Shown here piece by piece: positions 1 to 39,502 of a stretch of DNA of 39,502 bases (position 1 is the stretch's first letter; every line of letters starts with the position of its first letter). The notes below the pieces were generated by a model. It made no database searches, was not told the origin of the DNA, and saw only the letters and a list, made by a program, of their open reading frames with translations. The DNA is from a virus: IMG/VR virus record IMGVR_UViG_3300046516_000422, positions 1 to 39,502 of that record; one strand, written 5' to 3'. The translations under genes and the position numbers were made by a program.

Positions 1-412
1 CGGCCCGGTCGACCCCGGCTACGGCCGCCCCGGCTTTTCGCCGGTCGACCCCGGCTTCGGCCAGGGCGGGCGCGACCACGTCTCGCCGCCGATCGTCTAC
101 CCGCCGGGCTTGCCCGACAACTCGCTGCCGCCGACGCCAGGCTTGCCGCCGCTCGAGCCGGTCGATCCGATCTATGGCATCCCCGAGCACCCGCCGGCGT
201 CGACCAAGCCGCCGGTCGGCATGTGGCCACCGATGAAGCCAGCGCGCGAGCGTCTGCCGGCCGGTAGCGTGCTGTTGGTGCCGCTGCCGACGGACAAGCC
301 GATGCCGATGCCGCCGGACGCGCCGACGGGCTCGACACCCGTGATCGCGTACTACGGGCCGGGCACGCTGCCGGTCGTCGTCTGGCTGCCGCCCCAGGCG
401 GCGCCGAAGTAG
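1..412 (+). CDS. PVDPG-repeat protein, C-terminal part (starts at 39092)
   Basis: This is the 3' part of a gene that begins at 39092 and crosses the circular join; position 2 is the first base of a full codon and the frame stays open to the TAG at 410-412. The joined protein would be 231 aa. This part continues the proline/glycine-rich style: PVDPGYGRP, PVDPGFGQ, then PDNSLPP, PVDPIYG and a C-terminal segment ending VVVWLPPQAAPK. Similar low-complexity proteins with PDN(S/T)LP and PSH(P/T)IVLP motifs are, as I recall, found in other podoviruses of proteobacteria without known function. No signal peptide or membrane segment is visible. It is the last gene of the rightward operon starting at 38044. 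Function is unknown; a structural or surface role is only a guess. Confidence 0.8.
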   Translation, partial: GPVDPGYGRPGFSPVDPGFGQGGRDHVSPPIVYPPGLPDNSLPPTPGLPPLEPVDPIYGIPEHPPASTKPPVGMWPPMKPARERLPAGSVLLVPLPTDKPMPMPPDAPTGSTPVIAYYGPGTLPVVVWLPPQAAPK

Positions 413-422
413 CACAAGCACG

Positions 423-449
423 CGCCGCGGCGCATCACGCGCCGCGGCG
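423..449. terminator. Hairpin between convergent genes
   Basis: A 10-bp element CGCCGCGGCG occurs twice (423-432 and 440-449). It is self-complementary, so the copies form a perfect stem with a 7-nt loop, followed by TTT on the + strand. It lies exactly in the 39-bp gap between the rightward PVDPG gene (stop 412) and the leftward gene ending at 452, where a terminator is expected. The short T-run makes it a weak intrinsic terminator. Confidence 0.55.
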
Positions 450-451
450 TT

Positions 452-910
452 TCACTCGTCCGGCCCCAGGAGTCTTTCGATCGTGCGCAAGAGCTGCATT
501 GCGACCGCCAGGCGGGCGCCTTCCGAGCTCGACGACGCTATGCCGGCGCCGTTGGCGCGCGCCTTGTACGCGCGCAATGGCACCGCAGCGCGCAGCGCTG
601 CCCTGTCCGGTATGAGCTCGAGGGGGAAATGCTGACCGCCGTTGCCGTTGCTGCGCGGCGTGCCGGCATCGATGTCGACACCGTCGCGCGCGGGCTTGGG
701 CTTGCGCGGTCGCTTGGGCTTGGGCTTCGGCGGTCGTTGCGCGGCGGTTTTCGTCGCGCGTTTCGCGCCGTTGATGGTCGCCATTGTCGCTTGGAATTTT
801 GCGAGACGTTCGGGCGTCCAGGCAGACTTTCCGGCTTTTTTCAACGTGGCGAAGTGGGCGTTATTCGCTTTGCGCTGTGCAGACGTCCAGCGCTTACCTT
901 TGGCGCTCAC
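452..910 (-). CDS. Basic hypothetical phage protein
   Basis: The product is 152 aa and of unknown function. Residues about 1-50 (KRWTSAQRKANNAHF, WTPERLAKFQATM) are basic and helical, reminiscent of short DNA-binding segments in phage proteins. They are followed by a lysine/proline-rich linker (KPKPKRPRKPKP) and a C-terminal helix ending LLRTIERLLGPDE. The pattern is a nucleic-acid-binding head plus a small C-terminal module, but no catalytic motif is visible. The ATG overlaps the stop of the upstream gene (907-910, ATGA), so the two are translationally coupled. It converges with the PVDPG gene. Confidence 0.65.
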   Translation of the reverse strand: MSAKGKRWTSAQRKANNAHFATLKKAGKSAWTPERLAKFQATMATINGAKRATKTAAQRPPKPKPKRPRKPKPARDGVDIDAGTPRSNGNGGQHFPLELIPDRAALRAAVPLRAYKARANGAGIASSSSEGARLAVAMQLLRTIERLLGPDE

Positions 911-1227
911 GTTTTCGGCTCGCCAATGAATTCGACGCTATGCAAGCGGCGAATGTATTGGCCTGAGAGTTTGCCGGTTTGCGTATTAAAGACTTCGATG
1001 CACGCGCCGACATCGGCCCAGCGGCATTCGATCAAGGCGCCGACGTGAGCATGCTTCAAGTGCGAGTAATTGCGCCAGCGCATGAGTGCGCGCGCCTTCG
1101 CATTCCACAAGCGCCAGGGACGGGCTTCGGAGTTTTCGTTTACAGGGTAGTCGGTCGTCGAATGCACAAGACGGAGCTTCGCAGGATTTCTACGCGCCGC
1201 GGGTGCGGCGTGAGCGCGCGCAAGCAT
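907..1227 (-). CDS. Hypothetical phage protein, first gene of leftward pair
   Basis: The product is 106 aa. The open frame extends upstream to 1317, but the start at 1227 is chosen because AAAGGAGG lies 6 nt upstream on the minus strand, an excellent Shine-Dalgarno site. The protein has NPAKLRLV near the N-terminus and a central RPWRLWNAKARALMRWRNYSHLKHAHVG region rich in aromatic and basic residues, then a short beta-like C-terminus (ALIECRWADVG, SVEFIG). I do not recognise the family. It forms a two-gene operon with the 452-910 gene and is divergent from the early genes beginning at 1348, across a region containing a repressor operator. Confidence 0.68.
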   Translation of the reverse strand: MLARAHAAPAARRNPAKLRLVHSTTDYPVNENSEARPWRLWNAKARALMRWRNYSHLKHAHVGALIECRWADVGACIEVFNTQTGKLSGQYIRRLHSVEFIGEPKT

Positions 1228-1347
1228 TTGCAGCCTCCTTTCATCGGTCGAATTTGGCCGGCGCCGGGGCGCGGCTGGGCAACTATGCCCGATTTTGCAG
1301 CGCGCAACTAGCGTCACCTACACGACAACGTCAGGTAATTGTCAGGA
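1228..1347. promoter_or_regulatory. Divergent early regulatory region with operator
   Basis: This 120-bp gap separates the leftward pair (start 1227) from the rightward early genes (start 1348). It holds an exact copy of the phage operator, GGGCAACTATGCCC at 1277-1290 (GGGCA-N4-TGCCC), far from the repressor gene at 37243-37689. Promoters for both directions are expected here. I see no -35/-10 pair close to consensus; TTGCGC read leftward at about 1302-1307 is a possible -35. Confidence 0.65.
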
Positions 1348-1710
1348 ATGAAGCAGCTCCCCATTGATTTCACCGCGGCGCGCCTGGCGCGCGACGAGGG
1401 CATTGCGCGCTCGAGCGCTCACGCCGAGCGTTTGTCGGACGGATGGAATGCGGGCGCGCTCGATGCTGTGCGTCTGTACGCGCTGCGCAATGCCGAGTTT
1501 CAGTCGGATGACGTGCGCGCCTGGGCGCATGCCGAGCTCGAGCTGCCGCTGCCGCCCGACGCGCGCGCGTGGGGCGGCGTCATGGTACGCGCGAGGCGCG
1601 CCGCAATCATCGCGCCGACGGATCGATTTCAACCAGGCAAAGCCGCCATATGCCATATGCACCCCAAGCGCGTATGGCGCTCGTTGCTGCACCGAGTCTG
1701 TGCAGCGTAG
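1348..1710 (+). CDS. Conserved early phage protein (MKQLPIDF family)
   Basis: The product is 120 aa. The ATG at 1348 has CAGGA just upstream; the frame could start at a TTG at 1339. The order MKQLPIDFTAARLARDEGI, then an alpha-helical middle with FQSDDVRAWA, then GGVMVRARRAAII and a C-terminal HMHPKRVWRSLLHR is a pattern I recall from small proteins in early/replication modules of proteobacterial phages. Their role is not established. It opens the rightward early operon just downstream of the 1277 operator, so it is probably under repressor control. No catalytic residues can be assigned. Confidence 0.75.
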   Translation: MKQLPIDFTAARLARDEGIARSSAHAERLSDGWNAGALDAVRLYALRNAEFQSDDVRAWAHAELELPLPPDARAWGGVMVRARRAAIIAPTDRFQPGKAAICHMHPKRVWRSLLHRVCAA

Positions 1711-1730
1711 ATGGTCAACCAGGAGCGAAA

Positions 1731-2678
1731 ATGTCAGCGACTAAGACGGTAAAGGCGACGGCATCAAGGAAGAGCACCAGCAAGGCGGTCACGGCGACGG
1801 ATTCAGCGACGCCGGCACCGCTCAAAAAGAAGGGCAGCGGGCCGATCGAGCTGCCCGAATTCAAGCGCGCGATGATCGTCGTTTATGTCATCGGCGAGAC
1901 GCCTTTGATCGTGCATGCGTGGAGTAAAAAAGCGCGCATCGAAATGCTCTTAAAGCAAATGGGGCAGACGGTGCCGCGGTATCCGCGTTCGCCCGTGCGC
2001 GATTTTCTGGACTCGATCTATCACACCGCGGACGGCGCCTACGGTTTCCCGGCGACGGCGCTTAAATCGGCGATGGTCAGCGCATGCACCAGCATGAACC
2101 GCGAGATTACGAAGATCGCCGCGCAACAGGCGTTCTATGTGCAGTCCGAGCGCGGCCTGGCGCAAACGGCGTTTACCGGCATCGATACGCCGATCCAGTT
2201 GGTGCGCCTGTATTCCCCCAACGCGCCGCGCATGCGCGAGGATGCGACCAAAATCGGCATCGGCCGAAGCAAGACGGCGATGCTGTCCTATCGCGCCGAG
2301 TTTGACCCTTGGGGCATGCGCGTCGCCGTGCAATATAACCGGCTGCTAGTGACGCGCTCGACCGTCGCGGCGTTGGTTGATACGGCGGGCTTTGCGGTCG
2401 GCATGGGCGAGTGGCGCCAGGAGCGCAGCGGCATCAACGGCTCTTTCCGCCTCGCGTCCGAAGCTGAACAAAAAATGATCGATGGATGGGCGAAGCAGCC
2501 ACCGAAGCCGCCGGTATTGCCCGACGAGCAAGCATTCATCGCCGAAGCGCTCGAGGCGCTGCGCGTCTACGGCGAAGCCAAGGACGAGCTCGAGACGGCG
2601 GCGGAAACGATGGTCGAGGCGGTCGCCAAGGTCGAAGCCACGCGCCGGCGCAACGGTCACGCCAGGGGGGTGCAATGA
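1731..2678 (+). CDS. Conserved early phage protein with TPLIVH motif
   Basis: The product is 315 aa. The reading frame is open upstream to 1569, but the ATG at 1731 carries AGGAGC 4 nt upstream and gives the natural N-terminus. A Lys/Thr/Ala-rich tail (1-45) precedes a beta-rich core with IGETPLIVHAW (about 60-70), YGFPATALKSAMVSA (about 105-120), YRAEFDPW (about 190) and a glycine-containing GMGEWRQERSGINGSF near 240. A charged helical tail ends the protein. This is a widespread but uncharacterised phage family usually found with early DNA-metabolism genes. The glycine-rich strand-loop pattern loosely recalls RAMP/Cas7-like folds, which is speculation. Its stop overlaps the next ATG (ATGA at 2675-2678). 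Confidence 0.8.
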   Translation: MSATKTVKATASRKSTSKAVTATDSATPAPLKKKGSGPIELPEFKRAMIVVYVIGETPLIVHAWSKKARIEMLLKQMGQTVPRYPRSPVRDFLDSIYHTADGAYGFPATALKSAMVSACTSMNREITKIAAQQAFYVQSERGLAQTAFTGIDTPIQLVRLYSPNAPRMREDATKIGIGRSKTAMLSYRAEFDPWGMRVAVQYNRLLVTRSTVAALVDTAGFAVGMGEWRQERSGINGSFRLASEAEQKMIDGWAKQPPKPPVLPDEQAFIAEALEALRVYGEAKDELETAAETMVEAVAKVEATRRRNGHARGVQ

Positions 2679-3166
2679 AACGCCCAATCGCGGACAGGCT
2701 CGAAGCGCTTTGGAACGCATCGCGCGGCAGCATGACGTGGCGCGACGTGGTCGCCGATGCGCGCGACAAGGCTTCGCCGCTGCATAGCGAATTCGAGTGG
2801 AATCACGCTAAGGCGCATGAGATTTACCTGCGCGAGCGGGCGCAGGCGCTGGTGCGCGATTGGTACGTCAACATGCAGACGGGCACCGACGAGGCATTCC
2901 GCACGCGCCGGCTCGTCAGTCTGCCGGCGGCGAGTCTCGAGGCGCCGCACGCGCGGCGTTATTTCCCGATCGAGTCGGTGCTGTCGGATGCGCACCAGCG
3001 CGATTTGTTGTTGCAGCAGGCGTTGCATGAGCTCGGCGCCTTCAAGCGAAAATATGGAACGCTCGCGCAGCTCGCGCGCGTGTTCGAGGCGATCGAGCGC
3101 ACCACGGGCGAAGTTGCAGCGCCCAGGGTGACGACCGCGCGGCGAAAGAAAGCACGCGCGGCCTGA
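2675..3166 (+). CDS. Conserved early phage protein, partner of the TPLIVH gene
   Basis: The product is 163 aa and starts at the ATG of the ATGA overlap with the previous gene. Recognisable blocks are SPLHSEFEWNHAKAHEIYLRERAQALV (about 35-62), a short beta region and an acidic/helical C-terminal part with LLLQQALHELGAFKRKYGTLAQLARVFEAIE, then a basic tail ARRKKARAA. I recall the order 'PLH..FEW', 'RRY', 'ELGAFKRKY' from phage proteins encoded beside the TPLIVH family; the function is unknown. The last ten codons and the stop are duplicated 64 bp downstream (see the repeat at 3133-3232). Confidence 0.75.
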   Translation: MKRPIADRLEALWNASRGSMTWRDVVADARDKASPLHSEFEWNHAKAHEIYLRERAQALVRDWYVNMQTGTDEAFRTRRLVSLPAASLEAPHARRYFPIESVLSDAHQRDLLLQQALHELGAFKRKYGTLAQLARVFEAIERTTGEVAAPRVTTARRKKARAA

Positions 3167-3232
3167 CGTGGCAAGGAGTCGCATCACCCTAGTACCGACC
3201 GCGCGGCGAGGGAGGGCGCGCGCGGCCTGACG
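3133..3232 (+). repeat. Direct duplication of the gene 3' end
   Basis: The 36-nt segment 3133-3168, which encodes the last codons and stop of the preceding gene, is repeated at 3197-3232 with 31 of 36 identities. All five differences are A in the gene copy and G in the downstream copy. The repeat runs directly into the GGCNN array, which starts one or two bases later. The second copy reads TARRGRARAA-stop against TARRKKARAA-stop. Confidence 0.75.
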
Positions 3233-3233
3233 A

Positions 3234-3605
3234 TGGCAGGTAAGGCAGGCGAGGAATGGCAGGGCGCGGCACGGCGCGGCTTAGCTGGGCCAGGCCGGGC
3301 AAGGCATGGCAGGCATGGCATTGCGTGGCGTGGCTGGGCTCCGCGTTGCATCGCGCGGCTTGGCGGGGCACGGCAGGCATTGCATTGCATGGTGACGCAA
3401 TGCGTGGCTGCGCGCGGCAACGCCGGGCGTGGCGCGGCAGGCGGGACGAGGCCCATCTGGGCACTGCCAGGCGGGGCGAGGCTAGGCGGGGCGCGGCCTG
3501 GCTCGGCATCGCGCAGCATGGCCGGCGTGGCGCGGCAGGCATGGCCGGGCCGGGCTTGGCACGGACGGGCCTGGCACGGCAAGGCAGGGCAAGGCAGTCG
3601 AGGCA
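3234..3605 (+). repeat. Degenerate GGCNN pentanucleotide array
   Basis: About 370 bp made largely of 5-bp units of the form GGCNN on the + strand (for example GGCGC-GGCAC-GGCGC-GGCTT and GGCAA-GGCAT-GGCAG), with occasional TGC, CGC or GCA variants and short phase slips. A 5-bp period returns to frame every 15 nt, so it leaves frames open on both strands. The resulting translations (WHGRAWHGKAGQG-like and PCQARPCQARPG-like) are low complexity and not convincing as proteins. The array has strong G-over-C skew and lies immediately upstream of the replication gene at 3618, whose Shine-Dalgarno follows it. I see no ordinary gene here. A role in replication or R-loop formation is inference. Confidence 0.85.
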
Positions 3606-3617
3606 TAGAGGACGAGC

Positions 3618-4265
3618 ATGCACAGTTACCCGCATCACATCGGCGATTTTGCGAAAGCGACCAGGGGGCTCACGCTCACGGAGCGCGGCGCATACCGCGA
3701 ATTGCTCGACCAATACTATGCGCACGAAGCACCGTTACCGCTCGACAAGCGCGAACGCTACCGGCTCGCCGGGGCGGTAACGCTTGCCGAGCGCGTCGCG
3801 GTCGACTACGTCGTCGCCAAGTTTTTCGAGCAAGAGGACGACGGCCACCACCAAAAGCGCGCCGACGCCGAGCTCGCGAAGTATCACATCCGCCACAGCA
3901 AGGCGCTGGCGGCGTCCGTCACGCGCTGGGCGGGCGATGCTAAAACGCGACCCAAGCATGCGCCGAGCAATGCTCAATCGATGCTCGACGAGGCGCCAAG
4001 CAATGCTCGAGCCGATGCTCAAAGCGGCGCCGAGCAATGCTTGGACGATGCTCGGCCGATGCTAACCAAAACCGTTATATCTAATAACGGTGCAGTGACT
4101 TCCAACGAAGCCGCGCGCGGGGATTGGATGCGATCGCCGGAGGGCATTGTTGCCAAAGGCAAAACCGTCGGCATTGAAGCGCGACCAGGGGAAGCCTTAC
4201 CGCAATTGCGCATGCGCGTGCTGCGCGCAGTCGCCGAGCACAAACACCACAACACCGGCGAATAG
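3618..4265 (+). CDS. Replication protein, DUF1376 (YdaU-like) family
   Basis: The product is 215 aa and starts at an ATG with GAGGACGAG upstream. Residues 1-85 (YPHHIGDFAKATRGLTLTERGAYRELLDQYY, then LPLDK, then a helical VVAKFFEQED block) match the DUF1376 domain known from phage and prophage replication-initiation proteins. The family usually has a winged-helix-like N-terminal domain. The middle (about 115-150) has an 11-aa quasi-repeat (APSNAQSMLDE, APSNARADAQSG, AEQCLDDARPML) that mirrors DNA iterons inside the gene. The C-terminal 65 aa are not recognisable. No helicase or primase is visible in the genome, so replication is likely host-dependent with this as origin-binding protein. Confidence 0.8.
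   Translation: MHSYPHHIGDFAKATRGLTLTERGAYRELLDQYYAHEAPLPLDKRERYRLAGAVTLAERVAVDYVVAKFFEQEDDGHHQKRADAELAKYHIRHSKALAASVTRWAGDAKTRPKHAPSNAQSMLDEAPSNARADAQSGAEQCLDDARPMLTKTVISNNGAVTSNEAARGDWMRSPEGIVAKGKTVGIEARPGEALPQLRMRVLRAVAEHKHHNTGE
3936..4091 (+). other. Candidate lambda-type replication origin (iterons plus AT-rich palindrome)
   Basis: Eight copies of ATGCT begin at 3937, 3970, 3981, 4003, 4015, 4037, 4048 and 4059, spaced 33, 11, 22, 12, 22, 11 and 11 bp, so nearly all lie on the same DNA face. They fall in three 33-34 bp units starting at 3960, 3993 and 4027. Directly after the last copy is an AT-rich stretch in this GC-rich genome, with a perfect 8-bp inverted repeat ACCGTTAT/ATAACGGT (4071-4078, 4084-4091, loop ATCTA). 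Iterons followed by an AT-rich unwinding region inside the initiator gene is the arrangement of lambda ori in gene O. Confidence 0.7.
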
Positions 4266-4269
4266 CAAA

Positions 4270-4554
4270 ATGACGCGGCCGGTCGCCAAGCGCGAGCTAT
4301 TCGACATCGTCGAACGATTGGACGCCTTCGGCGCCAACAATGTCGACATCGCCGACGTGCTCGGACTCGCCGACACGCGCGTCAGCGCGATCAAGCGCGA
4401 AATCGGCGTCGGCCACGGCCGCTATTCCTGGCGGTTCGCTGGCCAGGGCGAATTGCGTTTCGAGCTTCTGCGCCAGGATTGCGAGCTCTTCGAGCTCGTT
4501 GAAGATTTCCGATGTCGCATGACGAAATCCATCCGCGGGCGGCGATTGACGTAA
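4270..4554 (+). CDS. Small HTH-like protein downstream of replication gene
   Basis: The product is 94 aa, starting 5 nt after the replication gene's stop. Residues about 10-50 (LFDIVERLDAFGANNVDIADVLGLADTRVSAIKREIGV) have the spacing of a helix-turn-helix (NNVDIADVLGL, turn, TRVSAIKREI), followed by a basic GRYSWRF and a helix with ELLRQDCELFELVEDF. It could be a DNA-binding regulator or replication accessory protein. A longer frame begins at 4147 inside the upstream gene but is not supported. It is the last early gene before terS. Confidence 0.65.
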   Translation: MTRPVAKRELFDIVERLDAFGANNVDIADVLGLADTRVSAIKREIGVGHGRYSWRFAGQGELRFELLRQDCELFELVEDFRCRMTKSIRGRRLT

Positions 4555-4559
4555 ATTCG

Positions 4560-4581
4560 TGGGCATGAGCAAAAATGCCCA
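4560..4581 (+). promoter_or_regulatory. Inverted repeat over the terS start, near-operator
   Basis: TGGGCAT and ATGCCCA (4560-4566 and 4575-4581) form a 7-bp inverted repeat with an 8-nt loop that contains part of the terS start region (ATG 4565). Within it, 4567-4580 differs by one base from the repressor operator found at 35550-35563. As RNA it could mask the start codon; as DNA it could be a weak repressor site at the early/late boundary. No clear Shine-Dalgarno precedes terS. Confidence 0.4.
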
Positions 4582-5083
4582 GCCTCCGAAGCCGAGCACC
4601 AAGCGCAAGCGGCCGAAGCCCGAGCCCGCGAAGCGCAAGCGCGGGCGCCCGTCGAAATTCGACGAGCGCTACGTCGGCATTGCGCGCAAGGCGGCGCGCA
4701 TGGGCGCCACCAACGAGGATTTAGCCGAATACTTCGCGGTCAATCCGAGCACGATCGACGATTGGATTGCGAGCCGGCCGGAATTTTCAGGCGCCATAAA
4801 AGAAGGACGCTCCGATGCCAATGCGCGCGTCGAGCGCGCGCTATTCGAGCGTGCCTGTGGTTACGAGCACGACGACATCGACATCCGCACCATTGCCATA
4901 GGCGACGGCCGCAGCGAAATCGTGCAGACGCCTGTGCGCCGCTACTTCGCGCCGGACACGACCGCCTGCATTTTCTGGACAAAAAACCGGATGCCGGATC
5001 GCTGGCGCGACAAGATACAGCACGAACATAGCGGCATCGATTTTGCGTTGATCCTGGCGCAAGCCCGTAAGCGCGCATCGTGA
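4565..5083 (+). CDS. terS: Terminase small subunit
   Basis: The DNA-recognition subunit of the packaging motor, 172 aa from ATG 4565 (a GTG at 4559 would add two residues). After a basic N-terminal tail with an AT-hook-like KRKRGRPSKF, residues about 35-75 form a helix-turn-helix (IARKAARMGATNEDLAEYFAVNPSTIDDWI). Then comes FSGAIKEGRSDANARVERALFERACGYEHDD, the characteristic signature of phage small terminases. The C-terminal part (FAPDTTACIFWTKNRMPDRWRDK) also matches this family. It lies directly before a 52-aa protein and terL with 4-bp overlaps. The AT-hook motif is notable because it recurs in three other proteins of this phage. Confidence 0.88.
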   Translation: MSKNAQPPKPSTKRKRPKPEPAKRKRGRPSKFDERYVGIARKAARMGATNEDLAEYFAVNPSTIDDWIASRPEFSGAIKEGRSDANARVERALFERACGYEHDDIDIRTIAIGDGRSEIVQTPVRRYFAPDTTACIFWTKNRMPDRWRDKIQHEHSGIDFALILAQARKRAS

Positions 5084-5238
5084 CCACGCGCTACAACCAG
5101 CACAAGGCGCGCGCCAGCACGCCGGCGAGCTACATCCCCGGCAACGCGCCGGCGCCGGCCGAGCTCGAGCTCGCCAAGCGGCGGCGCCAGGCGCGCGTGC
5201 GATCGCATCGGCAGCGTGCCAAAGGCGGGCGTAAATGA
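5080..5238 (+). CDS. Small basic protein between terS and terL
   Basis: A 52-aa frame with a GTG start overlapping the terS stop (GTGA at 5080-5083) and a stop overlapping the terL ATG (ATGA at 5235-5238). The double 4-bp overlap and the fit between two certain genes support it despite its size. The protein begins MTTRYNQHKARASTP, has a Pro/Ala/Glu middle and ends in an Arg-rich tail with a dozen basic residues. It may bind DNA or only serve translational coupling to terL. I know no family for it. Confidence 0.65.
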   Translation: MTTRYNQHKARASTPASYIPGNAPAPAELELAKRRRQARVRSHRQRAKGGRK

Positions 5239-6689
5239 CCGAGCGCGAATACTTCGCCGCGGTCGCCGCTGACCTGGCCAGCATGCGGCGCGACCCGCTC
5301 GCGTTCGTGCGCTATGCGTTCGCCTGGGGCGAGGGCGAGCTCGAGGGTCACACCGGGCCCGACACCTGGCAAACCGACATCCTCGCCGCCGTGCGCGATG
5401 GCGTGCTGACGCTCAACCAGGCCATGCGCGTCGCCGTCGCATCCGGCCACGGCATCGGCAAGAGCGCGCTCGTCGCCTGGCTGATCCTGTGGGCGATGTC
5501 GACCGCCGAAGATACGCGCGGCGTGGTCACGGCCAACACCGACACCCAGCTCCGCACGAAAACCTGGCCCGAGCTCACCAAGTGGCACCGGCTCGCCGTG
5601 TCGCATTTTATGTTTACCGTCACCGCGACGGCGATCTATTCGACGCAGGACGGCCACGAAAAGAATTGGCGCGTCGACCTGGTGCCGTGGAGCGAAAACA
5701 ATACCGAAGCCTTCGCCGGCCTGCACAACAAGGGCAAGCGAATCGTGCTCATTTTCGACGAGGCGAGCGCGATCCCCGATGTCATATGGGAGACGGCCGA
5801 AGGCGCCTTGACCGACGCCAATACCGAAATCGTTTGGGCCGTGTTCGGCAACCCGACGCGCAACACCGGGCGCTTTCGCGAGTGCTTCGGCCGCTTTCGG
5901 CACCGTTGGATTACGCGCCAGATTGACAGCCGCTCGGCGCGCATGGCGAACCAGGTGCAGATTGCGCAATGGATCGAGGACTACGGCGAGGATTCTGACT
6001 TCGTGCGCGTGCGCGTGCGCGGCATTTTCCCGCGTGCGGGCGATGCGCAGTTTATCGGCGAGGACGTCATCGACGGCGCCGCGGCCAGGCAGCCGACGCG
6101 CGACGACGGCGCGCCGCTCGTCATGGGTGTGGACGTCGCCAGGTTTGGCGGCGACAAATCCGTCATCCGCTTTCGCCAGGGCCGCGACGCGCAAAGCGTA
6201 CCGGCGCGCAAATACCGCGGCGCGGACGTCATGCAGCTCGCGGGCTTTGTCGCGGAGGCGGCCGACAAGTACAACCCGGCAGCAATCTTTGTCGACGGTA
6301 ACGGCGTCGGCGGCGGCGTGGTCGATCGTCTAAAGAGTCTCGGCTATGCCGTGCGCGAAGTGCAATTCGGCGGCAAGGCGCGCAACGGCAGCGACTACGC
6401 CAACAAGCGCGCGGAATGCTGGGGCGAAATGCGCCTGTGGCTGCCGACCGGCTGCATCGATGCTGACCCCGATCTACGCGCGGACTTGCACGGCATCCAA
6501 TACGGATTCGATCGCGACAACCGAATCCAGATGGAGCGCAAAGAGGATATGTCGAAGCGCGGGCTCGCATCGCCCGACGATGCCGACGCGCTCGCGCTGA
6601 CATTCTCCGAGCCGATCGCGCGCGCCGACCTGGCCTTGCGTCGCCGGCGCGCGGCGCCGGCCAAAACCGAATACGCCATTTTATCGTGA
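5235..6689 (+). CDS. terL: Terminase large subunit (ATPase/nuclease)
   Basis: The motor that translocates DNA into proheads and cuts it, 484 aa. The N-terminal ATPase shows Walker A GHGIGKS (71-77) and Walker B VLIFDEAS with the catalytic D-E pair at about 175-176. The RNase H-like nuclease domain has VMGVDVARFGGDKS with the first Asp near 300, IFVDGNGVGGG near 354, and a late DDADALAL acid near 455. All expected motifs are present, so it should be active. Length is normal for podovirus terminases. The ATG overlaps the stop of the preceding 52-aa gene and its own stop overlaps the next GTG (6686-6689). Confidence 0.96.
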   Translation: MTEREYFAAVAADLASMRRDPLAFVRYAFAWGEGELEGHTGPDTWQTDILAAVRDGVLTLNQAMRVAVASGHGIGKSALVAWLILWAMSTAEDTRGVVTANTDTQLRTKTWPELTKWHRLAVSHFMFTVTATAIYSTQDGHEKNWRVDLVPWSENNTEAFAGLHNKGKRIVLIFDEASAIPDVIWETAEGALTDANTEIVWAVFGNPTRNTGRFRECFGRFRHRWITRQIDSRSARMANQVQIAQWIEDYGEDSDFVRVRVRGIFPRAGDAQFIGEDVIDGAAARQPTRDDGAPLVMGVDVARFGGDKSVIRFRQGRDAQSVPARKYRGADVMQLAGFVAEAADKYNPAAIFVDGNGVGGGVVDRLKSLGYAVREVQFGGKARNGSDYANKRAECWGEMRLWLPTGCIDADPDLRADLHGIQYGFDRDNRIQMERKEDMSKRGLASPDDADALALTFSEPIARADLALRRRRAAPAKTEYAILS

Positions 6690-6967
6690 GCACGCGCGCG
6701 ACACCGTTGACGGTACGCCTGCGCGAGCTCGGCGGCGTCGAGCGTTTGCACCGTCCCAATCGATACATCCTCGAGTGCGGCTACGACCGCGAGCGCGCGA
6801 GCAAGGCGAAAGGCGGCATGGTCGCCGTCTACTTCGATCGCGACGACCAGCTCGCCGCCGCGCTCGAGGTGCTGGCCGAGCAATGGGCGAGTGCGCGGCG
6901 CGTGTGCGAGGGCGAGGCCGAGCGGTCGCGCCTGTCGATCATCAAACCCGAGAGGCTTGAACCATGA
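6686..6967 (+). CDS. Hypothetical protein after terL
   Basis: The product is 93 aa with a GTG start overlapping the terL stop. It is compact: a short beta-strand-like start (TPLTVRLRELGGVERLHRPNRYILECGYDRE), GGMVAVYFDRDDQLAAALEVL, then a long charged helix (AEQWASARRVCEGEAERSRLSII). The family is not recognised and no catalytic motif is visible. Its location in the packaging block and tight 4-bp overlap on both sides suggest co-expression with head genes. The C-terminal PERLEP overlaps the next start ATGA (6964-6967). Confidence 0.65.
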   Translation: MSTRATPLTVRLRELGGVERLHRPNRYILECGYDRERASKAKGGMVAVYFDRDDQLAAALEVLAEQWASARRVCEGEAERSRLSIIKPERLEP

Positions 6968-7173
6968 GCGCACTTTTTGGCGGCAGCTCGCCGGCGCCAC
7001 CGCCGACGCCGACACCCGTGCCGACGATCGACCAGGCGGCGCAGTCGCAGGACTACACCGATCAAATCCGCAAGCGTCGCGGTTTTCTGTCGACGATGCT
7101 CGTCAACGATCCGCTGGGCTCGATGAACCCGCCGGCCGCGCCTACGGCTTCCAAACTGATTCTCGGCCAATAG
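6964..7173 (+). CDS. Short proline-rich protein upstream of the portal gene
   Basis: A 69-aa protein with the pattern MSALFGG, a run of Pro/Thr/Pro, then DQAAQSQDYTDQIRKRRGFLSTMLVND and a tail ending SKLILGQ. I recall short proteins of this layout (glycine start, Pro-rich linker, R-K-R-x-G helix, L-x-G end) next to portal genes in many podoviruses, probably minor virion components, but their function is unproven. It starts at the ATG of an ATGA overlap. Confidence 0.72.
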   Translation: MSALFGGSSPAPPPTPTPVPTIDQAAQSQDYTDQIRKRRGFLSTMLVNDPLGSMNPPAAPTASKLILGQ

Positions 7174-7183
7174 AGGGCTCGCC

Positions 7184-7492
7184 ATGTTTAACAACAGGGT
7201 ATTGGACTCTGGAATGCTCACGGCCGACACCGGCGGCAACCTGGTGCAGTCGCATGGCGGGCGCCATGTGCTGCAGGCGCTCGGCACGTTCGGCGGCGGC
7301 ACGCTGGGCTTGATGGCGCAATTGCCGGACGGCTCTTTTGTGCTCTTCGGCCAGCAAAACGGCGTGGCGTCGTCGTTTACGACGTCGGGCTCCTGCGTGC
7401 TCTATTTGCTGCCGGGCGCGTACAAGGTCGCACTGACCGGCTCGCTCGGCGCGTCCGTCGGCTACGCCTTCGGCGAGGCCAACGGGCCGTGA
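7184..7492 (+). CDS. Small beta-rich hypothetical protein
   Basis: The product is 102 aa, ATG at 7184 with GAGGGC upstream. It is rich in Gly, Ser, Thr and short hydrophobic strands (VLDSGMLTADTGGNLVQSHGG, GTLGLMAQLPDGSFVLFG, SCVLYLLPGAYKVALTGSLGASVGYAF), which suggests an all-beta fold such as a capsid decoration or head-tail protein. Its position between terL and portal agrees with a structural role, but I know no family for it. The stop overlaps the portal GTG (7489-7492). Confidence 0.65.
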   Translation: MFNNRVLDSGMLTADTGGNLVQSHGGRHVLQALGTFGGGTLGLMAQLPDGSFVLFGQQNGVASSFTTSGSCVLYLLPGAYKVALTGSLGASVGYAFGEANGP

Positions 7493-9177
7493 GCGACGCA
7501 CGCGCTGACGCGATCTTGCGCCGCCAGGACGCCTACAAGGGCGCGCGCGGCGTGTGGAATACGCACTGGCAAGAGATTGCCGATCGCGTGTTGCCGCGCA
7601 TGGGCGCCTTTACCGCGCGCCTGGTGCCCGGCTACAAGCACACCGAGCGCGTATTCGACGCGACCGCTTGCCTGGCGCTCGACCGCTATGCCGCGGCCGT
7701 TGAATCGCTCATCTGCCCACGCGCCGAAGTGTGGCATTCGCTGGCGCCGGCGACCGAAGAGCTGGTCGATGACGACGAGTGCAAGCGCTGGTGCGAGGCG
7801 CTGACCAAGCTGCTTTTCCGCTTTCGGTACATGCCCGATGCCAACTTCGGCAGCCAGGCGCATGAGTGCTTTTTGCAGCTCGGCGCCTTCGGCACAACCG
7901 CCATGCTGGTCGACGATGCGGCTTCGCATGCGTCGATGGCGCGCTCGAGCGCGCCGATCCTGTACCGCGCGCAGCCGTTGACCGCGACCTGGATTGACGA
8001 GAATGCGTCGGGCCGCATTGATACCGTGTTTCGCGAGTACGAGCTCGACGGGCGCCAGGCGTTCAACGAGTTTGGCGACACGACGCCGGACTTGATTAAA
8101 AAGGCGGCCGAGAAGGGCACGGCGCAAAAATTCAACTTCGTGCATGCCGCCTACCCGACCAGCGACACGGGCCCGTGGGGGTGGGAGGCGCCAGCGGGCG
8201 CGCGGTTCAATTCCTGCATCGTCTCGCGCGAGGCGCGCGTGGTCGTCCGCGAAGGCTTTTACGTTACCAACCCGTTCGCGGTTTCGCGCAACGTCGTCAG
8301 CGTCGGCGAGGTTTACGGGCGCTCGCCGGCGATGATCGTGCTGCCGGACATCAAGACGCTCAACGAGGCGACCAAGACTTATCTGCGCTCGATCCATAAG
8401 GCAGTCGACCCGCCGCTATTGCTCGCCGACGATGGCCTTGGCGGCGCGATCGACCTGACGCCCAACGGGCTCAATTACGGCCACGTCGACACCAACGGCC
8501 GGCCGTTGATCGTGCCGCTGCATCCAGGCTCGGAGCCCCAGCTCGCCAACGAGCTACGCCAGGACTTGCGCCGCTCGATCAATGACGCTTTCCTGGTGAC
8601 GCTGTTTCAAATCCTCGTCGAGAACAAGGAAATGACCGCCTACGAGGCGGCGCTGCGCGCGCAGGAAAAGGGGCAGCTACTGGCGCCGACGATGGGCCGC
8701 CAGGAAACCGAATTCCTGGCGCCCATGATCGAGCGCGAGCTCGACGTGCTATGGCGGCGCGGCATCCTCACGCGCGAGCTGCCGGCGATGCCGCAGTCGC
8801 TCGCGCAAGCCGGCGGCGTGCTCAAAGTGGTTTACACGTCGCCGCTCACGCGGCTCGCGATGGCGGCGCAAGTGACCGCGATCCAGGCGTGGTTTTCCGA
8901 CCTGGCACCGATCGCCCAGGTCAAGCCGGACGTGCTCGACGTCGTCGACACCGATGCCGCGGCGTTGATCCTGGCCGATGCGCGCGGCGTGCCGCAGAAG
9001 GCGCGGCGCACGCCGGACGCCGTCACCCAGGCGCGCCAGGCGCGCGCGCAGCAGGTCAACCAGCAAAACATCCTGGCGGCGGCGCCGATCGCGGCGAAGG
9101 CGGCCAAGGATGCCGCGCAGGCCCACGCCATTTCAACCCAGGCACCCGCACCGCCCGGCGTGCCGTTGCCAGCGTAG
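7489..9177 (+). CDS. Portal (head-to-tail connector) protein
   Basis: The dodecameric ring through which DNA enters and leaves the head, 562 aa, GTG start overlapping the previous stop. Typical podovirus connector features are ILRRQDAYKGARGVWNTHWQEIADRVLPR at the N-terminus, ACLALDRYAAAVESLICPRAEVWHSL (about 60-85), WIDENASGRIDTVFREYELDGRQAFNEFG (about 165-195), and a long C-terminal part with PPLLLADDG, LNYGHVDTNGRPLIVPLHPG and ALRAQEKGQLLAPTMGRQETEFLAPMIEREL. It ends in an Ala/Gln-rich coil. Length and motif order match the T7-like/BPP-1-like head-tail connector family. Confidence 0.93.
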   Translation: MSDARADAILRRQDAYKGARGVWNTHWQEIADRVLPRMGAFTARLVPGYKHTERVFDATACLALDRYAAAVESLICPRAEVWHSLAPATEELVDDDECKRWCEALTKLLFRFRYMPDANFGSQAHECFLQLGAFGTTAMLVDDAASHASMARSSAPILYRAQPLTATWIDENASGRIDTVFREYELDGRQAFNEFGDTTPDLIKKAAEKGTAQKFNFVHAAYPTSDTGPWGWEAPAGARFNSCIVSREARVVVREGFYVTNPFAVSRNVVSVGEVYGRSPAMIVLPDIKTLNEATKTYLRSIHKAVDPPLLLADDGLGGAIDLTPNGLNYGHVDTNGRPLIVPLHPGSEPQLANELRQDLRRSINDAFLVTLFQILVENKEMTAYEAALRAQEKGQLLAPTMGRQETEFLAPMIERELDVLWRRGILTRELPAMPQSLAQAGGVLKVVYTSPLTRLAMAAQVTAIQAWFSDLAPIAQVKPDVLDVVDTDAAALILADARGVPQKARRTPDAVTQARQARAQQVNQQNILAAAPIAAKAAKDAAQAHAISTQAPAPPGVPLPA

Positions 9178-9186
9178 AGGGCGCGA

Positions 9187-9486
9187 ATGCTTCCGTCCAT
9201 CGTCACCGTCGTCAGCACGACCGAGGCTTACATGCAAAAGGCCAAGCCCGCGCCCATCGGGCAAGCCGACATCGACACGCTATGCGCGCGGCTCAACGTG
9301 CCGCCGCAGGGCGTGGTGGGAACGATCCTTGATGACGTCATCGAGGACGAGGGCGGCGCGCTGCATCCGGCGCGCCGTCTCACGGTGCGCCTGGCGAAAG
9401 CGACCGCGGAGCCTGGCGCCGTCGTCATCCGATCCGCGCAACGCAAGCGCGGCCGACCGCCGAAGGCGGACGCCGGCGGCGCATAG
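9187..9486 (+). CDS. Hypothetical protein with C-terminal AT-hook-like motif
   Basis: The product is 99 aa from ATG 9187; an internal ATG at 9231 would give 84 aa. The middle reads GQADIDTLCARLNVPPQGVVGTILDDVIEDEGGALHPARRLTVRLAKA, and the C-terminus carries QRKRGRPPKADAGG, an AT-hook-like motif. I do not recognise the family. It lies between portal and a small membrane protein in the head gene cluster, so a role in capsid assembly or DNA contact is possible but unproven. Confidence 0.62.
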   Translation: MLPSIVTVVSTTEAYMQKAKPAPIGQADIDTLCARLNVPPQGVVGTILDDVIEDEGGALHPARRLTVRLAKATAEPGAVVIRSAQRKRGRPPKADAGGA

Positions 9487-9495
9487 GGGGAAGGC

Positions 9496-9696
9496 ATGGA
9501 ATCGATTATTTCTTTGCTCATCACCGTGATTGTCCTGGGGCTCGTCTTTTACTTGCTGTATTGGATCGTCGGGCAAATCCCGCTGCCGGCGCCATTTCAT
9601 ACGGTCGCGATCGTGCTCCTGGGCTTGCTCGCGGTCGTTGTGCTCCTGGGCTTGCTCTTCGGCGGCGTCAGCGTGCCAGCGCTGCACTTTAGATGA
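9496..9696 (+). CDS. Small two-TM membrane protein, holin candidate
   Basis: The product is 66 aa with AGGGGGAAGG before the ATG. It has two hydrophobic segments, about residues 4-24 (ISLLITVIVLGLVFYLLYWIV) and 35-58 (HTVAIVLLGLLAVVVLLGLLFGG), joined by a short loop with PLPAPF. I recall similar 60-70-aa proteins with a Q-I-P-L-P loop in Alpha- and Betaproteobacterial phages. No recognisable endolysin neighbours it, so holin is a candidate assignment only. The stop overlaps the next ATG (9693-9696). Confidence 0.72.
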   Translation: MESIISLLITVIVLGLVFYLLYWIVGQIPLPAPFHTVAIVLLGLLAVVVLLGLLFGGVSVPALHFR

Positions 9697-9863
9697 TCGA
9701 CGATCGCGCCACGTCGCCGCATCGGCTGACCGACGCGGAAATCATCGCCATTCGCGACGAGCTCTTGCCGAGTCAGGGCGAGCGCTTTGACTGCATCGCG
9801 TTTGCGCGGGCGATAGAGGCGCGCGTCGCGCCAGCGGCCGAAAGGGCGCGCGATGATGCCTGA
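9693..9863 (+). CDS. Small hypothetical protein (56 aa)
   Basis: A 56-aa frame too short for most gene finders, starting at the ATGA overlap with the membrane-protein stop. It reads MIDDRATSPHRLTDAEIIAIRDELLPSQGERFDCIAFARAIEARVAP. The LTDAEI-DELLP-FDCIAFARAIE pattern is an amphipathic helical unit that I recall from small uncharacterised phage proteins. It overlaps the next gene by 11 nt. Support comes from tight packing and codon composition. Confidence 0.55.
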   Translation: MIDDRATSPHRLTDAEIIAIRDELLPSQGERFDCIAFARAIEARVAPAAERARDDA

Positions 9864-10164
9864 TCGCCGCACCGAGCGCGCCGAGTACCTGTCGGAATTG
9901 TCACAGGCGTATCGGGCAACGTTCCTGCACCCGAATTCGCCGGCCTTGCTGCCGCTCGCGCGCATCGTGCTCGAGGACTTGCGGCGCGTGTGTTGTGTCG
10001 ACCGGCCCAGCACGCGCACCGATCGCGAGGGCCGCGTCGACCCGCTCGCCGTCATGTTCAACGAGGGCAAGCGCTTTGTGTTCCTGCGCATCCAGCAGTG
10101 CATCGCGCTCGAGCCCGAGCGCCTGCAGCGAATGATCGACCAGGCGGCCGCGGCGGACGTCTGA
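9853..10164 (+). CDS. Bbp19-like small phage protein
   Basis: The product is 103 aa, ATG at 9853 or 9856, with AAAGGG 6 nt upstream. It contains YRATFLHPNSPALLPLARIVLEDLRRVCCVDRPSTR and VMFNEGKRFVFLRIQQCIALEPERLQRMID. The order L-x-D-L-x-x-x-C, then E-G-x-R-x-V-F-L-R-I resembles the Bbp19-type phage protein family named after Bordetella BPP-1. The role of the family is unknown; these genes commonly lie between portal and scaffold, as here. Confidence 0.68.
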   Translation: MMPDRRTERAEYLSELSQAYRATFLHPNSPALLPLARIVLEDLRRVCCVDRPSTRTDREGRVDPLAVMFNEGKRFVFLRIQQCIALEPERLQRMIDQAAAADV

Positions 10165-10165
10165 C

Positions 10166-10393
10166 GTGCTCATCAACCCCAGCCCGTCGAAGCTCGTCAA
10201 CCCGCTCGAGCTCGTCGCCATTCACATCGAGCGCAATGCCGCGGGCTCGTTCGATTTCATCGCCGTTGGCGCCGGGCGCGACGTCGTCTCGCGGCGCTTG
10301 AAAAACATCCACGCATCGACCGTCTCGCAAGCGATTTTCGAGGCGGCCGAGATTATCGCCGGGCTCTACAAATTCGAGCCCCAAGGAAATTAA
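10166..10393 (+). CDS. Hypothetical protein before scaffold
   Basis: The product is 75 aa with a GTG start 1 nt after the previous stop. It reads LINPSPSKLVNPLELVAIHIERNAAGSFDFIAVGAG followed by HASTVSQAIFEAAEIIAGLYKF. It is a small alpha/beta-looking protein with no recognised motif. The dense gene order (3-nt gap to the scaffold start) supports it as a real gene of the head operon. Confidence 0.62.
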   Translation: MLINPSPSKLVNPLELVAIHIERNAAGSFDFIAVGAGRDVVSRRLKNIHASTVSQAIFEAAEIIAGLYKFEPQGN

Positions 10394-10396
10394 CCC

Positions 10397-11341
10397 ATGC
10401 CAGCCGACACTCTCGCATCCCTCGTTGCCAATCCGACCGCGACGACCGCCGCACCGCCGGCGGCGACGCCAGCGCCAGGCACCACCAGCGCGCCGGCACC
10501 CGGCGCCACGCCAGCGCCGGCCGCGACCAGCGCACCGGCGGCGTCGGGCATCGTATGGCCCGAAGCCCAGCGCGCGCTCGCCGAAAAGTACCAGGGCGAC
10601 CCGATCAAGATTTTGGGCGCGCTCGATTCGGCGCAAAAGCTCATCGGCGCCGACAAGGCGACGGTCATCGCACTGCCCAAGGAAGGCGACACCGTCGCGC
10701 AGGCCGAGCTGTGGAATAAGCTCGGCCGCCCCGAGTCACCCGCAGGCTACAAGCTCGAGGGCGACATCGCCAAAGACCCGGCCGTCGCCAGCGCGCGCGA
10801 AGCCGGGCACGCGCTCGGCCTCACGCAAGCGCAATTTGCCGGCTTCGCGAAATGGTTTTCCGATTCGGGTGCGGCCGCGATCAAGGCCCAGGAGGACGCC
10901 TTCGCCGCGGACTCGAGCAAGGGCGTGGCCGAGCTTAAAGCAAGCTGGGGCGCGGGCTATCAAAAGCAGATGGACGCGGTTCGCGCGACCGCGCAGAAAT
11001 TGGGATTCACGACCGAAGAGCTCGATAAGATGGAGCGCGCCGTCGGCACCAAGGCCATGCTCGAGAAGTTTGCCGCGGCGGGCGCGGCGCTCATTGAAAA
11101 GCGCGGCGTCGACGGCGCCGGCATACCTGGCGAGAGTCTGCCGATGACGCCCGACCAGGCCACGGCCGAGCTCAAAGCGATTGCCAAGGACAAGGATTTC
11201 CAACGCCGGTTGATGGCGGGCGACATGGAAGCGCAAAAGCGCGTCAAGGAATTGACCGCCTACCGCGCGGGCTACCTGCCCGGCGATTACCAGGGCTTGC
11301 TCGCGGCCGGCCGCGGCGGCGAGCGCATCGGCCGCGTCTAG
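10397..11341 (+). CDS. Capsid scaffolding protein
   Basis: The product is 314 aa and precedes the major capsid gene. The first ~50 residues are an Ala/Pro/Thr-rich flexible region (TAAPPAATPAPGTTSAPAPG). Then WPEAQRALAEKYQGDPIKILGALDSAQKLIGAD, LWNKLGRPESPAGYKLEGDIAKDP and GLTQAQFAGFAKWFSDSGAAAIKAQE give the helical, charged body typical of podovirus scaffolds. The 'G-R-P-E-S-P-x-G-Y' motif is typical of phage scaffold/capsid-assembly proteins. It would act in prohead assembly and leave before DNA packaging. A terminator follows it, which likely lowers scaffold-linked readthrough. Confidence 0.82.
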   Translation: MPADTLASLVANPTATTAAPPAATPAPGTTSAPAPGATPAPAATSAPAASGIVWPEAQRALAEKYQGDPIKILGALDSAQKLIGADKATVIALPKEGDTVAQAELWNKLGRPESPAGYKLEGDIAKDPAVASAREAGHALGLTQAQFAGFAKWFSDSGAAAIKAQEDAFAADSSKGVAELKASWGAGYQKQMDAVRATAQKLGFTTEELDKMERAVGTKAMLEKFAAAGAALIEKRGVDGAGIPGESLPMTPDQATAELKAIAKDKDFQRRLMAGDMEAQKRVKELTAYRAGYLPGDYQGLLAAGRGGERIGRV

Positions 11342-11371
11342 GGCAAATCTGCACAAGCGATGTCGCATCAG

Positions 11372-11394
11372 GCGCCGCACACGCGGCGCTTTTT
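11372..11394 (+). terminator. Intrinsic terminator between scaffold and capsid genes
   Basis: GCGCCGC (11372-11378) and GCGGCGC (11383-11389) make a perfect 7-bp stem with an ACAC loop, followed by TTTTT (11390-11394). It lies in the 208-bp gap 11342-11549, where no gene is seen. The capsid gene downstream has its own TAGGAG site but no clear promoter. Confidence 0.78.
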
Positions 11395-11549
11395 GTGTGC
11401 ATGATCCGGCCGTGGATACCGCAATAGCACGCGCCCACTGACCCGGCCGAAAGCAGCCCGCGCGGCGCGCGCGAAACGCGCAAGAGTCGGCCCCGGCAAC
11501 GGACACGCCACTTCGAGAACCCTTCAAACGGTTTTAGGAGATTTCGGCA

Positions 11550-12455
11550 ATGTCCGCTCCCGTCACCACCCTATTTACCACCCAGTACACCACGGCCGTC
11601 GAGCTCTTGCTGCAACAGCCAGGGCGCGGCTTGCGTGAGTCCGTCACCAACGGCGGCTATATCGGCCAATCCGCCAACCCGGTCGACCAAATCGGCCAGG
11701 TCAAGCCGGTCAAAAATCGGCCGCGCAATTCCGACACGCCCCTCGTCAACACGCCGACCGATCGGCGCTGGGTTTACCCCAACGATTACGAAGTGGCCGA
11801 CCTGATCGATCAACAGGACAAGCTGCGCACGATCGACGATTTCCAAAATCCTTGCGTGCAAGCGGGCACGATGGCCATTCAACGCGCGATGGATGACCAG
11901 GTATTGCTGGCATTTTTCGGCACGTCGAACACCGGCAACACCGGCGGCACGCCGGTTTCGTTCCCAGGCTCGCAGTCGATCGCCGCCAACTACGGCGCCG
12001 CGGCCAATGTCGGGCTCACCGTCTCCAAGCTGCGCAAGGCGCGCCAGCTCTTGCTGTCGGCCGGCGCCGACCTTACGACCGACGAGCTGCACTGCGCGAT
12101 TACGTCACTCGACCACGACAACCTGCTCGGCGAAACGCAAATCATCAATGCGGACTATGCCGGCCAGGATTCGGCCGTGCTGCGCGAGGGCATGGTGCAG
12201 CGTTTCCTGGGCGTCAATTTTCATATCGTCGAATTCACCGACACGATCTACGAGGCGGCGGCGACGATCGGCCAGGCGACGCGCCAGATACCGCTGTGGT
12301 TGAAGAGCGGTATGCACCTGGGCATATGGGGCGACGTGACGGCGCGCATCGACGAGCGCCCCGACAAGAGCTACGCGATGCAGTGGTATGTAAAAACCAC
12401 CTGCGGCGCGACCCGGCTGCAGGAAAAGAAAGTTGTGCAGGCGCTTTGCGTCTGA
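11550..12455 (+). CDS. Major capsid protein
   Basis: The shell protein, 301 aa, with TAGGAG 9 nt before the ATG. Recognisable blocks are TLFTTQYTTAVELLLQQPGRGLRE, VTNGGYIG, IGQVKPVKNRPRNSDTPLVNTPTDRRWVYPNDYEVADLIDQQDKLRTIDD, and FHIVEFTDTIYE. The 'D-x-R-W-V-x-P-x-D-Y-x-x-A-D-L-I-D-x-D-K' segment is the hallmark of the phage capsid family found in BPP-1-like podoviruses. Position after the scaffold gene supports it. It lies in the only part of the late operon with sizeable gaps on both sides, consistent with extra expression. Confidence 0.9.
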   Translation: MSAPVTTLFTTQYTTAVELLLQQPGRGLRESVTNGGYIGQSANPVDQIGQVKPVKNRPRNSDTPLVNTPTDRRWVYPNDYEVADLIDQQDKLRTIDDFQNPCVQAGTMAIQRAMDDQVLLAFFGTSNTGNTGGTPVSFPGSQSIAANYGAAANVGLTVSKLRKARQLLLSAGADLTTDELHCAITSLDHDNLLGETQIINADYAGQDSAVLREGMVQRFLGVNFHIVEFTDTIYEAAATIGQATRQIPLWLKSGMHLGIWGDVTARIDERPDKSYAMQWYVKTTCGATRLQEKKVVQALCV

Positions 12456-12485
12456 CCGCGCCGACACGACGAAAGGACATCGACA

Positions 12486-12917
12486 ATGGCACTCTTCTAT
12501 TCCCTCGAAAATGCCGGCCTGGGCTCTACGCCGGTCGTCAAGCCTGCCGCCACGCTCGGCGTTGCCGCGCGGCTTCGCGCCTACCGCGGCACGTTGAACC
12601 TCGCCGGCCAGCTCATCACCGATAACTGGCAAGTCACGACGCTACCGCCGGGTGCGCTGTTTTGCGTCGGCATCATCAACACGACGGCGACGCTCGCCAC
12701 GTCGACGATTGCCATTGGCATCAACGGCAACAACGGCAAATACCGCGCGGCGGCGGTCTTCACCGCGGTCGACACGCCGACGCTGTTTGGCGCAGCGACG
12801 CAGATGGACAGCCAAACGCCCTTTGCGAGCGACGAAGTCATCCTCGGCAGCATCGGCGTCGCAACGCTGCCGGGCGCGGGCGCGCTCGTCGTCATCATGG
12901 AAACCATCGGCGGTTAA
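12486..12917 (+). CDS. Probable capsid-associated structural protein
   Basis: The product is 143 aa with AAAGGACA before the ATG. It looks all-beta: VVKPAATLGVAARLRAYRGTLNLAGQ, LPPGALFCVGIINTTATLATSTIAIGINGNNGKYRAAAVFTAVDTPTLFG, and ASDEVILGSIGVATLPGAGALVVIMET. I recall proteins of this pattern directly downstream of the major capsid gene in podoviruses, likely head decoration or stabilising proteins; direct functional proof is lacking. A terminator follows. Confidence 0.72.
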   Translation: MALFYSLENAGLGSTPVVKPAATLGVAARLRAYRGTLNLAGQLITDNWQVTTLPPGALFCVGIINTTATLATSTIAIGINGNNGKYRAAAVFTAVDTPTLFGAATQMDSQTPFASDEVILGSIGVATLPGAGALVVIMETIGG

Positions 12918-12951
12918 ACATCGTCGCGGCTCCCTGTCAAGCCACGGCAAT

Positions 12952-12987
12952 CGGGCGGCGTCGCGCAACGTGGCGCCGCCCGTTTTC
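12952..12987 (+). terminator. Hairpin terminator after capsid-associated gene
   Basis: CGGGCGGCG (12952-12960) pairs with CGCCGCCCG (12974-12982) over 9 bp with a 13-nt loop, followed by TTTT. It lies in the 86-bp gap 12918-13003 and is followed at once by the TAGGAG ribosome site of the next gene, so it may give partial termination. Confidence 0.72.
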
Positions 12988-13003
12988 TTAGGAGCACCCG
13001 AAA

Positions 13004-13216
13004 ATGGCAACGCAAGTGTTTCGCGTCAACCCTGGCGAGAATGAATACAACGTCACGCAAGCCGTTGGCGGCGCGACGACCAAAATGGTCGAGCTCACCG
13101 TCGACCTGAACCTTACCGGCGTCGGCGGCACGCGCCAGATTACGCGCGATGAAGTGCTCGAGGCGATCGAAGAAATCGAAGGCGCGATCATGCGCAGCCC
13201 GTGGCCACCGGCATAG
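13004..13216 (+). CDS. Small hypothetical structural-region protein
   Basis: The product is 70 aa, ATG with TAGGAGCACC upstream. Sequence pattern: FRVNPGENEYNVTQAVGGATTKMVELTVDLNLTGVGGTRQITRDEVLEAIEEIEGAIMRS. A beta-rich first half and a helical second half suggest a compact fold. It sits between capsid and adaptor genes; I do not recognise the family. Composition matches its neighbours. Confidence 0.72.
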   Translation: MATQVFRVNPGENEYNVTQAVGGATTKMVELTVDLNLTGVGGTRQITRDEVLEAIEEIEGAIMRSPWPPA

Positions 13217-13228
13217 CGGAGCTCGAGC

Positions 13229-13828
13229 GTGGCCACGCTCATCGACATCGCCAATCGTGCGCTCGTCTTTATCGGCGAGGCGCGCGTGCTGTCGCTCGAC
13301 CAGGCGAGCAAGGCGGCGCGCGAGGCCAATAGCCAGGTCGATTTCACGCGCCGCGTCGAGCTCACGCGCAACCGCTGGACGTTCGCGATGGCGCGCACCG
13401 GGCTCGCCGCGTCGGCCACGTCGCCGGCCTTCGGCTTCGCCTACGCTTATCCGTTCCCGGCCGACGCGCTCGCGATCGACACGATCGGCGATTTCTACAG
13501 CGGCCCGAGCCTGTCCGACTACGTCATGCGCGATGAAAAGCCGTTTGAAATCGAGGGGCGCAATATCCTCTCCGACCTGCAGCCGCCGCTTAACGTGCGC
13601 TATGTGCGCGACGAGTCCGACGCCAGCCGATTCAATCCGCTCTTCGGCGACGTCATCGCCTGGCGCCTGGCGAACGATCTATGTCGCACGCTGACCGGCT
13701 CGAGCGCTGACTTTCAACGCCTGATCGCGGGCTACCAGCTCGCGCTGAAAGACGCCTACCGCGTCAACGCCGTCGAGCGTCCGCCGGCGCGCTCGCAGGA
13801 GACATCCTTTATTACCGCGAGGCTCTAA
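13229..13828 (+). CDS. Tail tubular protein A / head-tail adaptor
   Basis: The product is 199 aa with GTG start at 13229. The N-terminus ATLIDIANRALVFIGEARVLSL and the block REANSQVDFTRRVELTRNRWTFAMART, then YPFPADALAID and RYVRDESDASRFNPLFGDVIAWRLANDLCRTLTGS, match the T7 gp11-like adaptor family of podoviruses, the ring below the portal. Length is as expected. Its TAA overlaps the first base of the next ATG, as commonly seen for gp11-gp12 type pairs. Confidence 0.88.
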   Translation: MATLIDIANRALVFIGEARVLSLDQASKAAREANSQVDFTRRVELTRNRWTFAMARTGLAASATSPAFGFAYAYPFPADALAIDTIGDFYSGPSLSDYVMRDEKPFEIEGRNILSDLQPPLNVRYVRDESDASRFNPLFGDVIAWRLANDLCRTLTGSSADFQRLIAGYQLALKDAYRVNAVERPPARSQETSFITARL

Positions 13829-16219
13829 TGGCTCGCGCCGATCCGGCAATCACCAGCTTTAACGGCGGCGAGCTCTCGCCCTATGTCGGCGGCCGGCCCG
13901 ACACCGCAAAGTACGCGAGCGGATGCCGGCGCATGTTCAATTACCTGCCGCGCGTCACCGGCGCGGCCGTGCGTCGACCTGGTACGCAATACGTCGGCCT
14001 GCCGAAGAACAACACCGCGGCGCAATTGCTCGGCTTCGAGGCGAGCACGTCGGCCGTCACCGTGCTCGAGCTCGGCACGGGGTACATGCGCTTTTGGGAC
14101 GGCGCAACGCGGCTGCCGATACTCAACGCGGCCGGCGTGTGGGGCATCAATCTCGGCGTGTTCCCGTCGGCCGAGCTCGCCGTCAATTTCGATTACACCA
14201 ATCGGCTCGCCACGGCGCAGTCCAACGATGTCATGTGGATATGCGACGGCACGCACTACCCGCAAAAGCTGTCGCGCATTGCGCAATACCAGTTTCAGAT
14301 TGCGCAGATGGGCGACGGCATCAATGCGCCAGGCCCATACAAGGATGTCAGCCCGACGCAAACGATAACGCTGACGTTCGGCGCGCAGTCGGGCGCGGGC
14401 GTCAGCATGGTTGCGAGCTCCGCATTGTTTGGCAGCAAAAACGTCGGCGAGTATTGGTACTGCCAGGCGCCGAAAACCGACAGCGTCACGCCCTGGGAGA
14501 CGGCCAAGGCGATAACCGCGGGCATGGTTCGCACGTCCAACGGTCGCAACTATGTCGCGCTGACCAGCGGCACCACGGGCACCGTGCGCCCGTCGCATTC
14601 GATCGGCGCGCGATGGGACGGCACCGGCGCCTCTGGCGTGCAGTGGGATTACAGCGACGACAACTACGGCGAAGTGCTCATTACCGGCGTCACCAGCGCC
14701 ACGGCGGCGACCTGTACCGTCATCACCAAGCTACCGCTGTCCGTCACCGCGGGCGGCGCGTCGGCGCGCTGGGCGCGCGCCGCGTGGAATGTCGACGAGG
14801 GTTATCCCGTCGCCGTGTGCTTCTACCAGGGCCGGCTGTGCTTCGCGCGCGGTCAACAAGTCTGGTGCAGCGTCGCCGGCGATTTTGAAAACTTCACGAC
14901 GATGGACGCGCAGCAAACGCTGCCCGACCTGGCGCTTAACGTCACGCTCGCCAATCGCAAAAACGATCGCGCCTTGTGGATGGCGGCGATGCCGAGCGCC
15001 AACGATCTCATTATCGGCACCGCCAACGGCGCCTATGCGTTGAGCGAAAACGTCAGCTCGGAAGCCTTCGGCCCAGGCAACGCGCGCGCGCGCTCGATCG
15101 CCGGCGCCGGCTGCGCACCTGTGCCGCCGGCGGCGACCGGCAATACGCTCGTTTTCGTGCAGCGCGGCGGGCGCAAGGTGCGCCGCATCGTCTACGATTT
15201 TTCGAGTAGCGGCTACGTCACGCCGGATATGACGGCATTCGCGTCGCACATCGCGAGCAAGCTGCCGGTCACGCCTTTGATGTCGCCGACGGGGCAGATT
15301 ACGCGGCTCGCGAGCACGCAATCGCCTGATCCGATCATATGGGCGATCGGCTCGATGGGCGGCAATTACTTTCATTCGCTCACGTTCGACGCCGAGCAAC
15401 AGGTGGAAGCCTGGGCGACGCACCAGCTCGGCGGCGTCGGCTTCACCAATCCCGACGTCAGCCAGCCACCCATCCCGCCGCAAGTGATTGACGCGGCCGC
15501 CGTGCTGTCGCCGAATCTTCGCGACGATGACGTCTGGATGATTACAACCCGGTTCGGCGTCGGCACGCCGGCCGGCGCGCCGCGCAAGCTCGAAGTGCTC
15601 GGCCCGCACGTCTGCTATCGCAGCAGCGACAAGCTGCCGTTTTCCTACGATGAAATCACCGACCCGGTCGACGCGCAATTTCTCGACTACGGCTCGCGCG
15701 CCTTTGTCGCCGGCGACGGGCTTTCGATCCCCGCGTATGGCATGCCGGACGGCGTCACCGCCAGCGCGCTCGTCGACGGCTACACCGTGCCCGACCAGGT
15801 CATCGCCGCGGGCAAATTCGCGCTGACGCACAAGTCACGCGGCGCCGGCAACGCGCGCATCGGTTTTAATTTCCTGTCGATCCTGCACCCGATGTCACCG
15901 ATCGGGCAATCGCAGACCGGCACGCCCTGGGGCAAGCGCTCGAGGATCATGGCCGTCGCCGTGCGCCTGTGGAATAGCGTGGGCGGGCGCCTGCAGGCGA
16001 GCGAGGATGTCAATGCGGTTTACGACCGCGTCAACATGCGCGGGCAATCGGACGCGATGGACACGGCCACGCCGTTGAAATCCGGCGATTTCGTCATCGA
16101 TATGCCGGCCGGCTACGCCGGCGGTCGCGACGATCCGACGCAAGCCGAAATCGTGTGGATTCAAGACCAGCCGTTGCCGTCCACCGTGCTCGGCATGTTC
16201 ATTCAAATGAGCGTGGCCG

Positions 16220-16227
<8 letters not shown>
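13828..16227 (+). CDS. Tail tubular protein B (nozzle)
   Basis: The product is 799 aa. The N-terminus ([51 protein letters not shown]) is the clear signature of phage stabilisation/nozzle proteins of the T7 gp12 type. Later blocks [55 protein letters not shown] and [26 protein letters not shown] are also typical. It forms the tail tip below the adaptor ring and the attachment point of fibres. Length is normal for the family. Confidence 0.92.
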
Positions 16228-17793
<1,566 letters not shown>

Positions 17794-17797
<4 letters not shown>

Positions 17798-18216
17798 TGC
17801 GCGTCGAACCGCTCACCCTCGCGCACTTCGACACGATCGACGTGCAACCCTCGCAGCGCGCGCACTTCGCGCTCTTCACGCCGAACATTCGGCGCCAGCT
17901 CGTTCGCGTGCAATCGGTCGCCGCGGTCGACGACGGCCGCACCTATTGCATTGGCGGCGTGGTCGACGTCGGCTTCGGCCGCGGCAATGCCTGGTCGATC
18001 CTGGGGCACGGCTCGCCGCGGCATTTCCTGGGCGTACATCGCGCCGCGTTGGCGTATCTCGCGCGCGTGCCATTCCGCCGCATCGAAATGGCGGTCGATC
18101 CCAATTGCGTCACAGCGCACCGATGGGCGATGTTGCTCGGCTTCCAATTCGAGGCGCCGATGCGCGCGTGGTTTCCCGACGGCTCCGAAGCCTTCCTCTT
18201 TGCACGGGTGAAATGA
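17794..18216 (+). CDS. GNAT-fold protein (internal virion protein A-like)
   Basis: The product is 140 aa; ATG 17794 overlaps the fibre stop (ATGA). A GTG at 17785 is a less likely start. [27 protein letters not shown], then [42 protein letters not shown] follow the pattern of acetyltransferase-like proteins (N-terminal sensing strand, then N-x-x-A-x-x-x-x-x-x-L-G-F-x-x-E) that accompany internal virion proteins in T7-like podoviruses. The full acetyl-CoA-binding R/Q-x-x-G-x-G/A motif is not obvious, so enzymatic activity is uncertain. Confidence 0.72.
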
Positions 18217-18716
18217 TGGCGGCCATTCCGATCGTCTACATGATGGCGGCGAGCGCTGCCGCGACCGCGGCCGCATCGGCGGCGGCGGCGAACCGCCAGG
18301 CCAGCGCGCAAAACCAGGCGGCGGACGCGGCGACGACCGCCGGCGGCGTCGCCGCGGCGCAAGGCTACGCGCGCGAGGACGTGCAGCGCCGCTCGAGCGC
18401 GCAAAGGCTCGCCGAGCAATACGCGAGCGGCGCGGGCTCTGGCATCGCGCAAGGTACGGGCAGCGCGCTCGACGTCGCGACGACGTCGGCGACCAATGCC
18501 GAATATGACGCGCTGACCACGCGCTACGGCGCACTGGCACAGCGCGATACGTTCCTGCAGCAAGCGGCGGCCGGACACCAGAACGCAGCGAATACGCGCA
18601 GCGGCGGCTTTTTCAACGCGGCGGCCGCGGGCGTGAGCTCGTTTATCGGCGGCATGCGGCCGACCACGATGGGCGGCCAGCAGTCGACCATCGGCGACTA
18701 CTTCGGCGGGGGCTAG
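18213..18716 (+). CDS. Internal virion protein B-like (gp14 position)
   Basis: The product is 167 aa, start at ATG 18213 (18216 also possible), overlapping the previous stop. An Ala-rich hydrophobic N-terminus (IPIVYMMAASAAATAAASAAAANRQ) is followed by long helical Gln/Ala/Arg stretches (GYAREDVQRRSSAQRLAEQYASGAGSG) and a Gly/Phe-containing C-terminus. This is the layout of the small ejection protein of T7-type phages, which inserts in the outer membrane. It is the first of three consecutive ejection-protein genes. Confidence 0.72.
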   Translation: MMAAIPIVYMMAASAAATAAASAAAANRQASAQNQAADAATTAGGVAAAQGYAREDVQRRSSAQRLAEQYASGAGSGIAQGTGSALDVATTSATNAEYDALTTRYGALAQRDTFLQQAAAGHQNAANTRSGGFFNAAAAGVSSFIGGMRPTTMGGQQSTIGDYFGGG

Positions 18717-18719
18717 GTC

Positions 18720-21416
18720 ATGGCGGCGACAGACGTTATTCCGATCCAGGGCGGCGGCCCGAGCGGGCCGATCCAGGCGGCGCCGCCGGTCGAAGCGCCG
18801 GACATCGCGCCAGGACTCGCCGAGCTCGGCCATGCCGGCATGGGCTACGCCACGCAATTGCGCGACCAGGACAATCGCGACGCGGTCGCCAATGCGCATT
18901 TGCAAGTGTCGCAAGCGGCGGTCGACCTCACCCAATGGCAGCGCGACAAGCAAGACAGTGTCGACGGCGATCCGACCGGCTATACACCGATGGTCGCCGA
19001 CCAGGTTAGCAAGTACGGGCAAGACCTGATCGCGCAACAGACGAACCCCTACGCGCGCGCCTACGCTGCGCGCGCGTTCGGCGCGCTGCAGCGCTCGCAG
19101 CTCGACAGCGCAATCCAATGGCAAGCGCAAGCCAAGGTCAAGTGGCGCGTCGGCCAGGTCGGCCAGATCGCCGACAACTACTCGCAATTTTTGCTCGACA
19201 AACCGCAGGCGTATGACGACGTCACCGCGGGCGTGAGCGCTGCGATCGACGATATGCAGCTCCCGGCGGCGATCCGTGAGCACTTGAAGAGCGCGAGCGA
19301 TATGCAATTGCGCATGGCGGCCGGCCAGGCGATGAATGCGCAAAACCCGCGGCTCATGCAGTCCGTCTACAACAAGATGACGGGCGTTTCGTCGGACGAT
19401 TTACCCGCCAACAACGCGCCGAGCAACGCGCCGGCAGCAGGCGAAACCGGGCCGCCTGGCGCACCGGCGAGCGCGGGCGGGGCAACGCCCCAGGCGGCGC
19501 CGAGCGCGGCGCCTGGCGGCTTCGACGCGGCCTATACGCGCATCCAGCGCATTGAAAAGGGCACCGTCACCAACGACGCCGGCGCCGGCTTGACCGTCAA
19601 CGGCATCAACCAGGCGGCCAATCCCGACCTCGATGTCGCCAACCTCACACCCGACCAGCAGCGCGACGTCTACAAAACGCGCTACTGGGACGCGATCGGC
19701 GCCGACAAGCTGCCGCCGGCGGTCGCGCAATTCGCATTCGACACGTCGGTCAACCAGGGCCCCGGCTTCGCCAAGCAGATGCTCGCCGCGACCGGCGGCG
19801 ATATGCAGCAGATGCTCGCCTACCGGCTGCAGCGCTACCAGCAGACGGCGCAAGACCCGGCGAAGGCGGGCAACCTCGCCGGCTGGACGGCGCGCGCCAC
19901 CAACCTCGCCAGCGAGCTCCAAGGCCAGGCGCCGCAAACGCCGACGCAAATCGCCCAGGCCAACGCGCCCACGATGGTCGACGTCGATCCGGCGATCCCC
20001 GTCGAGACGCTGCCCAATATGCAAGTCGACGGCAATGTCAGCCTGTCGTTTTTGCGCGGCCTGCCGGCGCAAAAAATCATCGAGCTCAAAAACCACGCGG
20101 ACACGCTCGTTCGCAAAGACCAGGCCGACGCGCAGGCGCAATTGCGCGCGCAATATTCGACGGCCGCCGACCAGGCAGCGCACGGCAACATTCCGGCGAT
20201 GCCTGACCCCGCACTTGTCGCGCGCGCCTACGGGCCCGGCAAGGCGGCCGAGCAAACCGCCATGTTTCAAGCGCAGCGCGATATGGGCGTCGCCGCGGCG
20301 GGTGCGGGCACGATGACCATTGCGCAGCTCGACGCGCAATGGAATAAGTTATTGCCCACCACGCTCGACGATCCGCAATGGAAAGAGAAACAAACCAACG
20401 CTGACAACTTCCAAAAGGCACGAAACGCGATCGTCGCCGCGCGCGATAAAGACCCCATGCAGGCGGCCAGCGATCAAGGTATCGGCCAGATCAACGAGCT
20501 CAACACCAACGACCCGGCCAAGTTTGCCGCCGAGCTGCAAAACCGCGACGCGATCGCGCGCACGATGCGCGACAAATACGGCGCGGCCGGCTCATCGCCG
20601 TTTACCAAGCTCGAATCCGATGCGATGGCCGAGAATTTCCATACGTTGACGCCGACGGCCGCGGTCAACTTTATGACGTCGATGCGCGCGAACCTGTCGC
20701 CGGACGTCTACCAGGCGGGCGTCGCCGCATTCGCCAAGGGCGCGCCGACGATCCAGGCGGCCGGCAACTTCGCGGCGATGGGCCCGGTCGCCGCGGCACC
20801 CGACGGCACCAAGGCCAGCCAGGTCGCGCTCACCTTGCTCGAGGGCGATCGCATGTTGCGTCCCGACAAGGCGGCGAAGCAGGAAGGCGCGCGCGTCTAC
20901 ACGCTACCGCCGACGCAGGGTGCGGCCGGCATGGATCAATACATTGGCCAGCAGCTCGGCGAGGATTTCAAATACGACCCCGACACGTTCGCGCGCGCGA
21001 AGCAGGGCGTTTACGCTTATTACGCGGCCGACAGCGCAGCGCACGGCATCTACAACGAGCCCGCCTACGATAGCAAGCGGCTCGATCATGCAATCGATAT
21101 GGTCGTCGGCCAGCGCTCGAAATTCGGCACGACCAACGTTGGAATCGGCAGCCTGTCGGCGAGCTTCGGCGGCCAGGGCGTGCTCATGCCGTGGGGTTAC
21201 AAGGAGGACGATTTTCGCCGCAACCTGCAGCAAAGCTACGTCAACAGCATGGCGGCCGCCGGGCTCGCCAAAACCACGGTCGACGATCCGAGCAAATTGA
21301 CGCCCGTGCGCATCGACGATTACCACTACGGGCTCAAATTGGGCAATACCACGTTGATCGGCAAGCAAGGTTTGCCGGTCATTCTCGACGTCAATCCGAC
21401 ACCGGCGCAGCCGTGA
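18720..21416 (+). CDS. Internal virion protein with GH108-like lysozyme domain
   Basis: The product is 898 aa. Residues about 1-225 are helical, Gln/Ala-rich. Residues about 265-400 (FDAAYTRIQRIEKGTVTNDAGAGLTVNGINQAANPD, ending QFAFDTSVNQGPGFAKQML) follow the glycoside hydrolase 108 pattern with the probable catalytic Glu at about 279. The usual D-P-G-G-x-T-Y-G segment is altered to D-A-G-A-G-L-T-V-N-G, so activity should be tested. The C-terminal 500 aa are helical, like T7 gp15 ejection proteins. It probably digests peptidoglycan locally during DNA entry. No separate endolysin was found in the genome. Confidence 0.85.
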   Translation: MAATDVIPIQGGGPSGPIQAAPPVEAPDIAPGLAELGHAGMGYATQLRDQDNRDAVANAHLQVSQAAVDLTQWQRDKQDSVDGDPTGYTPMVADQVSKYGQDLIAQQTNPYARAYAARAFGALQRSQLDSAIQWQAQAKVKWRVGQVGQIADNYSQFLLDKPQAYDDVTAGVSAAIDDMQLPAAIREHLKSASDMQLRMAAGQAMNAQNPRLMQSVYNKMTGVSSDDLPANNAPSNAPAAGETGPPGAPASAGGATPQAAPSAAPGGFDAAYTRIQRIEKGTVTNDAGAGLTVNGINQAANPDLDVANLTPDQQRDVYKTRYWDAIGADKLPPAVAQFAFDTSVNQGPGFAKQMLAATGGDMQQMLAYRLQRYQQTAQDPAKAGNLAGWTARATNLASELQGQAPQTPTQIAQANAPTMVDVDPAIPVETLPNMQVDGNVSLSFLRGLPAQKIIELKNHADTLVRKDQADAQAQLRAQYSTAADQAAHGNIPAMPDPALVARAYGPGKAAEQTAMFQAQRDMGVAAAGAGTMTIAQLDAQWNKLLPTTLDDPQWKEKQTNADNFQKARNAIVAARDKDPMQAASDQGIGQINELNTNDPAKFAAELQNRDAIARTMRDKYGAAGSSPFTKLESDAMAENFHTLTPTAAVNFMTSMRANLSPDVYQAGVAAFAKGAPTIQAAGNFAAMGPVAAAPDGTKASQVALTLLEGDRMLRPDKAAKQEGARVYTLPPTQGAAGMDQYIGQQLGEDFKYDPDTFARAKQGVYAYYAADSAAHGIYNEPAYDSKRLDHAIDMVVGQRSKFGTTNVGIGSLSASFGGQGVLMPWGYKEDDFRRNLQQSYVNSMAAAGLAKTTVDDPSKLTPVRIDDYHYGLKLGNTTLIGKQGLPVILDVNPTPAQP

Positions 21417-24400
21417 GCGCATTTGATACACCCGACAGCGCAGCGCAACGCTACGACGCATTGACGTCGGCGCCGGCGGCGTCGCCGCTCGATGTCGGCC
21501 CGAGCATCATGGACGGATTCGGCACCGACCTCGCCAAAATCCCCGTCGACATCGTCGCGCACGCGGGGCTCAACGTGATGACGAGCGCAATCACGCCGGC
21601 CAAGCGCGCGATCGGCGCGGCGCTCAACGACCAGGACATCATCGATTCAGCGAACGAGCAACAAGCACGCATCGAGCGCGACTATCAGCAAAACTTTGCG
21701 GCGCCGGCGACGACGGGCATGGCGTCGCAAGTGCTGATCCACGGGCTCGCCGTGCCGCTCGCCGAATGGGGACTCGCCGCGGCCAGCGGCGGCCGATTGA
21801 TCGGCGCCGGTTACCAGGGCTTGACCGCGTACAACACCGCCAAGGTCGGATACGAGGCGCAAGGCGTCGATCCCTTGACCGCGCACTTGCTCGCACTCGG
21901 CCAGGGCGCCGTCGCCGGCGGCACCGCGCTCATTCCCGGCGGCCTGGGTGCGAGCGCCAAGGAAGGCGTCACGCTCGGCATGAATGCGTTGCGCGTGGGC
22001 GGCGCGCAAGCGGGCGTCAACCTCGTCACCGGCGTCGGCACGCGCGCAGCCACGCAAGCCTACCTGGCCAACAACGGCTATTCCGAGCTCGCAGCGCAGG
22101 TGCATCCGTTCGCCGTGGGCGAAGGCGTCACCGATGCCGCGCTCGGCTTCGCGCTGGGTTTCCTGCACACGCGCTACCTGGGGCATCCGCCGACGGTGCG
22201 GCCTGGCGCGCGACCTGGCGAGACGGCGCCACCAGGTGCGGAGCCCACGGCGCCGGGTTTGGAGCCCATTGCACCAGGCGGCGGCGAAGGCATGCCGCCC
22301 GGCGAGCCCGCAGGCGGCAGCGGCAGCGTGCCCGTGTCGTCAACGCTCGATGACGCGATGACGGTCAACAGCGTCGGCCATGCGGGCGTCGACCTCGCAC
22401 CCGGCATGCCGGCCGATGTCGACGCGATCAACGCGCACGCCGACGCCATGCAAGAGTCGACGATGGCCGAGCTCGCGGGCGATCCGGTCAAGGTCGCGGC
22501 GATACTCGAGGGGCAGCATTTCCTGCCCAATCCGCCAGAAGTCGAAGCGGCGCAGGCCGAGCTTCACGCCGACGCGGCCGATGCGATGACCGAGCAGGCG
22601 GCCATGCGCGACGCCGATCGCGCCGCGTCGCTCGAGCTGCCGTCGGCCGAGCCCGCGCCGGCGCCCGAGCGCGCCGCGACGCCGGCGGCCGATGACGAGC
22701 ACATCGCCAGGCTGCCGCCCGAGCAGCAGCAAGTGTTGCGCGATATGTACGAAAGGGCGGCCGACGAAAAGCCTGGGTTTGACGACGCGCTTAGAAGCGT
22801 TGCCGCGAGCGTGCCCGAGGCGCGCGCAAAGCTGTCCGGCCTCAAAGGCACCGAGCGCGCCGTGGCCAAGATCGTCACCGATTACGGCGGCGACGCTGCG
22901 CGCATCAGCGATCTACTGCGCGGCACGGTCGTCACTGACAGCGTGCAAGGCGCCCAGGACGCGCTCGGCGCATTCCTGGCGAAGTACCCCGCCGACGTCA
23001 AGCGCAACCTCTTGGCACCCGACGCCACCGTCGGCGCCGACGGCTACCGCGACATCATGGTCAAGGCCGACGTCAATGGCCACGTTGCCGAGTTTCAAGT
23101 CAGCTTGCCCGAAATGATGGCGGCCAAAAAGCGCATGCACGTCGAGTACGCGGAACGCGAGGCGCTGCGCCGCAAGATCGAGGACGAGGGGCGCCTGCCG
23201 ACCGAAGCCGAGCGCGTGCGAATCGCCGAGCTCAACGCCAAAATGCGCGCCGAGTACGAGCCGGCCTATCAGGAAGCCTTGTCGAGAGACGCGGCGAGCC
23301 GGCGAAATGCCGCCTCTGAAAGCGGCGTACCGTTGCGCACCGCAGAAGCCGAGTCGAATTTGCGCGGCGAGCCGCCGTCGAAGGCGGCGCAATACATCGA
23401 GGGAATGCCAGAGTCCACGACGACGGGCATGCCGTCAACGTCGAAAAACTCGGCGGACTTAGGAAACGAGCCAGGCAAAGCAGCCATTGTTGCAACCTCC
23501 ACCCCGAGTATACCGGAAAACGCGCCCGTTGGGCAAAAAAGCCCAACGCCGGCGAGCAAAGCGGTCGACGATGGGCTTAAAGGCGACAAGGGCGAAGTCA
23601 ACATCGGCGGCCAATATGTGCCCGTCAGGTGGATGGTCGTCGATGCCAAGGCGGTCGAGCCCACGCTCGACAAGGGCGAGACGCAAGCGCGCGATCGCAG
23701 CCGCGCCGCGTCCGCGGCCCAGGTCGCATCGATCGCCGCCAATATCGATTTCAAGCAGCTCGGCGATTCGCCGTTGATGGACTACGGCGCGCCGACACTC
23801 GCATCGGACGGGCGCGTGGTCGGCGGCAATGGTCGCGTGCTCGCGATCAATCGCGCCTACGAAACCGGCAACGGCGAAGCCTACGCGGGCCCCATGCGCC
23901 AGGCGCTCGAGCAATTCGGCATCGATCCCAAGGCGGCCGAAGGCATGCAACGGCCGATGCTGGTGCGCGTGCTGCCCGAAGGCGCCGACGTGCGCCGCGC
24001 GGCGCTGGCGTCCAACGAGGGCGGCGGCGCGCGGATGTCGCCGCTCGAGCAAGCTGGCGTCGACGCCGAGCGCCTGCCGCCGCTGGGCGGCTTTAGCGTG
24101 CCCGAAGATGGCGACCTCAACACGCCGGCCAATCGCGATTTCATCAAAAATTGGATCGGCAATTTCCCCGGCGGCGAGCAAGCGCACCTGGTCGCGGCCG
24201 ACGGCAGCCTGTCGCAGACCGGCCTGCAACGCCTGCGCAATGCGCTCCTGGTCGCCGCCTACGGCGATTCGCCGACGCTCGAGCGCATGATTGAGACGGC
24301 TGACCCTGCCGGCAAAAACCTGTCGAGCGCGCTGACCAAGGCATCGCCGGCCGTGGCGGCGGCGCGCAACGCGATGGAGCTCGGCAACCTCTACAAAGTC

Positions 24401-24877
24401 GATCCGACGCCGTCGATCCTGGCGGCCGTCGAAAAGTTCGTGCAGCTCAAAGAGACGGGGCAGCGCGTCGCCGACTATTTGAAGCAGGGCGAGCTCGGCG
24501 GCCCCGAGCTCGATCCGCAAGCCCGCAAGATGCTCGCCTACTTCGAGCAAAACGCGCGCAGCCCGCGGCGCATGGCCGATATGATCGCGGGCGCGTTCCG
24601 CGAGCTCGAGCGGCGCGGCAATCCCGACGACCTCTTCGGCGCCCAGCCCGAGCCCAGCATCGCCGAGCTCGTCGACGCCGGCATCCAGGCGGCCGATCAT
24701 CCTGGCGTGATGTCCGGCTCATTGTTCGCCGAGCCCGATTCATTCCCCGGCACCGCGGCCGCGCCACGCTCGGAGGCGTCGGCCGCCTATGAGGCGCAAT
24801 CGCGCGTCGAGCAAGCCAAGGCCGACGGCGACCTGTACGGCACCGCGGCCGATTGTTCGCAAAGGGCGCCCGAATGA
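21413..24877 (+). CDS. Large ejection protein with RelA/SpoT-like and DdrB/ParB-like domains
   Basis: The product is 1154 aa from GTG 21413, which overlaps the previous stop; a longer frame to 21191 is rejected. The N-terminal third is Ala/Gly-rich with hydrophobic helices suited to membrane passage. Residues about 451-590 (FDDALRSVAAS, ISDLLRGTVVTDS, GADGYRDIMVKADVNGHVAEFQVSLPEM, then MHVEYAE) follow the RelA/SpoT nucleotidyltransferase pattern. Residues about 729-1076 (GGQYVPVRWMVV, DGRVVGGNGRVLAINRAYETG, ALASNEGGGARMSPLEQA, PDDLFG) match the DdrB-like ParB-superfamily domain of phage polyvalent proteins. It likely enters the host with the DNA and may act against restriction or alter alarmone levels; that is inference. 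Confidence 0.82.
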   Translation: MSAFDTPDSAAQRYDALTSAPAASPLDVGPSIMDGFGTDLAKIPVDIVAHAGLNVMTSAITPAKRAIGAALNDQDIIDSANEQQARIERDYQQNFAAPATTGMASQVLIHGLAVPLAEWGLAAASGGRLIGAGYQGLTAYNTAKVGYEAQGVDPLTAHLLALGQGAVAGGTALIPGGLGASAKEGVTLGMNALRVGGAQAGVNLVTGVGTRAATQAYLANNGYSELAAQVHPFAVGEGVTDAALGFALGFLHTRYLGHPPTVRPGARPGETAPPGAEPTAPGLEPIAPGGGEGMPPGEPAGGSGSVPVSSTLDDAMTVNSVGHAGVDLAPGMPADVDAINAHADAMQESTMAELAGDPVKVAAILEGQHFLPNPPEVEAAQAELHADAADAMTEQAAMRDADRAASLELPSAEPAPAPERAATPAADDEHIARLPPEQQQVLRDMYERAADEKPGFDDALRSVAASVPEARAKLSGLKGTERAVAKIVTDYGGDAARISDLLRGTVVTDSVQGAQDALGAFLAKYPADVKRNLLAPDATVGADGYRDIMVKADVNGHVAEFQVSLPEMMAAKKRMHVEYAEREALRRKIEDEGRLPTEAERVRIAELNAKMRAEYEPAYQEALSRDAASRRNAASESGVPLRTAEAESNLRGEPPSKAAQYIEGMPESTTTGMPSTSKNSADLGNEPGKAAIVATSTPSIPENAPVGQKSPTPASKAVDDGLKGDKGEVNIGGQYVPVRWMVVDAKAVEPTLDKGETQARDRSRAASAAQVASIAANIDFKQLGDSPLMDYGAPTLASDGRVVGGNGRVLAINRAYETGNGEAYAGPMRQALEQFGIDPKAAEGMQRPMLVRVLPEGADVRRAALASNEGGGARMSPLEQAGVDAERLPPLGGFSVPEDGDLNTPANRDFIKNWIGNFPGGEQAHLVAADGSLSQTGLQRLRNALLVAAYGDSPTLERMIETADPAGKNLSSALTKASPAVAAARNAMELGNLYKVDPTPSILAAVEKFVQLKETGQRVADYLKQGELGGPELDPQARKMLAYFEQNARSPRRMADMIAGAFRELERRGNPDDLFGAQPEPSIAELVDAGIQAADHPGVMSGSLFAEPDSFPGTAAAPRSEASAAYEAQSRVEQAKADGDLYGTAADCSQRAPE
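23503..23548. promoter_or_regulatory. Operator-like palindrome and TATACT inside the ejection gene
   Basis: CGTTGGGC (23527-23534) and GCCCAACG (23541-23548) form an 8-bp inverted repeat around A6, containing GGGCAAAAAAGCCC. A CCCGAGTATA decamer at 23503-23512 equals the one at 35539-35548, beside an operator. Read leftward, TTGCCC (about 23531-23536) and TATACT (23507-23512) are 18 bp apart, a possible antisense promoter. It lies in the linker between the two enzymatic domains. It could equally be chance or a hairpin. Confidence 0.35.
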
Positions 24878-27453
24878 AAGAAGTCTGCATCGCCGCCGTC
24901 TCCAAAGCCGCCGGCCGGGTTATCACGCTCGACGAGCAACAGCACATCGAGTCGCGCGTCAAGGCGGCGCTGCGCGTGCTGGCCATGCAAAACCCTGACG
25001 GCTTTCGCGGCAAGTCGGCCGACGTGCGCTTGATGGAAGCCGCCAAGCTCGCCGCCAAGTGGCTTGACCAGGATGCGCTCGACGAGCAACGGCGCCTCAC
25101 CACGGCGACCGCCGTGCATGACCGCGTCGCGCGCCAGGTGGCACAGATGGAAGCCGCCGGCCACGATCCGCAAGACGCGATGGATCGGCTTCTATACAAC
25201 AACGCCGACAACCGTTCGACGGTGCAATCGCTCGAGTCACGCATCGCCGCCACCAACGAGGACTACCAGCGCCAGCTTATGCACACGATGGAAGCCGTCA
25301 GCCCCAAGTTTTTCGGGCTCATGGCGGACATCAAGGGATCGGGCGATTTCGTGCGCGAGCTGTTCGGCACCGATACGCGAAACCCGATCGCGAAGGAGGC
25401 GGCGAAGGAATGGCGCAGCCTGGCGAGCTCGATGGCCAAGCACTTCGAGGACGCGGGCGGCGTGCTGCACCGGCTCGCCGATTGGCGCTATCCGCAGATG
25501 CACGACCAGGTAAAGGTTTTTAACGCCGGCCTGCAAAAGTGGCTGGCCGACGTCGTCGACAAGATCGACCGCACGCGCTACACCAATGAAAACGGGCTCT
25601 TGATGAATGACGTGGAAATCCGCCACGCGCTCGCCGAAGCCTGGGATTCAATCAGCACCGGCGGCGCCAACGACATCGAGCCTGGCAAGCGCGAGGGCGT
25701 GTCGAAGGTCGCCAATCGCGAGCTCGCGCACCGATACCTGCATTTCAAGGACGCGCAGGGCTATCTCGACTACCAAACGCAATACGGCCAGCGCGATGTC
25801 TGGTCGACGCTCACCGGCCACGTTCAGCACATGGCGCGCTCGATCGGATTGATGGAACACTTCGGGCCCAACGCCGATAAGGAATTCGCCTATTGGAATG
25901 ATCGCAGCGTCAAAGAGGCGCGCGCCAACAAGCCCAACGCGATCGCCGTCGGCAACAAGCTCGAGAACGCCTATCGCCAGCTCGCCGGTTACAGCGAAGG
26001 CGTCGCCAATTCGGCGGTCGCCAAGGCGTTCGACGACCTGCGCAACGTCAACGTTTTTGGCAAGCTCGGCAGCGCGACGATTGCGTCCATTCCCGACGTC
26101 GCGACCGTGGCCATGACGGCGCGCTATAACAAGCTGTCGGCGGTCGCGGCCCTGTGGAATGGGCTACGCCTCCTAAACCCGCTCGCCGGCGAATCGCGCC
26201 GCCAGCTCGAGCGCGCCGGGCTCATGGCCAACAGCGCGATCCAGAGCATGCGCCGCTTTCAGGTCGACAGCGTCGGCCAATCCTGGTCGGCGCGCATGGC
26301 CAATGCCGTGCTCATGGCGTCGGGTTTGAACCATTGGACGGACGGCATGCGCGCGGGCTATGTCGCCGTGCATGCGCACGCGCTTGCGCACCTGACGCAC
26401 ACCTATGATCGGCTCGCCGACATCGGGCCCGAAGATGCGCGCGTGCTCAAAGGCAAGGGCGTCACGGATACAGACTTCGCCGTGTGGAAATTGGCGGGCG
26501 GCGAGCGAACCAACTTCGGCAGCTTGTTGACGCCCGACAGCATCTACCGCGTGCCCGATGCCGCACTCGTCGAGCTCGCGCGCCAGGCGAGCGACGCGGC
26601 GCGACCGCCCGACGCGCTGCCCGGCACCGGGCCGACGATTACGCCGATGCAGCTTCGGCGCGAGGCGGCAATCCGGCTCCTGGGCGTGACGATGTCAGAG
26701 GCGAATATGGCCGTCTCCGAGCCTGGCATGCGCGAGCGCGCGCAGATGTCGAAGATGTTTACCTACCTGCCGCGCGGCGACCTCGCCGGCGAGCTCACGC
26801 GCTCATTCTGGCAATTCAAGACATTCTCATGGGGCTTCGTGCAAAAGCATATGGTGCAACGCGGCCTGGCGGGTGCTGACACCGTCGGCGGGCGCGTGCG
26901 CTACATCGTGCCGCTGATCGTGGGCACGACCATCATGGGCGCGCTCAAAGTCGAGCTCGACGACCTGTTACGCGGGCGCGACGCGCGGCCGATGTACGGC
27001 GAGAACGGCAAGATTCTCACGAAAAATTGGATACAGGCATTTTTGGCCGGCGGCGGCCTGGGCATGTACGGCGATTTCCTGGGCGCCGCGGCGACCGAAG
27101 ATAGCAAGAGCGCGCTGGCGTCCCTCATGGGCCCGACCGCGTCGACGATCTACGACGCGGCCAATCTTGCGGTCGGCTCGAGCGTGAAAGCGCTCAACGA
27201 CGAGCCGCAAAAGCCGTTGCAAAAAACGCTGCAGCTCGCCAAGGGAATGATCCCGGCGGCCAATCTTTGGTACACCAAGGCGGCGACCGACCACCTGATT
27301 TTCAACTGGCTGCAGGAACAGATTAACCCCGGCTACCTGGCGCGCTCGGAAGCACGCGCGCGCACCAATTACGGTACCAATTATTGGTGGAGTCCGCGCC
27401 AGGCGTCGCCGGCGCGCGGGCCTAACCTCACGTCGATCGCGGGCAGACAATGA
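24874..27453 (+). CDS. Large internal core/ejection protein
   Basis: The product is 859 aa, start at the ATGA overlap 24874-24877. The N-terminus CIAAVSKAAGRVITLDEQQHIESRVKAAL is helical. The C-terminal 250 residues carry LPRGDLAGELTRSFWQFKTFSWGF, YIVPLIVGTTIMGALKVELDDLLRGRDARPM, WIQAFLAGGGLGMYGDFLG and MIPAANLWYTKAATDHLIFNWLQEQINPGYLARSEARARTNYGTNYWWSPRQ, the conserved tail of podovirus internal core proteins. It stands in the T7 gp16 position and probably spans the host inner membrane during DNA entry. No transglycosylase motif is visible; the lysozyme is two genes upstream. Confidence 0.85.
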   Translation: MKEVCIAAVSKAAGRVITLDEQQHIESRVKAALRVLAMQNPDGFRGKSADVRLMEAAKLAAKWLDQDALDEQRRLTTATAVHDRVARQVAQMEAAGHDPQDAMDRLLYNNADNRSTVQSLESRIAATNEDYQRQLMHTMEAVSPKFFGLMADIKGSGDFVRELFGTDTRNPIAKEAAKEWRSLASSMAKHFEDAGGVLHRLADWRYPQMHDQVKVFNAGLQKWLADVVDKIDRTRYTNENGLLMNDVEIRHALAEAWDSISTGGANDIEPGKREGVSKVANRELAHRYLHFKDAQGYLDYQTQYGQRDVWSTLTGHVQHMARSIGLMEHFGPNADKEFAYWNDRSVKEARANKPNAIAVGNKLENAYRQLAGYSEGVANSAVAKAFDDLRNVNVFGKLGSATIASIPDVATVAMTARYNKLSAVAALWNGLRLLNPLAGESRRQLERAGLMANSAIQSMRRFQVDSVGQSWSARMANAVLMASGLNHWTDGMRAGYVAVHAHALAHLTHTYDRLADIGPEDARVLKGKGVTDTDFAVWKLAGGERTNFGSLLTPDSIYRVPDAALVELARQASDAARPPDALPGTGPTITPMQLRREAAIRLLGVTMSEANMAVSEPGMRERAQMSKMFTYLPRGDLAGELTRSFWQFKTFSWGFVQKHMVQRGLAGADTVGGRVRYIVPLIVGTTIMGALKVELDDLLRGRDARPMYGENGKILTKNWIQAFLAGGGLGMYGDFLGAAATEDSKSALASLMGPTASTIYDAANLAVGSSVKALNDEPQKPLQKTLQLAKGMIPAANLWYTKAATDHLIFNWLQEQINPGYLARSEARARTNYGTNYWWSPRQASPARGPNLTSIAGRQ

Positions 27454-29039
27454 CCATTTCCTATACCAGCAACGTCAAGGCGTACATCGGCGACAGCGTT
27501 ACGACGGCGTTTGCGACCGTCATGCCGTTTTTCGCCAACGCGCATATCGGCGTCACGCTGCAGCTCGGCGCCGGCGCGATCGTGCCGCAGGTTTACGGCG
27601 TCGACTATTCGCTCACGGGCGCGGGCGCCAACAGCGGCGGCACGGTTTCGATGACGGTCGCGCCGCCGACGGGCTCGACGCTGACGATTACGCGCATCGT
27701 GCCGTTGACGCAATTGACCGATTATGTCGCGTATGACGCTTTCCCGGCGGACGCGACGGAGGACGCGCTCGACCTCCTGACCATGATCGCGCAACAGATG
27801 GAAACGCAAATCACCGGCATCGCGAGCGGCGGCGGCGGCGGCGGCGGCGGCGGCATGGGCGCGACCAACATCGGCGGCGGCGGCGTCGGCGTCTACGCGA
27901 GCACGGTATCGGGCGTGCTGCAATTCAAAAAGCTGATCGGCGGCCTCAATGTCGCGCTCGTCGATTCGGGCAGCGACATCACGATCCAGGTTAACGCGCC
28001 AGGCGTCTCCTACCCCGGCAGCGTCAACACGTTTTTGCGCGGCGACGGCACTTGGACGAGCGCACTCGGCAACGATACGAGCCAACTGGCAGGGCTCGAG
28101 CTGCACGCCGGCGGCGTCGCTGGCATCGCCTATCCGTCGCTGTTGTCGATCTACAACGCGAGCGGCACCGCCGGCGGCAAGTGGTGGTCATTCTGGCCGG
28201 ACGTCGGCGGCTCCGATGACTTGCATTTTTCGGCGTGGGACGATGGCGGCCCGTACCTCGGCAATCCGCCTATGTTCGACGTGCTCACCGTGCGCCGCGT
28301 GGGCGGCTCGATTGCGCGGCTCGACCTCGGCGGCGGCCCAACCGTAGGCGGCGGCGCCGAAACCGCGTTCGCGTTCGGGCCCAGGGCATCGGCTAACGCG
28401 GCGGCCGCCAGCAACGCGCCAGGGCTCTACATGTGCGGCGACATCAGCATGGCGGCCGACCCGAGCTCGACGATCGGCCCGCGCATCTATGCCGACCTCG
28501 GCAATAACACGATCAAGAAAAGAATGGCCTTTCAGTCGAGCGTGCCCAACGGCGCGAGCGGCATTCAGGTTATCCCCAACGGCACCGGCGTCGTTGCCGC
28601 GGTTATATGCTTTAACAAATCCGACCCCGACAATGCGGGGCTCACGCTGTTAAACGCTGGCGGCGGAATCCCAACGTTGCGCACCGTCGCAATTGGCACT
28701 GGCGTCGCCGAAGATTTAACGATCGCCATTGATGGCAACGTCCTCGTCGCGCTCAAACGCAGCAATTTGCATTTGATACTCGGCGGCTCGACGGCCGCCG
28801 ATGATGGCGTCAACGGCGTGCAAGTCGCCGCCGGCAAGGATTTCAATATCAATAGCGGCGTGCTCAAAATGGCCAATGTCAAAGTGCTCGGCGCGCGCGA
28901 TACCGGCTGGGCGCCGATGACAGGCACGCCCAACAAAGCCAGCATTTACGATACGTCGAGCGTGACACTTCCACAGCTCGCCGGCCGCGTCGCGCAATTG
29001 CAAGCGACGCTGACGGCTCACGGGATTACCGGGCCATGA
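27450..29039 (+). CDS. Tail fibre protein 1 (T7 gp17-type N-domain)
   Basis: The product is 529 aa; its ATG overlaps the previous stop. Residues 1-125 (SNVKAYIGDSVTTAFATVMPFF, VDYSLTG, LTITRIVPLTQLTDYVAYDAFPADATEDALDLLTMIAQQME) match the T7-type fibre attachment domain that docks to the tail. A polyglycine linker (about 127-137) leads to a beta-rich shaft with MGATNIGGGGVGVYASTVSGVLQFKKLIGG and FLRGDGTW, and it ends with a short helical coil (LPQLAGRVAQLQATLTAHGI). Receptor binding is expected. A near paralogue lies immediately downstream. Confidence 0.88.
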   Translation: MTISYTSNVKAYIGDSVTTAFATVMPFFANAHIGVTLQLGAGAIVPQVYGVDYSLTGAGANSGGTVSMTVAPPTGSTLTITRIVPLTQLTDYVAYDAFPADATEDALDLLTMIAQQMETQITGIASGGGGGGGGGMGATNIGGGGVGVYASTVSGVLQFKKLIGGLNVALVDSGSDITIQVNAPGVSYPGSVNTFLRGDGTWTSALGNDTSQLAGLELHAGGVAGIAYPSLLSIYNASGTAGGKWWSFWPDVGGSDDLHFSAWDDGGPYLGNPPMFDVLTVRRVGGSIARLDLGGGPTVGGGAETAFAFGPRASANAAAASNAPGLYMCGDISMAADPSSTIGPRIYADLGNNTIKKRMAFQSSVPNGASGIQVIPNGTGVVAAVICFNKSDPDNAGLTLLNAGGGIPTLRTVAIGTGVAEDLTIAIDGNVLVALKRSNLHLILGGSTAADDGVNGVQVAAGKDFNINSGVLKMANVKVLGARDTGWAPMTGTPNKASIYDTSSVTLPQLAGRVAQLQATLTAHGITGP

Positions 29040-30832
29040 CCGTCCAAACCACGACCAGCACGCAATCATTCCTGGGCGACGGCGTCACCCAGGCATTCCC
29101 GTTTTCGTTCAAGTTTGAGAACGAGGCGCATATCTTCGCGCGCTATGTGCTCGCGGGCCCGAGCTATGCGCCACTGGCGCCGCAAGTCGACTATAGCGTC
29201 ATCCCCTCGCGCGGCGACCTGGGCGGCTCCGTCATTACAACCGTGCCCGTGCCGCTCGGCACGACGTTGCAGATTTACCGGATCGTGCCGCTCACGCAAT
29301 TGCTCGACTACGTTGCCAACGATCAATTTCCGGCCGAAGCATCCGAGACGGCGCTCGACCTTATCGTCGAGGGCCTGCAGCAAATCAATGACGAAGTCAC
29401 CGGCGCCACCGGCGGCACCGTCGGCGGCGTGACGTCGATCATCAACGAGGGCACCGGCATAGGGCTCTTCGACACGATCGTCGGCACCACGGCATTCCTG
29501 TTGAGTCTCGAGGCGGGCGCCAATATCACGCTCACGGACACCGGGCAAACCGTGCGCATCGACGCGGCCGGCGGCGGCACGACCGTCGGCGCGCTCCTGG
29601 CAGCGAACAATCTTTCGGACGTGGCGAGCCTGCAGCAGTCGATTGACAACATCACCCAGGCGACGAGCGCGCCAAACGAATACGTTTGGACGAAGGACAC
29701 GGCGAGCGGTCAAGGCAAGTGGAAGGTAGTGCCCACCGGCGGCGCGGGCGAAGCCAATACGATGTCGAGCCTGGGCGGCACGGCGTCAATCGTCGGCACC
29801 AAAACCGGCGTCAATCTTCCCGTGCGCGGCTTTACCGGCGGCGCCAATGTCACCGTCACCCAGCGCGCGACCGACATCCTCATTGATGCGAGCGCGTCGG
29901 GCGAGGCGAACGTCGGGCAAAACGTCGGCGTCGCCGGGCAAGGATGGTACGCCGGCAAAACCGGCCTCACGCTGCAATTCAAGGGGCACGCGCCAGGGCT
30001 CGGCATCAAGGTCGCGGGCAGCACGACCGACCTGACGACGTCGATCGACACGACCGCGGCGCTCACCTGGACGAACAAAGAACTATTCCAAGGCGTGACC
30101 GCGGCGCCGACCTATCCGCTCGATCCTGGCATGCCGTCGATCGACGCCGGCTATTCGCTCAAAGTCTCGCGCACGGCGCCGGCCGGCAGCGGCGGCGCCG
30201 GCACCGTGCAGGCGGCGCATTACGTCCACGTCACGACGCCGGCGGGCTCGCAGTCCTTCGAGTGGGCGCAGGTGGTATTGCTCGAGAACCAAGCGAACGC
30301 CGGGCAGAACGTCGGCCACTACACCAAGGCGTATCACATGGGCAGCGGCGCGACCTGGGGGCACGTCGTCGAAGTGCAAAGCCGCAACGTGACATCGGAC
30401 GCGCAGACGACGTTTGGCGTGGAAATCGATCTCACGACGTTCGGCATCGCCAGCGGCGGCAAGCATGGGCTCTCGTTGTTTTACGGCGAGCAGGGCAGCA
30501 ACGTCACCAACCCGACCGGCCCCACCACCAATTGGCCGGTCGGAATCGAAATATGGCCGTTCGTCATGGGGCGCAACCAGATGACGACCGGCTTTCAGAT
30601 CGGCGGCACGATGACGAGCGCGGCGATTAGCCTGGCGGCGCTCGTCAACACCCCGATTGCCATGCAGATCGCCGGCGGCTGCGCGCTGCGGTTTTTTTCC
30701 GGCAATGCCGGCAACAGCGGCAGCGTCGCCACTTGGTTCCCCGGCGCGTTCGTGCCAGCCTACTCTGGCGCGCTGCGCATTTACGTTGACAGCACCGTCC
30801 TATACATTCCCATTTGCAGCAATCACCCGTAG
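29036..30832 (+). CDS. Tail fibre protein 2 (paralogous N-domain)
   Basis: The product is 598 aa, ATG overlapping the stop of fibre 1. Residues 1-130 (FLGDGVTQAFPFSFKFENEAHIF, VDYSVIPS, LQIYRIVPLTQLLDYVANDQFPAEASETALDLIVEGLQQI) are clearly homologous to the N-domain of fibre 1. The rest differs: NNLSDVASLQQSIDNITQ, repeated LGGTASIVGTKTGVNLPVRG-like strands, and a C-terminal beta domain with HYTKAYHMGSGATWGHVVEVQSRNV, and a Cys near the C-terminus. It may form a second fibre, or a branched fibre with the first, giving two receptor specificities. Confidence 0.87.
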   Translation: MTVQTTTSTQSFLGDGVTQAFPFSFKFENEAHIFARYVLAGPSYAPLAPQVDYSVIPSRGDLGGSVITTVPVPLGTTLQIYRIVPLTQLLDYVANDQFPAEASETALDLIVEGLQQINDEVTGATGGTVGGVTSIINEGTGIGLFDTIVGTTAFLLSLEAGANITLTDTGQTVRIDAAGGGTTVGALLAANNLSDVASLQQSIDNITQATSAPNEYVWTKDTASGQGKWKVVPTGGAGEANTMSSLGGTASIVGTKTGVNLPVRGFTGGANVTVTQRATDILIDASASGEANVGQNVGVAGQGWYAGKTGLTLQFKGHAPGLGIKVAGSTTDLTTSIDTTAALTWTNKELFQGVTAAPTYPLDPGMPSIDAGYSLKVSRTAPAGSGGAGTVQAAHYVHVTTPAGSQSFEWAQVVLLENQANAGQNVGHYTKAYHMGSGATWGHVVEVQSRNVTSDAQTTFGVEIDLTTFGIASGGKHGLSLFYGEQGSNVTNPTGPTTNWPVGIEIWPFVMGRNQMTTGFQIGGTMTSAAISLAALVNTPIAMQIAGGCALRFFSGNAGNSGSVATWFPGAFVPAYSGALRIYVDSTVLYIPICSNHP

Positions 30833-30843
30833 GAGCACGCACC

Positions 30844-31242
30844 ATGCAAGGCAACCCACAGACACCCCAGGCGCCCGAGCGCATCACGCTCAACGAGCTC
30901 GAGACGCTGCGAATTCAAGTGAGCGCGGCCACGGTCGAAAAGATGCTCGCGCAGTACCAGGGCGCCAAGGCGACCGTCGCGCACTTAGAGCTCGCGCTGC
31001 CGAAAGCCCAGGACGACCACAACAAGCTCGCCGAAGGCATCATCGAAATGGCGAAGGCGCGCGCCAGCGTCGGGCGCGGCCGGCTGCCGGCGCCGGTCGA
31101 CAACCTCGAGCAAGTCGGCGCACCGATCAAGCGCGGCCGTCCGCGCAAGAGCCGCCAGGGCTCGCTGACGCTGGCCAGCAACGGCAACGGCATTCCGCCA
31201 GGCGAAGGCGCCACGCCACCGGAGCTACCGCCGGCAGCGTGA
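30844..31242 (+). CDS. Coiled-coil protein with AT-hook-like motif after the fibres
   Basis: The product is 132 aa; the ATG at 30844 has TAGGAGCACG upstream, overlapping the fibre-2 stop. Residues about 12-75 (ERITLNELETLRIQVSAATVEKMLAQYQGAKATVAHLELALPKAQDDHNKLAEGIIEMAKA) predict a coiled coil. IKRGRPRKSRQ (about 98-108) is AT-hook-like and the tail is Pro/Gly-rich. Its position suggests a fibre chaperone or minor virion protein; I know no matching family. Confidence 0.68.
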   Translation: MQGNPQTPQAPERITLNELETLRIQVSAATVEKMLAQYQGAKATVAHLELALPKAQDDHNKLAEGIIEMAKARASVGRGRLPAPVDNLEQVGAPIKRGRPRKSRQGSLTLASNGNGIPPGEGATPPELPPAA

Positions 31243-31262
31243 GCAGGACGCGCTAGATCGAG

Positions 31263-31290
31263 CCAGGCGCGACGCAACGCGCGCGCCTGG
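31263..31290 (+). terminator. Possible terminator at end of the late operon
   Basis: CCAGGCGCG (31263-31271) pairs with CGCGCCTGG (31282-31290) over 9 bp with a 10-nt loop, 20 nt after the last late gene's stop. No T-run follows, so an intrinsic terminator is only partly supported. Confidence 0.4.
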
Positions 31291-31335
31291 TATCTCCATA
31301 CCCCCGAAAACGTCTACGGGCCCGCGGCGGCCTGC

Positions 31336-31349
31336 GGGCATTTGTGCCC
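31336..31349. promoter_or_regulatory. Repressor operator upstream of the integrase region
   Basis: GGGCATTTGTGCCC, an exact GGGCA-N4-TGCCC palindrome. It lies 222 bp before the integrase ATG and next to the first pair of TTTACGCG sites, so the repressor could affect integrase expression or the attachment complex. No clear promoter overlaps it. Confidence 0.55.
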
Positions 31350-31353
31350 GGCG

Positions 31354-31567
31354 TTTACGCGGAATTTACGCGAAATGGGTATTTTTCCCCTCTGTAGTTC
31401 GCGTGCCTCTTCTGGGCACCAAAGACAATTCCCGCATCACTTCGCGTAAACCCGCTTTCCCTCTGTAGATGCTGAAAAGAAAGACTCGCATATTCCCTCA
31501 AAATGCCGCATAATCCCCCCTGGTTTACGCGAGATTTACGCGAAATGAATTTAATTCGGCAGAGGGG
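31354..31567. other. Candidate attP arm region with TTTACGCG sites
   Basis: TTTACGCG occurs at 31354-31361 and 31365-31372, and again at 31524-31531 and 31535-31542, each pair 11 bp apart, one helical turn; an inverted copy CGCGTAAA is at 31443-31450. CCCTCTGTAG appears at 31388-31397 and 31459-31468, and CAGAGGGG, its partial reverse, at 31560-31567. The region (31243-31570) holds no gene and is more AT-rich than its surroundings. Paired arm-type sites next to a tyrosine integrase are typical of attP. The core cannot be named without a host junction. Confidence 0.6.
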
Positions 31568-31570
31568 AAC

Positions 31571-32638
31571 ATGGGAACCATTCGGAAGGTCGAGGGCAAG
31601 CTGGGCGACCGTTGGCGCGTGGAGCTTTGCGTCGGCGGCGTAAGGGATTCTGACACGTTCGCCAATCCAGGCGACGCCAAGCAGTGGATGCGCGAGCGCG
31701 AGGCCGAGCTCGGCCGCGGCGCCAAGGTCGCGCTGCGGCGCACCCTGGCCGACGCGCTCGAGCGCTACGCGGCCGAAGTCTCGCCCCAGCATGAGGGCGC
31801 GCGCTGGGAACAAATCAGGCTGGCCAAGATCGGGCGCGAGTTTGACGCGGTCGCCAAGCCATTGCGCGACCTGACCGCCGAAGATTTCAACACCTGGCGC
31901 GACAAGCGGCTGCGCGAAGTGTCCGAGTCATCCGTGGCGCGCGAGTTTGGCCTGCTTCGCACCGTGCTTAAACATGCCTGCAGCCAATGGCGCTACTTGA
32001 CGCGCGAAAAGCTGGCCGAAATCAAAGAGTCGAAAAAGCCCAAGGGCGGCCAGGCGCGCACGACGCGCATGCCGGACAAGGCGCGCGTCGCGATCCTTGA
32101 CGCGCTCGGCTATTCAGAGGATGAGCCTGTGCGCAGCGTCGGGCAGCGCGTTGGGCTCACGCTCCTAATCGCGCTCGAGACGGCCATGCGCACCGGCGAG
32201 CTGTGCAAGATCACGCGCGAGCGGCTACACCTGGCCGAGCGCTATGTTCACCTGCCGAAAACCAAAAACGGCGACGCGCGCGACGTGCCGCTATCGGCCG
32301 AAGCCGTGCGCCTGTTCAAGCGGGCGCCTGGCCTGGCGCCGGTCGAGGCGCCGGCCGAGCCGGAAAAGCGCGGGCGCGGTCGGCCGCCGAAGTCAGCCGC
32401 CGCAATGGGCACCGTGCTCGGCATCAAGGCGAGCCAGGTCGACGCCAACTATCGCAAGGCGCGCGACACGACCGAGCACACCGACATTCACTTCCACGAT
32501 TCACGCGCCGAAGCGCTGACACGGCTCGCCAAAAAGGTCGACGTGCTCACGCTCGCGCGGATCGTCGGCCACCGCGACCCGCGTTCGCTGATGATTTACT
32601 ACCGGCCGACCGTTGCCGAGATAGCTGACCGGCTCTGA
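31571..32638 (+). CDS. int: Tyrosine-family site-specific integrase
   Basis: The product is 355 aa with AGAGGGGAAC before the ATG. Arg207 in ALETAMRTGELCKI, Lys230/232 in LPKTKNG, His309 and Arg312 in HFHDSR, His334 in VGHRDPRS and Tyr343 in MIYYRP complete the catalytic set. The N-terminal half is a core-binding/SAM-like helical domain (YAAEVSPQHEGARWEQIRLAKI, SSVAREFGLLRTVLKHA). Between the Lys and His motifs there is an insertion of about 25 residues with KRGRGRPPKS, AT-hook-like and unusual here. It catalyses phage integration and excision. Its 3' end overlaps the leftward HTH gene by 92 nt. Confidence 0.95.
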   Translation: MGTIRKVEGKLGDRWRVELCVGGVRDSDTFANPGDAKQWMREREAELGRGAKVALRRTLADALERYAAEVSPQHEGARWEQIRLAKIGREFDAVAKPLRDLTAEDFNTWRDKRLREVSESSVAREFGLLRTVLKHACSQWRYLTREKLAEIKESKKPKGGQARTTRMPDKARVAILDALGYSEDEPVRSVGQRVGLTLLIALETAMRTGELCKITRERLHLAERYVHLPKTKNGDARDVPLSAEAVRLFKRAPGLAPVEAPAEPEKRGRGRPPKSAAAMGTVLGIKASQVDANYRKARDTTEHTDIHFHDSRAEALTRLAKKVDVLTLARIVGHRDPRSLMIYYRPTVAEIADRL

Positions 32639-32807
32639 CGCGCTCGATCCAGGCTTCGATTTCATCCTCGCGCCAGCGAGGGTGACCCGTGCCGCCAGCG
32701 CGAAACGGCACGGGGAAGCCCGGCTCGCGCGCCCAACGCTCGAGCACTTGCCGCGACGCGACGCCGAGCTTGTCGGCGACGCTGGCGGCGCTTATCCAAC
32801 GAGACAT
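32547..32807 (-). CDS. Excisionase-like HTH protein
   Basis: The product is 86 aa. Residues about 3-57 (RWISAASVADKLGVASRQVLERWAREPGFPVPFRAGGTGHPRWREDEIEAWIERVRAG) are a MerR/HTH_17-type winged helix, as in phage excisionases. The basic tail is read from the antisense strand of the last 92 nt of the integrase gene. A Shine-Dalgarno GGGAT precedes the ATG. It is the last gene of the long leftward operon, so it is expressed with repressor-controlled genes and could direct excision on induction. AlpA-like transcriptional activators look similar. Confidence 0.78.
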   Translation of the reverse strand: MSRWISAASVADKLGVASRQVLERWAREPGFPVPFRAGGTGHPRWREDEIEAWIERVRAGQLSRQRSAGSKSSANAGRGGRRSARA

Positions 32808-32826
32808 AGTCGATCCCTTCCCGCGC

Positions 32827-33192
32827 CTACCCGATCATCCAGCCAGGCGGGCGCGGCAGGGCGCTCGCTGTCGGCCGCCACAGGTGCAGGCAGTACGGAT
32901 GCAAATTGATATGGTCGCGCGACGGCACATGAAACTGTACGGCGGTTTCGTCGTCGGCGTAAAACGCGCGCTTGACCTGTTCCATTTCAAACCAATTCGG
33001 GCACCGATTTTTGCGCGATACGCTGACGTGCTCCCATCCCTCGCCGCATGACGCGACAATATGCAGAGTCGCCGCGTCGATGCACGACGGCAGATTGAAT
33101 ACCCCGCACGTCTCGTCGCCGACCGTGCCGTAAAGCTCGAGCACGCGCGGGCCCGCGTCGCGATACAGGTCGAGCTCGCGCAGGTTTCGCAT
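32827..33192 (-). CDS. DUF7694-like conserved phage protein
   Basis: The product is 121 aa. RELDLYRD, then YGTVGDETCGVFNLPSCIDAATLHIVASCGEGWEHVSVSRKNRCPNWFEMEQVKRAFYADDETAVQFHVP and DHINLHPYCLHLWRPTASALPRPP are a strongly conserved pattern known from many phages, which I believe is DUF7694. The conserved His, Cys, Asp, Asn and Trp residues (SRxxRCPNWxEM, NLHPYCLHLW) suggest an enzyme or metal-binding fold, but no activity is known. Its ATG overlaps the stop of the upstream gene by one base. Confidence 0.78.
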   Translation of the reverse strand: MRNLRELDLYRDAGPRVLELYGTVGDETCGVFNLPSCIDAATLHIVASCGEGWEHVSVSRKNRCPNWFEMEQVKRAFYADDETAVQFHVPSRDHINLHPYCLHLWRPTASALPRPPGWMIG

Positions 33193-33437
33193 TATTCGGC
33201 CTTGGCGCTCGGCGGCAGCAAGGCGCGCTTGCGGTCGATTGCGCTGCGCAAGTCATACCGTTGCCAAACGAGCGCGTTCGCGTGGCCGTTATTGCGGGCG
33301 CGAATGCCGGCGCCGTGCGCGTCGATCCAGTCTAAGCGCTCGCTGTCCTTGCTGCGATCGCCGGGCGGCGCGTACTCGACACCGTTGACGACGATGCGAA
33401 TGGGCTCCCAGGTTTCCGTTGTGATTTTGAGAATCAT
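33192..33437 (-). CDS. Small hypothetical protein in the leftward operon
   Basis: The product is 81 aa from ATG 33437 (a longer open frame upstream is not supported). It reads ILKITTETWEPIRIVVNGVEYAPPGDRSKDSERLDWIDAHGAGIRARNNGHANALVWQRYDLRSAIDRKRALL. The block SERLDWIDAHGAGI and the charged C-terminus look like a small alpha/beta phage protein with SERLDWL-type motif that I recall from other phage accessory proteins. Function unknown. Confidence 0.65.
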   Translation of the reverse strand: MILKITTETWEPIRIVVNGVEYAPPGDRSKDSERLDWIDAHGAGIRARNNGHANALVWQRYDLRSAIDRKRALLPPSAKAE

Positions 33438-33622
33438 TCGCGCGGCCTTTGCTCGTCGGCGCGTCGCGCGGCGTCGATGAGCGCAATGATCGCGTCGGCG
33501 TGCAGGCGCACATAGGCGCCCAGGCGAATCAACGGGCCCAGGCGCGGCAGCAATGTCGGCGCGTAGGCGTCGTCCACCAGGCGCTCGAGCTCGCGCGCGT
33601 CGAGACGATCGCCGCCGCTCAC
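33434..33622 (-). CDS. Small hypothetical protein (62 aa)
   Basis: GTG start at 33622 within a GTGAGC junction that overlaps the stop of the upstream gene. The 62-aa product reads GGDRLDARELERLVDDAYAPTLLPRLGPLIRLGAYVRLHADAIIALIDAARRADEQRP, two amphipathic helices with no catalytic motif. It overlaps the next ATG. The longer frame to 33781 is not likely because it would run through a better-supported membrane protein gene. Confidence 0.6.
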   Translation of the reverse strand: MSGGDRLDARELERLVDDAYAPTLLPRLGPLIRLGAYVRLHADAIIALIDAARRADEQRPRE

Positions 33623-33798
33623 AGGAACCGGCCCAGCAGCACGCCGACGGCGCCCACGATCGCCAGCAACAGCAGGAATGCCGCCAGTGCGCCGTCGTCC
33701 CTGGTGTGGCCGGCATTGAGATCGATTAACCACGCGAGCCCAATGCCGGCGACCAGGATTAACAGCGGCGTCAGCCACCATTGCGGCGAGTCGATCAC
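33619..33798 (-). CDS. Small two-TM membrane protein, lysis candidate
   Basis: A 59-aa frame with GTG start at 33798 overlapping the stop of the upstream gene (TCAC/GTGA) and a stop overlapping the next GTG at 33622. It encodes two hydrophobic segments, WWLTPLLILVAGIGLAWLI and ALAAFLLLLAIVGAVGVLLG, joined by a charged loop NAGHTRDDG. Two-TM topology and size fit a holin or an inner-membrane accessory protein, but there is no adjacent endolysin. Overlaps at both ends support it as a real gene. Confidence 0.65.
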   Translation of the reverse strand: MIDSPQWWLTPLLILVAGIGLAWLIDLNAGHTRDDGALAAFLLLLAIVGAVGVLLGRFL

Positions 33799-34253
33799 GC
33801 GCGACCGCTCACCGTCACGCTGAAATTCTGCGCCTTCTCGTTCGGATGCTTGCCGGTTTGCGTGTTGGCGGCCGAGACGTACAGCGTTTGGCCTGCGCCG
33901 ACGTGGTACTCCATGTGCGAGCCGTTCATTTCGACGTGCATGCCGGGCGCGTTAGCGTCGACCACGCAATTCAGGGTACCGCCAGGCGATTGGTAGGCGT
34001 ACTGCGCCGCCGGATAGACGCCGTTGGGCGGCGGGCGTTTTTCCGGTTCGGCCGAGTATTCGGGCGTCATAGAAGCCCATGCTGTGCGCGGCGTCCGGTC
34101 GGTATCGTCGCCCGATTGGAAATAGACGACCTGAAAGGCCGAAATACCGCTCGGCACTTCGATCGGGATTACGGCCAAGTCGCCGTCGGCGATCTTGACG
34201 CTGTGGGGCGTGCCGTCCATGACAGTAATGACGTTTGCGGTTTTTGTGGCCAT
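33795..34253 (-). CDS. Hypothetical beta-rich protein
   Basis: The product is 152 aa, ATG at 34253 with GAGG upstream. It contains NVITVMDGTPHSVKIADGDLAVIPIEVPSGISAFQVVYFQSGDDTD, TPEYSAEPEKRPPPNG and VDANAPGMHVEMNGSHMEYHVGAGQTLYVSAANTQTG, an all-beta pattern with an exposed Pro-rich loop. I do not recognise the family. It lies in the leftward accessory operon, where the 44-bp gap to the next gene (34254-34297) is the largest. Confidence 0.65.
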   Translation of the reverse strand: MATKTANVITVMDGTPHSVKIADGDLAVIPIEVPSGISAFQVVYFQSGDDTDRTPRTAWASMTPEYSAEPEKRPPPNGVYPAAQYAYQSPGGTLNCVVDANAPGMHVEMNGSHMEYHVGAGQTLYVSAANTQTGKHPNEKAQNFSVTVSGRA

Positions 34254-34297
34254 GTCGTTTCATCCTCTGCATTCCTACGTTGCGGGCGCCGGGCGCA

Positions 34298-34519
34298 TTA
34301 TGCGACGCGCTCGACGTGGTAACGGCGCTCCAAGTCGGAGAGCCATTTTTCCTGTTTAGGCGAGAGCTCGCGGCGCGCGCCGAGCCCGTTTAGGAATTGG
34401 CGCTCGGCTTCGGAGAGCTCGCGCGGAATGCCGCGGCCGGCAGCGCGCGCATCCTGGCGGCGCGTCTGTGCCGCGCGCTGCACGCCGGCGACGCGCACCT
34501 GGATCGCGGGCGCGCTCAC
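34298..34519 (-). CDS. Small basic hypothetical protein
   Basis: The product is 73 aa, GTG start 34519 in a GTGAGCGC junction overlapping the upstream stop. It reads SAPAIQVRVAGVQRAAQTRRQDARAAGRGIPRELSEAERQFLNGLGARRELSPKQEKWLSDLERRYHVERVA. The LSPKQxKWLxxLE(x)RY segment resembles a short motif near the C-terminus of small phage proteins that I recall as uncharacterised. The basic N-terminal half could bind nucleic acid. Confidence 0.62.
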   Translation of the reverse strand: MSAPAIQVRVAGVQRAAQTRRQDARAAGRGIPRELSEAERQFLNGLGARRELSPKQEKWLSDLERRYHVERVA

Positions 34520-34788
34520 AGATAGCCCGCCTGGTGCGCGACGCTGACCGCGTAGGCGATGCCGGCGGCGATCGTCACGACGACGACGTCTACAGTGCGC
34601 TCGCGCCAGGTCATGCGCGCGCCTGGGCGCCGCGAGACAAAGCCGAAGGATGCGAAGAGCACGACCGTCGGCCAGAGCTCGCGGGCGCGCTCGGCGAGCG
34701 AGTCGCCGCGGGCGCGCTCGGAAAGGCGATAGGCCCGACGGCGTTGCGCGCGTCGGGCCTGGGCTCGAGTCATGGGACGCGGGCGCAT
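34516..34788 (-). CDS. Small basic protein with membrane segments
   Basis: The product is 90 aa. The N-terminal ~35 aa are Arg/Ala-rich (TRAQARRAQRRRAYRLSERARGD). Then hydrophobic stretches TVVLFASFGFVS and VDVVVVTIAAGIAYAVSVAHQ suggest one strong and one weaker membrane segment. The stop overlaps the next GTG. It may be a membrane-anchored regulator or lysis accessory protein; no family is recognised. In the 32-bp gap upstream (34789-34820) there is only a 10-codon frame. Confidence 0.58.
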   Translation of the reverse strand: MRPRPMTRAQARRAQRRRAYRLSERARGDSLAERARELWPTVVLFASFGFVSRRPGARMTWRERTVDVVVVTIAAGIAYAVSVAHQAGYL

Positions 34789-34820
34789 GCGTCACCCGTC
34801 CGCGGCGGCGCGGCGCGCGC

Positions 34821-35030
34821 TCATGCCGGCACCATTGCATCGGCGAGCGAGTCCATGCGGGCGAGCCCGTTGTGCGGAATGAAACGGTAGAACCTCGAGC
34901 CGTCGGCGTTCGTGAGCGCGTATTGATCGGGGAGATAATTGCCGGGCGTCGCGATCTTGGCCAGCACGCGCAGGCGCAGAAAGCCCACGCGCACAACCTC
35001 GCCGACGTTCCAATCCTGGCGGGCGCTCAT
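34821..35030 (-). CDS. Small hypothetical protein (69 aa)
   Basis: ATG 35030 in an ATGAGCGCC junction overlapping the upstream stop. It reads SARQDWNVGEVVRVGFLRLRVLAKIATPGNYLPDQYALTNADGSRFYRFIPHNGLARMDSLADAMVPA, a beta-rich fold that resembles small phage proteins with 'VGxVVxVGFLxLxV' strands; I recall such proteins as uncharacterised. The frame could extend to 35060 but the overlap favours 35030. Confidence 0.64.
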   Translation of the reverse strand: MSARQDWNVGEVVRVGFLRLRVLAKIATPGNYLPDQYALTNADGSRFYRFIPHNGLARMDSLADAMVPA

Positions 35031-35305
35031 GCTGCCCGCCTGGCGAGGATCGCCGCGCATCTGCTACAGGTCACGACCGTCGCGCGGCTCGGCATGGCGG
35101 CAAATTGGCCGCTCGTGACGCCGCAACACGGGCGGGCAGCGAATAGGCGCAGGATGCCCTTTTCGCGGCGGTATTCGGTTTCGATAAGGTGCGTGCGCGC
35201 GCCGGCATGCCGGCCGCGATTGTTGTGTGCCGCGTGGCCGATTTCCTCGCGCACTTCGAGGACGATGCCTGACCAGAAAAGGACGCGAGTAAACGGGGCG
35301 CTCAC
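35027..35305 (-). CDS. Small protein with Cys-rich C-terminus
   Basis: The product is 92 aa, GTG 35305 in a GTGAGCGCC junction overlapping the previous stop. It begins SAPFTRVLFWSGIVLEVREEIGHAAHN and ends RPCCGVTSGQFAAMPSRATVVTCSRCAAILARRA. The C-terminal CC and CSRC cysteines could form a small zinc-ribbon (C-C ... C-x-x-C). Function unknown; such small Zn proteins are common in phage regulatory operons. Confidence 0.64.
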   Translation of the reverse strand: MSAPFTRVLFWSGIVLEVREEIGHAAHNNRGRHAGARTHLIETEYRREKGILRLFAARPCCGVTSGQFAAMPSRATVVTCSRCAAILARRAA

Positions 35306-35508
35306 GCTGCCCCCTTATCGAGCTCGTCCTGGCAGAGCTGCGCGTGGCGAAGGGCGTCGGCCTTGGCCTCGAGGAAGTGCTCGAGTCCGGCGTGGCCGAT
35401 CGGGAAGGCTTCGGCCTGGGCGTCGAGCTCGTCGGCGCAGGCGTAATAGGCGTCGCGCGATTCGACCAACATCGCGCGGCGGGCGGCGCTCATTACATGG
35501 GAAGGCAT
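35302..35508 (-). CDS. First gene of the long leftward operon
   Basis: The product is 68 aa from ATG 35508, with CGGAGAAAAA upstream; the longer frame to 35571 would run through the promoter and is rejected. It reads PSHVMSAARRAMLVESRDAYYACADELDAQAEAFPIGHAGLEHFLEAKADALRHAQLCQDELDKG, two or three charged helices. Function unknown. It stands immediately downstream of a strong sigma70-like promoter with a repressor operator (35543-35571). Confidence 0.7.
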   Translation of the reverse strand: MPSHVMSAARRAMLVESRDAYYACADELDAQAEAFPIGHAGLEHFLEAKADALRHAQLCQDELDKGAA

Positions 35509-35542
35509 TTTTTCTCCGAGTGATGGAACGACAGACAGCCCG

Positions 35543-35604
35543 AGTATATGGGCAAAAATGCCCAGGTGCAACCCCTTTCGGGCGCGACCTGGGCAAAGAA
35601 GCCC
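35543..35604 (-). promoter_or_regulatory. Leftward promoter with operator in the spacer, plus second operator
   Basis: Read leftward, TTGCAC (35566-35571) and TATACT (35543-35548) are 17 bp apart, close to sigma70 consensus. The spacer holds an exact operator, GGGCAAAAATGCCC (35550-35563). A one-mismatch copy, GGGCAAAGAAGCCC, is at 35591-35604, 41 bp upstream. Repressor bound in the spacer would block the polymerase. This drives the operon from 35508 down to 32547. The 112-bp gap 35509-35620 holds no gene. Confidence 0.82.
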
Positions 35605-35620
35605 ACCAGGCGACGAGCGG

Positions 35621-35920
35621 TTACTCGGCGCGCGCCAGGGCGATCGCCGCGCGCACGGCGGCCAGCGCGCCGACGTTGTCGCGGTAGGTGCGATTGGGCA
35701 TTGCGTGCATGGATGCGACGAGCTCGAGGGCCGCCAGCAGCGCGGGCGCCGCGGCGATGAGGGCGGCGTTGGCGTCGTCGACGCGCGAGACGTCGGCGAG
35801 CGTGCAAATCTCGAGCGGGCCGCATTTCTCGGAATCGGTCGGGGCGATGATGCGGCGCGGAACGCCGGCGGCGATCGGCACCGATTTCCACGGGCCCGGC
35901 GTATGGCGGCCGGCGCTCAT
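35621..35920 (-). CDS. Small HTPGPW-type phage protein
   Basis: The product is 99 aa, ATG 35920 in an ATGAGCGCC junction overlapping the upstream stop. It starts AGRHTPGPWKSVPIAAG and contains VSRVDDANAALIAAAPALLAALELVASMHAMPNR. The HTPGPW start and the ANxxLIAAAPxLLxALE helix are shared by many small proteins in phage accessory regions, usually uncharacterised. It is the last gene of the operon started at 36836. Confidence 0.75.
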   Translation of the reverse strand: MSAGRHTPGPWKSVPIAAGVPRRIIAPTDSEKCGPLEICTLADVSRVDDANAALIAAAPALLAALELVASMHAMPNRTYRDNVGALAAVRAAIALARAE

Positions 35921-36243
35921 GCGCCACCCCGCCAGTTAGGAAACTCGCCGGCCGGAAATTCCGGGTACTCGCGCGTCTCGGCCTTGGGGAACGGCTCGTC
36001 GTCCAGCACTGGGCGATAGTCGTCGTAGGCGGCGCCGGTAACGAAGCGCGGGCTGCAGTGCCCGTGATACTCGTTGCCGATGTGATGACGGTGGACTCCA
36101 AAGAAGGTGCGACCCTCGCCGCCTTCGCGCTCGACCAGGTCGAACGAGCCGTTATCGCGGATGTCGCTGACCGTGAACCAGCCGGCCGCGTTCGCCATAT
36201 CGCCGGAATAGTGGACGCGGCTGCCGATGACCAGGGCGCTCAT
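35917..36243 (-). CDS. Hypothetical protein in the second leftward operon
   Basis: The product is 108 aa, ATG 36243 in an ATGAGCGCC junction overlapping the upstream stop; the longer frame to 36432 is rejected. It reads SALVIGSRVHYSGDMANAAGWFTVSDIRDNGSFDLVEREGGEGRTFFGVHRHHIGNEYHGHCSPRFVTG with a charged Pro/Glu tail. The beta-rich GSRVHYSGDMAN and HRHHIG blocks suggest a small barrel such as an SH3-like domain, common in phage nucleic-acid-binding proteins. Not recognised further. Confidence 0.66.
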   Translation of the reverse strand: MSALVIGSRVHYSGDMANAAGWFTVSDIRDNGSFDLVEREGGEGRTFFGVHRHHIGNEYHGHCSPRFVTGAAYDDYRPVLDDEPFPKAETREYPEFPAGEFPNWRGGA

Positions 36244-36836
36244 GCGTCCCCCACGGCTTCGGCGTCGAGCTGCGGGCCCTGGCCGGTACGATCCGAGCCC
36301 AGGAAGATGACCGACGCGGCGCTCGGCGAGTGCTTGGGCTCGAGTCTGTCGGACACCTTGCCGAGCCTTTCGTGGATGACGCCTTGCCACGACCAGCGAT
36401 GATCGCCGGCGCCCATCGGGCCGTGGTTCCACAGCTCGCCCTTTCTGAAGGCGGCGAGAGTCGGCACGGCGAGGCTATCGGACTTGATGTTGCCGGCGTA
36501 TTTGCGGCAGACGGCGGCGATGGCGCGCTCGATCGCGGCGTCGCTGTTGGAGCGATGGCAGAAGATGAAATCGGCGCCAAAGCGGACGCGCTCGCCGGCG
36601 AGCATGTTGTAGCAAGAGCCCTTGTAATCGATCATGCCGTCGAAGTAGGCGCCTTTGAAAACGCCGGCGACGGCTTCGACCTGCTTGGCGTTCGGGCCGT
36701 CGACCCAGGCGACATCGATCGACGCGCCGCCCGAGTAGACCGACGAGCGCACCGAAAACTTAACGCCTGGGAAGGACTCGCCGAGAGCCTTGCGAACCAG
36801 CTTCGCGGTTTCGGCGCAGGACAGGTATTTGGACAT
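36240..36836 (-). CDS. LPD29-like (large polyvalent protein-associated) protein
   Basis: The product is 198 aa, ATG 36836 with GGAGCG upstream. SKYLSCAETAKLVRKALGESFPGVKFSVRSSVYSGGASIDVAWVDGPNAKQVEAVAGVFKGAYFDGMIDYKGSCYNM matches the domain associated with phage and mobile-element polyvalent proteins (LPD29, as I recall), found in DNA-handling and anti-defence contexts. Here it is a stand-alone protein with a C-terminal extension rich in Asp/Gly. It is the first gene after the promoter at 36872-36900, so it is repressor-controlled. An anti-defence or DNA-processing role is inference. Confidence 0.72.
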   Translation of the reverse strand: MSKYLSCAETAKLVRKALGESFPGVKFSVRSSVYSGGASIDVAWVDGPNAKQVEAVAGVFKGAYFDGMIDYKGSCYNMLAGERVRFGADFIFCHRSNSDAAIERAIAAVCRKYAGNIKSDSLAVPTLAAFRKGELWNHGPMGAGDHRWSWQGVIHERLGKVSDRLEPKHSPSAASVIFLGSDRTGQGPQLDAEAVGDA

Positions 36837-36871
36837 TTTCGCTCCGTGGTGGTGGAAGAACAGACACCCCG

Positions 36872-36922
36872 ATTATATGGGCAAATTTGCCCAGGCGCCA
36901 GCACTATCGGGCAAATTTGCCC
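36872..36922 (-). promoter_or_regulatory. Leftward promoter with operator in the spacer, plus upstream operator
   Basis: Read leftward, a perfect -10 TATAAT (36872-36877) is preceded by 17 bp and a weak -35, TGGCGC (36895-36900). The spacer holds operator GGGCAAATTTGCCC (36879-36892). An identical operator is at 36909-36922, 30 bp upstream. The segment from about 36856 to 36900 closely matches 35525-35571, so the two promoter-operators look duplicated. It feeds the operon 36836-35621. The gap 36837-36983 holds no gene. Confidence 0.82.
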
Positions 36923-36983
36923 GCTGTCCGACGAACGGCAACCAGGCGCGCAACCACGGATTGCGCTATGGCGAGGGCTTACT

Positions 36984-37304
36984 TCACTTGCGCGCGTAAC
37001 CCTTGGCGCGCATGCAGGGATCGTAGACGCGGTCGCGTTTGTCGAGAAATGCGAAAAAGCCCAGCGCGCCGGTCAATCCGCCGGCATTTCGCGATTCGGC
37101 GGCCAGCATTTCGCATTCGGCGCTGTCGCGCGCGAATTGATCCAGGGTGCGGGCGCGATCGTAGTCGTCATGCCCAAGTGTTGCGCATGCCGCCAGGGCG
37201 GCGGCTAGAAGGGGCGCCAGCGCGCGGGCGCGCGGCGGCGTGTTACGCCTTGGCCTTGCGCCGTCGGGCGCCTGTGGTGCTCTTCGCGGCCTTGTGCTCC
37301 GCAC
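36984..37304 (-). CDS. Small lipoprotein-like protein overlapping the repressor gene
   Basis: The product would be 106 aa from GTG 37304, inside the repressor gene, since no start codon lies between the repressor stop and the hydrophobic core. An Arg-rich n-region of about 26 residues leads to LAPLLAAALAAC, a lipobox with the cleavage Cys at about position 40, then ATLGHDDYDRARTLDQFARDSAECEMLAAE and the end CMRAKGYARK. The C-M-x-A-K-G-Y end and spaced Cys are typical of small envelope lipoproteins carried by phages. The n-region is long, and the start is uncertain. Confidence 0.6.
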   Translation of the reverse strand: MRSTRPRRAPQAPDGARPRRNTPPRARALAPLLAAALAACATLGHDDYDRARTLDQFARDSAECEMLAAESRNAGGLTGALGFFAFLDKRDRVYDPCMRAKGYARK

Positions 37305-37689
37305 GTTTGATCGGTTCCCCCATTTGATGGATCACGGCGCGCGCGTGCCGTTGTATTTCCCGCGCCACGCGCGCATCGCGCACGGCTTCGTTGTCGGCCA
37401 GCAGTACGGGCGGCGCCTCGGGATCGAGGCCGGGCACCAGCAGATGCCAGGGCTCGAGGTCGAAGGCTTCGGCGATGACGCCGAGCGTGTCAACGCTCAC
37501 GGCGTTCGCCCCATCCAGTGCGCGGTCGACCGTGCGCCGGTCGATCGTGGTTTCGCGGCTTCCCGTTTTCGATCGCATTTGCTCCTGCAGCGCGTTCGAT
37601 GAAACCGGCCCGTCAATCGTGCCGCGGCGCGCGGCGCGAAACAGCGCTTGCAGGTTTTTGGCGACTGTGGTGCGAGTGTCTACTTTCAT
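37243..37689 (-). CDS. C1-like transcriptional repressor (no S24 domain)
   Basis: The product is 148 aa from ATG 37689 with GGGAGC upstream; longer frames crossing the operator region are rejected. Residues about 25-75 (SNALQEQMRSKTGSRETTIDRRTVDRALDGANAVSVDTLGVIAEAFDLEPWHLLVP) form an HTH of the Xre/Cro type. The C-terminal part is helical and basic (MGEPIKRAEHKAAKSTTGARRRKAKA). There is no S24/LexA-type peptidase, so self-cleavage by RecA is not expected and induction must work otherwise. It likely binds the GGGCA-N4-TGCCC operators; two lie in its own regulatory region. Confidence 0.82.
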   Translation of the reverse strand: MKVDTRTTVAKNLQALFRAARRGTIDGPVSSNALQEQMRSKTGSRETTIDRRTVDRALDGANAVSVDTLGVIAEAFDLEPWHLLVPGLDPEAPPVLLADNEAVRDARVAREIQRHARAVIHQMGEPIKRAEHKAAKSTTGARRRKAKA

Positions 37690-37706
37690 TTTGCTCCCGT
37701 CTGGCT

Positions 37707-37772
37707 GGGCACAATTGCCCTGTTTCACATGGAACGCTTGACAGCATCGGGCATAAATGCCCACACTATACA
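37707..37772. promoter_or_regulatory. Lysogeny switch: two operators and divergent promoters
   Basis: Operators GGGCACAATTGCCC (37707-37720) and GGGCATAAATGCCC (37749-37762) lie 42 bp apart, between the repressor (start 37689) and Cro-like (start 37775) genes. Rightward TTGACA (37738-37743), a perfect -35, is followed 18 bp later by CACACT (37762-37767), a weak -10; the second operator lies in that spacer. Transcription would begin near 37774. The repressor's own promoter is not clear. The arrangement resembles lambda PR/PRM. Confidence 0.78.
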
Positions 37773-37774
37773 GC

Positions 37775-37981
37775 ATGAAAACCCAACATGACGACGAGCT
37801 CTTCCTGGCCTGGCGCCGGCTGAAAGCCGAGACGCCCGACGGCTTGACCAGGATTGCCGAAGGCTCTGGCGTGCCGCGCGAGACGCTGCGCAAGCTGCGC
37901 CGGCAGCCGACGCCGATGTCGACCTATTCGACGCTGCGCCGCATCGCCGACGCCTACGCGCATCGCGGCCAGGCGGCATAA
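37775..37981 (+). CDS. Cro-like HTH regulator
   Basis: The product is 68 aa, ATG 37775. LTRIAEGSGVPRETLRKLRRQPTPMSTYSTLRRIADAY is an HTH of the Cro/CopG-like Xre type (helix A-E-G-S-G-V-P-R-E-T-L-R-K-L). It is divergent from the repressor and followed by a strong terminator, as expected for a Cro. There is no Shine-Dalgarno, and the predicted transcription start lies at or one base before the ATG, so the mRNA may be leaderless. Its function would be to oppose the repressor at the shared operators. Confidence 0.78.
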   Translation: MKTQHDDELFLAWRRLKAETPDGLTRIAEGSGVPRETLRKLRRQPTPMSTYSTLRRIADAYAHRGQAA

Positions 37982-37988
37982 AGCGCCA

Positions 37989-38026
37989 GCCCGGCGCGCG
38001 ACAGCGACCGCGCGCCGGGCTTTTTT
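37989..38026 (+). terminator. Strong intrinsic terminator after the Cro-like gene
   Basis: A perfect 12-bp stem, GCCCGGCGCGCG (37989-38000) and CGCGCGCCGGGC (38009-38020), with an 8-nt loop, followed by TTTTTT (38021-38026). It would end the Cro transcript before the downstream operon at 38044 unless antitermination occurs; no N-like or Q-like protein is recognised. Confidence 0.9.
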
Positions 38027-38043
38027 GTCCGAGAAGGGAAAGC

Positions 38044-38244
38044 ATGCTCGACGATTCCACGCGCACCGAAGTCGTCCCCCTAAGACTTACTCAACGGCTG
38101 GCGGCGGACTTATGCCGCGCCGCTGACCGTTACCCTGGCACGGTAACGGATTATATCGATCGCGTATTGCGCGAACACCTGTACGGCGTCCTCCCATTAG
38201 CCGCCGTTGTGCCGATTGCAACAAAGCATAAGGCCGAGCATTGA
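38044..38244 (+). CDS. Ribbon-helix-helix-like small regulator
   Basis: The product is 66 aa with GAGAAGGGAAAGC before the ATG. TEVVPLRLTQRLAADLCRAADRYPGTVTDYIDRVLREHLYG follows the pattern of a short beta strand then two helices of ribbon-helix-helix DNA-binding proteins (strand VVPLRL, helices L-A-A-D-L and T-V-T-D-Y-I-D-R). It is the first gene after the Cro terminator. Target and role are unknown. Confidence 0.66.
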   Translation: MLDDSTRTEVVPLRLTQRLAADLCRAADRYPGTVTDYIDRVLREHLYGVLPLAAVVPIATKHKAEH

Positions 38245-38247
38245 CCC

Positions 38248-38415
38248 ATGTTTGTACGCGATCAAAGCCTATGGCATGGCGCCATAGCCCTACCTGTGCA
38301 TCACATCCCGCATGACCTGGGCGCCGCGGCGGGCGTGGCCATTGGCGTCGCGCTGGGTGCGGCGTGCTGGGCGTTGATCCTTGCGATCGCAGCCTGGGCG
38401 TGGTGGGCGCTATGA
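38248..38415 (+). CDS. Small single-TM membrane protein
   Basis: A 55-aa frame, ATG 38248, 3 nt after the previous stop; its TGA overlaps the nuclease ATG (ATGA at 38412-38415). It starts FVRDQSLWHGAIALPVHHIPHDL, then has one long hydrophobic stretch (AGVAIGVALGAACWALILAIAAWAWWAL). It is probably an inner-membrane protein. Candidate roles include superinfection exclusion or lysis; neither can be shown. It is too short for many gene finders but well supported by the overlaps. Confidence 0.66.
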   Translation: MFVRDQSLWHGAIALPVHHIPHDLGAAAGVAIGVALGAACWALILAIAAWAWWAL

Positions 38416-38918
38416 GCCTGCGCCTCACGCTCGAGCAATTCAACGCGCACCAGGCCAAGCGACAGGGCGGCCAATTCGGCCCGAGCTTCCCGCAGCGTAG
38501 CGCACAAGTCGAGGCCGAGCTCGCCGCACTGCAACGCGCGCCGGCGCCGAAAGTGGCGCCAAGTGTCGTAAAGCCGACAGTTACGCGTAAGCGAACCATC
38601 AGCGACGCGCGCGCCAAGGTCGTCATGCTCGACCTGTGCCGCGCGGCGGGCTTGCCCGTGCCGGTCGGCGAGTACCGATTTCACCCTGGGCGGCGCTGGC
38701 AATTCGATTACGCCTGGCCCGACTACAAGCTCGCGCTCGAGCTCGAGGGCGGCATCTGGACGCAAGGCGCGCACGCGCACCCGCTCAACATCGAGCGCGA
38801 CATCGAGAAATACACCGAAGCCGCAATCCTCGGCTGGCGCATCTTGCGCGTGCAGCCGGCCGACATCGTTACGCGCGGGCTCGACATCGTCATGCGCGCA
38901 TTCGCGGCGATGCGATGA
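38412..38918 (+). CDS. PD-(D/E)XK nuclease-like protein
   Basis: The product is 168 aa. Residues about 65-165 hold RFHPGRRWQFDYAWPDYKLALELEGGIWTQGAHAHPLNIERDIEKYTEAAILGWRILRVQP, a pattern known from phage DUF559/VSR-like endonucleases. D99, E110 and E112 are candidate metal ligands. The N-terminal 60 residues are a helical, charged extension. A DNA-processing or defence-breaking role is likely but the substrate is unknown. It overlaps both neighbours by 4 bp and follows the small membrane protein in the same operon. Confidence 0.8.
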   Translation: MSLRLTLEQFNAHQAKRQGGQFGPSFPQRSAQVEAELAALQRAPAPKVAPSVVKPTVTRKRTISDARAKVVMLDLCRAAGLPVPVGEYRFHPGRRWQFDYAWPDYKLALELEGGIWTQGAHAHPLNIERDIEKYTEAAILGWRILRVQPADIVTRGLDIVMRAFAAMR

Positions 38919-39079
38919 CACCGAAGCGGCGGCTTTGGGACTACTACGGCGACGCGCCCGATATGCGCCTGTACGCCTTCACGCGCGCGAGCGGCCTGCC
39001 GCGCGACTACTTCGATTCACCCTGGCGCCGCGTGCTTCGCGCACTCGAGCGCTTTTTTTCACCGCGTAGAAGGTTTTAA
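38915..39079 (+). CDS. Small basic protein after the nuclease
   Basis: A 54-aa product, ATG 38915 overlapping the nuclease stop (ATGA). It reads TPKRRLWDYYGDAPDMRLYAFTRASGLPRDYFDSPWRRVLRALERFFSPRRRF. It is short, basic and aromatic, with a helical second half, and is not recognised. It could be a nuclease partner or regulator. Its TAA is followed by GGAG, the ribosome site of the next gene. Confidence 0.6.
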   Translation: MTPKRRLWDYYGDAPDMRLYAFTRASGLPRDYFDSPWRRVLRALERFFSPRRRF

Positions 39080-39091
39080 GGAGACTGCATC

Positions 39092-39502
39092 ATGCGTCAT
39101 CCCGTATTGGCTTGGATTGTCCCGATCGACGGCGGCCCCGTCGACCCCGGCTTCGGCCGTCCTGGCGGCGGATATGACCCCGTCGACCCCGGCTATGGTC
39201 GGCCCGGCTGGCGTCCGGTCGACCCCGGCTTCGGCCGTCCTGGCGGCCCGGTTGACCCCGGCTACGATCGTCCGCAATACATCGTCATCCCGCCCGACGC
39301 GATCGCACCCGGCGTGCCGTCGCATACGATCGTGCTGCCCAGCGAGCCCGTCGACCCCGGCTTCGGCCGTCCTGGCGGCCCGGTCGACCCCGGCTACGGC
39401 CGCCCCGGCTTTTCGCCGGTCGACCCCGGCTTCGGCCAGGGCGGGCGCGACCACGTCTCGCCGCCGATCGTCTACCCGCCGGGCTTGCCCGACAACTCGC
39501 TG
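39092..39502 (+). CDS. PVDPG-repeat protein, N-terminal part (continues at 1-412)
   Basis: The gene starts at ATG 39092 with TAAGGAGA upstream, begins MRHPVLAWIVPIDGGPVDPGFGRPGGG and continues with repeats of PVDPG(F/Y)G(R/Q)P through the circular join into 1-412, total 231 aa. The first residues are a short hydrophobic strand, not a clear signal peptide. Seven or more copies of the PVDPG unit are spaced by 8-12 residues, with interruptions such as PSHTIVLPSE. Proline-glycine repeats suggest an extended or flexible protein. It is the last gene of the rightward operon. The contig ends inside the gene. Confidence 0.8.
   Translation, partial: MRHPVLAWIVPIDGGPVDPGFGRPGGGYDPVDPGYGRPGWRPVDPGFGRPGGPVDPGYDRPQYIVIPPDAIAPGVPSHTIVLPSEPVDPGFGRPGGPVDPGYGRPGFSPVDPGFGQGGRDHVSPPIVYPPGLPDNSL
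39376..39502. repeat. 127-bp terminal direct repeat (also 1-127)
   Basis: Bases 39376-39502 are identical to 1-127 over their full 127 bases. Because the overlap lies within a repeat-rich gene and the frame continues across it, it marks circular closure of a 39,375-bp molecule. A length of 127 is a common largest k-mer of short-read assemblers, so the overlap is probably an assembly product and not a biological terminal repeat. Confidence 0.9.

Follow-up and report, generated by a model that had tools for sequence, protein, structure and literature searches.

The window analyzed here is a 39,502-nt stretch of viral DNA (IMG/VR record IMGVR_UViG_3300046516_000422) from a temperate phage with integrase, head-tail adaptor and tail genes. 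At 3618-4265 it carries a gene for a DUF1376 protein, which is followed by a gene of no recognized family and then by the terminase (TerS at 4559-5083, with TerL after it); no helicase loader was recognized beside the DUF1376 gene using PHROGs and Pfam. The features discussed below, with frames referring to the DUF1376 gene, are:

3618..4265, + strand: gene for the DUF1376 protein (215 aa), a proposed replication initiator carrying its own origin (Pfam PF07120, PHROGs)
3618..3899, + strand: DUF1376 domain, residues 1-94, a predicted small winged-helix-like fold (Pfam match 4-87, AlphaFold2 model)
3855..3935, + strand: coding stretch for the predicted long helix, residues 80-106, ending in the basic segment AASVTRW, class C of four (model, class assignment, co-variation)
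3937..3941, + strand: iteron core 1, ATGCT (GCGATGCTA), frame 1
3970..3974, + strand: iteron core 2 (GCAATGCTC), frame 1
3981..3985, + strand: iteron core 3 (CGATGCTC), frame 0
4003..4007, + strand: iteron core 4 (GCAATGCTC), frame 1
4015..4019, + strand: iteron core 5 (CGATGCTC), frame 1
4037..4041, + strand: iteron core 6 (GCAATGCTT), frame 2
4048..4052, + strand: iteron core 7 (CGATGCTC), frame 1
4059..4063, + strand: iteron core 8 (CGATGCTA), frame 0, abutting the AT-rich patch
4059..4092, + strand: AT-rich patch, a candidate DNA unwinding element by its AT content, without melting data
4063..4076, + strand: TAACCAA plus AACCGTT, the degenerate counterpart of the (TAACCAA)n array of the family; the junction ATGCTAACCAA is identical in the homologous loci L084 and L029
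4071..4091 (arms 4071-4078 and 4084-4091), no strand assigned: 8-bp inverted repeat ACCGTTAT/ATAACGGT, kept in the relative L001 and not distinguishable from chance
4093..4262, + strand: coding stretch for the C-terminal tail, a proposed helicase or loader contact (inferred by analogy with lambda O and from the independent exchange of C-terminal parts in homologues)

Other repeats are present in the window. In the 385 bp immediately upstream of the DUF1376 gene (3220-3604), no forward frame is open throughout and GGC recurs at 5-bp steps (GGCNN pentads; 34 of 55 intervals have this length) with a strong strand bias of 56 GGC against 11 GCC; the pattern (GGCNN)4 has 15 matches there as compared to 0.15 expected in the whole window. 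The tract is missing from L001, and we rejected a link to DUF1376: similar long tracts occur in other viral contigs, with DUF1376 in none of 80 loci. A collagen-like protein with long G-X-T repeats (GNTGATGAG...) and then a glycine-rich part is encoded at 16220-17797, its gene including 87-bp tandem units at 16528-16932, and the right end of the record (39130-39437) carries tandem 33-36-bp repeats coding for PVDPGFGRPG-like peptides.

The window protein matches PF07120 over residues 4-87 (E 2.9e-25; 88.9 bits against the curated cut-off of 30.1, i.e., family membership is met) and 'primosomal protein' families of PHROGs with E-values down to 5.7e-25, upholding the assignment of the gene to the DUF1376 type in a preliminary description made from the sequence alone. 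The lambda O family profile finds no match in this protein, DUF1376 being the only family recovered in Pfam; therefore, as far as profile matches can tell, it works like lambda O rather than is lambda O. An AlphaFold2 model (pLDDT 83.5) predicts helices at residues 8-14, 20-36, 44-51 and 56-69 and a β-hairpin with strands at 71-73 and 76-78, followed after the domain by a long helix (80-106) bearing the basic segment. A fold search of the PDB with the predicted DUF1376 model yielded nothing significant (best E 0.2), but among viral protein models the predicted fold has matches to those of DUF1376, Lin1244-like and replisome-organizer proteins.

The eight ATGCT motifs occupy 3937-4063, about 320-440 bp into the gene and not at a promoter, with start spacings of 33, 11, 22, 12, 22, 11 and 11 bp, exactly as the preliminary description had listed them; the 33-34-bp units it had recognized are likewise present at 3946, 3979 and 4013, and TRF reports a period of 34 at 3960-4053. 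The motif occurs 32 times in the whole window, with these 8 copies inside the array of the DUF1376 gene. In 5,000 synonymous-codon shuffles of the gene its count averages 2.1 and never exceeds 6, while a post-hoc statistic that takes whichever pentamer scores best within 130 bp is matched in 21 of the 5,000. The copies are read in frames 0, 1 and 2 of the gene (contexts GDAK, SNAQ, SMLD, SNAR, ADAQ, EQCL, DDAR and PMLT); therefore, the repeated item is the DNA and not the peptide. The motifs had also been described as facing one side of the helix, which is correct locally but not for the array as a whole. Their phase coherence is R = 0.99 at the best period of 11.1 bp, a value reached by none of 50,000 random placements, but only 0.32 at the B-DNA repeat of 10.5 bp. 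Hence, the sites drift around the helix and one-face phasing is only local: the array is a row of 11-bp units with an 11.1-bp site register, and not strictly a single helix face. The post-domain linker of the window gene also meets a test for the 11-bp register (p 0.003, synonymous shuffles). In L001, a relative with 95% identity, all eight sites and the AT-rich patch are retained, the differences there falling between sites; 0 of 53 repeat bases are changed as against 8 of 187 other bases.

The claim that the array ends at an AT-rich patch proved accurate, as 4059-4087 is the most AT-rich 29-mer among all the bases of the window. The 8-bp inverted repeat noted there exists but has no evidential weight: 30 such perfect repeats (8-bp arms, 3-10-bp loops) exist in the window and the element is not a feature of the family, and we dropped it as evidence for an origin. 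The preliminary description had further suggested looking for a turn in GC skew near 4000; the skew instead forms a plateau from about 4 to 9.5 kb without a sharp turn and is not diagnostic.

To place this array in context, homologues were drawn from GenBank phages, IMG/VR and GTDB genomes by a conserved N-terminal pattern (MxYYxHHIGD type), giving 171 genes, of which 99 are non-redundant in the linker; with this sampling the results hold for the core branch of the family. We counted identical 6-mers at each lag in the 330 nt after the domain and compared them to synonymous-codon shuffles. Pooled over the 99 genes, there are 126 identical 6-mers at lag 11 as compared to 22 in shuffles (z 26) and 79 as compared to 17 at lag 22, with a further excess at 33-34 and 44. 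Likewise, lag 7 shows 136 as compared to 21 (z 28) and lag 14 shows 105 as compared to 17, with excess also at 21, 28 and 35, while the remaining lags are mostly close to expectation. The DNA of the DUF1376 domain itself has no such peaks at lags 7, 14, 22 and 44. At p 0.05 in individual genes, the 11-bp signal is found in 65 of 99, the 7-bp signal in 69 and one or both in 90, with 9 for control lags; in neighboring ORFs the two signals are seen in only 5 and 7 of 83, respectively. The protein sequence thus does not account for the 11- and 7-bp signals. Of the 44 genes in which both arrays reach significance, 40 have the 7-bp array on the 3′ side of the 11-bp one. As in the window, the iterons of the family genes use all three reading frames.

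The arrays also diverge more slowly than their surroundings. Across 52 independent pairs of related genes, divergence is 11.9% in the 11-bp array and 9.7% in the 7-bp array as compared to 20.2% in the rest of the linker, and the lower rate is seen in the repeat bases for 32 of 38 pairs (11-bp array) and 40 of 44 pairs (7-bp array), though gapped alignment of repeats may slightly favor the repeat bases in this comparison. Conservation in the arrays acts on the DNA rather than the protein, because the iterons run through three frames and the base before AACCA in the 7-bp repeats (see below) dodges an in-frame TAA. The preliminary description, which had proposed a search for the phased motif in homologous genes, would have regarded homologues with the domain but without phased repeats, and with coverage peaks elsewhere, as counting against it. 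As regards the repeats, this objection fails for the core family, nearly all genes of which have arrays as detailed above; many divergent hits from Alphaproteobacteria do lack them, with some having 11-bp arrays (e.g., L531 with TGTAACG), and the claim is therefore limited to the core branch. Divergent DUF1376 genes with repeats of their own were also noticed in genomes of another phylum (that of a planctomycete relative, G002), namely CCCAACC every 5 bp in L541 and GAACAGG (GAACAGGTGTT) at 11/22 bp in L542.

Downstream of the last iteron, core genes of all iteron types (described below) have a tract in which ACCA recurs at intervals of 7 (sometimes 6) nt, in the form of TAACCAA, ACACCAG or CCAACA, the last coding for PTPTPT (hereinafter heptads). 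In 82 genes, the first 20 nt of this tract comprise 52% A, 36% C, 8% G and 4% T, i.e., A is raised and G+T are reduced to 12%. The base before AACCA is T in 64-76% of cases in the two frames in which no TAA codon results, and A or G where an in-frame stop would arise. A DNA-only scan of IMG/VR with AACCAWNAACCAWNAACCAWNAACCA (AACCAWN repeats), using no protein information, recovered at least 80 loci; among the matches listed, 77 of 80 lie inside a DUF1376 ORF, all 77 in sense orientation, and of the remaining three, two appear to be DUF1376 genes truncated at a contig end. A second pattern (CACCA) fell in DUF1376 at 70 of 80 loci among the matches listed when scored in all frames; scoring by the longest ORF undercounts these, at 63 of 79 among the matches listed. 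An alternative pattern, TAACCANTAACCANTAACCA, matched only non-coding or antisense DNA and was replaced by the AACCAWN repeats; it cannot sit in a gene because its 7-bp period puts TAA in all three frames. In the window gene alone, there is no significant 7-bp array (p 0.76, synonymous shuffles). Natural chimeras break at the heptads: identity between L009 (3465) and L161 is 59% up to this point and 97% in the C-terminal part that follows, such that different DUF1376 domains and iteron types are joined to near-identical C-terminal parts exactly after the heptads.

De novo word enrichment, with genes grouped on the protein segment just after the domain, defines four iteron types, unrelated to each other and sharing one layout: type A joins the segment GKASAAKRA to the iteron GTTCAAC, type B joins GGRP to AACCCAG, type C joins SAxxRW to GCAATGC/GAACGCA, and type D joins RxRRxR to GTCACG/TGCAACG. 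The window has a C segment (AASVTRW) and C-like iterons (GCAATGCTC/CGATGCTC), its type being read from the sequence as its own seed score is below the cut-off. With seed words, iteron type agrees with segment in 67 of 73 assignable genes, as compared to a mean of 21.8 and a maximum of 34 over 2,000 permutations. This figure is partly circular, as the seed words were picked after the enrichment had been seen; de novo phased words agree in direction. When the tree is built from the domain alone, the segment class switches many times along it; among independent pairs taken from well-supported branches, the iteron type follows the segment class and almost never does the opposite, though these pairs are too few for significance alone. 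The correlation could partly reflect joint inheritance or transfer, because segment and iterons are adjacent DNA. As for the gene neighborhood, the next gene (n=83) is a P-like helicase loader in 28 cases, a DnaC-like loader in 15 and a DnaB-like helicase in several, with overlaps between these families, and its Pfam families include IstB, DnaB_C and Phage_lambda_P. Several isolated phages have CI, Cro or CII genes on the upstream side of the DUF1376 gene.

We propose, with a probability of roughly 85%, that the DUF1376 protein initiates phage replication in the manner of lambda O, and that 3937-4092, within the part of its gene coding for a flexible linker, is its origin; both binding and origin activity are inferred. 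The idea of a lambda-like origin inside the DUF1376 gene goes back to the preliminary description and is now supported by the arrays across the family, the A/C-rich tract 3′ of the iterons and the loader genes that often come next. The window meets the lambda-type layout of iterons and an AT-rich tract inside a putative initiator gene, though in layout only and without binding data. By the same sequence comparisons, this two-part design of 11-bp iterons and a presumably easily melted stretch within coding sequence recurs across the core DUF1376 family. What speaks against the origin reading is that binding and replication data are lacking for every member, and that the window is without a significant 7-bp array or a recognized loader. 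The GC-skew plateau, the possible joint inheritance of segment and iterons, the divergent genes without arrays and the absence of a significant PDB match count against it as well. Mechanistically, the DUF1376 protein would bind the 11-bp iterons as a head-to-tail row, and this binding would strain the adjoining AT-rich or heptad DNA until it melts, with the melted strand being held open in a strand-specific manner. Helicase might then be loaded via the C-terminal tail together with a P- or DnaC-like loader, usually the product of the next gene, a step inferred from gene order. Recognition of the iteron type by the short basic segment ending the long helix is likewise inferred, from the observed correlation. 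Given that initiator, iterons and melting element lie within about 500 bp, the module could move between phages as a unit.

Phased sites would equally suit a repressor, and an early operon is a plausible target; hence, the repeats might be an operator array through which the DUF1376 protein or a phage repressor controls transcription of the replication operon, with the origin elsewhere. An initiator bound at its origin can also regulate its own gene, so these readings are not exclusive. As a replacement for the origin, we nonetheless hold an operator to be improbable: the array is well inside the gene and not at a promoter, a G-poor A/C heptad tract of the kind typical of melting elements always follows it, and the four unrelated iteron types keep the same layout. 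The position of the terminase genes downstream in the window raises the alternative of a packaging or terminase recognition site (cosB- or pac-like), the more so as lambda cosB sites adjoin the small terminase gene. We give this very little credence, as the same layout in relatives precedes helicase loaders, helicases or unrelated genes, terminase being absent from the next-gene families listed, and the repeat type tracks the DUF1376 linker rather than a terminase.

That recombination linkers promoting module exchange between phages account for the repeats appears just as hard to sustain. The natural chimeras do break at heptads, but such breakpoints at a shared stretch are expected of any conserved element; moreover, exchange requires shared sequence, yet the iterons differ between types, and neither the 11-bp register nor the strand asymmetry is necessary for recombination. 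The least credible alternative is that the pattern has no DNA function and is a by-product of a low-complexity disordered linker rich in N, Q, P, T and A. While these linkers do encode repetitive peptides (e.g., NNQEPITNNQ, HQTPDTRHQTP and PTPTPT), shuffling that preserves the protein abolishes the excess at lags 11 and 7, none of the spacings 11, 22, 7 and 14 is divisible by three, and one DNA word appears in three frames.

The closest parallel to the proposed DUF1376 origin is the lambda ori in gene O and its relatives in Stx phages (PMC7466680), in which the origin also lies in the middle of the initiator gene, with repeated sites and then an AT-rich tract. Lambda further has a helicase-loader gene in the next position (P after O), as many DUF1376 relatives do though none was recognized beside the window gene, and it shares the CI/Cro/CII context of several isolated DUF1376 relatives. 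It differs in having 18-bp iterons that start 20-24 bp apart as opposed to sites 11 bp apart, and in lacking the 7-bp A/C-rich array seen in most DUF1376 relatives; the window protein, as noted, matches PF07120 only. Lambda O (L174), used as a yardstick in the lag test, gives the expected word repeats at lags 20 and 23 and no heptads. In Stx phages extra iterons add residues to the O protein (PMC7466680), and extra sites would likewise lengthen the DUF1376 protein.

The iteron plasmids RK2 (TrfA) and F (RepE) similarly have iterons beside an unwinding element with short repeats of its own, one strand of which is bound by the initiator (PMC4081077, PMC10797057). These repeats are 13-mers as opposed to the DUF1376 7-mers, and an origin inside the initiator gene is not reported in those two sources. 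Strand binding by DUF1376 proteins remains hypothetical. The plasmid initiators contain two winged helices, a criterion that the window protein does not meet: a single winged-helix-like domain is predicted in residues 1-118, in a model that excludes the linker and tail of about 100 residues. DnaA-trios and the ssDNA motif of RctB are also short tandem motifs beside initiator boxes and are read as a single strand by the initiator (PMC10797057), but the proteins are unrelated and the motifs are of 3 and 5 nt in contrast to the 7-nt (sometimes 6-nt) period in DUF1376 genes. Finally, viral proteins named as Firmicute phage replisome organizers and Lin1244/Lin1753-like proteins match the predicted DUF1376 fold, though with low sequence similarity and more weakly than the DUF1376 matches.

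Extending this to the family as a whole, we see an even chance that DUF1376 proteins constitute a self-contained, portable initiator-plus-origin module. Herein, the basic helix end would read one of four 11-bp iteron types, and the universal 7-nt A/C-strand repeat would serve as a strand-specific single-strand element for the assembly of initiator and loader; coding and origin functions would be superimposed, with in-frame TAA avoided by GAA or AAA. We found no description of a DUF1376 origin in the open-access literature, subscription journals not being covered. The analysis offers a likely function, that of a replication initiator, for a Pfam family of unknown function and pinpoints candidate origins at single-base resolution in many proteobacterial phages and prophages, with the heptad pattern providing a simple DNA signature for spotting such origins in raw sequence. 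The swappable basic segment coupled to four iteron types presents a ready test of origin specificity, and the heptads may offer a new case for the question of how initiators other than DnaA hold melted DNA.

Follow-up and report, generated by a model that had tools for sequence, protein, structure and literature searches.

Introduction

Can a phage send a RelA/SpoT-homolog (RSH) enzyme into its host together with its DNA, and what would such an enzyme do there? This question is raised by a stretch of viral DNA of 39,502 nucleotides (IMG/VR record IMGVR_UViG_3300046516_000422, hereafter the window), in which a RelA/SpoT-like domain had been noticed inside a presumed virion ejection protein. Internal virion proteins are ejected by epsilon15, and proteins like T7 gp16 differ in length and in the domains they contain, although the passages of that source concerned with them do not treat the RSH-carrying protein described here (PMC8954989). 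RelA/SpoT domains in phage polyvalent proteins and in MuF fusions, along with the idea of injection, were put forward in 2017 (PMC5512222). MuF-Apk2 toxins of prophages make (p)ppApp, including pppApp, and inhibit or kill E. coli, those tested being accompanied by two immunity genes (PMC12226406). Experimental work covers Apk2 toxins and exported synthetases (PMC12226406, PMC11699363, PMC12691689). The original prediction knew of no experimental report for a podovirus ejection protein; none for a podovirus ejectosome protein was indeed among the matches listed, but the 2017 prediction (PMC5512222) and the MuF-Apk2 toxins (PMC12226406) came before it. Among the matches listed in the literature search, there was no report of an RSH domain in an epsilon15- or T7-type ejection protein, and the words “ejection,” “internal virion protein” and “epsilon15” have no occurrence in the main text of PMC5512222. 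The novel element is the carrier, as the domain sits in an ejectosome protein for which no immunity gene could be recognised.

A RelA/SpoT-like domain identified by sequence

The two motifs that had first drawn attention lie in frame in the gene at 21413..24877 (Table 1). DLLRGTVVTDS corresponds to residues 500–510 of the RSH-carrying protein and GYRDIMVKADVNGHVAEFQ to residues 544–562, after which comes a Lys/His/Glu helix. The presence of a RelA/SpoT-like domain at this site is confirmed. The span originally assigned to it (residues 452–591) proved to be the domain core, within a wider folded unit of about residues 428–644.

When residues 430–616 were compared by phmmer with all PDB chain sequences, a single match appeared up to E 10, namely Tas1 (6ox6, E 3.6e-6). 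A four-row profile reached Tas1/Apk1 (E 2.7e-11), SaEAS (8vx3, E 0.0034) and S. aureus Rel (7oiw, E 0.015). Its other 25 PDB matches all have E values of at least 0.078; three are E. coli RelA chains (E 0.48–0.58), and most of the remainder are cytochrome b562 fusions, plainly due to chance. A control profile from which the window and L001, its nearest relative, had been left out was run on the 570 six-frame segments of the window, and this ORF was the sole match (E 1.2e-40). The same profile gave the real domain 139.4 bits, vs. 5.8 bits for the best of 1000 shuffles. The six-frame control and the shuffles rule out a chance motif.

The Pfam model RelA_SpoT (PF04607) fails to match the window, even with the threshold at E 1. 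Of the 21 records searched, the window among them, 8 score above its cut-off; the window therefore falls outside the range of this model. The sole Pfam match over the domain, IF-2 (E 0.015), is below cut-off and contradicted by the fold. Two proteins of uncultured phages, 1129 and 1078 aa long (46% and 44% identity), lead the matches in the viral model library, and one of them is named “DdrB-like”; three further entries already bear the name RelA/SpoT, and one is named Tas1.

Predicted structure and catalytic residues

The AlphaFold2 model of the domain, computed from an 11-row alignment (A2), has a mean pLDDT of 90.2 and a pTM of 0.81. Foldseek placed Tas1 first among PDB structures (E 7.7e-8), followed by SaEAS and RelP. 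VIA-align, a second look at Foldseek's matches whose ranking covers the families listed there, gave Z scores of 15.5 for Tas1 (rmsd 2.7 over 162 residues, 26% identity), 14.0 for SaEAS, 13.9 for RelP and 12.5 for CapRel. RSH proteins fill the first 29 of the 50 rows shown (Z 15.5 to 10.0) and the first non-RSH fold scores 8.3, while the FaRel2 toxin (Z 7.5) stands under several unrelated folds. Structure prediction and superposition, proposed at the outset as a check, therefore returned the RSH synthetase fold, with Tas1 as the best match, and no different fold.

Nor were the acidic residues found to be lost: Asp500 and Glu560 are intact in the window and invariant in all 11 rows. The rows of A2 are 26–66% identical to the window, with a mean column identity of 41%, and the full set of invariant positions is K478, K486, Y491, D500, R503, P536, G544, Y545, G556, E560, and Y579. 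In the printed alignment with S. aureus Rel, D500 falls on the syn2 Asp and E560 on the syn4 Glu. In RelSeq numbering these are D264 and E323, and syn1 and syn3 are likewise placed by RelSeq positions.

Apk enzymes are marked by R-x-T in syn2 and G-x-N in syn3, and RSH enzymes by A-V-R and S-x-H, respectively (PMC12226406). The window has RGT, the Apk-like R-x-T; all 11 rows share its R and 8 of them its T. The corresponding syn3 positions read D-I-M, which is neither the Apk nor the RSH form. GYRD occupies syn3 in nine rows, and the two Helicobacter rows have GYTG-x-H. Since GYRDIM fits neither signature, the acceptor is not readable from the sequence. Taken together, alignment and model support the prediction of an RSH synthetase with intact catalytic residues.

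The carrier protein and its position in the phage

The features of the locus are collected in Table 1.

Table 1. Coordinates of the RSH-carrying gene, its domains and motifs, and other genes of the window.
Feature	Position	Strand	Remarks
Ejection-type polyvalent protein gene, 1154 aa	21413..24877	+	GTG over previous stop; phiV10 p19 / epsilon15 gp16 position
N-terminal epsilon15 gp16-type domain, residues 56–412	21578..22648	+	phrog_1145 E 8e-14
RSH synthetase domain (predicted), residues ~428–644	22694..23344	+	Sequence searches and predicted fold
syn1-like stretch K478...R482...K486	22844..22870	+	Both Lys invariant in 11/11 rows; R482 in 9/11
syn2 DLLRGT, Asp500 and Arg503	22910..22927	+	D and R invariant in 11/11; R-x-T as in Apk2 syn2
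syn3 GYRDIM, Tyr545	23042..23059	+	GY invariant in 11/11; D547 in 9/11; differs from RSH SxH and Apk GxN
syn4 EFQVS, Glu560	23090..23104	+	E invariant in 11/11; Q562 in 10/11
Disordered linker (predicted), ~90 residues, RSH to ParB	23345..23611	+	pLDDT <50, model residues 221–311; similar text in L007
DdrB-like ParB domain, residues 734–853	23612..23971	+	PF18763 E 8.3e-27; six-frame match
Upstream internal virion protein, glycosyl hydrolase 108 domain	18720..21416	+	PF05838 E 1.8e-11; phrog_992 head protein E 4e-47
Downstream epsilon15 gp17-type pilot protein	24853..27453	+	phrog_684 E 6e-231; 36% identity to phiV10 p20
Tyrosine integrase	31571..32638	+	PF00589 E 1.3e-18

The open frame enclosing the gene extends over 21191..24877, and within it the gene is best taken to start with a GTG at 21413 that overlaps the upstream stop codon (TGA). 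On the other side, the gp17-type gene probably starts with an ATG at 24874 that overlaps the TGA stop of the RSH gene. The gene order is a gp15-like gene (phrog_992), the RSH-carrying gene with its phrog_1145 N-terminus, and a gp17-like gene. In phiV10 the corresponding position is held by p19, annotated as similar to epsilon15 gp16 and matched by phrog_1145 over its full length; the similarity of the gp17-type neighbour to phiV10 p20 was found among the 30 listed of 111 matching phage records. Synteny and N-terminal homology thus identify the RSH carrier as an epsilon15 gp16-type ejection protein. The original prediction had spoken of the T7 gp15/gp16 position, which is right as to the ejection-protein context, the epsilon15/phiV10 gp16 position being the more exact description. 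Because of this position and the gp16-type N-terminus, delivery of the protein into the host is likely. The phage itself is a podovirus, probably a temperate one, as its integrase gene suggests.

The RSH carrier is also a polyvalent protein, large and multidomain, with PF18763 and RSH domains and encoded amid structural genes. In Pfam, ddrB-ParB is its sole clear domain and nothing passes the cut-off over the RSH region; in PHROGs, its C-terminal part matches families other than phrog_1145. Proteins in the gp16 position differ widely. Neither phiV10 p19 (600 aa) nor that of HB2107-3I (640 aa) has a Pfam domain over cut-off, and BcepC6B gp16 has an SLT transglycosylase domain, while in Piluca gp47 ddrB-ParB is accompanied by an SLT match below cut-off. 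The 2480-aa protein of ctype202, which also has ddrB-ParB, was assigned to the position by gene order only, with no phrog_1145 match. Domain scans of phiV10 p19, BcepC6B gp16 and Piluca gp47 showed no RSH domain. We read the gp16 position as a slot for exchangeable enzymes. The N-terminal 429 residues of the window protein had no match in 50,697 phage records, five of which were matched by the RSH domain itself.

In the A4 model the RSH domain is free-standing and followed by about 90 disordered residues, a predicted arrangement that suits a tethered payload. Two other roles were considered for this linker. As an auto-inhibitory tail it finds no place in the A4 model, which has it disordered and undocked (a weak test); as a DNA-level site it is disfavoured by the comparison of the window with L007, in which shared codons and nucleotide identity are no higher than in the domain. 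The linker text (TGMPST and its surroundings) is recognisable in two deeply diverged phages, at 23345–23611 in the window and at L007:6607–6735.

Relatives, conservation and exchange

L007, a 31-kb IMG/VR contig, carries an RSH domain 43% identical to that of the window in A2. It lies within a 697-aa protein with a phrog_1145 N-terminus (E 1.4e-28), flanked by phrog_992 and phrog_684 genes, in a record without ddrB-ParB. At the DNA level its 12.6-kb locus shares a single 177-base match with the window (blastn, E 1e-5). The RSH domain is therefore conserved in the corresponding protein of a second, deeply diverged phage.

The nearest relative, L001, is comparable to about residue 906. In 40-residue bins, amino acid identity is 85–100% outside residues 441–680 and 55–72% inside. 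NG86 dS values are 0.26 for residues 1–430, 0.73 for the RSH part (441–616), 0.50 for residues 617–690, and 0.08 for residues 700–906, with 0.35 for the upstream gene. The ratio dN/dS is 0.41 in the RSH part, vs. 0.21 in the first part, 0.13 in the ParB part and 0.29 in the upstream gene, so that in this one pair the domain is under less constraint than its surroundings. Since dS rises together with dN, a module swap by recombination is favoured over decay, and the comparison, a single sequence pair, points to an exchanged functional cassette.

A second IMG/VR scan, made with A2, added no new locus and recovered 19 of the 20 known from A1, and searches with the flanks returned only two contigs, both already found. 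Among plasmids there was a single weak match, in Photobacterium. L025, a contig from an Acetobacteraceae MAG, could not be accepted as a full-length relative: the match extends over query residues 1–89, and by eye the composition of the contig shifts after about position 4680. For these reasons A3 and A4 include the first part of L025 alone. The change of sequence character near 4680 is either a real break or an assembly join. In the same contig a DdrB-ParB-like stretch, seen by eye, precedes the RSH domain, which is the reverse order. At E 1e-6, matches were found in 3 of 397 genomes of the L025 family and in 6 of 385 of the class, the L025 genome being counted in both; five loci from this survey were examined, as ORF lists only.

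Hydrolases and immunity genes

Some RSH domains are linked to the phage portal, being fused to its C-terminus in L008, encoded next to the portal gene in L016 and PHB04, and one gene further away in L014. L008:3237–5528 encodes a portal protein (PF06381) with a C-terminal RSH domain, a toxin-like enzyme on the portal itself, and there is an HD_4 hydrolase match 2.8 kb downstream. In Bordetella phage PHB04 (L004:7071–9336), the RSH gene comes after the portal gene and is followed by one short gene, an HD_4 gene and then a serine/threonine phosphatase gene; the arrangement of RSH and HD_4 looks like a toxin-immunity unit. Helicobacter prophage BK070046 (L003:3990–9416) has a giant RSH ORF with a PBECR1 nuclease domain and a sub-cut-off PBECR2 match, this ORF being unannotated there. 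The H. labacensis genome (L026, G020) has three RSH matches.

The HD_4 alarmone hydrolase (PF13328) was found once each in 12 of 21 RSH-domain records (window included). This set omits L005, L006 and L027–L030 (contigs of L001 and L002), L025 and L026, as well as L021 and L022, taken as records of L004 and L003; judged by length and match values it includes many near-copies, in two groups (PHB04 with L017–L020, L023 and L024; L009–L014). All 12 HD_4 genes lie on the same strand as the RSH domain, 488–2809 bases downstream, and fall into three sequence groups. Such genes are as expected beside alarmone makers, although this support comes from relatives in which the RSH domain has carriers other than the ejection type.

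By contrast, neither PF13328 nor PF01966, the families of Aph1-like HD hydrolases, has a match in the 39,502 bases of the window or in the records of L001, L002 and L007. The window and L007 carry most weight here because the L001 and L002 records are partial. PF13328 is likewise without a match in the Helicobacter record. The nine records without HD_4 comprise two short fragments (G005, G007), two partial records (G001, G002) and five longer ones (G000, G003, G011, G012, W01), of which G011 and G012 are portal-linked or large, and W01 ends about 1 kb after the RSH domain. Nor does there seem to be room for a small gene directly beside the RSH gene, since both neighbours overlap it, although an immunity gene of the IapK/Tis1 type may lie elsewhere in the phage. 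After the integrase, at 32689–37208, stand five ORFs with no match in Pfam (E 0.01) or PHROGs (E 0.001), among which an immunity gene could hide. We propose that many portal-linked RSH versions are toxin-immunity units, and that the ejection-type versions are not.

Comparison with known systems

The closest solved relative, the T6SS (p)ppApp synthetase Apk1/Tas1 (6ox6), resembles the window domain in its fold, in R-x-T at syn2, and in the K...R...K of syn1. It differs at syn3 (GYSGVN vs. GYRDIM) and has a dedicated immunity protein, as the title of 6ox6 states, whereas none is recognised in the window. Apk1/Tas1 is delivered by PAAR/T6SS (PMC12226406), while the window protein is ejection-type by gene context. 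The Apk2 MuF toxins of prophages are likewise phage structural proteins with an Apk-type RSH domain (PMC12226406), but there the domain is C-terminal on a MuF carrier and followed by IapK and Aph1, whereas in the window it is internal to an ejectosome-type protein. No Pfam MuF match was obtained in this protein at E 1, and its N-terminus is phrog_1145.

The systems of PMC5512222 also have RSH domains in large multidomain phage proteins, which Helicobacter prophages pair with DdrB-ParB; that paper names spirochaete and epsilon-proteobacterial prophages and MuF fusions, whereas the window carrier is epsilon15 gp16-type. With epsilon15 gp16 and phiV10 p19 the window protein has in common the position and the N-terminal phrog_1145 domain, although p19 has no Pfam domain over cut-off and showed no RSH in the domain scans. 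T4 Alt offers an analogy, as an enzyme injected with phage DNA that changes the host at once (PMC5512222), but it is an ADP-ribosyltransferase, of a different family and chemistry.

A proposed host-acting payload and its alternatives

What, then, might the domain do? The best explanation, which we consider moderately probable, is that a gp16-type ejection protein bears an RSH synthetase as a host-acting enzymatic payload. Its basis is the predicted fold, the catalytic residues, the gene context, the conservation in L007 and the cassette-like divergence; from there we infer late expression, packaging, ejection, catalysis, product, and benefit. The HD_4 genes of relatives, the dN/dS of 0.41 in the domain against L001 (one pair) and the pppApp made by Apk2 phage toxins also count in its favour. 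The RSH domain would be carried on a flexible tether ahead of the DdrB-like ParB domain, in a protein presumably made late, packed in the head and brought into the new host with the DNA. There it would most likely move pyrophosphate from ATP to the 3′-OH of an adenosine (Apk-like) or guanosine nucleotide, and the alarmone burst at entry may slow or redirect host metabolism. The product of an active enzyme would have about an even chance of being (p)ppApp, with (p)ppGpp or a tRNA modification next. A full Apk-like ATP drain would harm the phage itself, hence low copy number, slow activity or another acceptor would be needed. The internal position of the domain counts against this explanation, as tested Apk toxins have theirs at the C-terminus; the syn3 mismatch, the PF04607 miss and the failure to find an immunity gene also weigh against it.

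It is possible, if rather doubtful, that the proteins with GYRD form a distinct RSH subfamily, an ejectosome-delivered nucleotide pyrophosphokinase in an exchangeable gp16 slot, without an immunity gene, flooding the host with alarmone in the first minutes and possibly using a new acceptor.

An active enzyme would mean that the phage sends a ready-made alarmone synthetase into the host along with its DNA, so that host metabolism would first change without any phage transcription. The gp16 position would then also look like a slot in which envelope-breaching, nuclease-like and nucleotide-signalling domains are swapped. About 12 molecules of P22 gp16 are injected (PMC8402733), and SaEAS performs ~1e5 turnovers per minute, said to be comparable to Apk1 (PMC12691689). 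As a rough estimate, 12 copies at ~1e5 per minute and two ATP each would turn over ~2.4 million ATP per minute, which suggests that such a dose is feasible. This amount is about the ATP content of one cell.

A MuF-Apk2-like polymorphic toxin, with which particles would kill or arrest non-lysogenic competitors through (p)ppApp and ATP loss while an unrecognised immunity gene shields lysogens, is unlikely. The closest solved relative is admittedly a toxin, Tas1/Apk1, the divergence from L001 is bounded like a cassette (55–72% amino acid identity inside, dS 0.73), and portal-linked relatives do have HD_4 genes. However, no HD_4 or HD gene occurs in the window, L001, L002, and L007 records, and the overlapping neighbours leave no space for an adjoining small gene. 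As no immunity gene is recognisable, a dose-limited host-takeover effector fits better than a competitor-killing toxin.

It is quite improbable that the RSH fold is catalytically silent and has been retained in the ejectosome for structural reasons, to bind nucleotides or to make contacts. The odd syn3 and the failure to find an immunity gene would agree with such a role, but the proposed catalytic positions are invariant in 11/11 rows down to 26% identity, at a mean column identity of only 41%, and the predicted free-standing domain with its disordered linker makes no fixed structural role evident. Least probable is a tRNA-CCA pyrophosphokinase (CapRel/FaRel2-like) that halts host translation at entry: the fold family is shared with CapRel (Z 12.5) and the unusual syn3 is compatible with other acceptors, yet the nucleotide users Tas1 (15.5) and SaEAS (14.0) outrank CapRel, FaRel2 reaches only 7.5, and halted translation would stop the phage too. 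The enzymatic payload of an ejection protein thus remains our preferred reading.

Another feature of the window

At 16220–17797, between the tail tube and internal virion protein genes, lies a collagen-like ORF of tail-fibre type, which as called overlaps the next ORF by about 190 bases.
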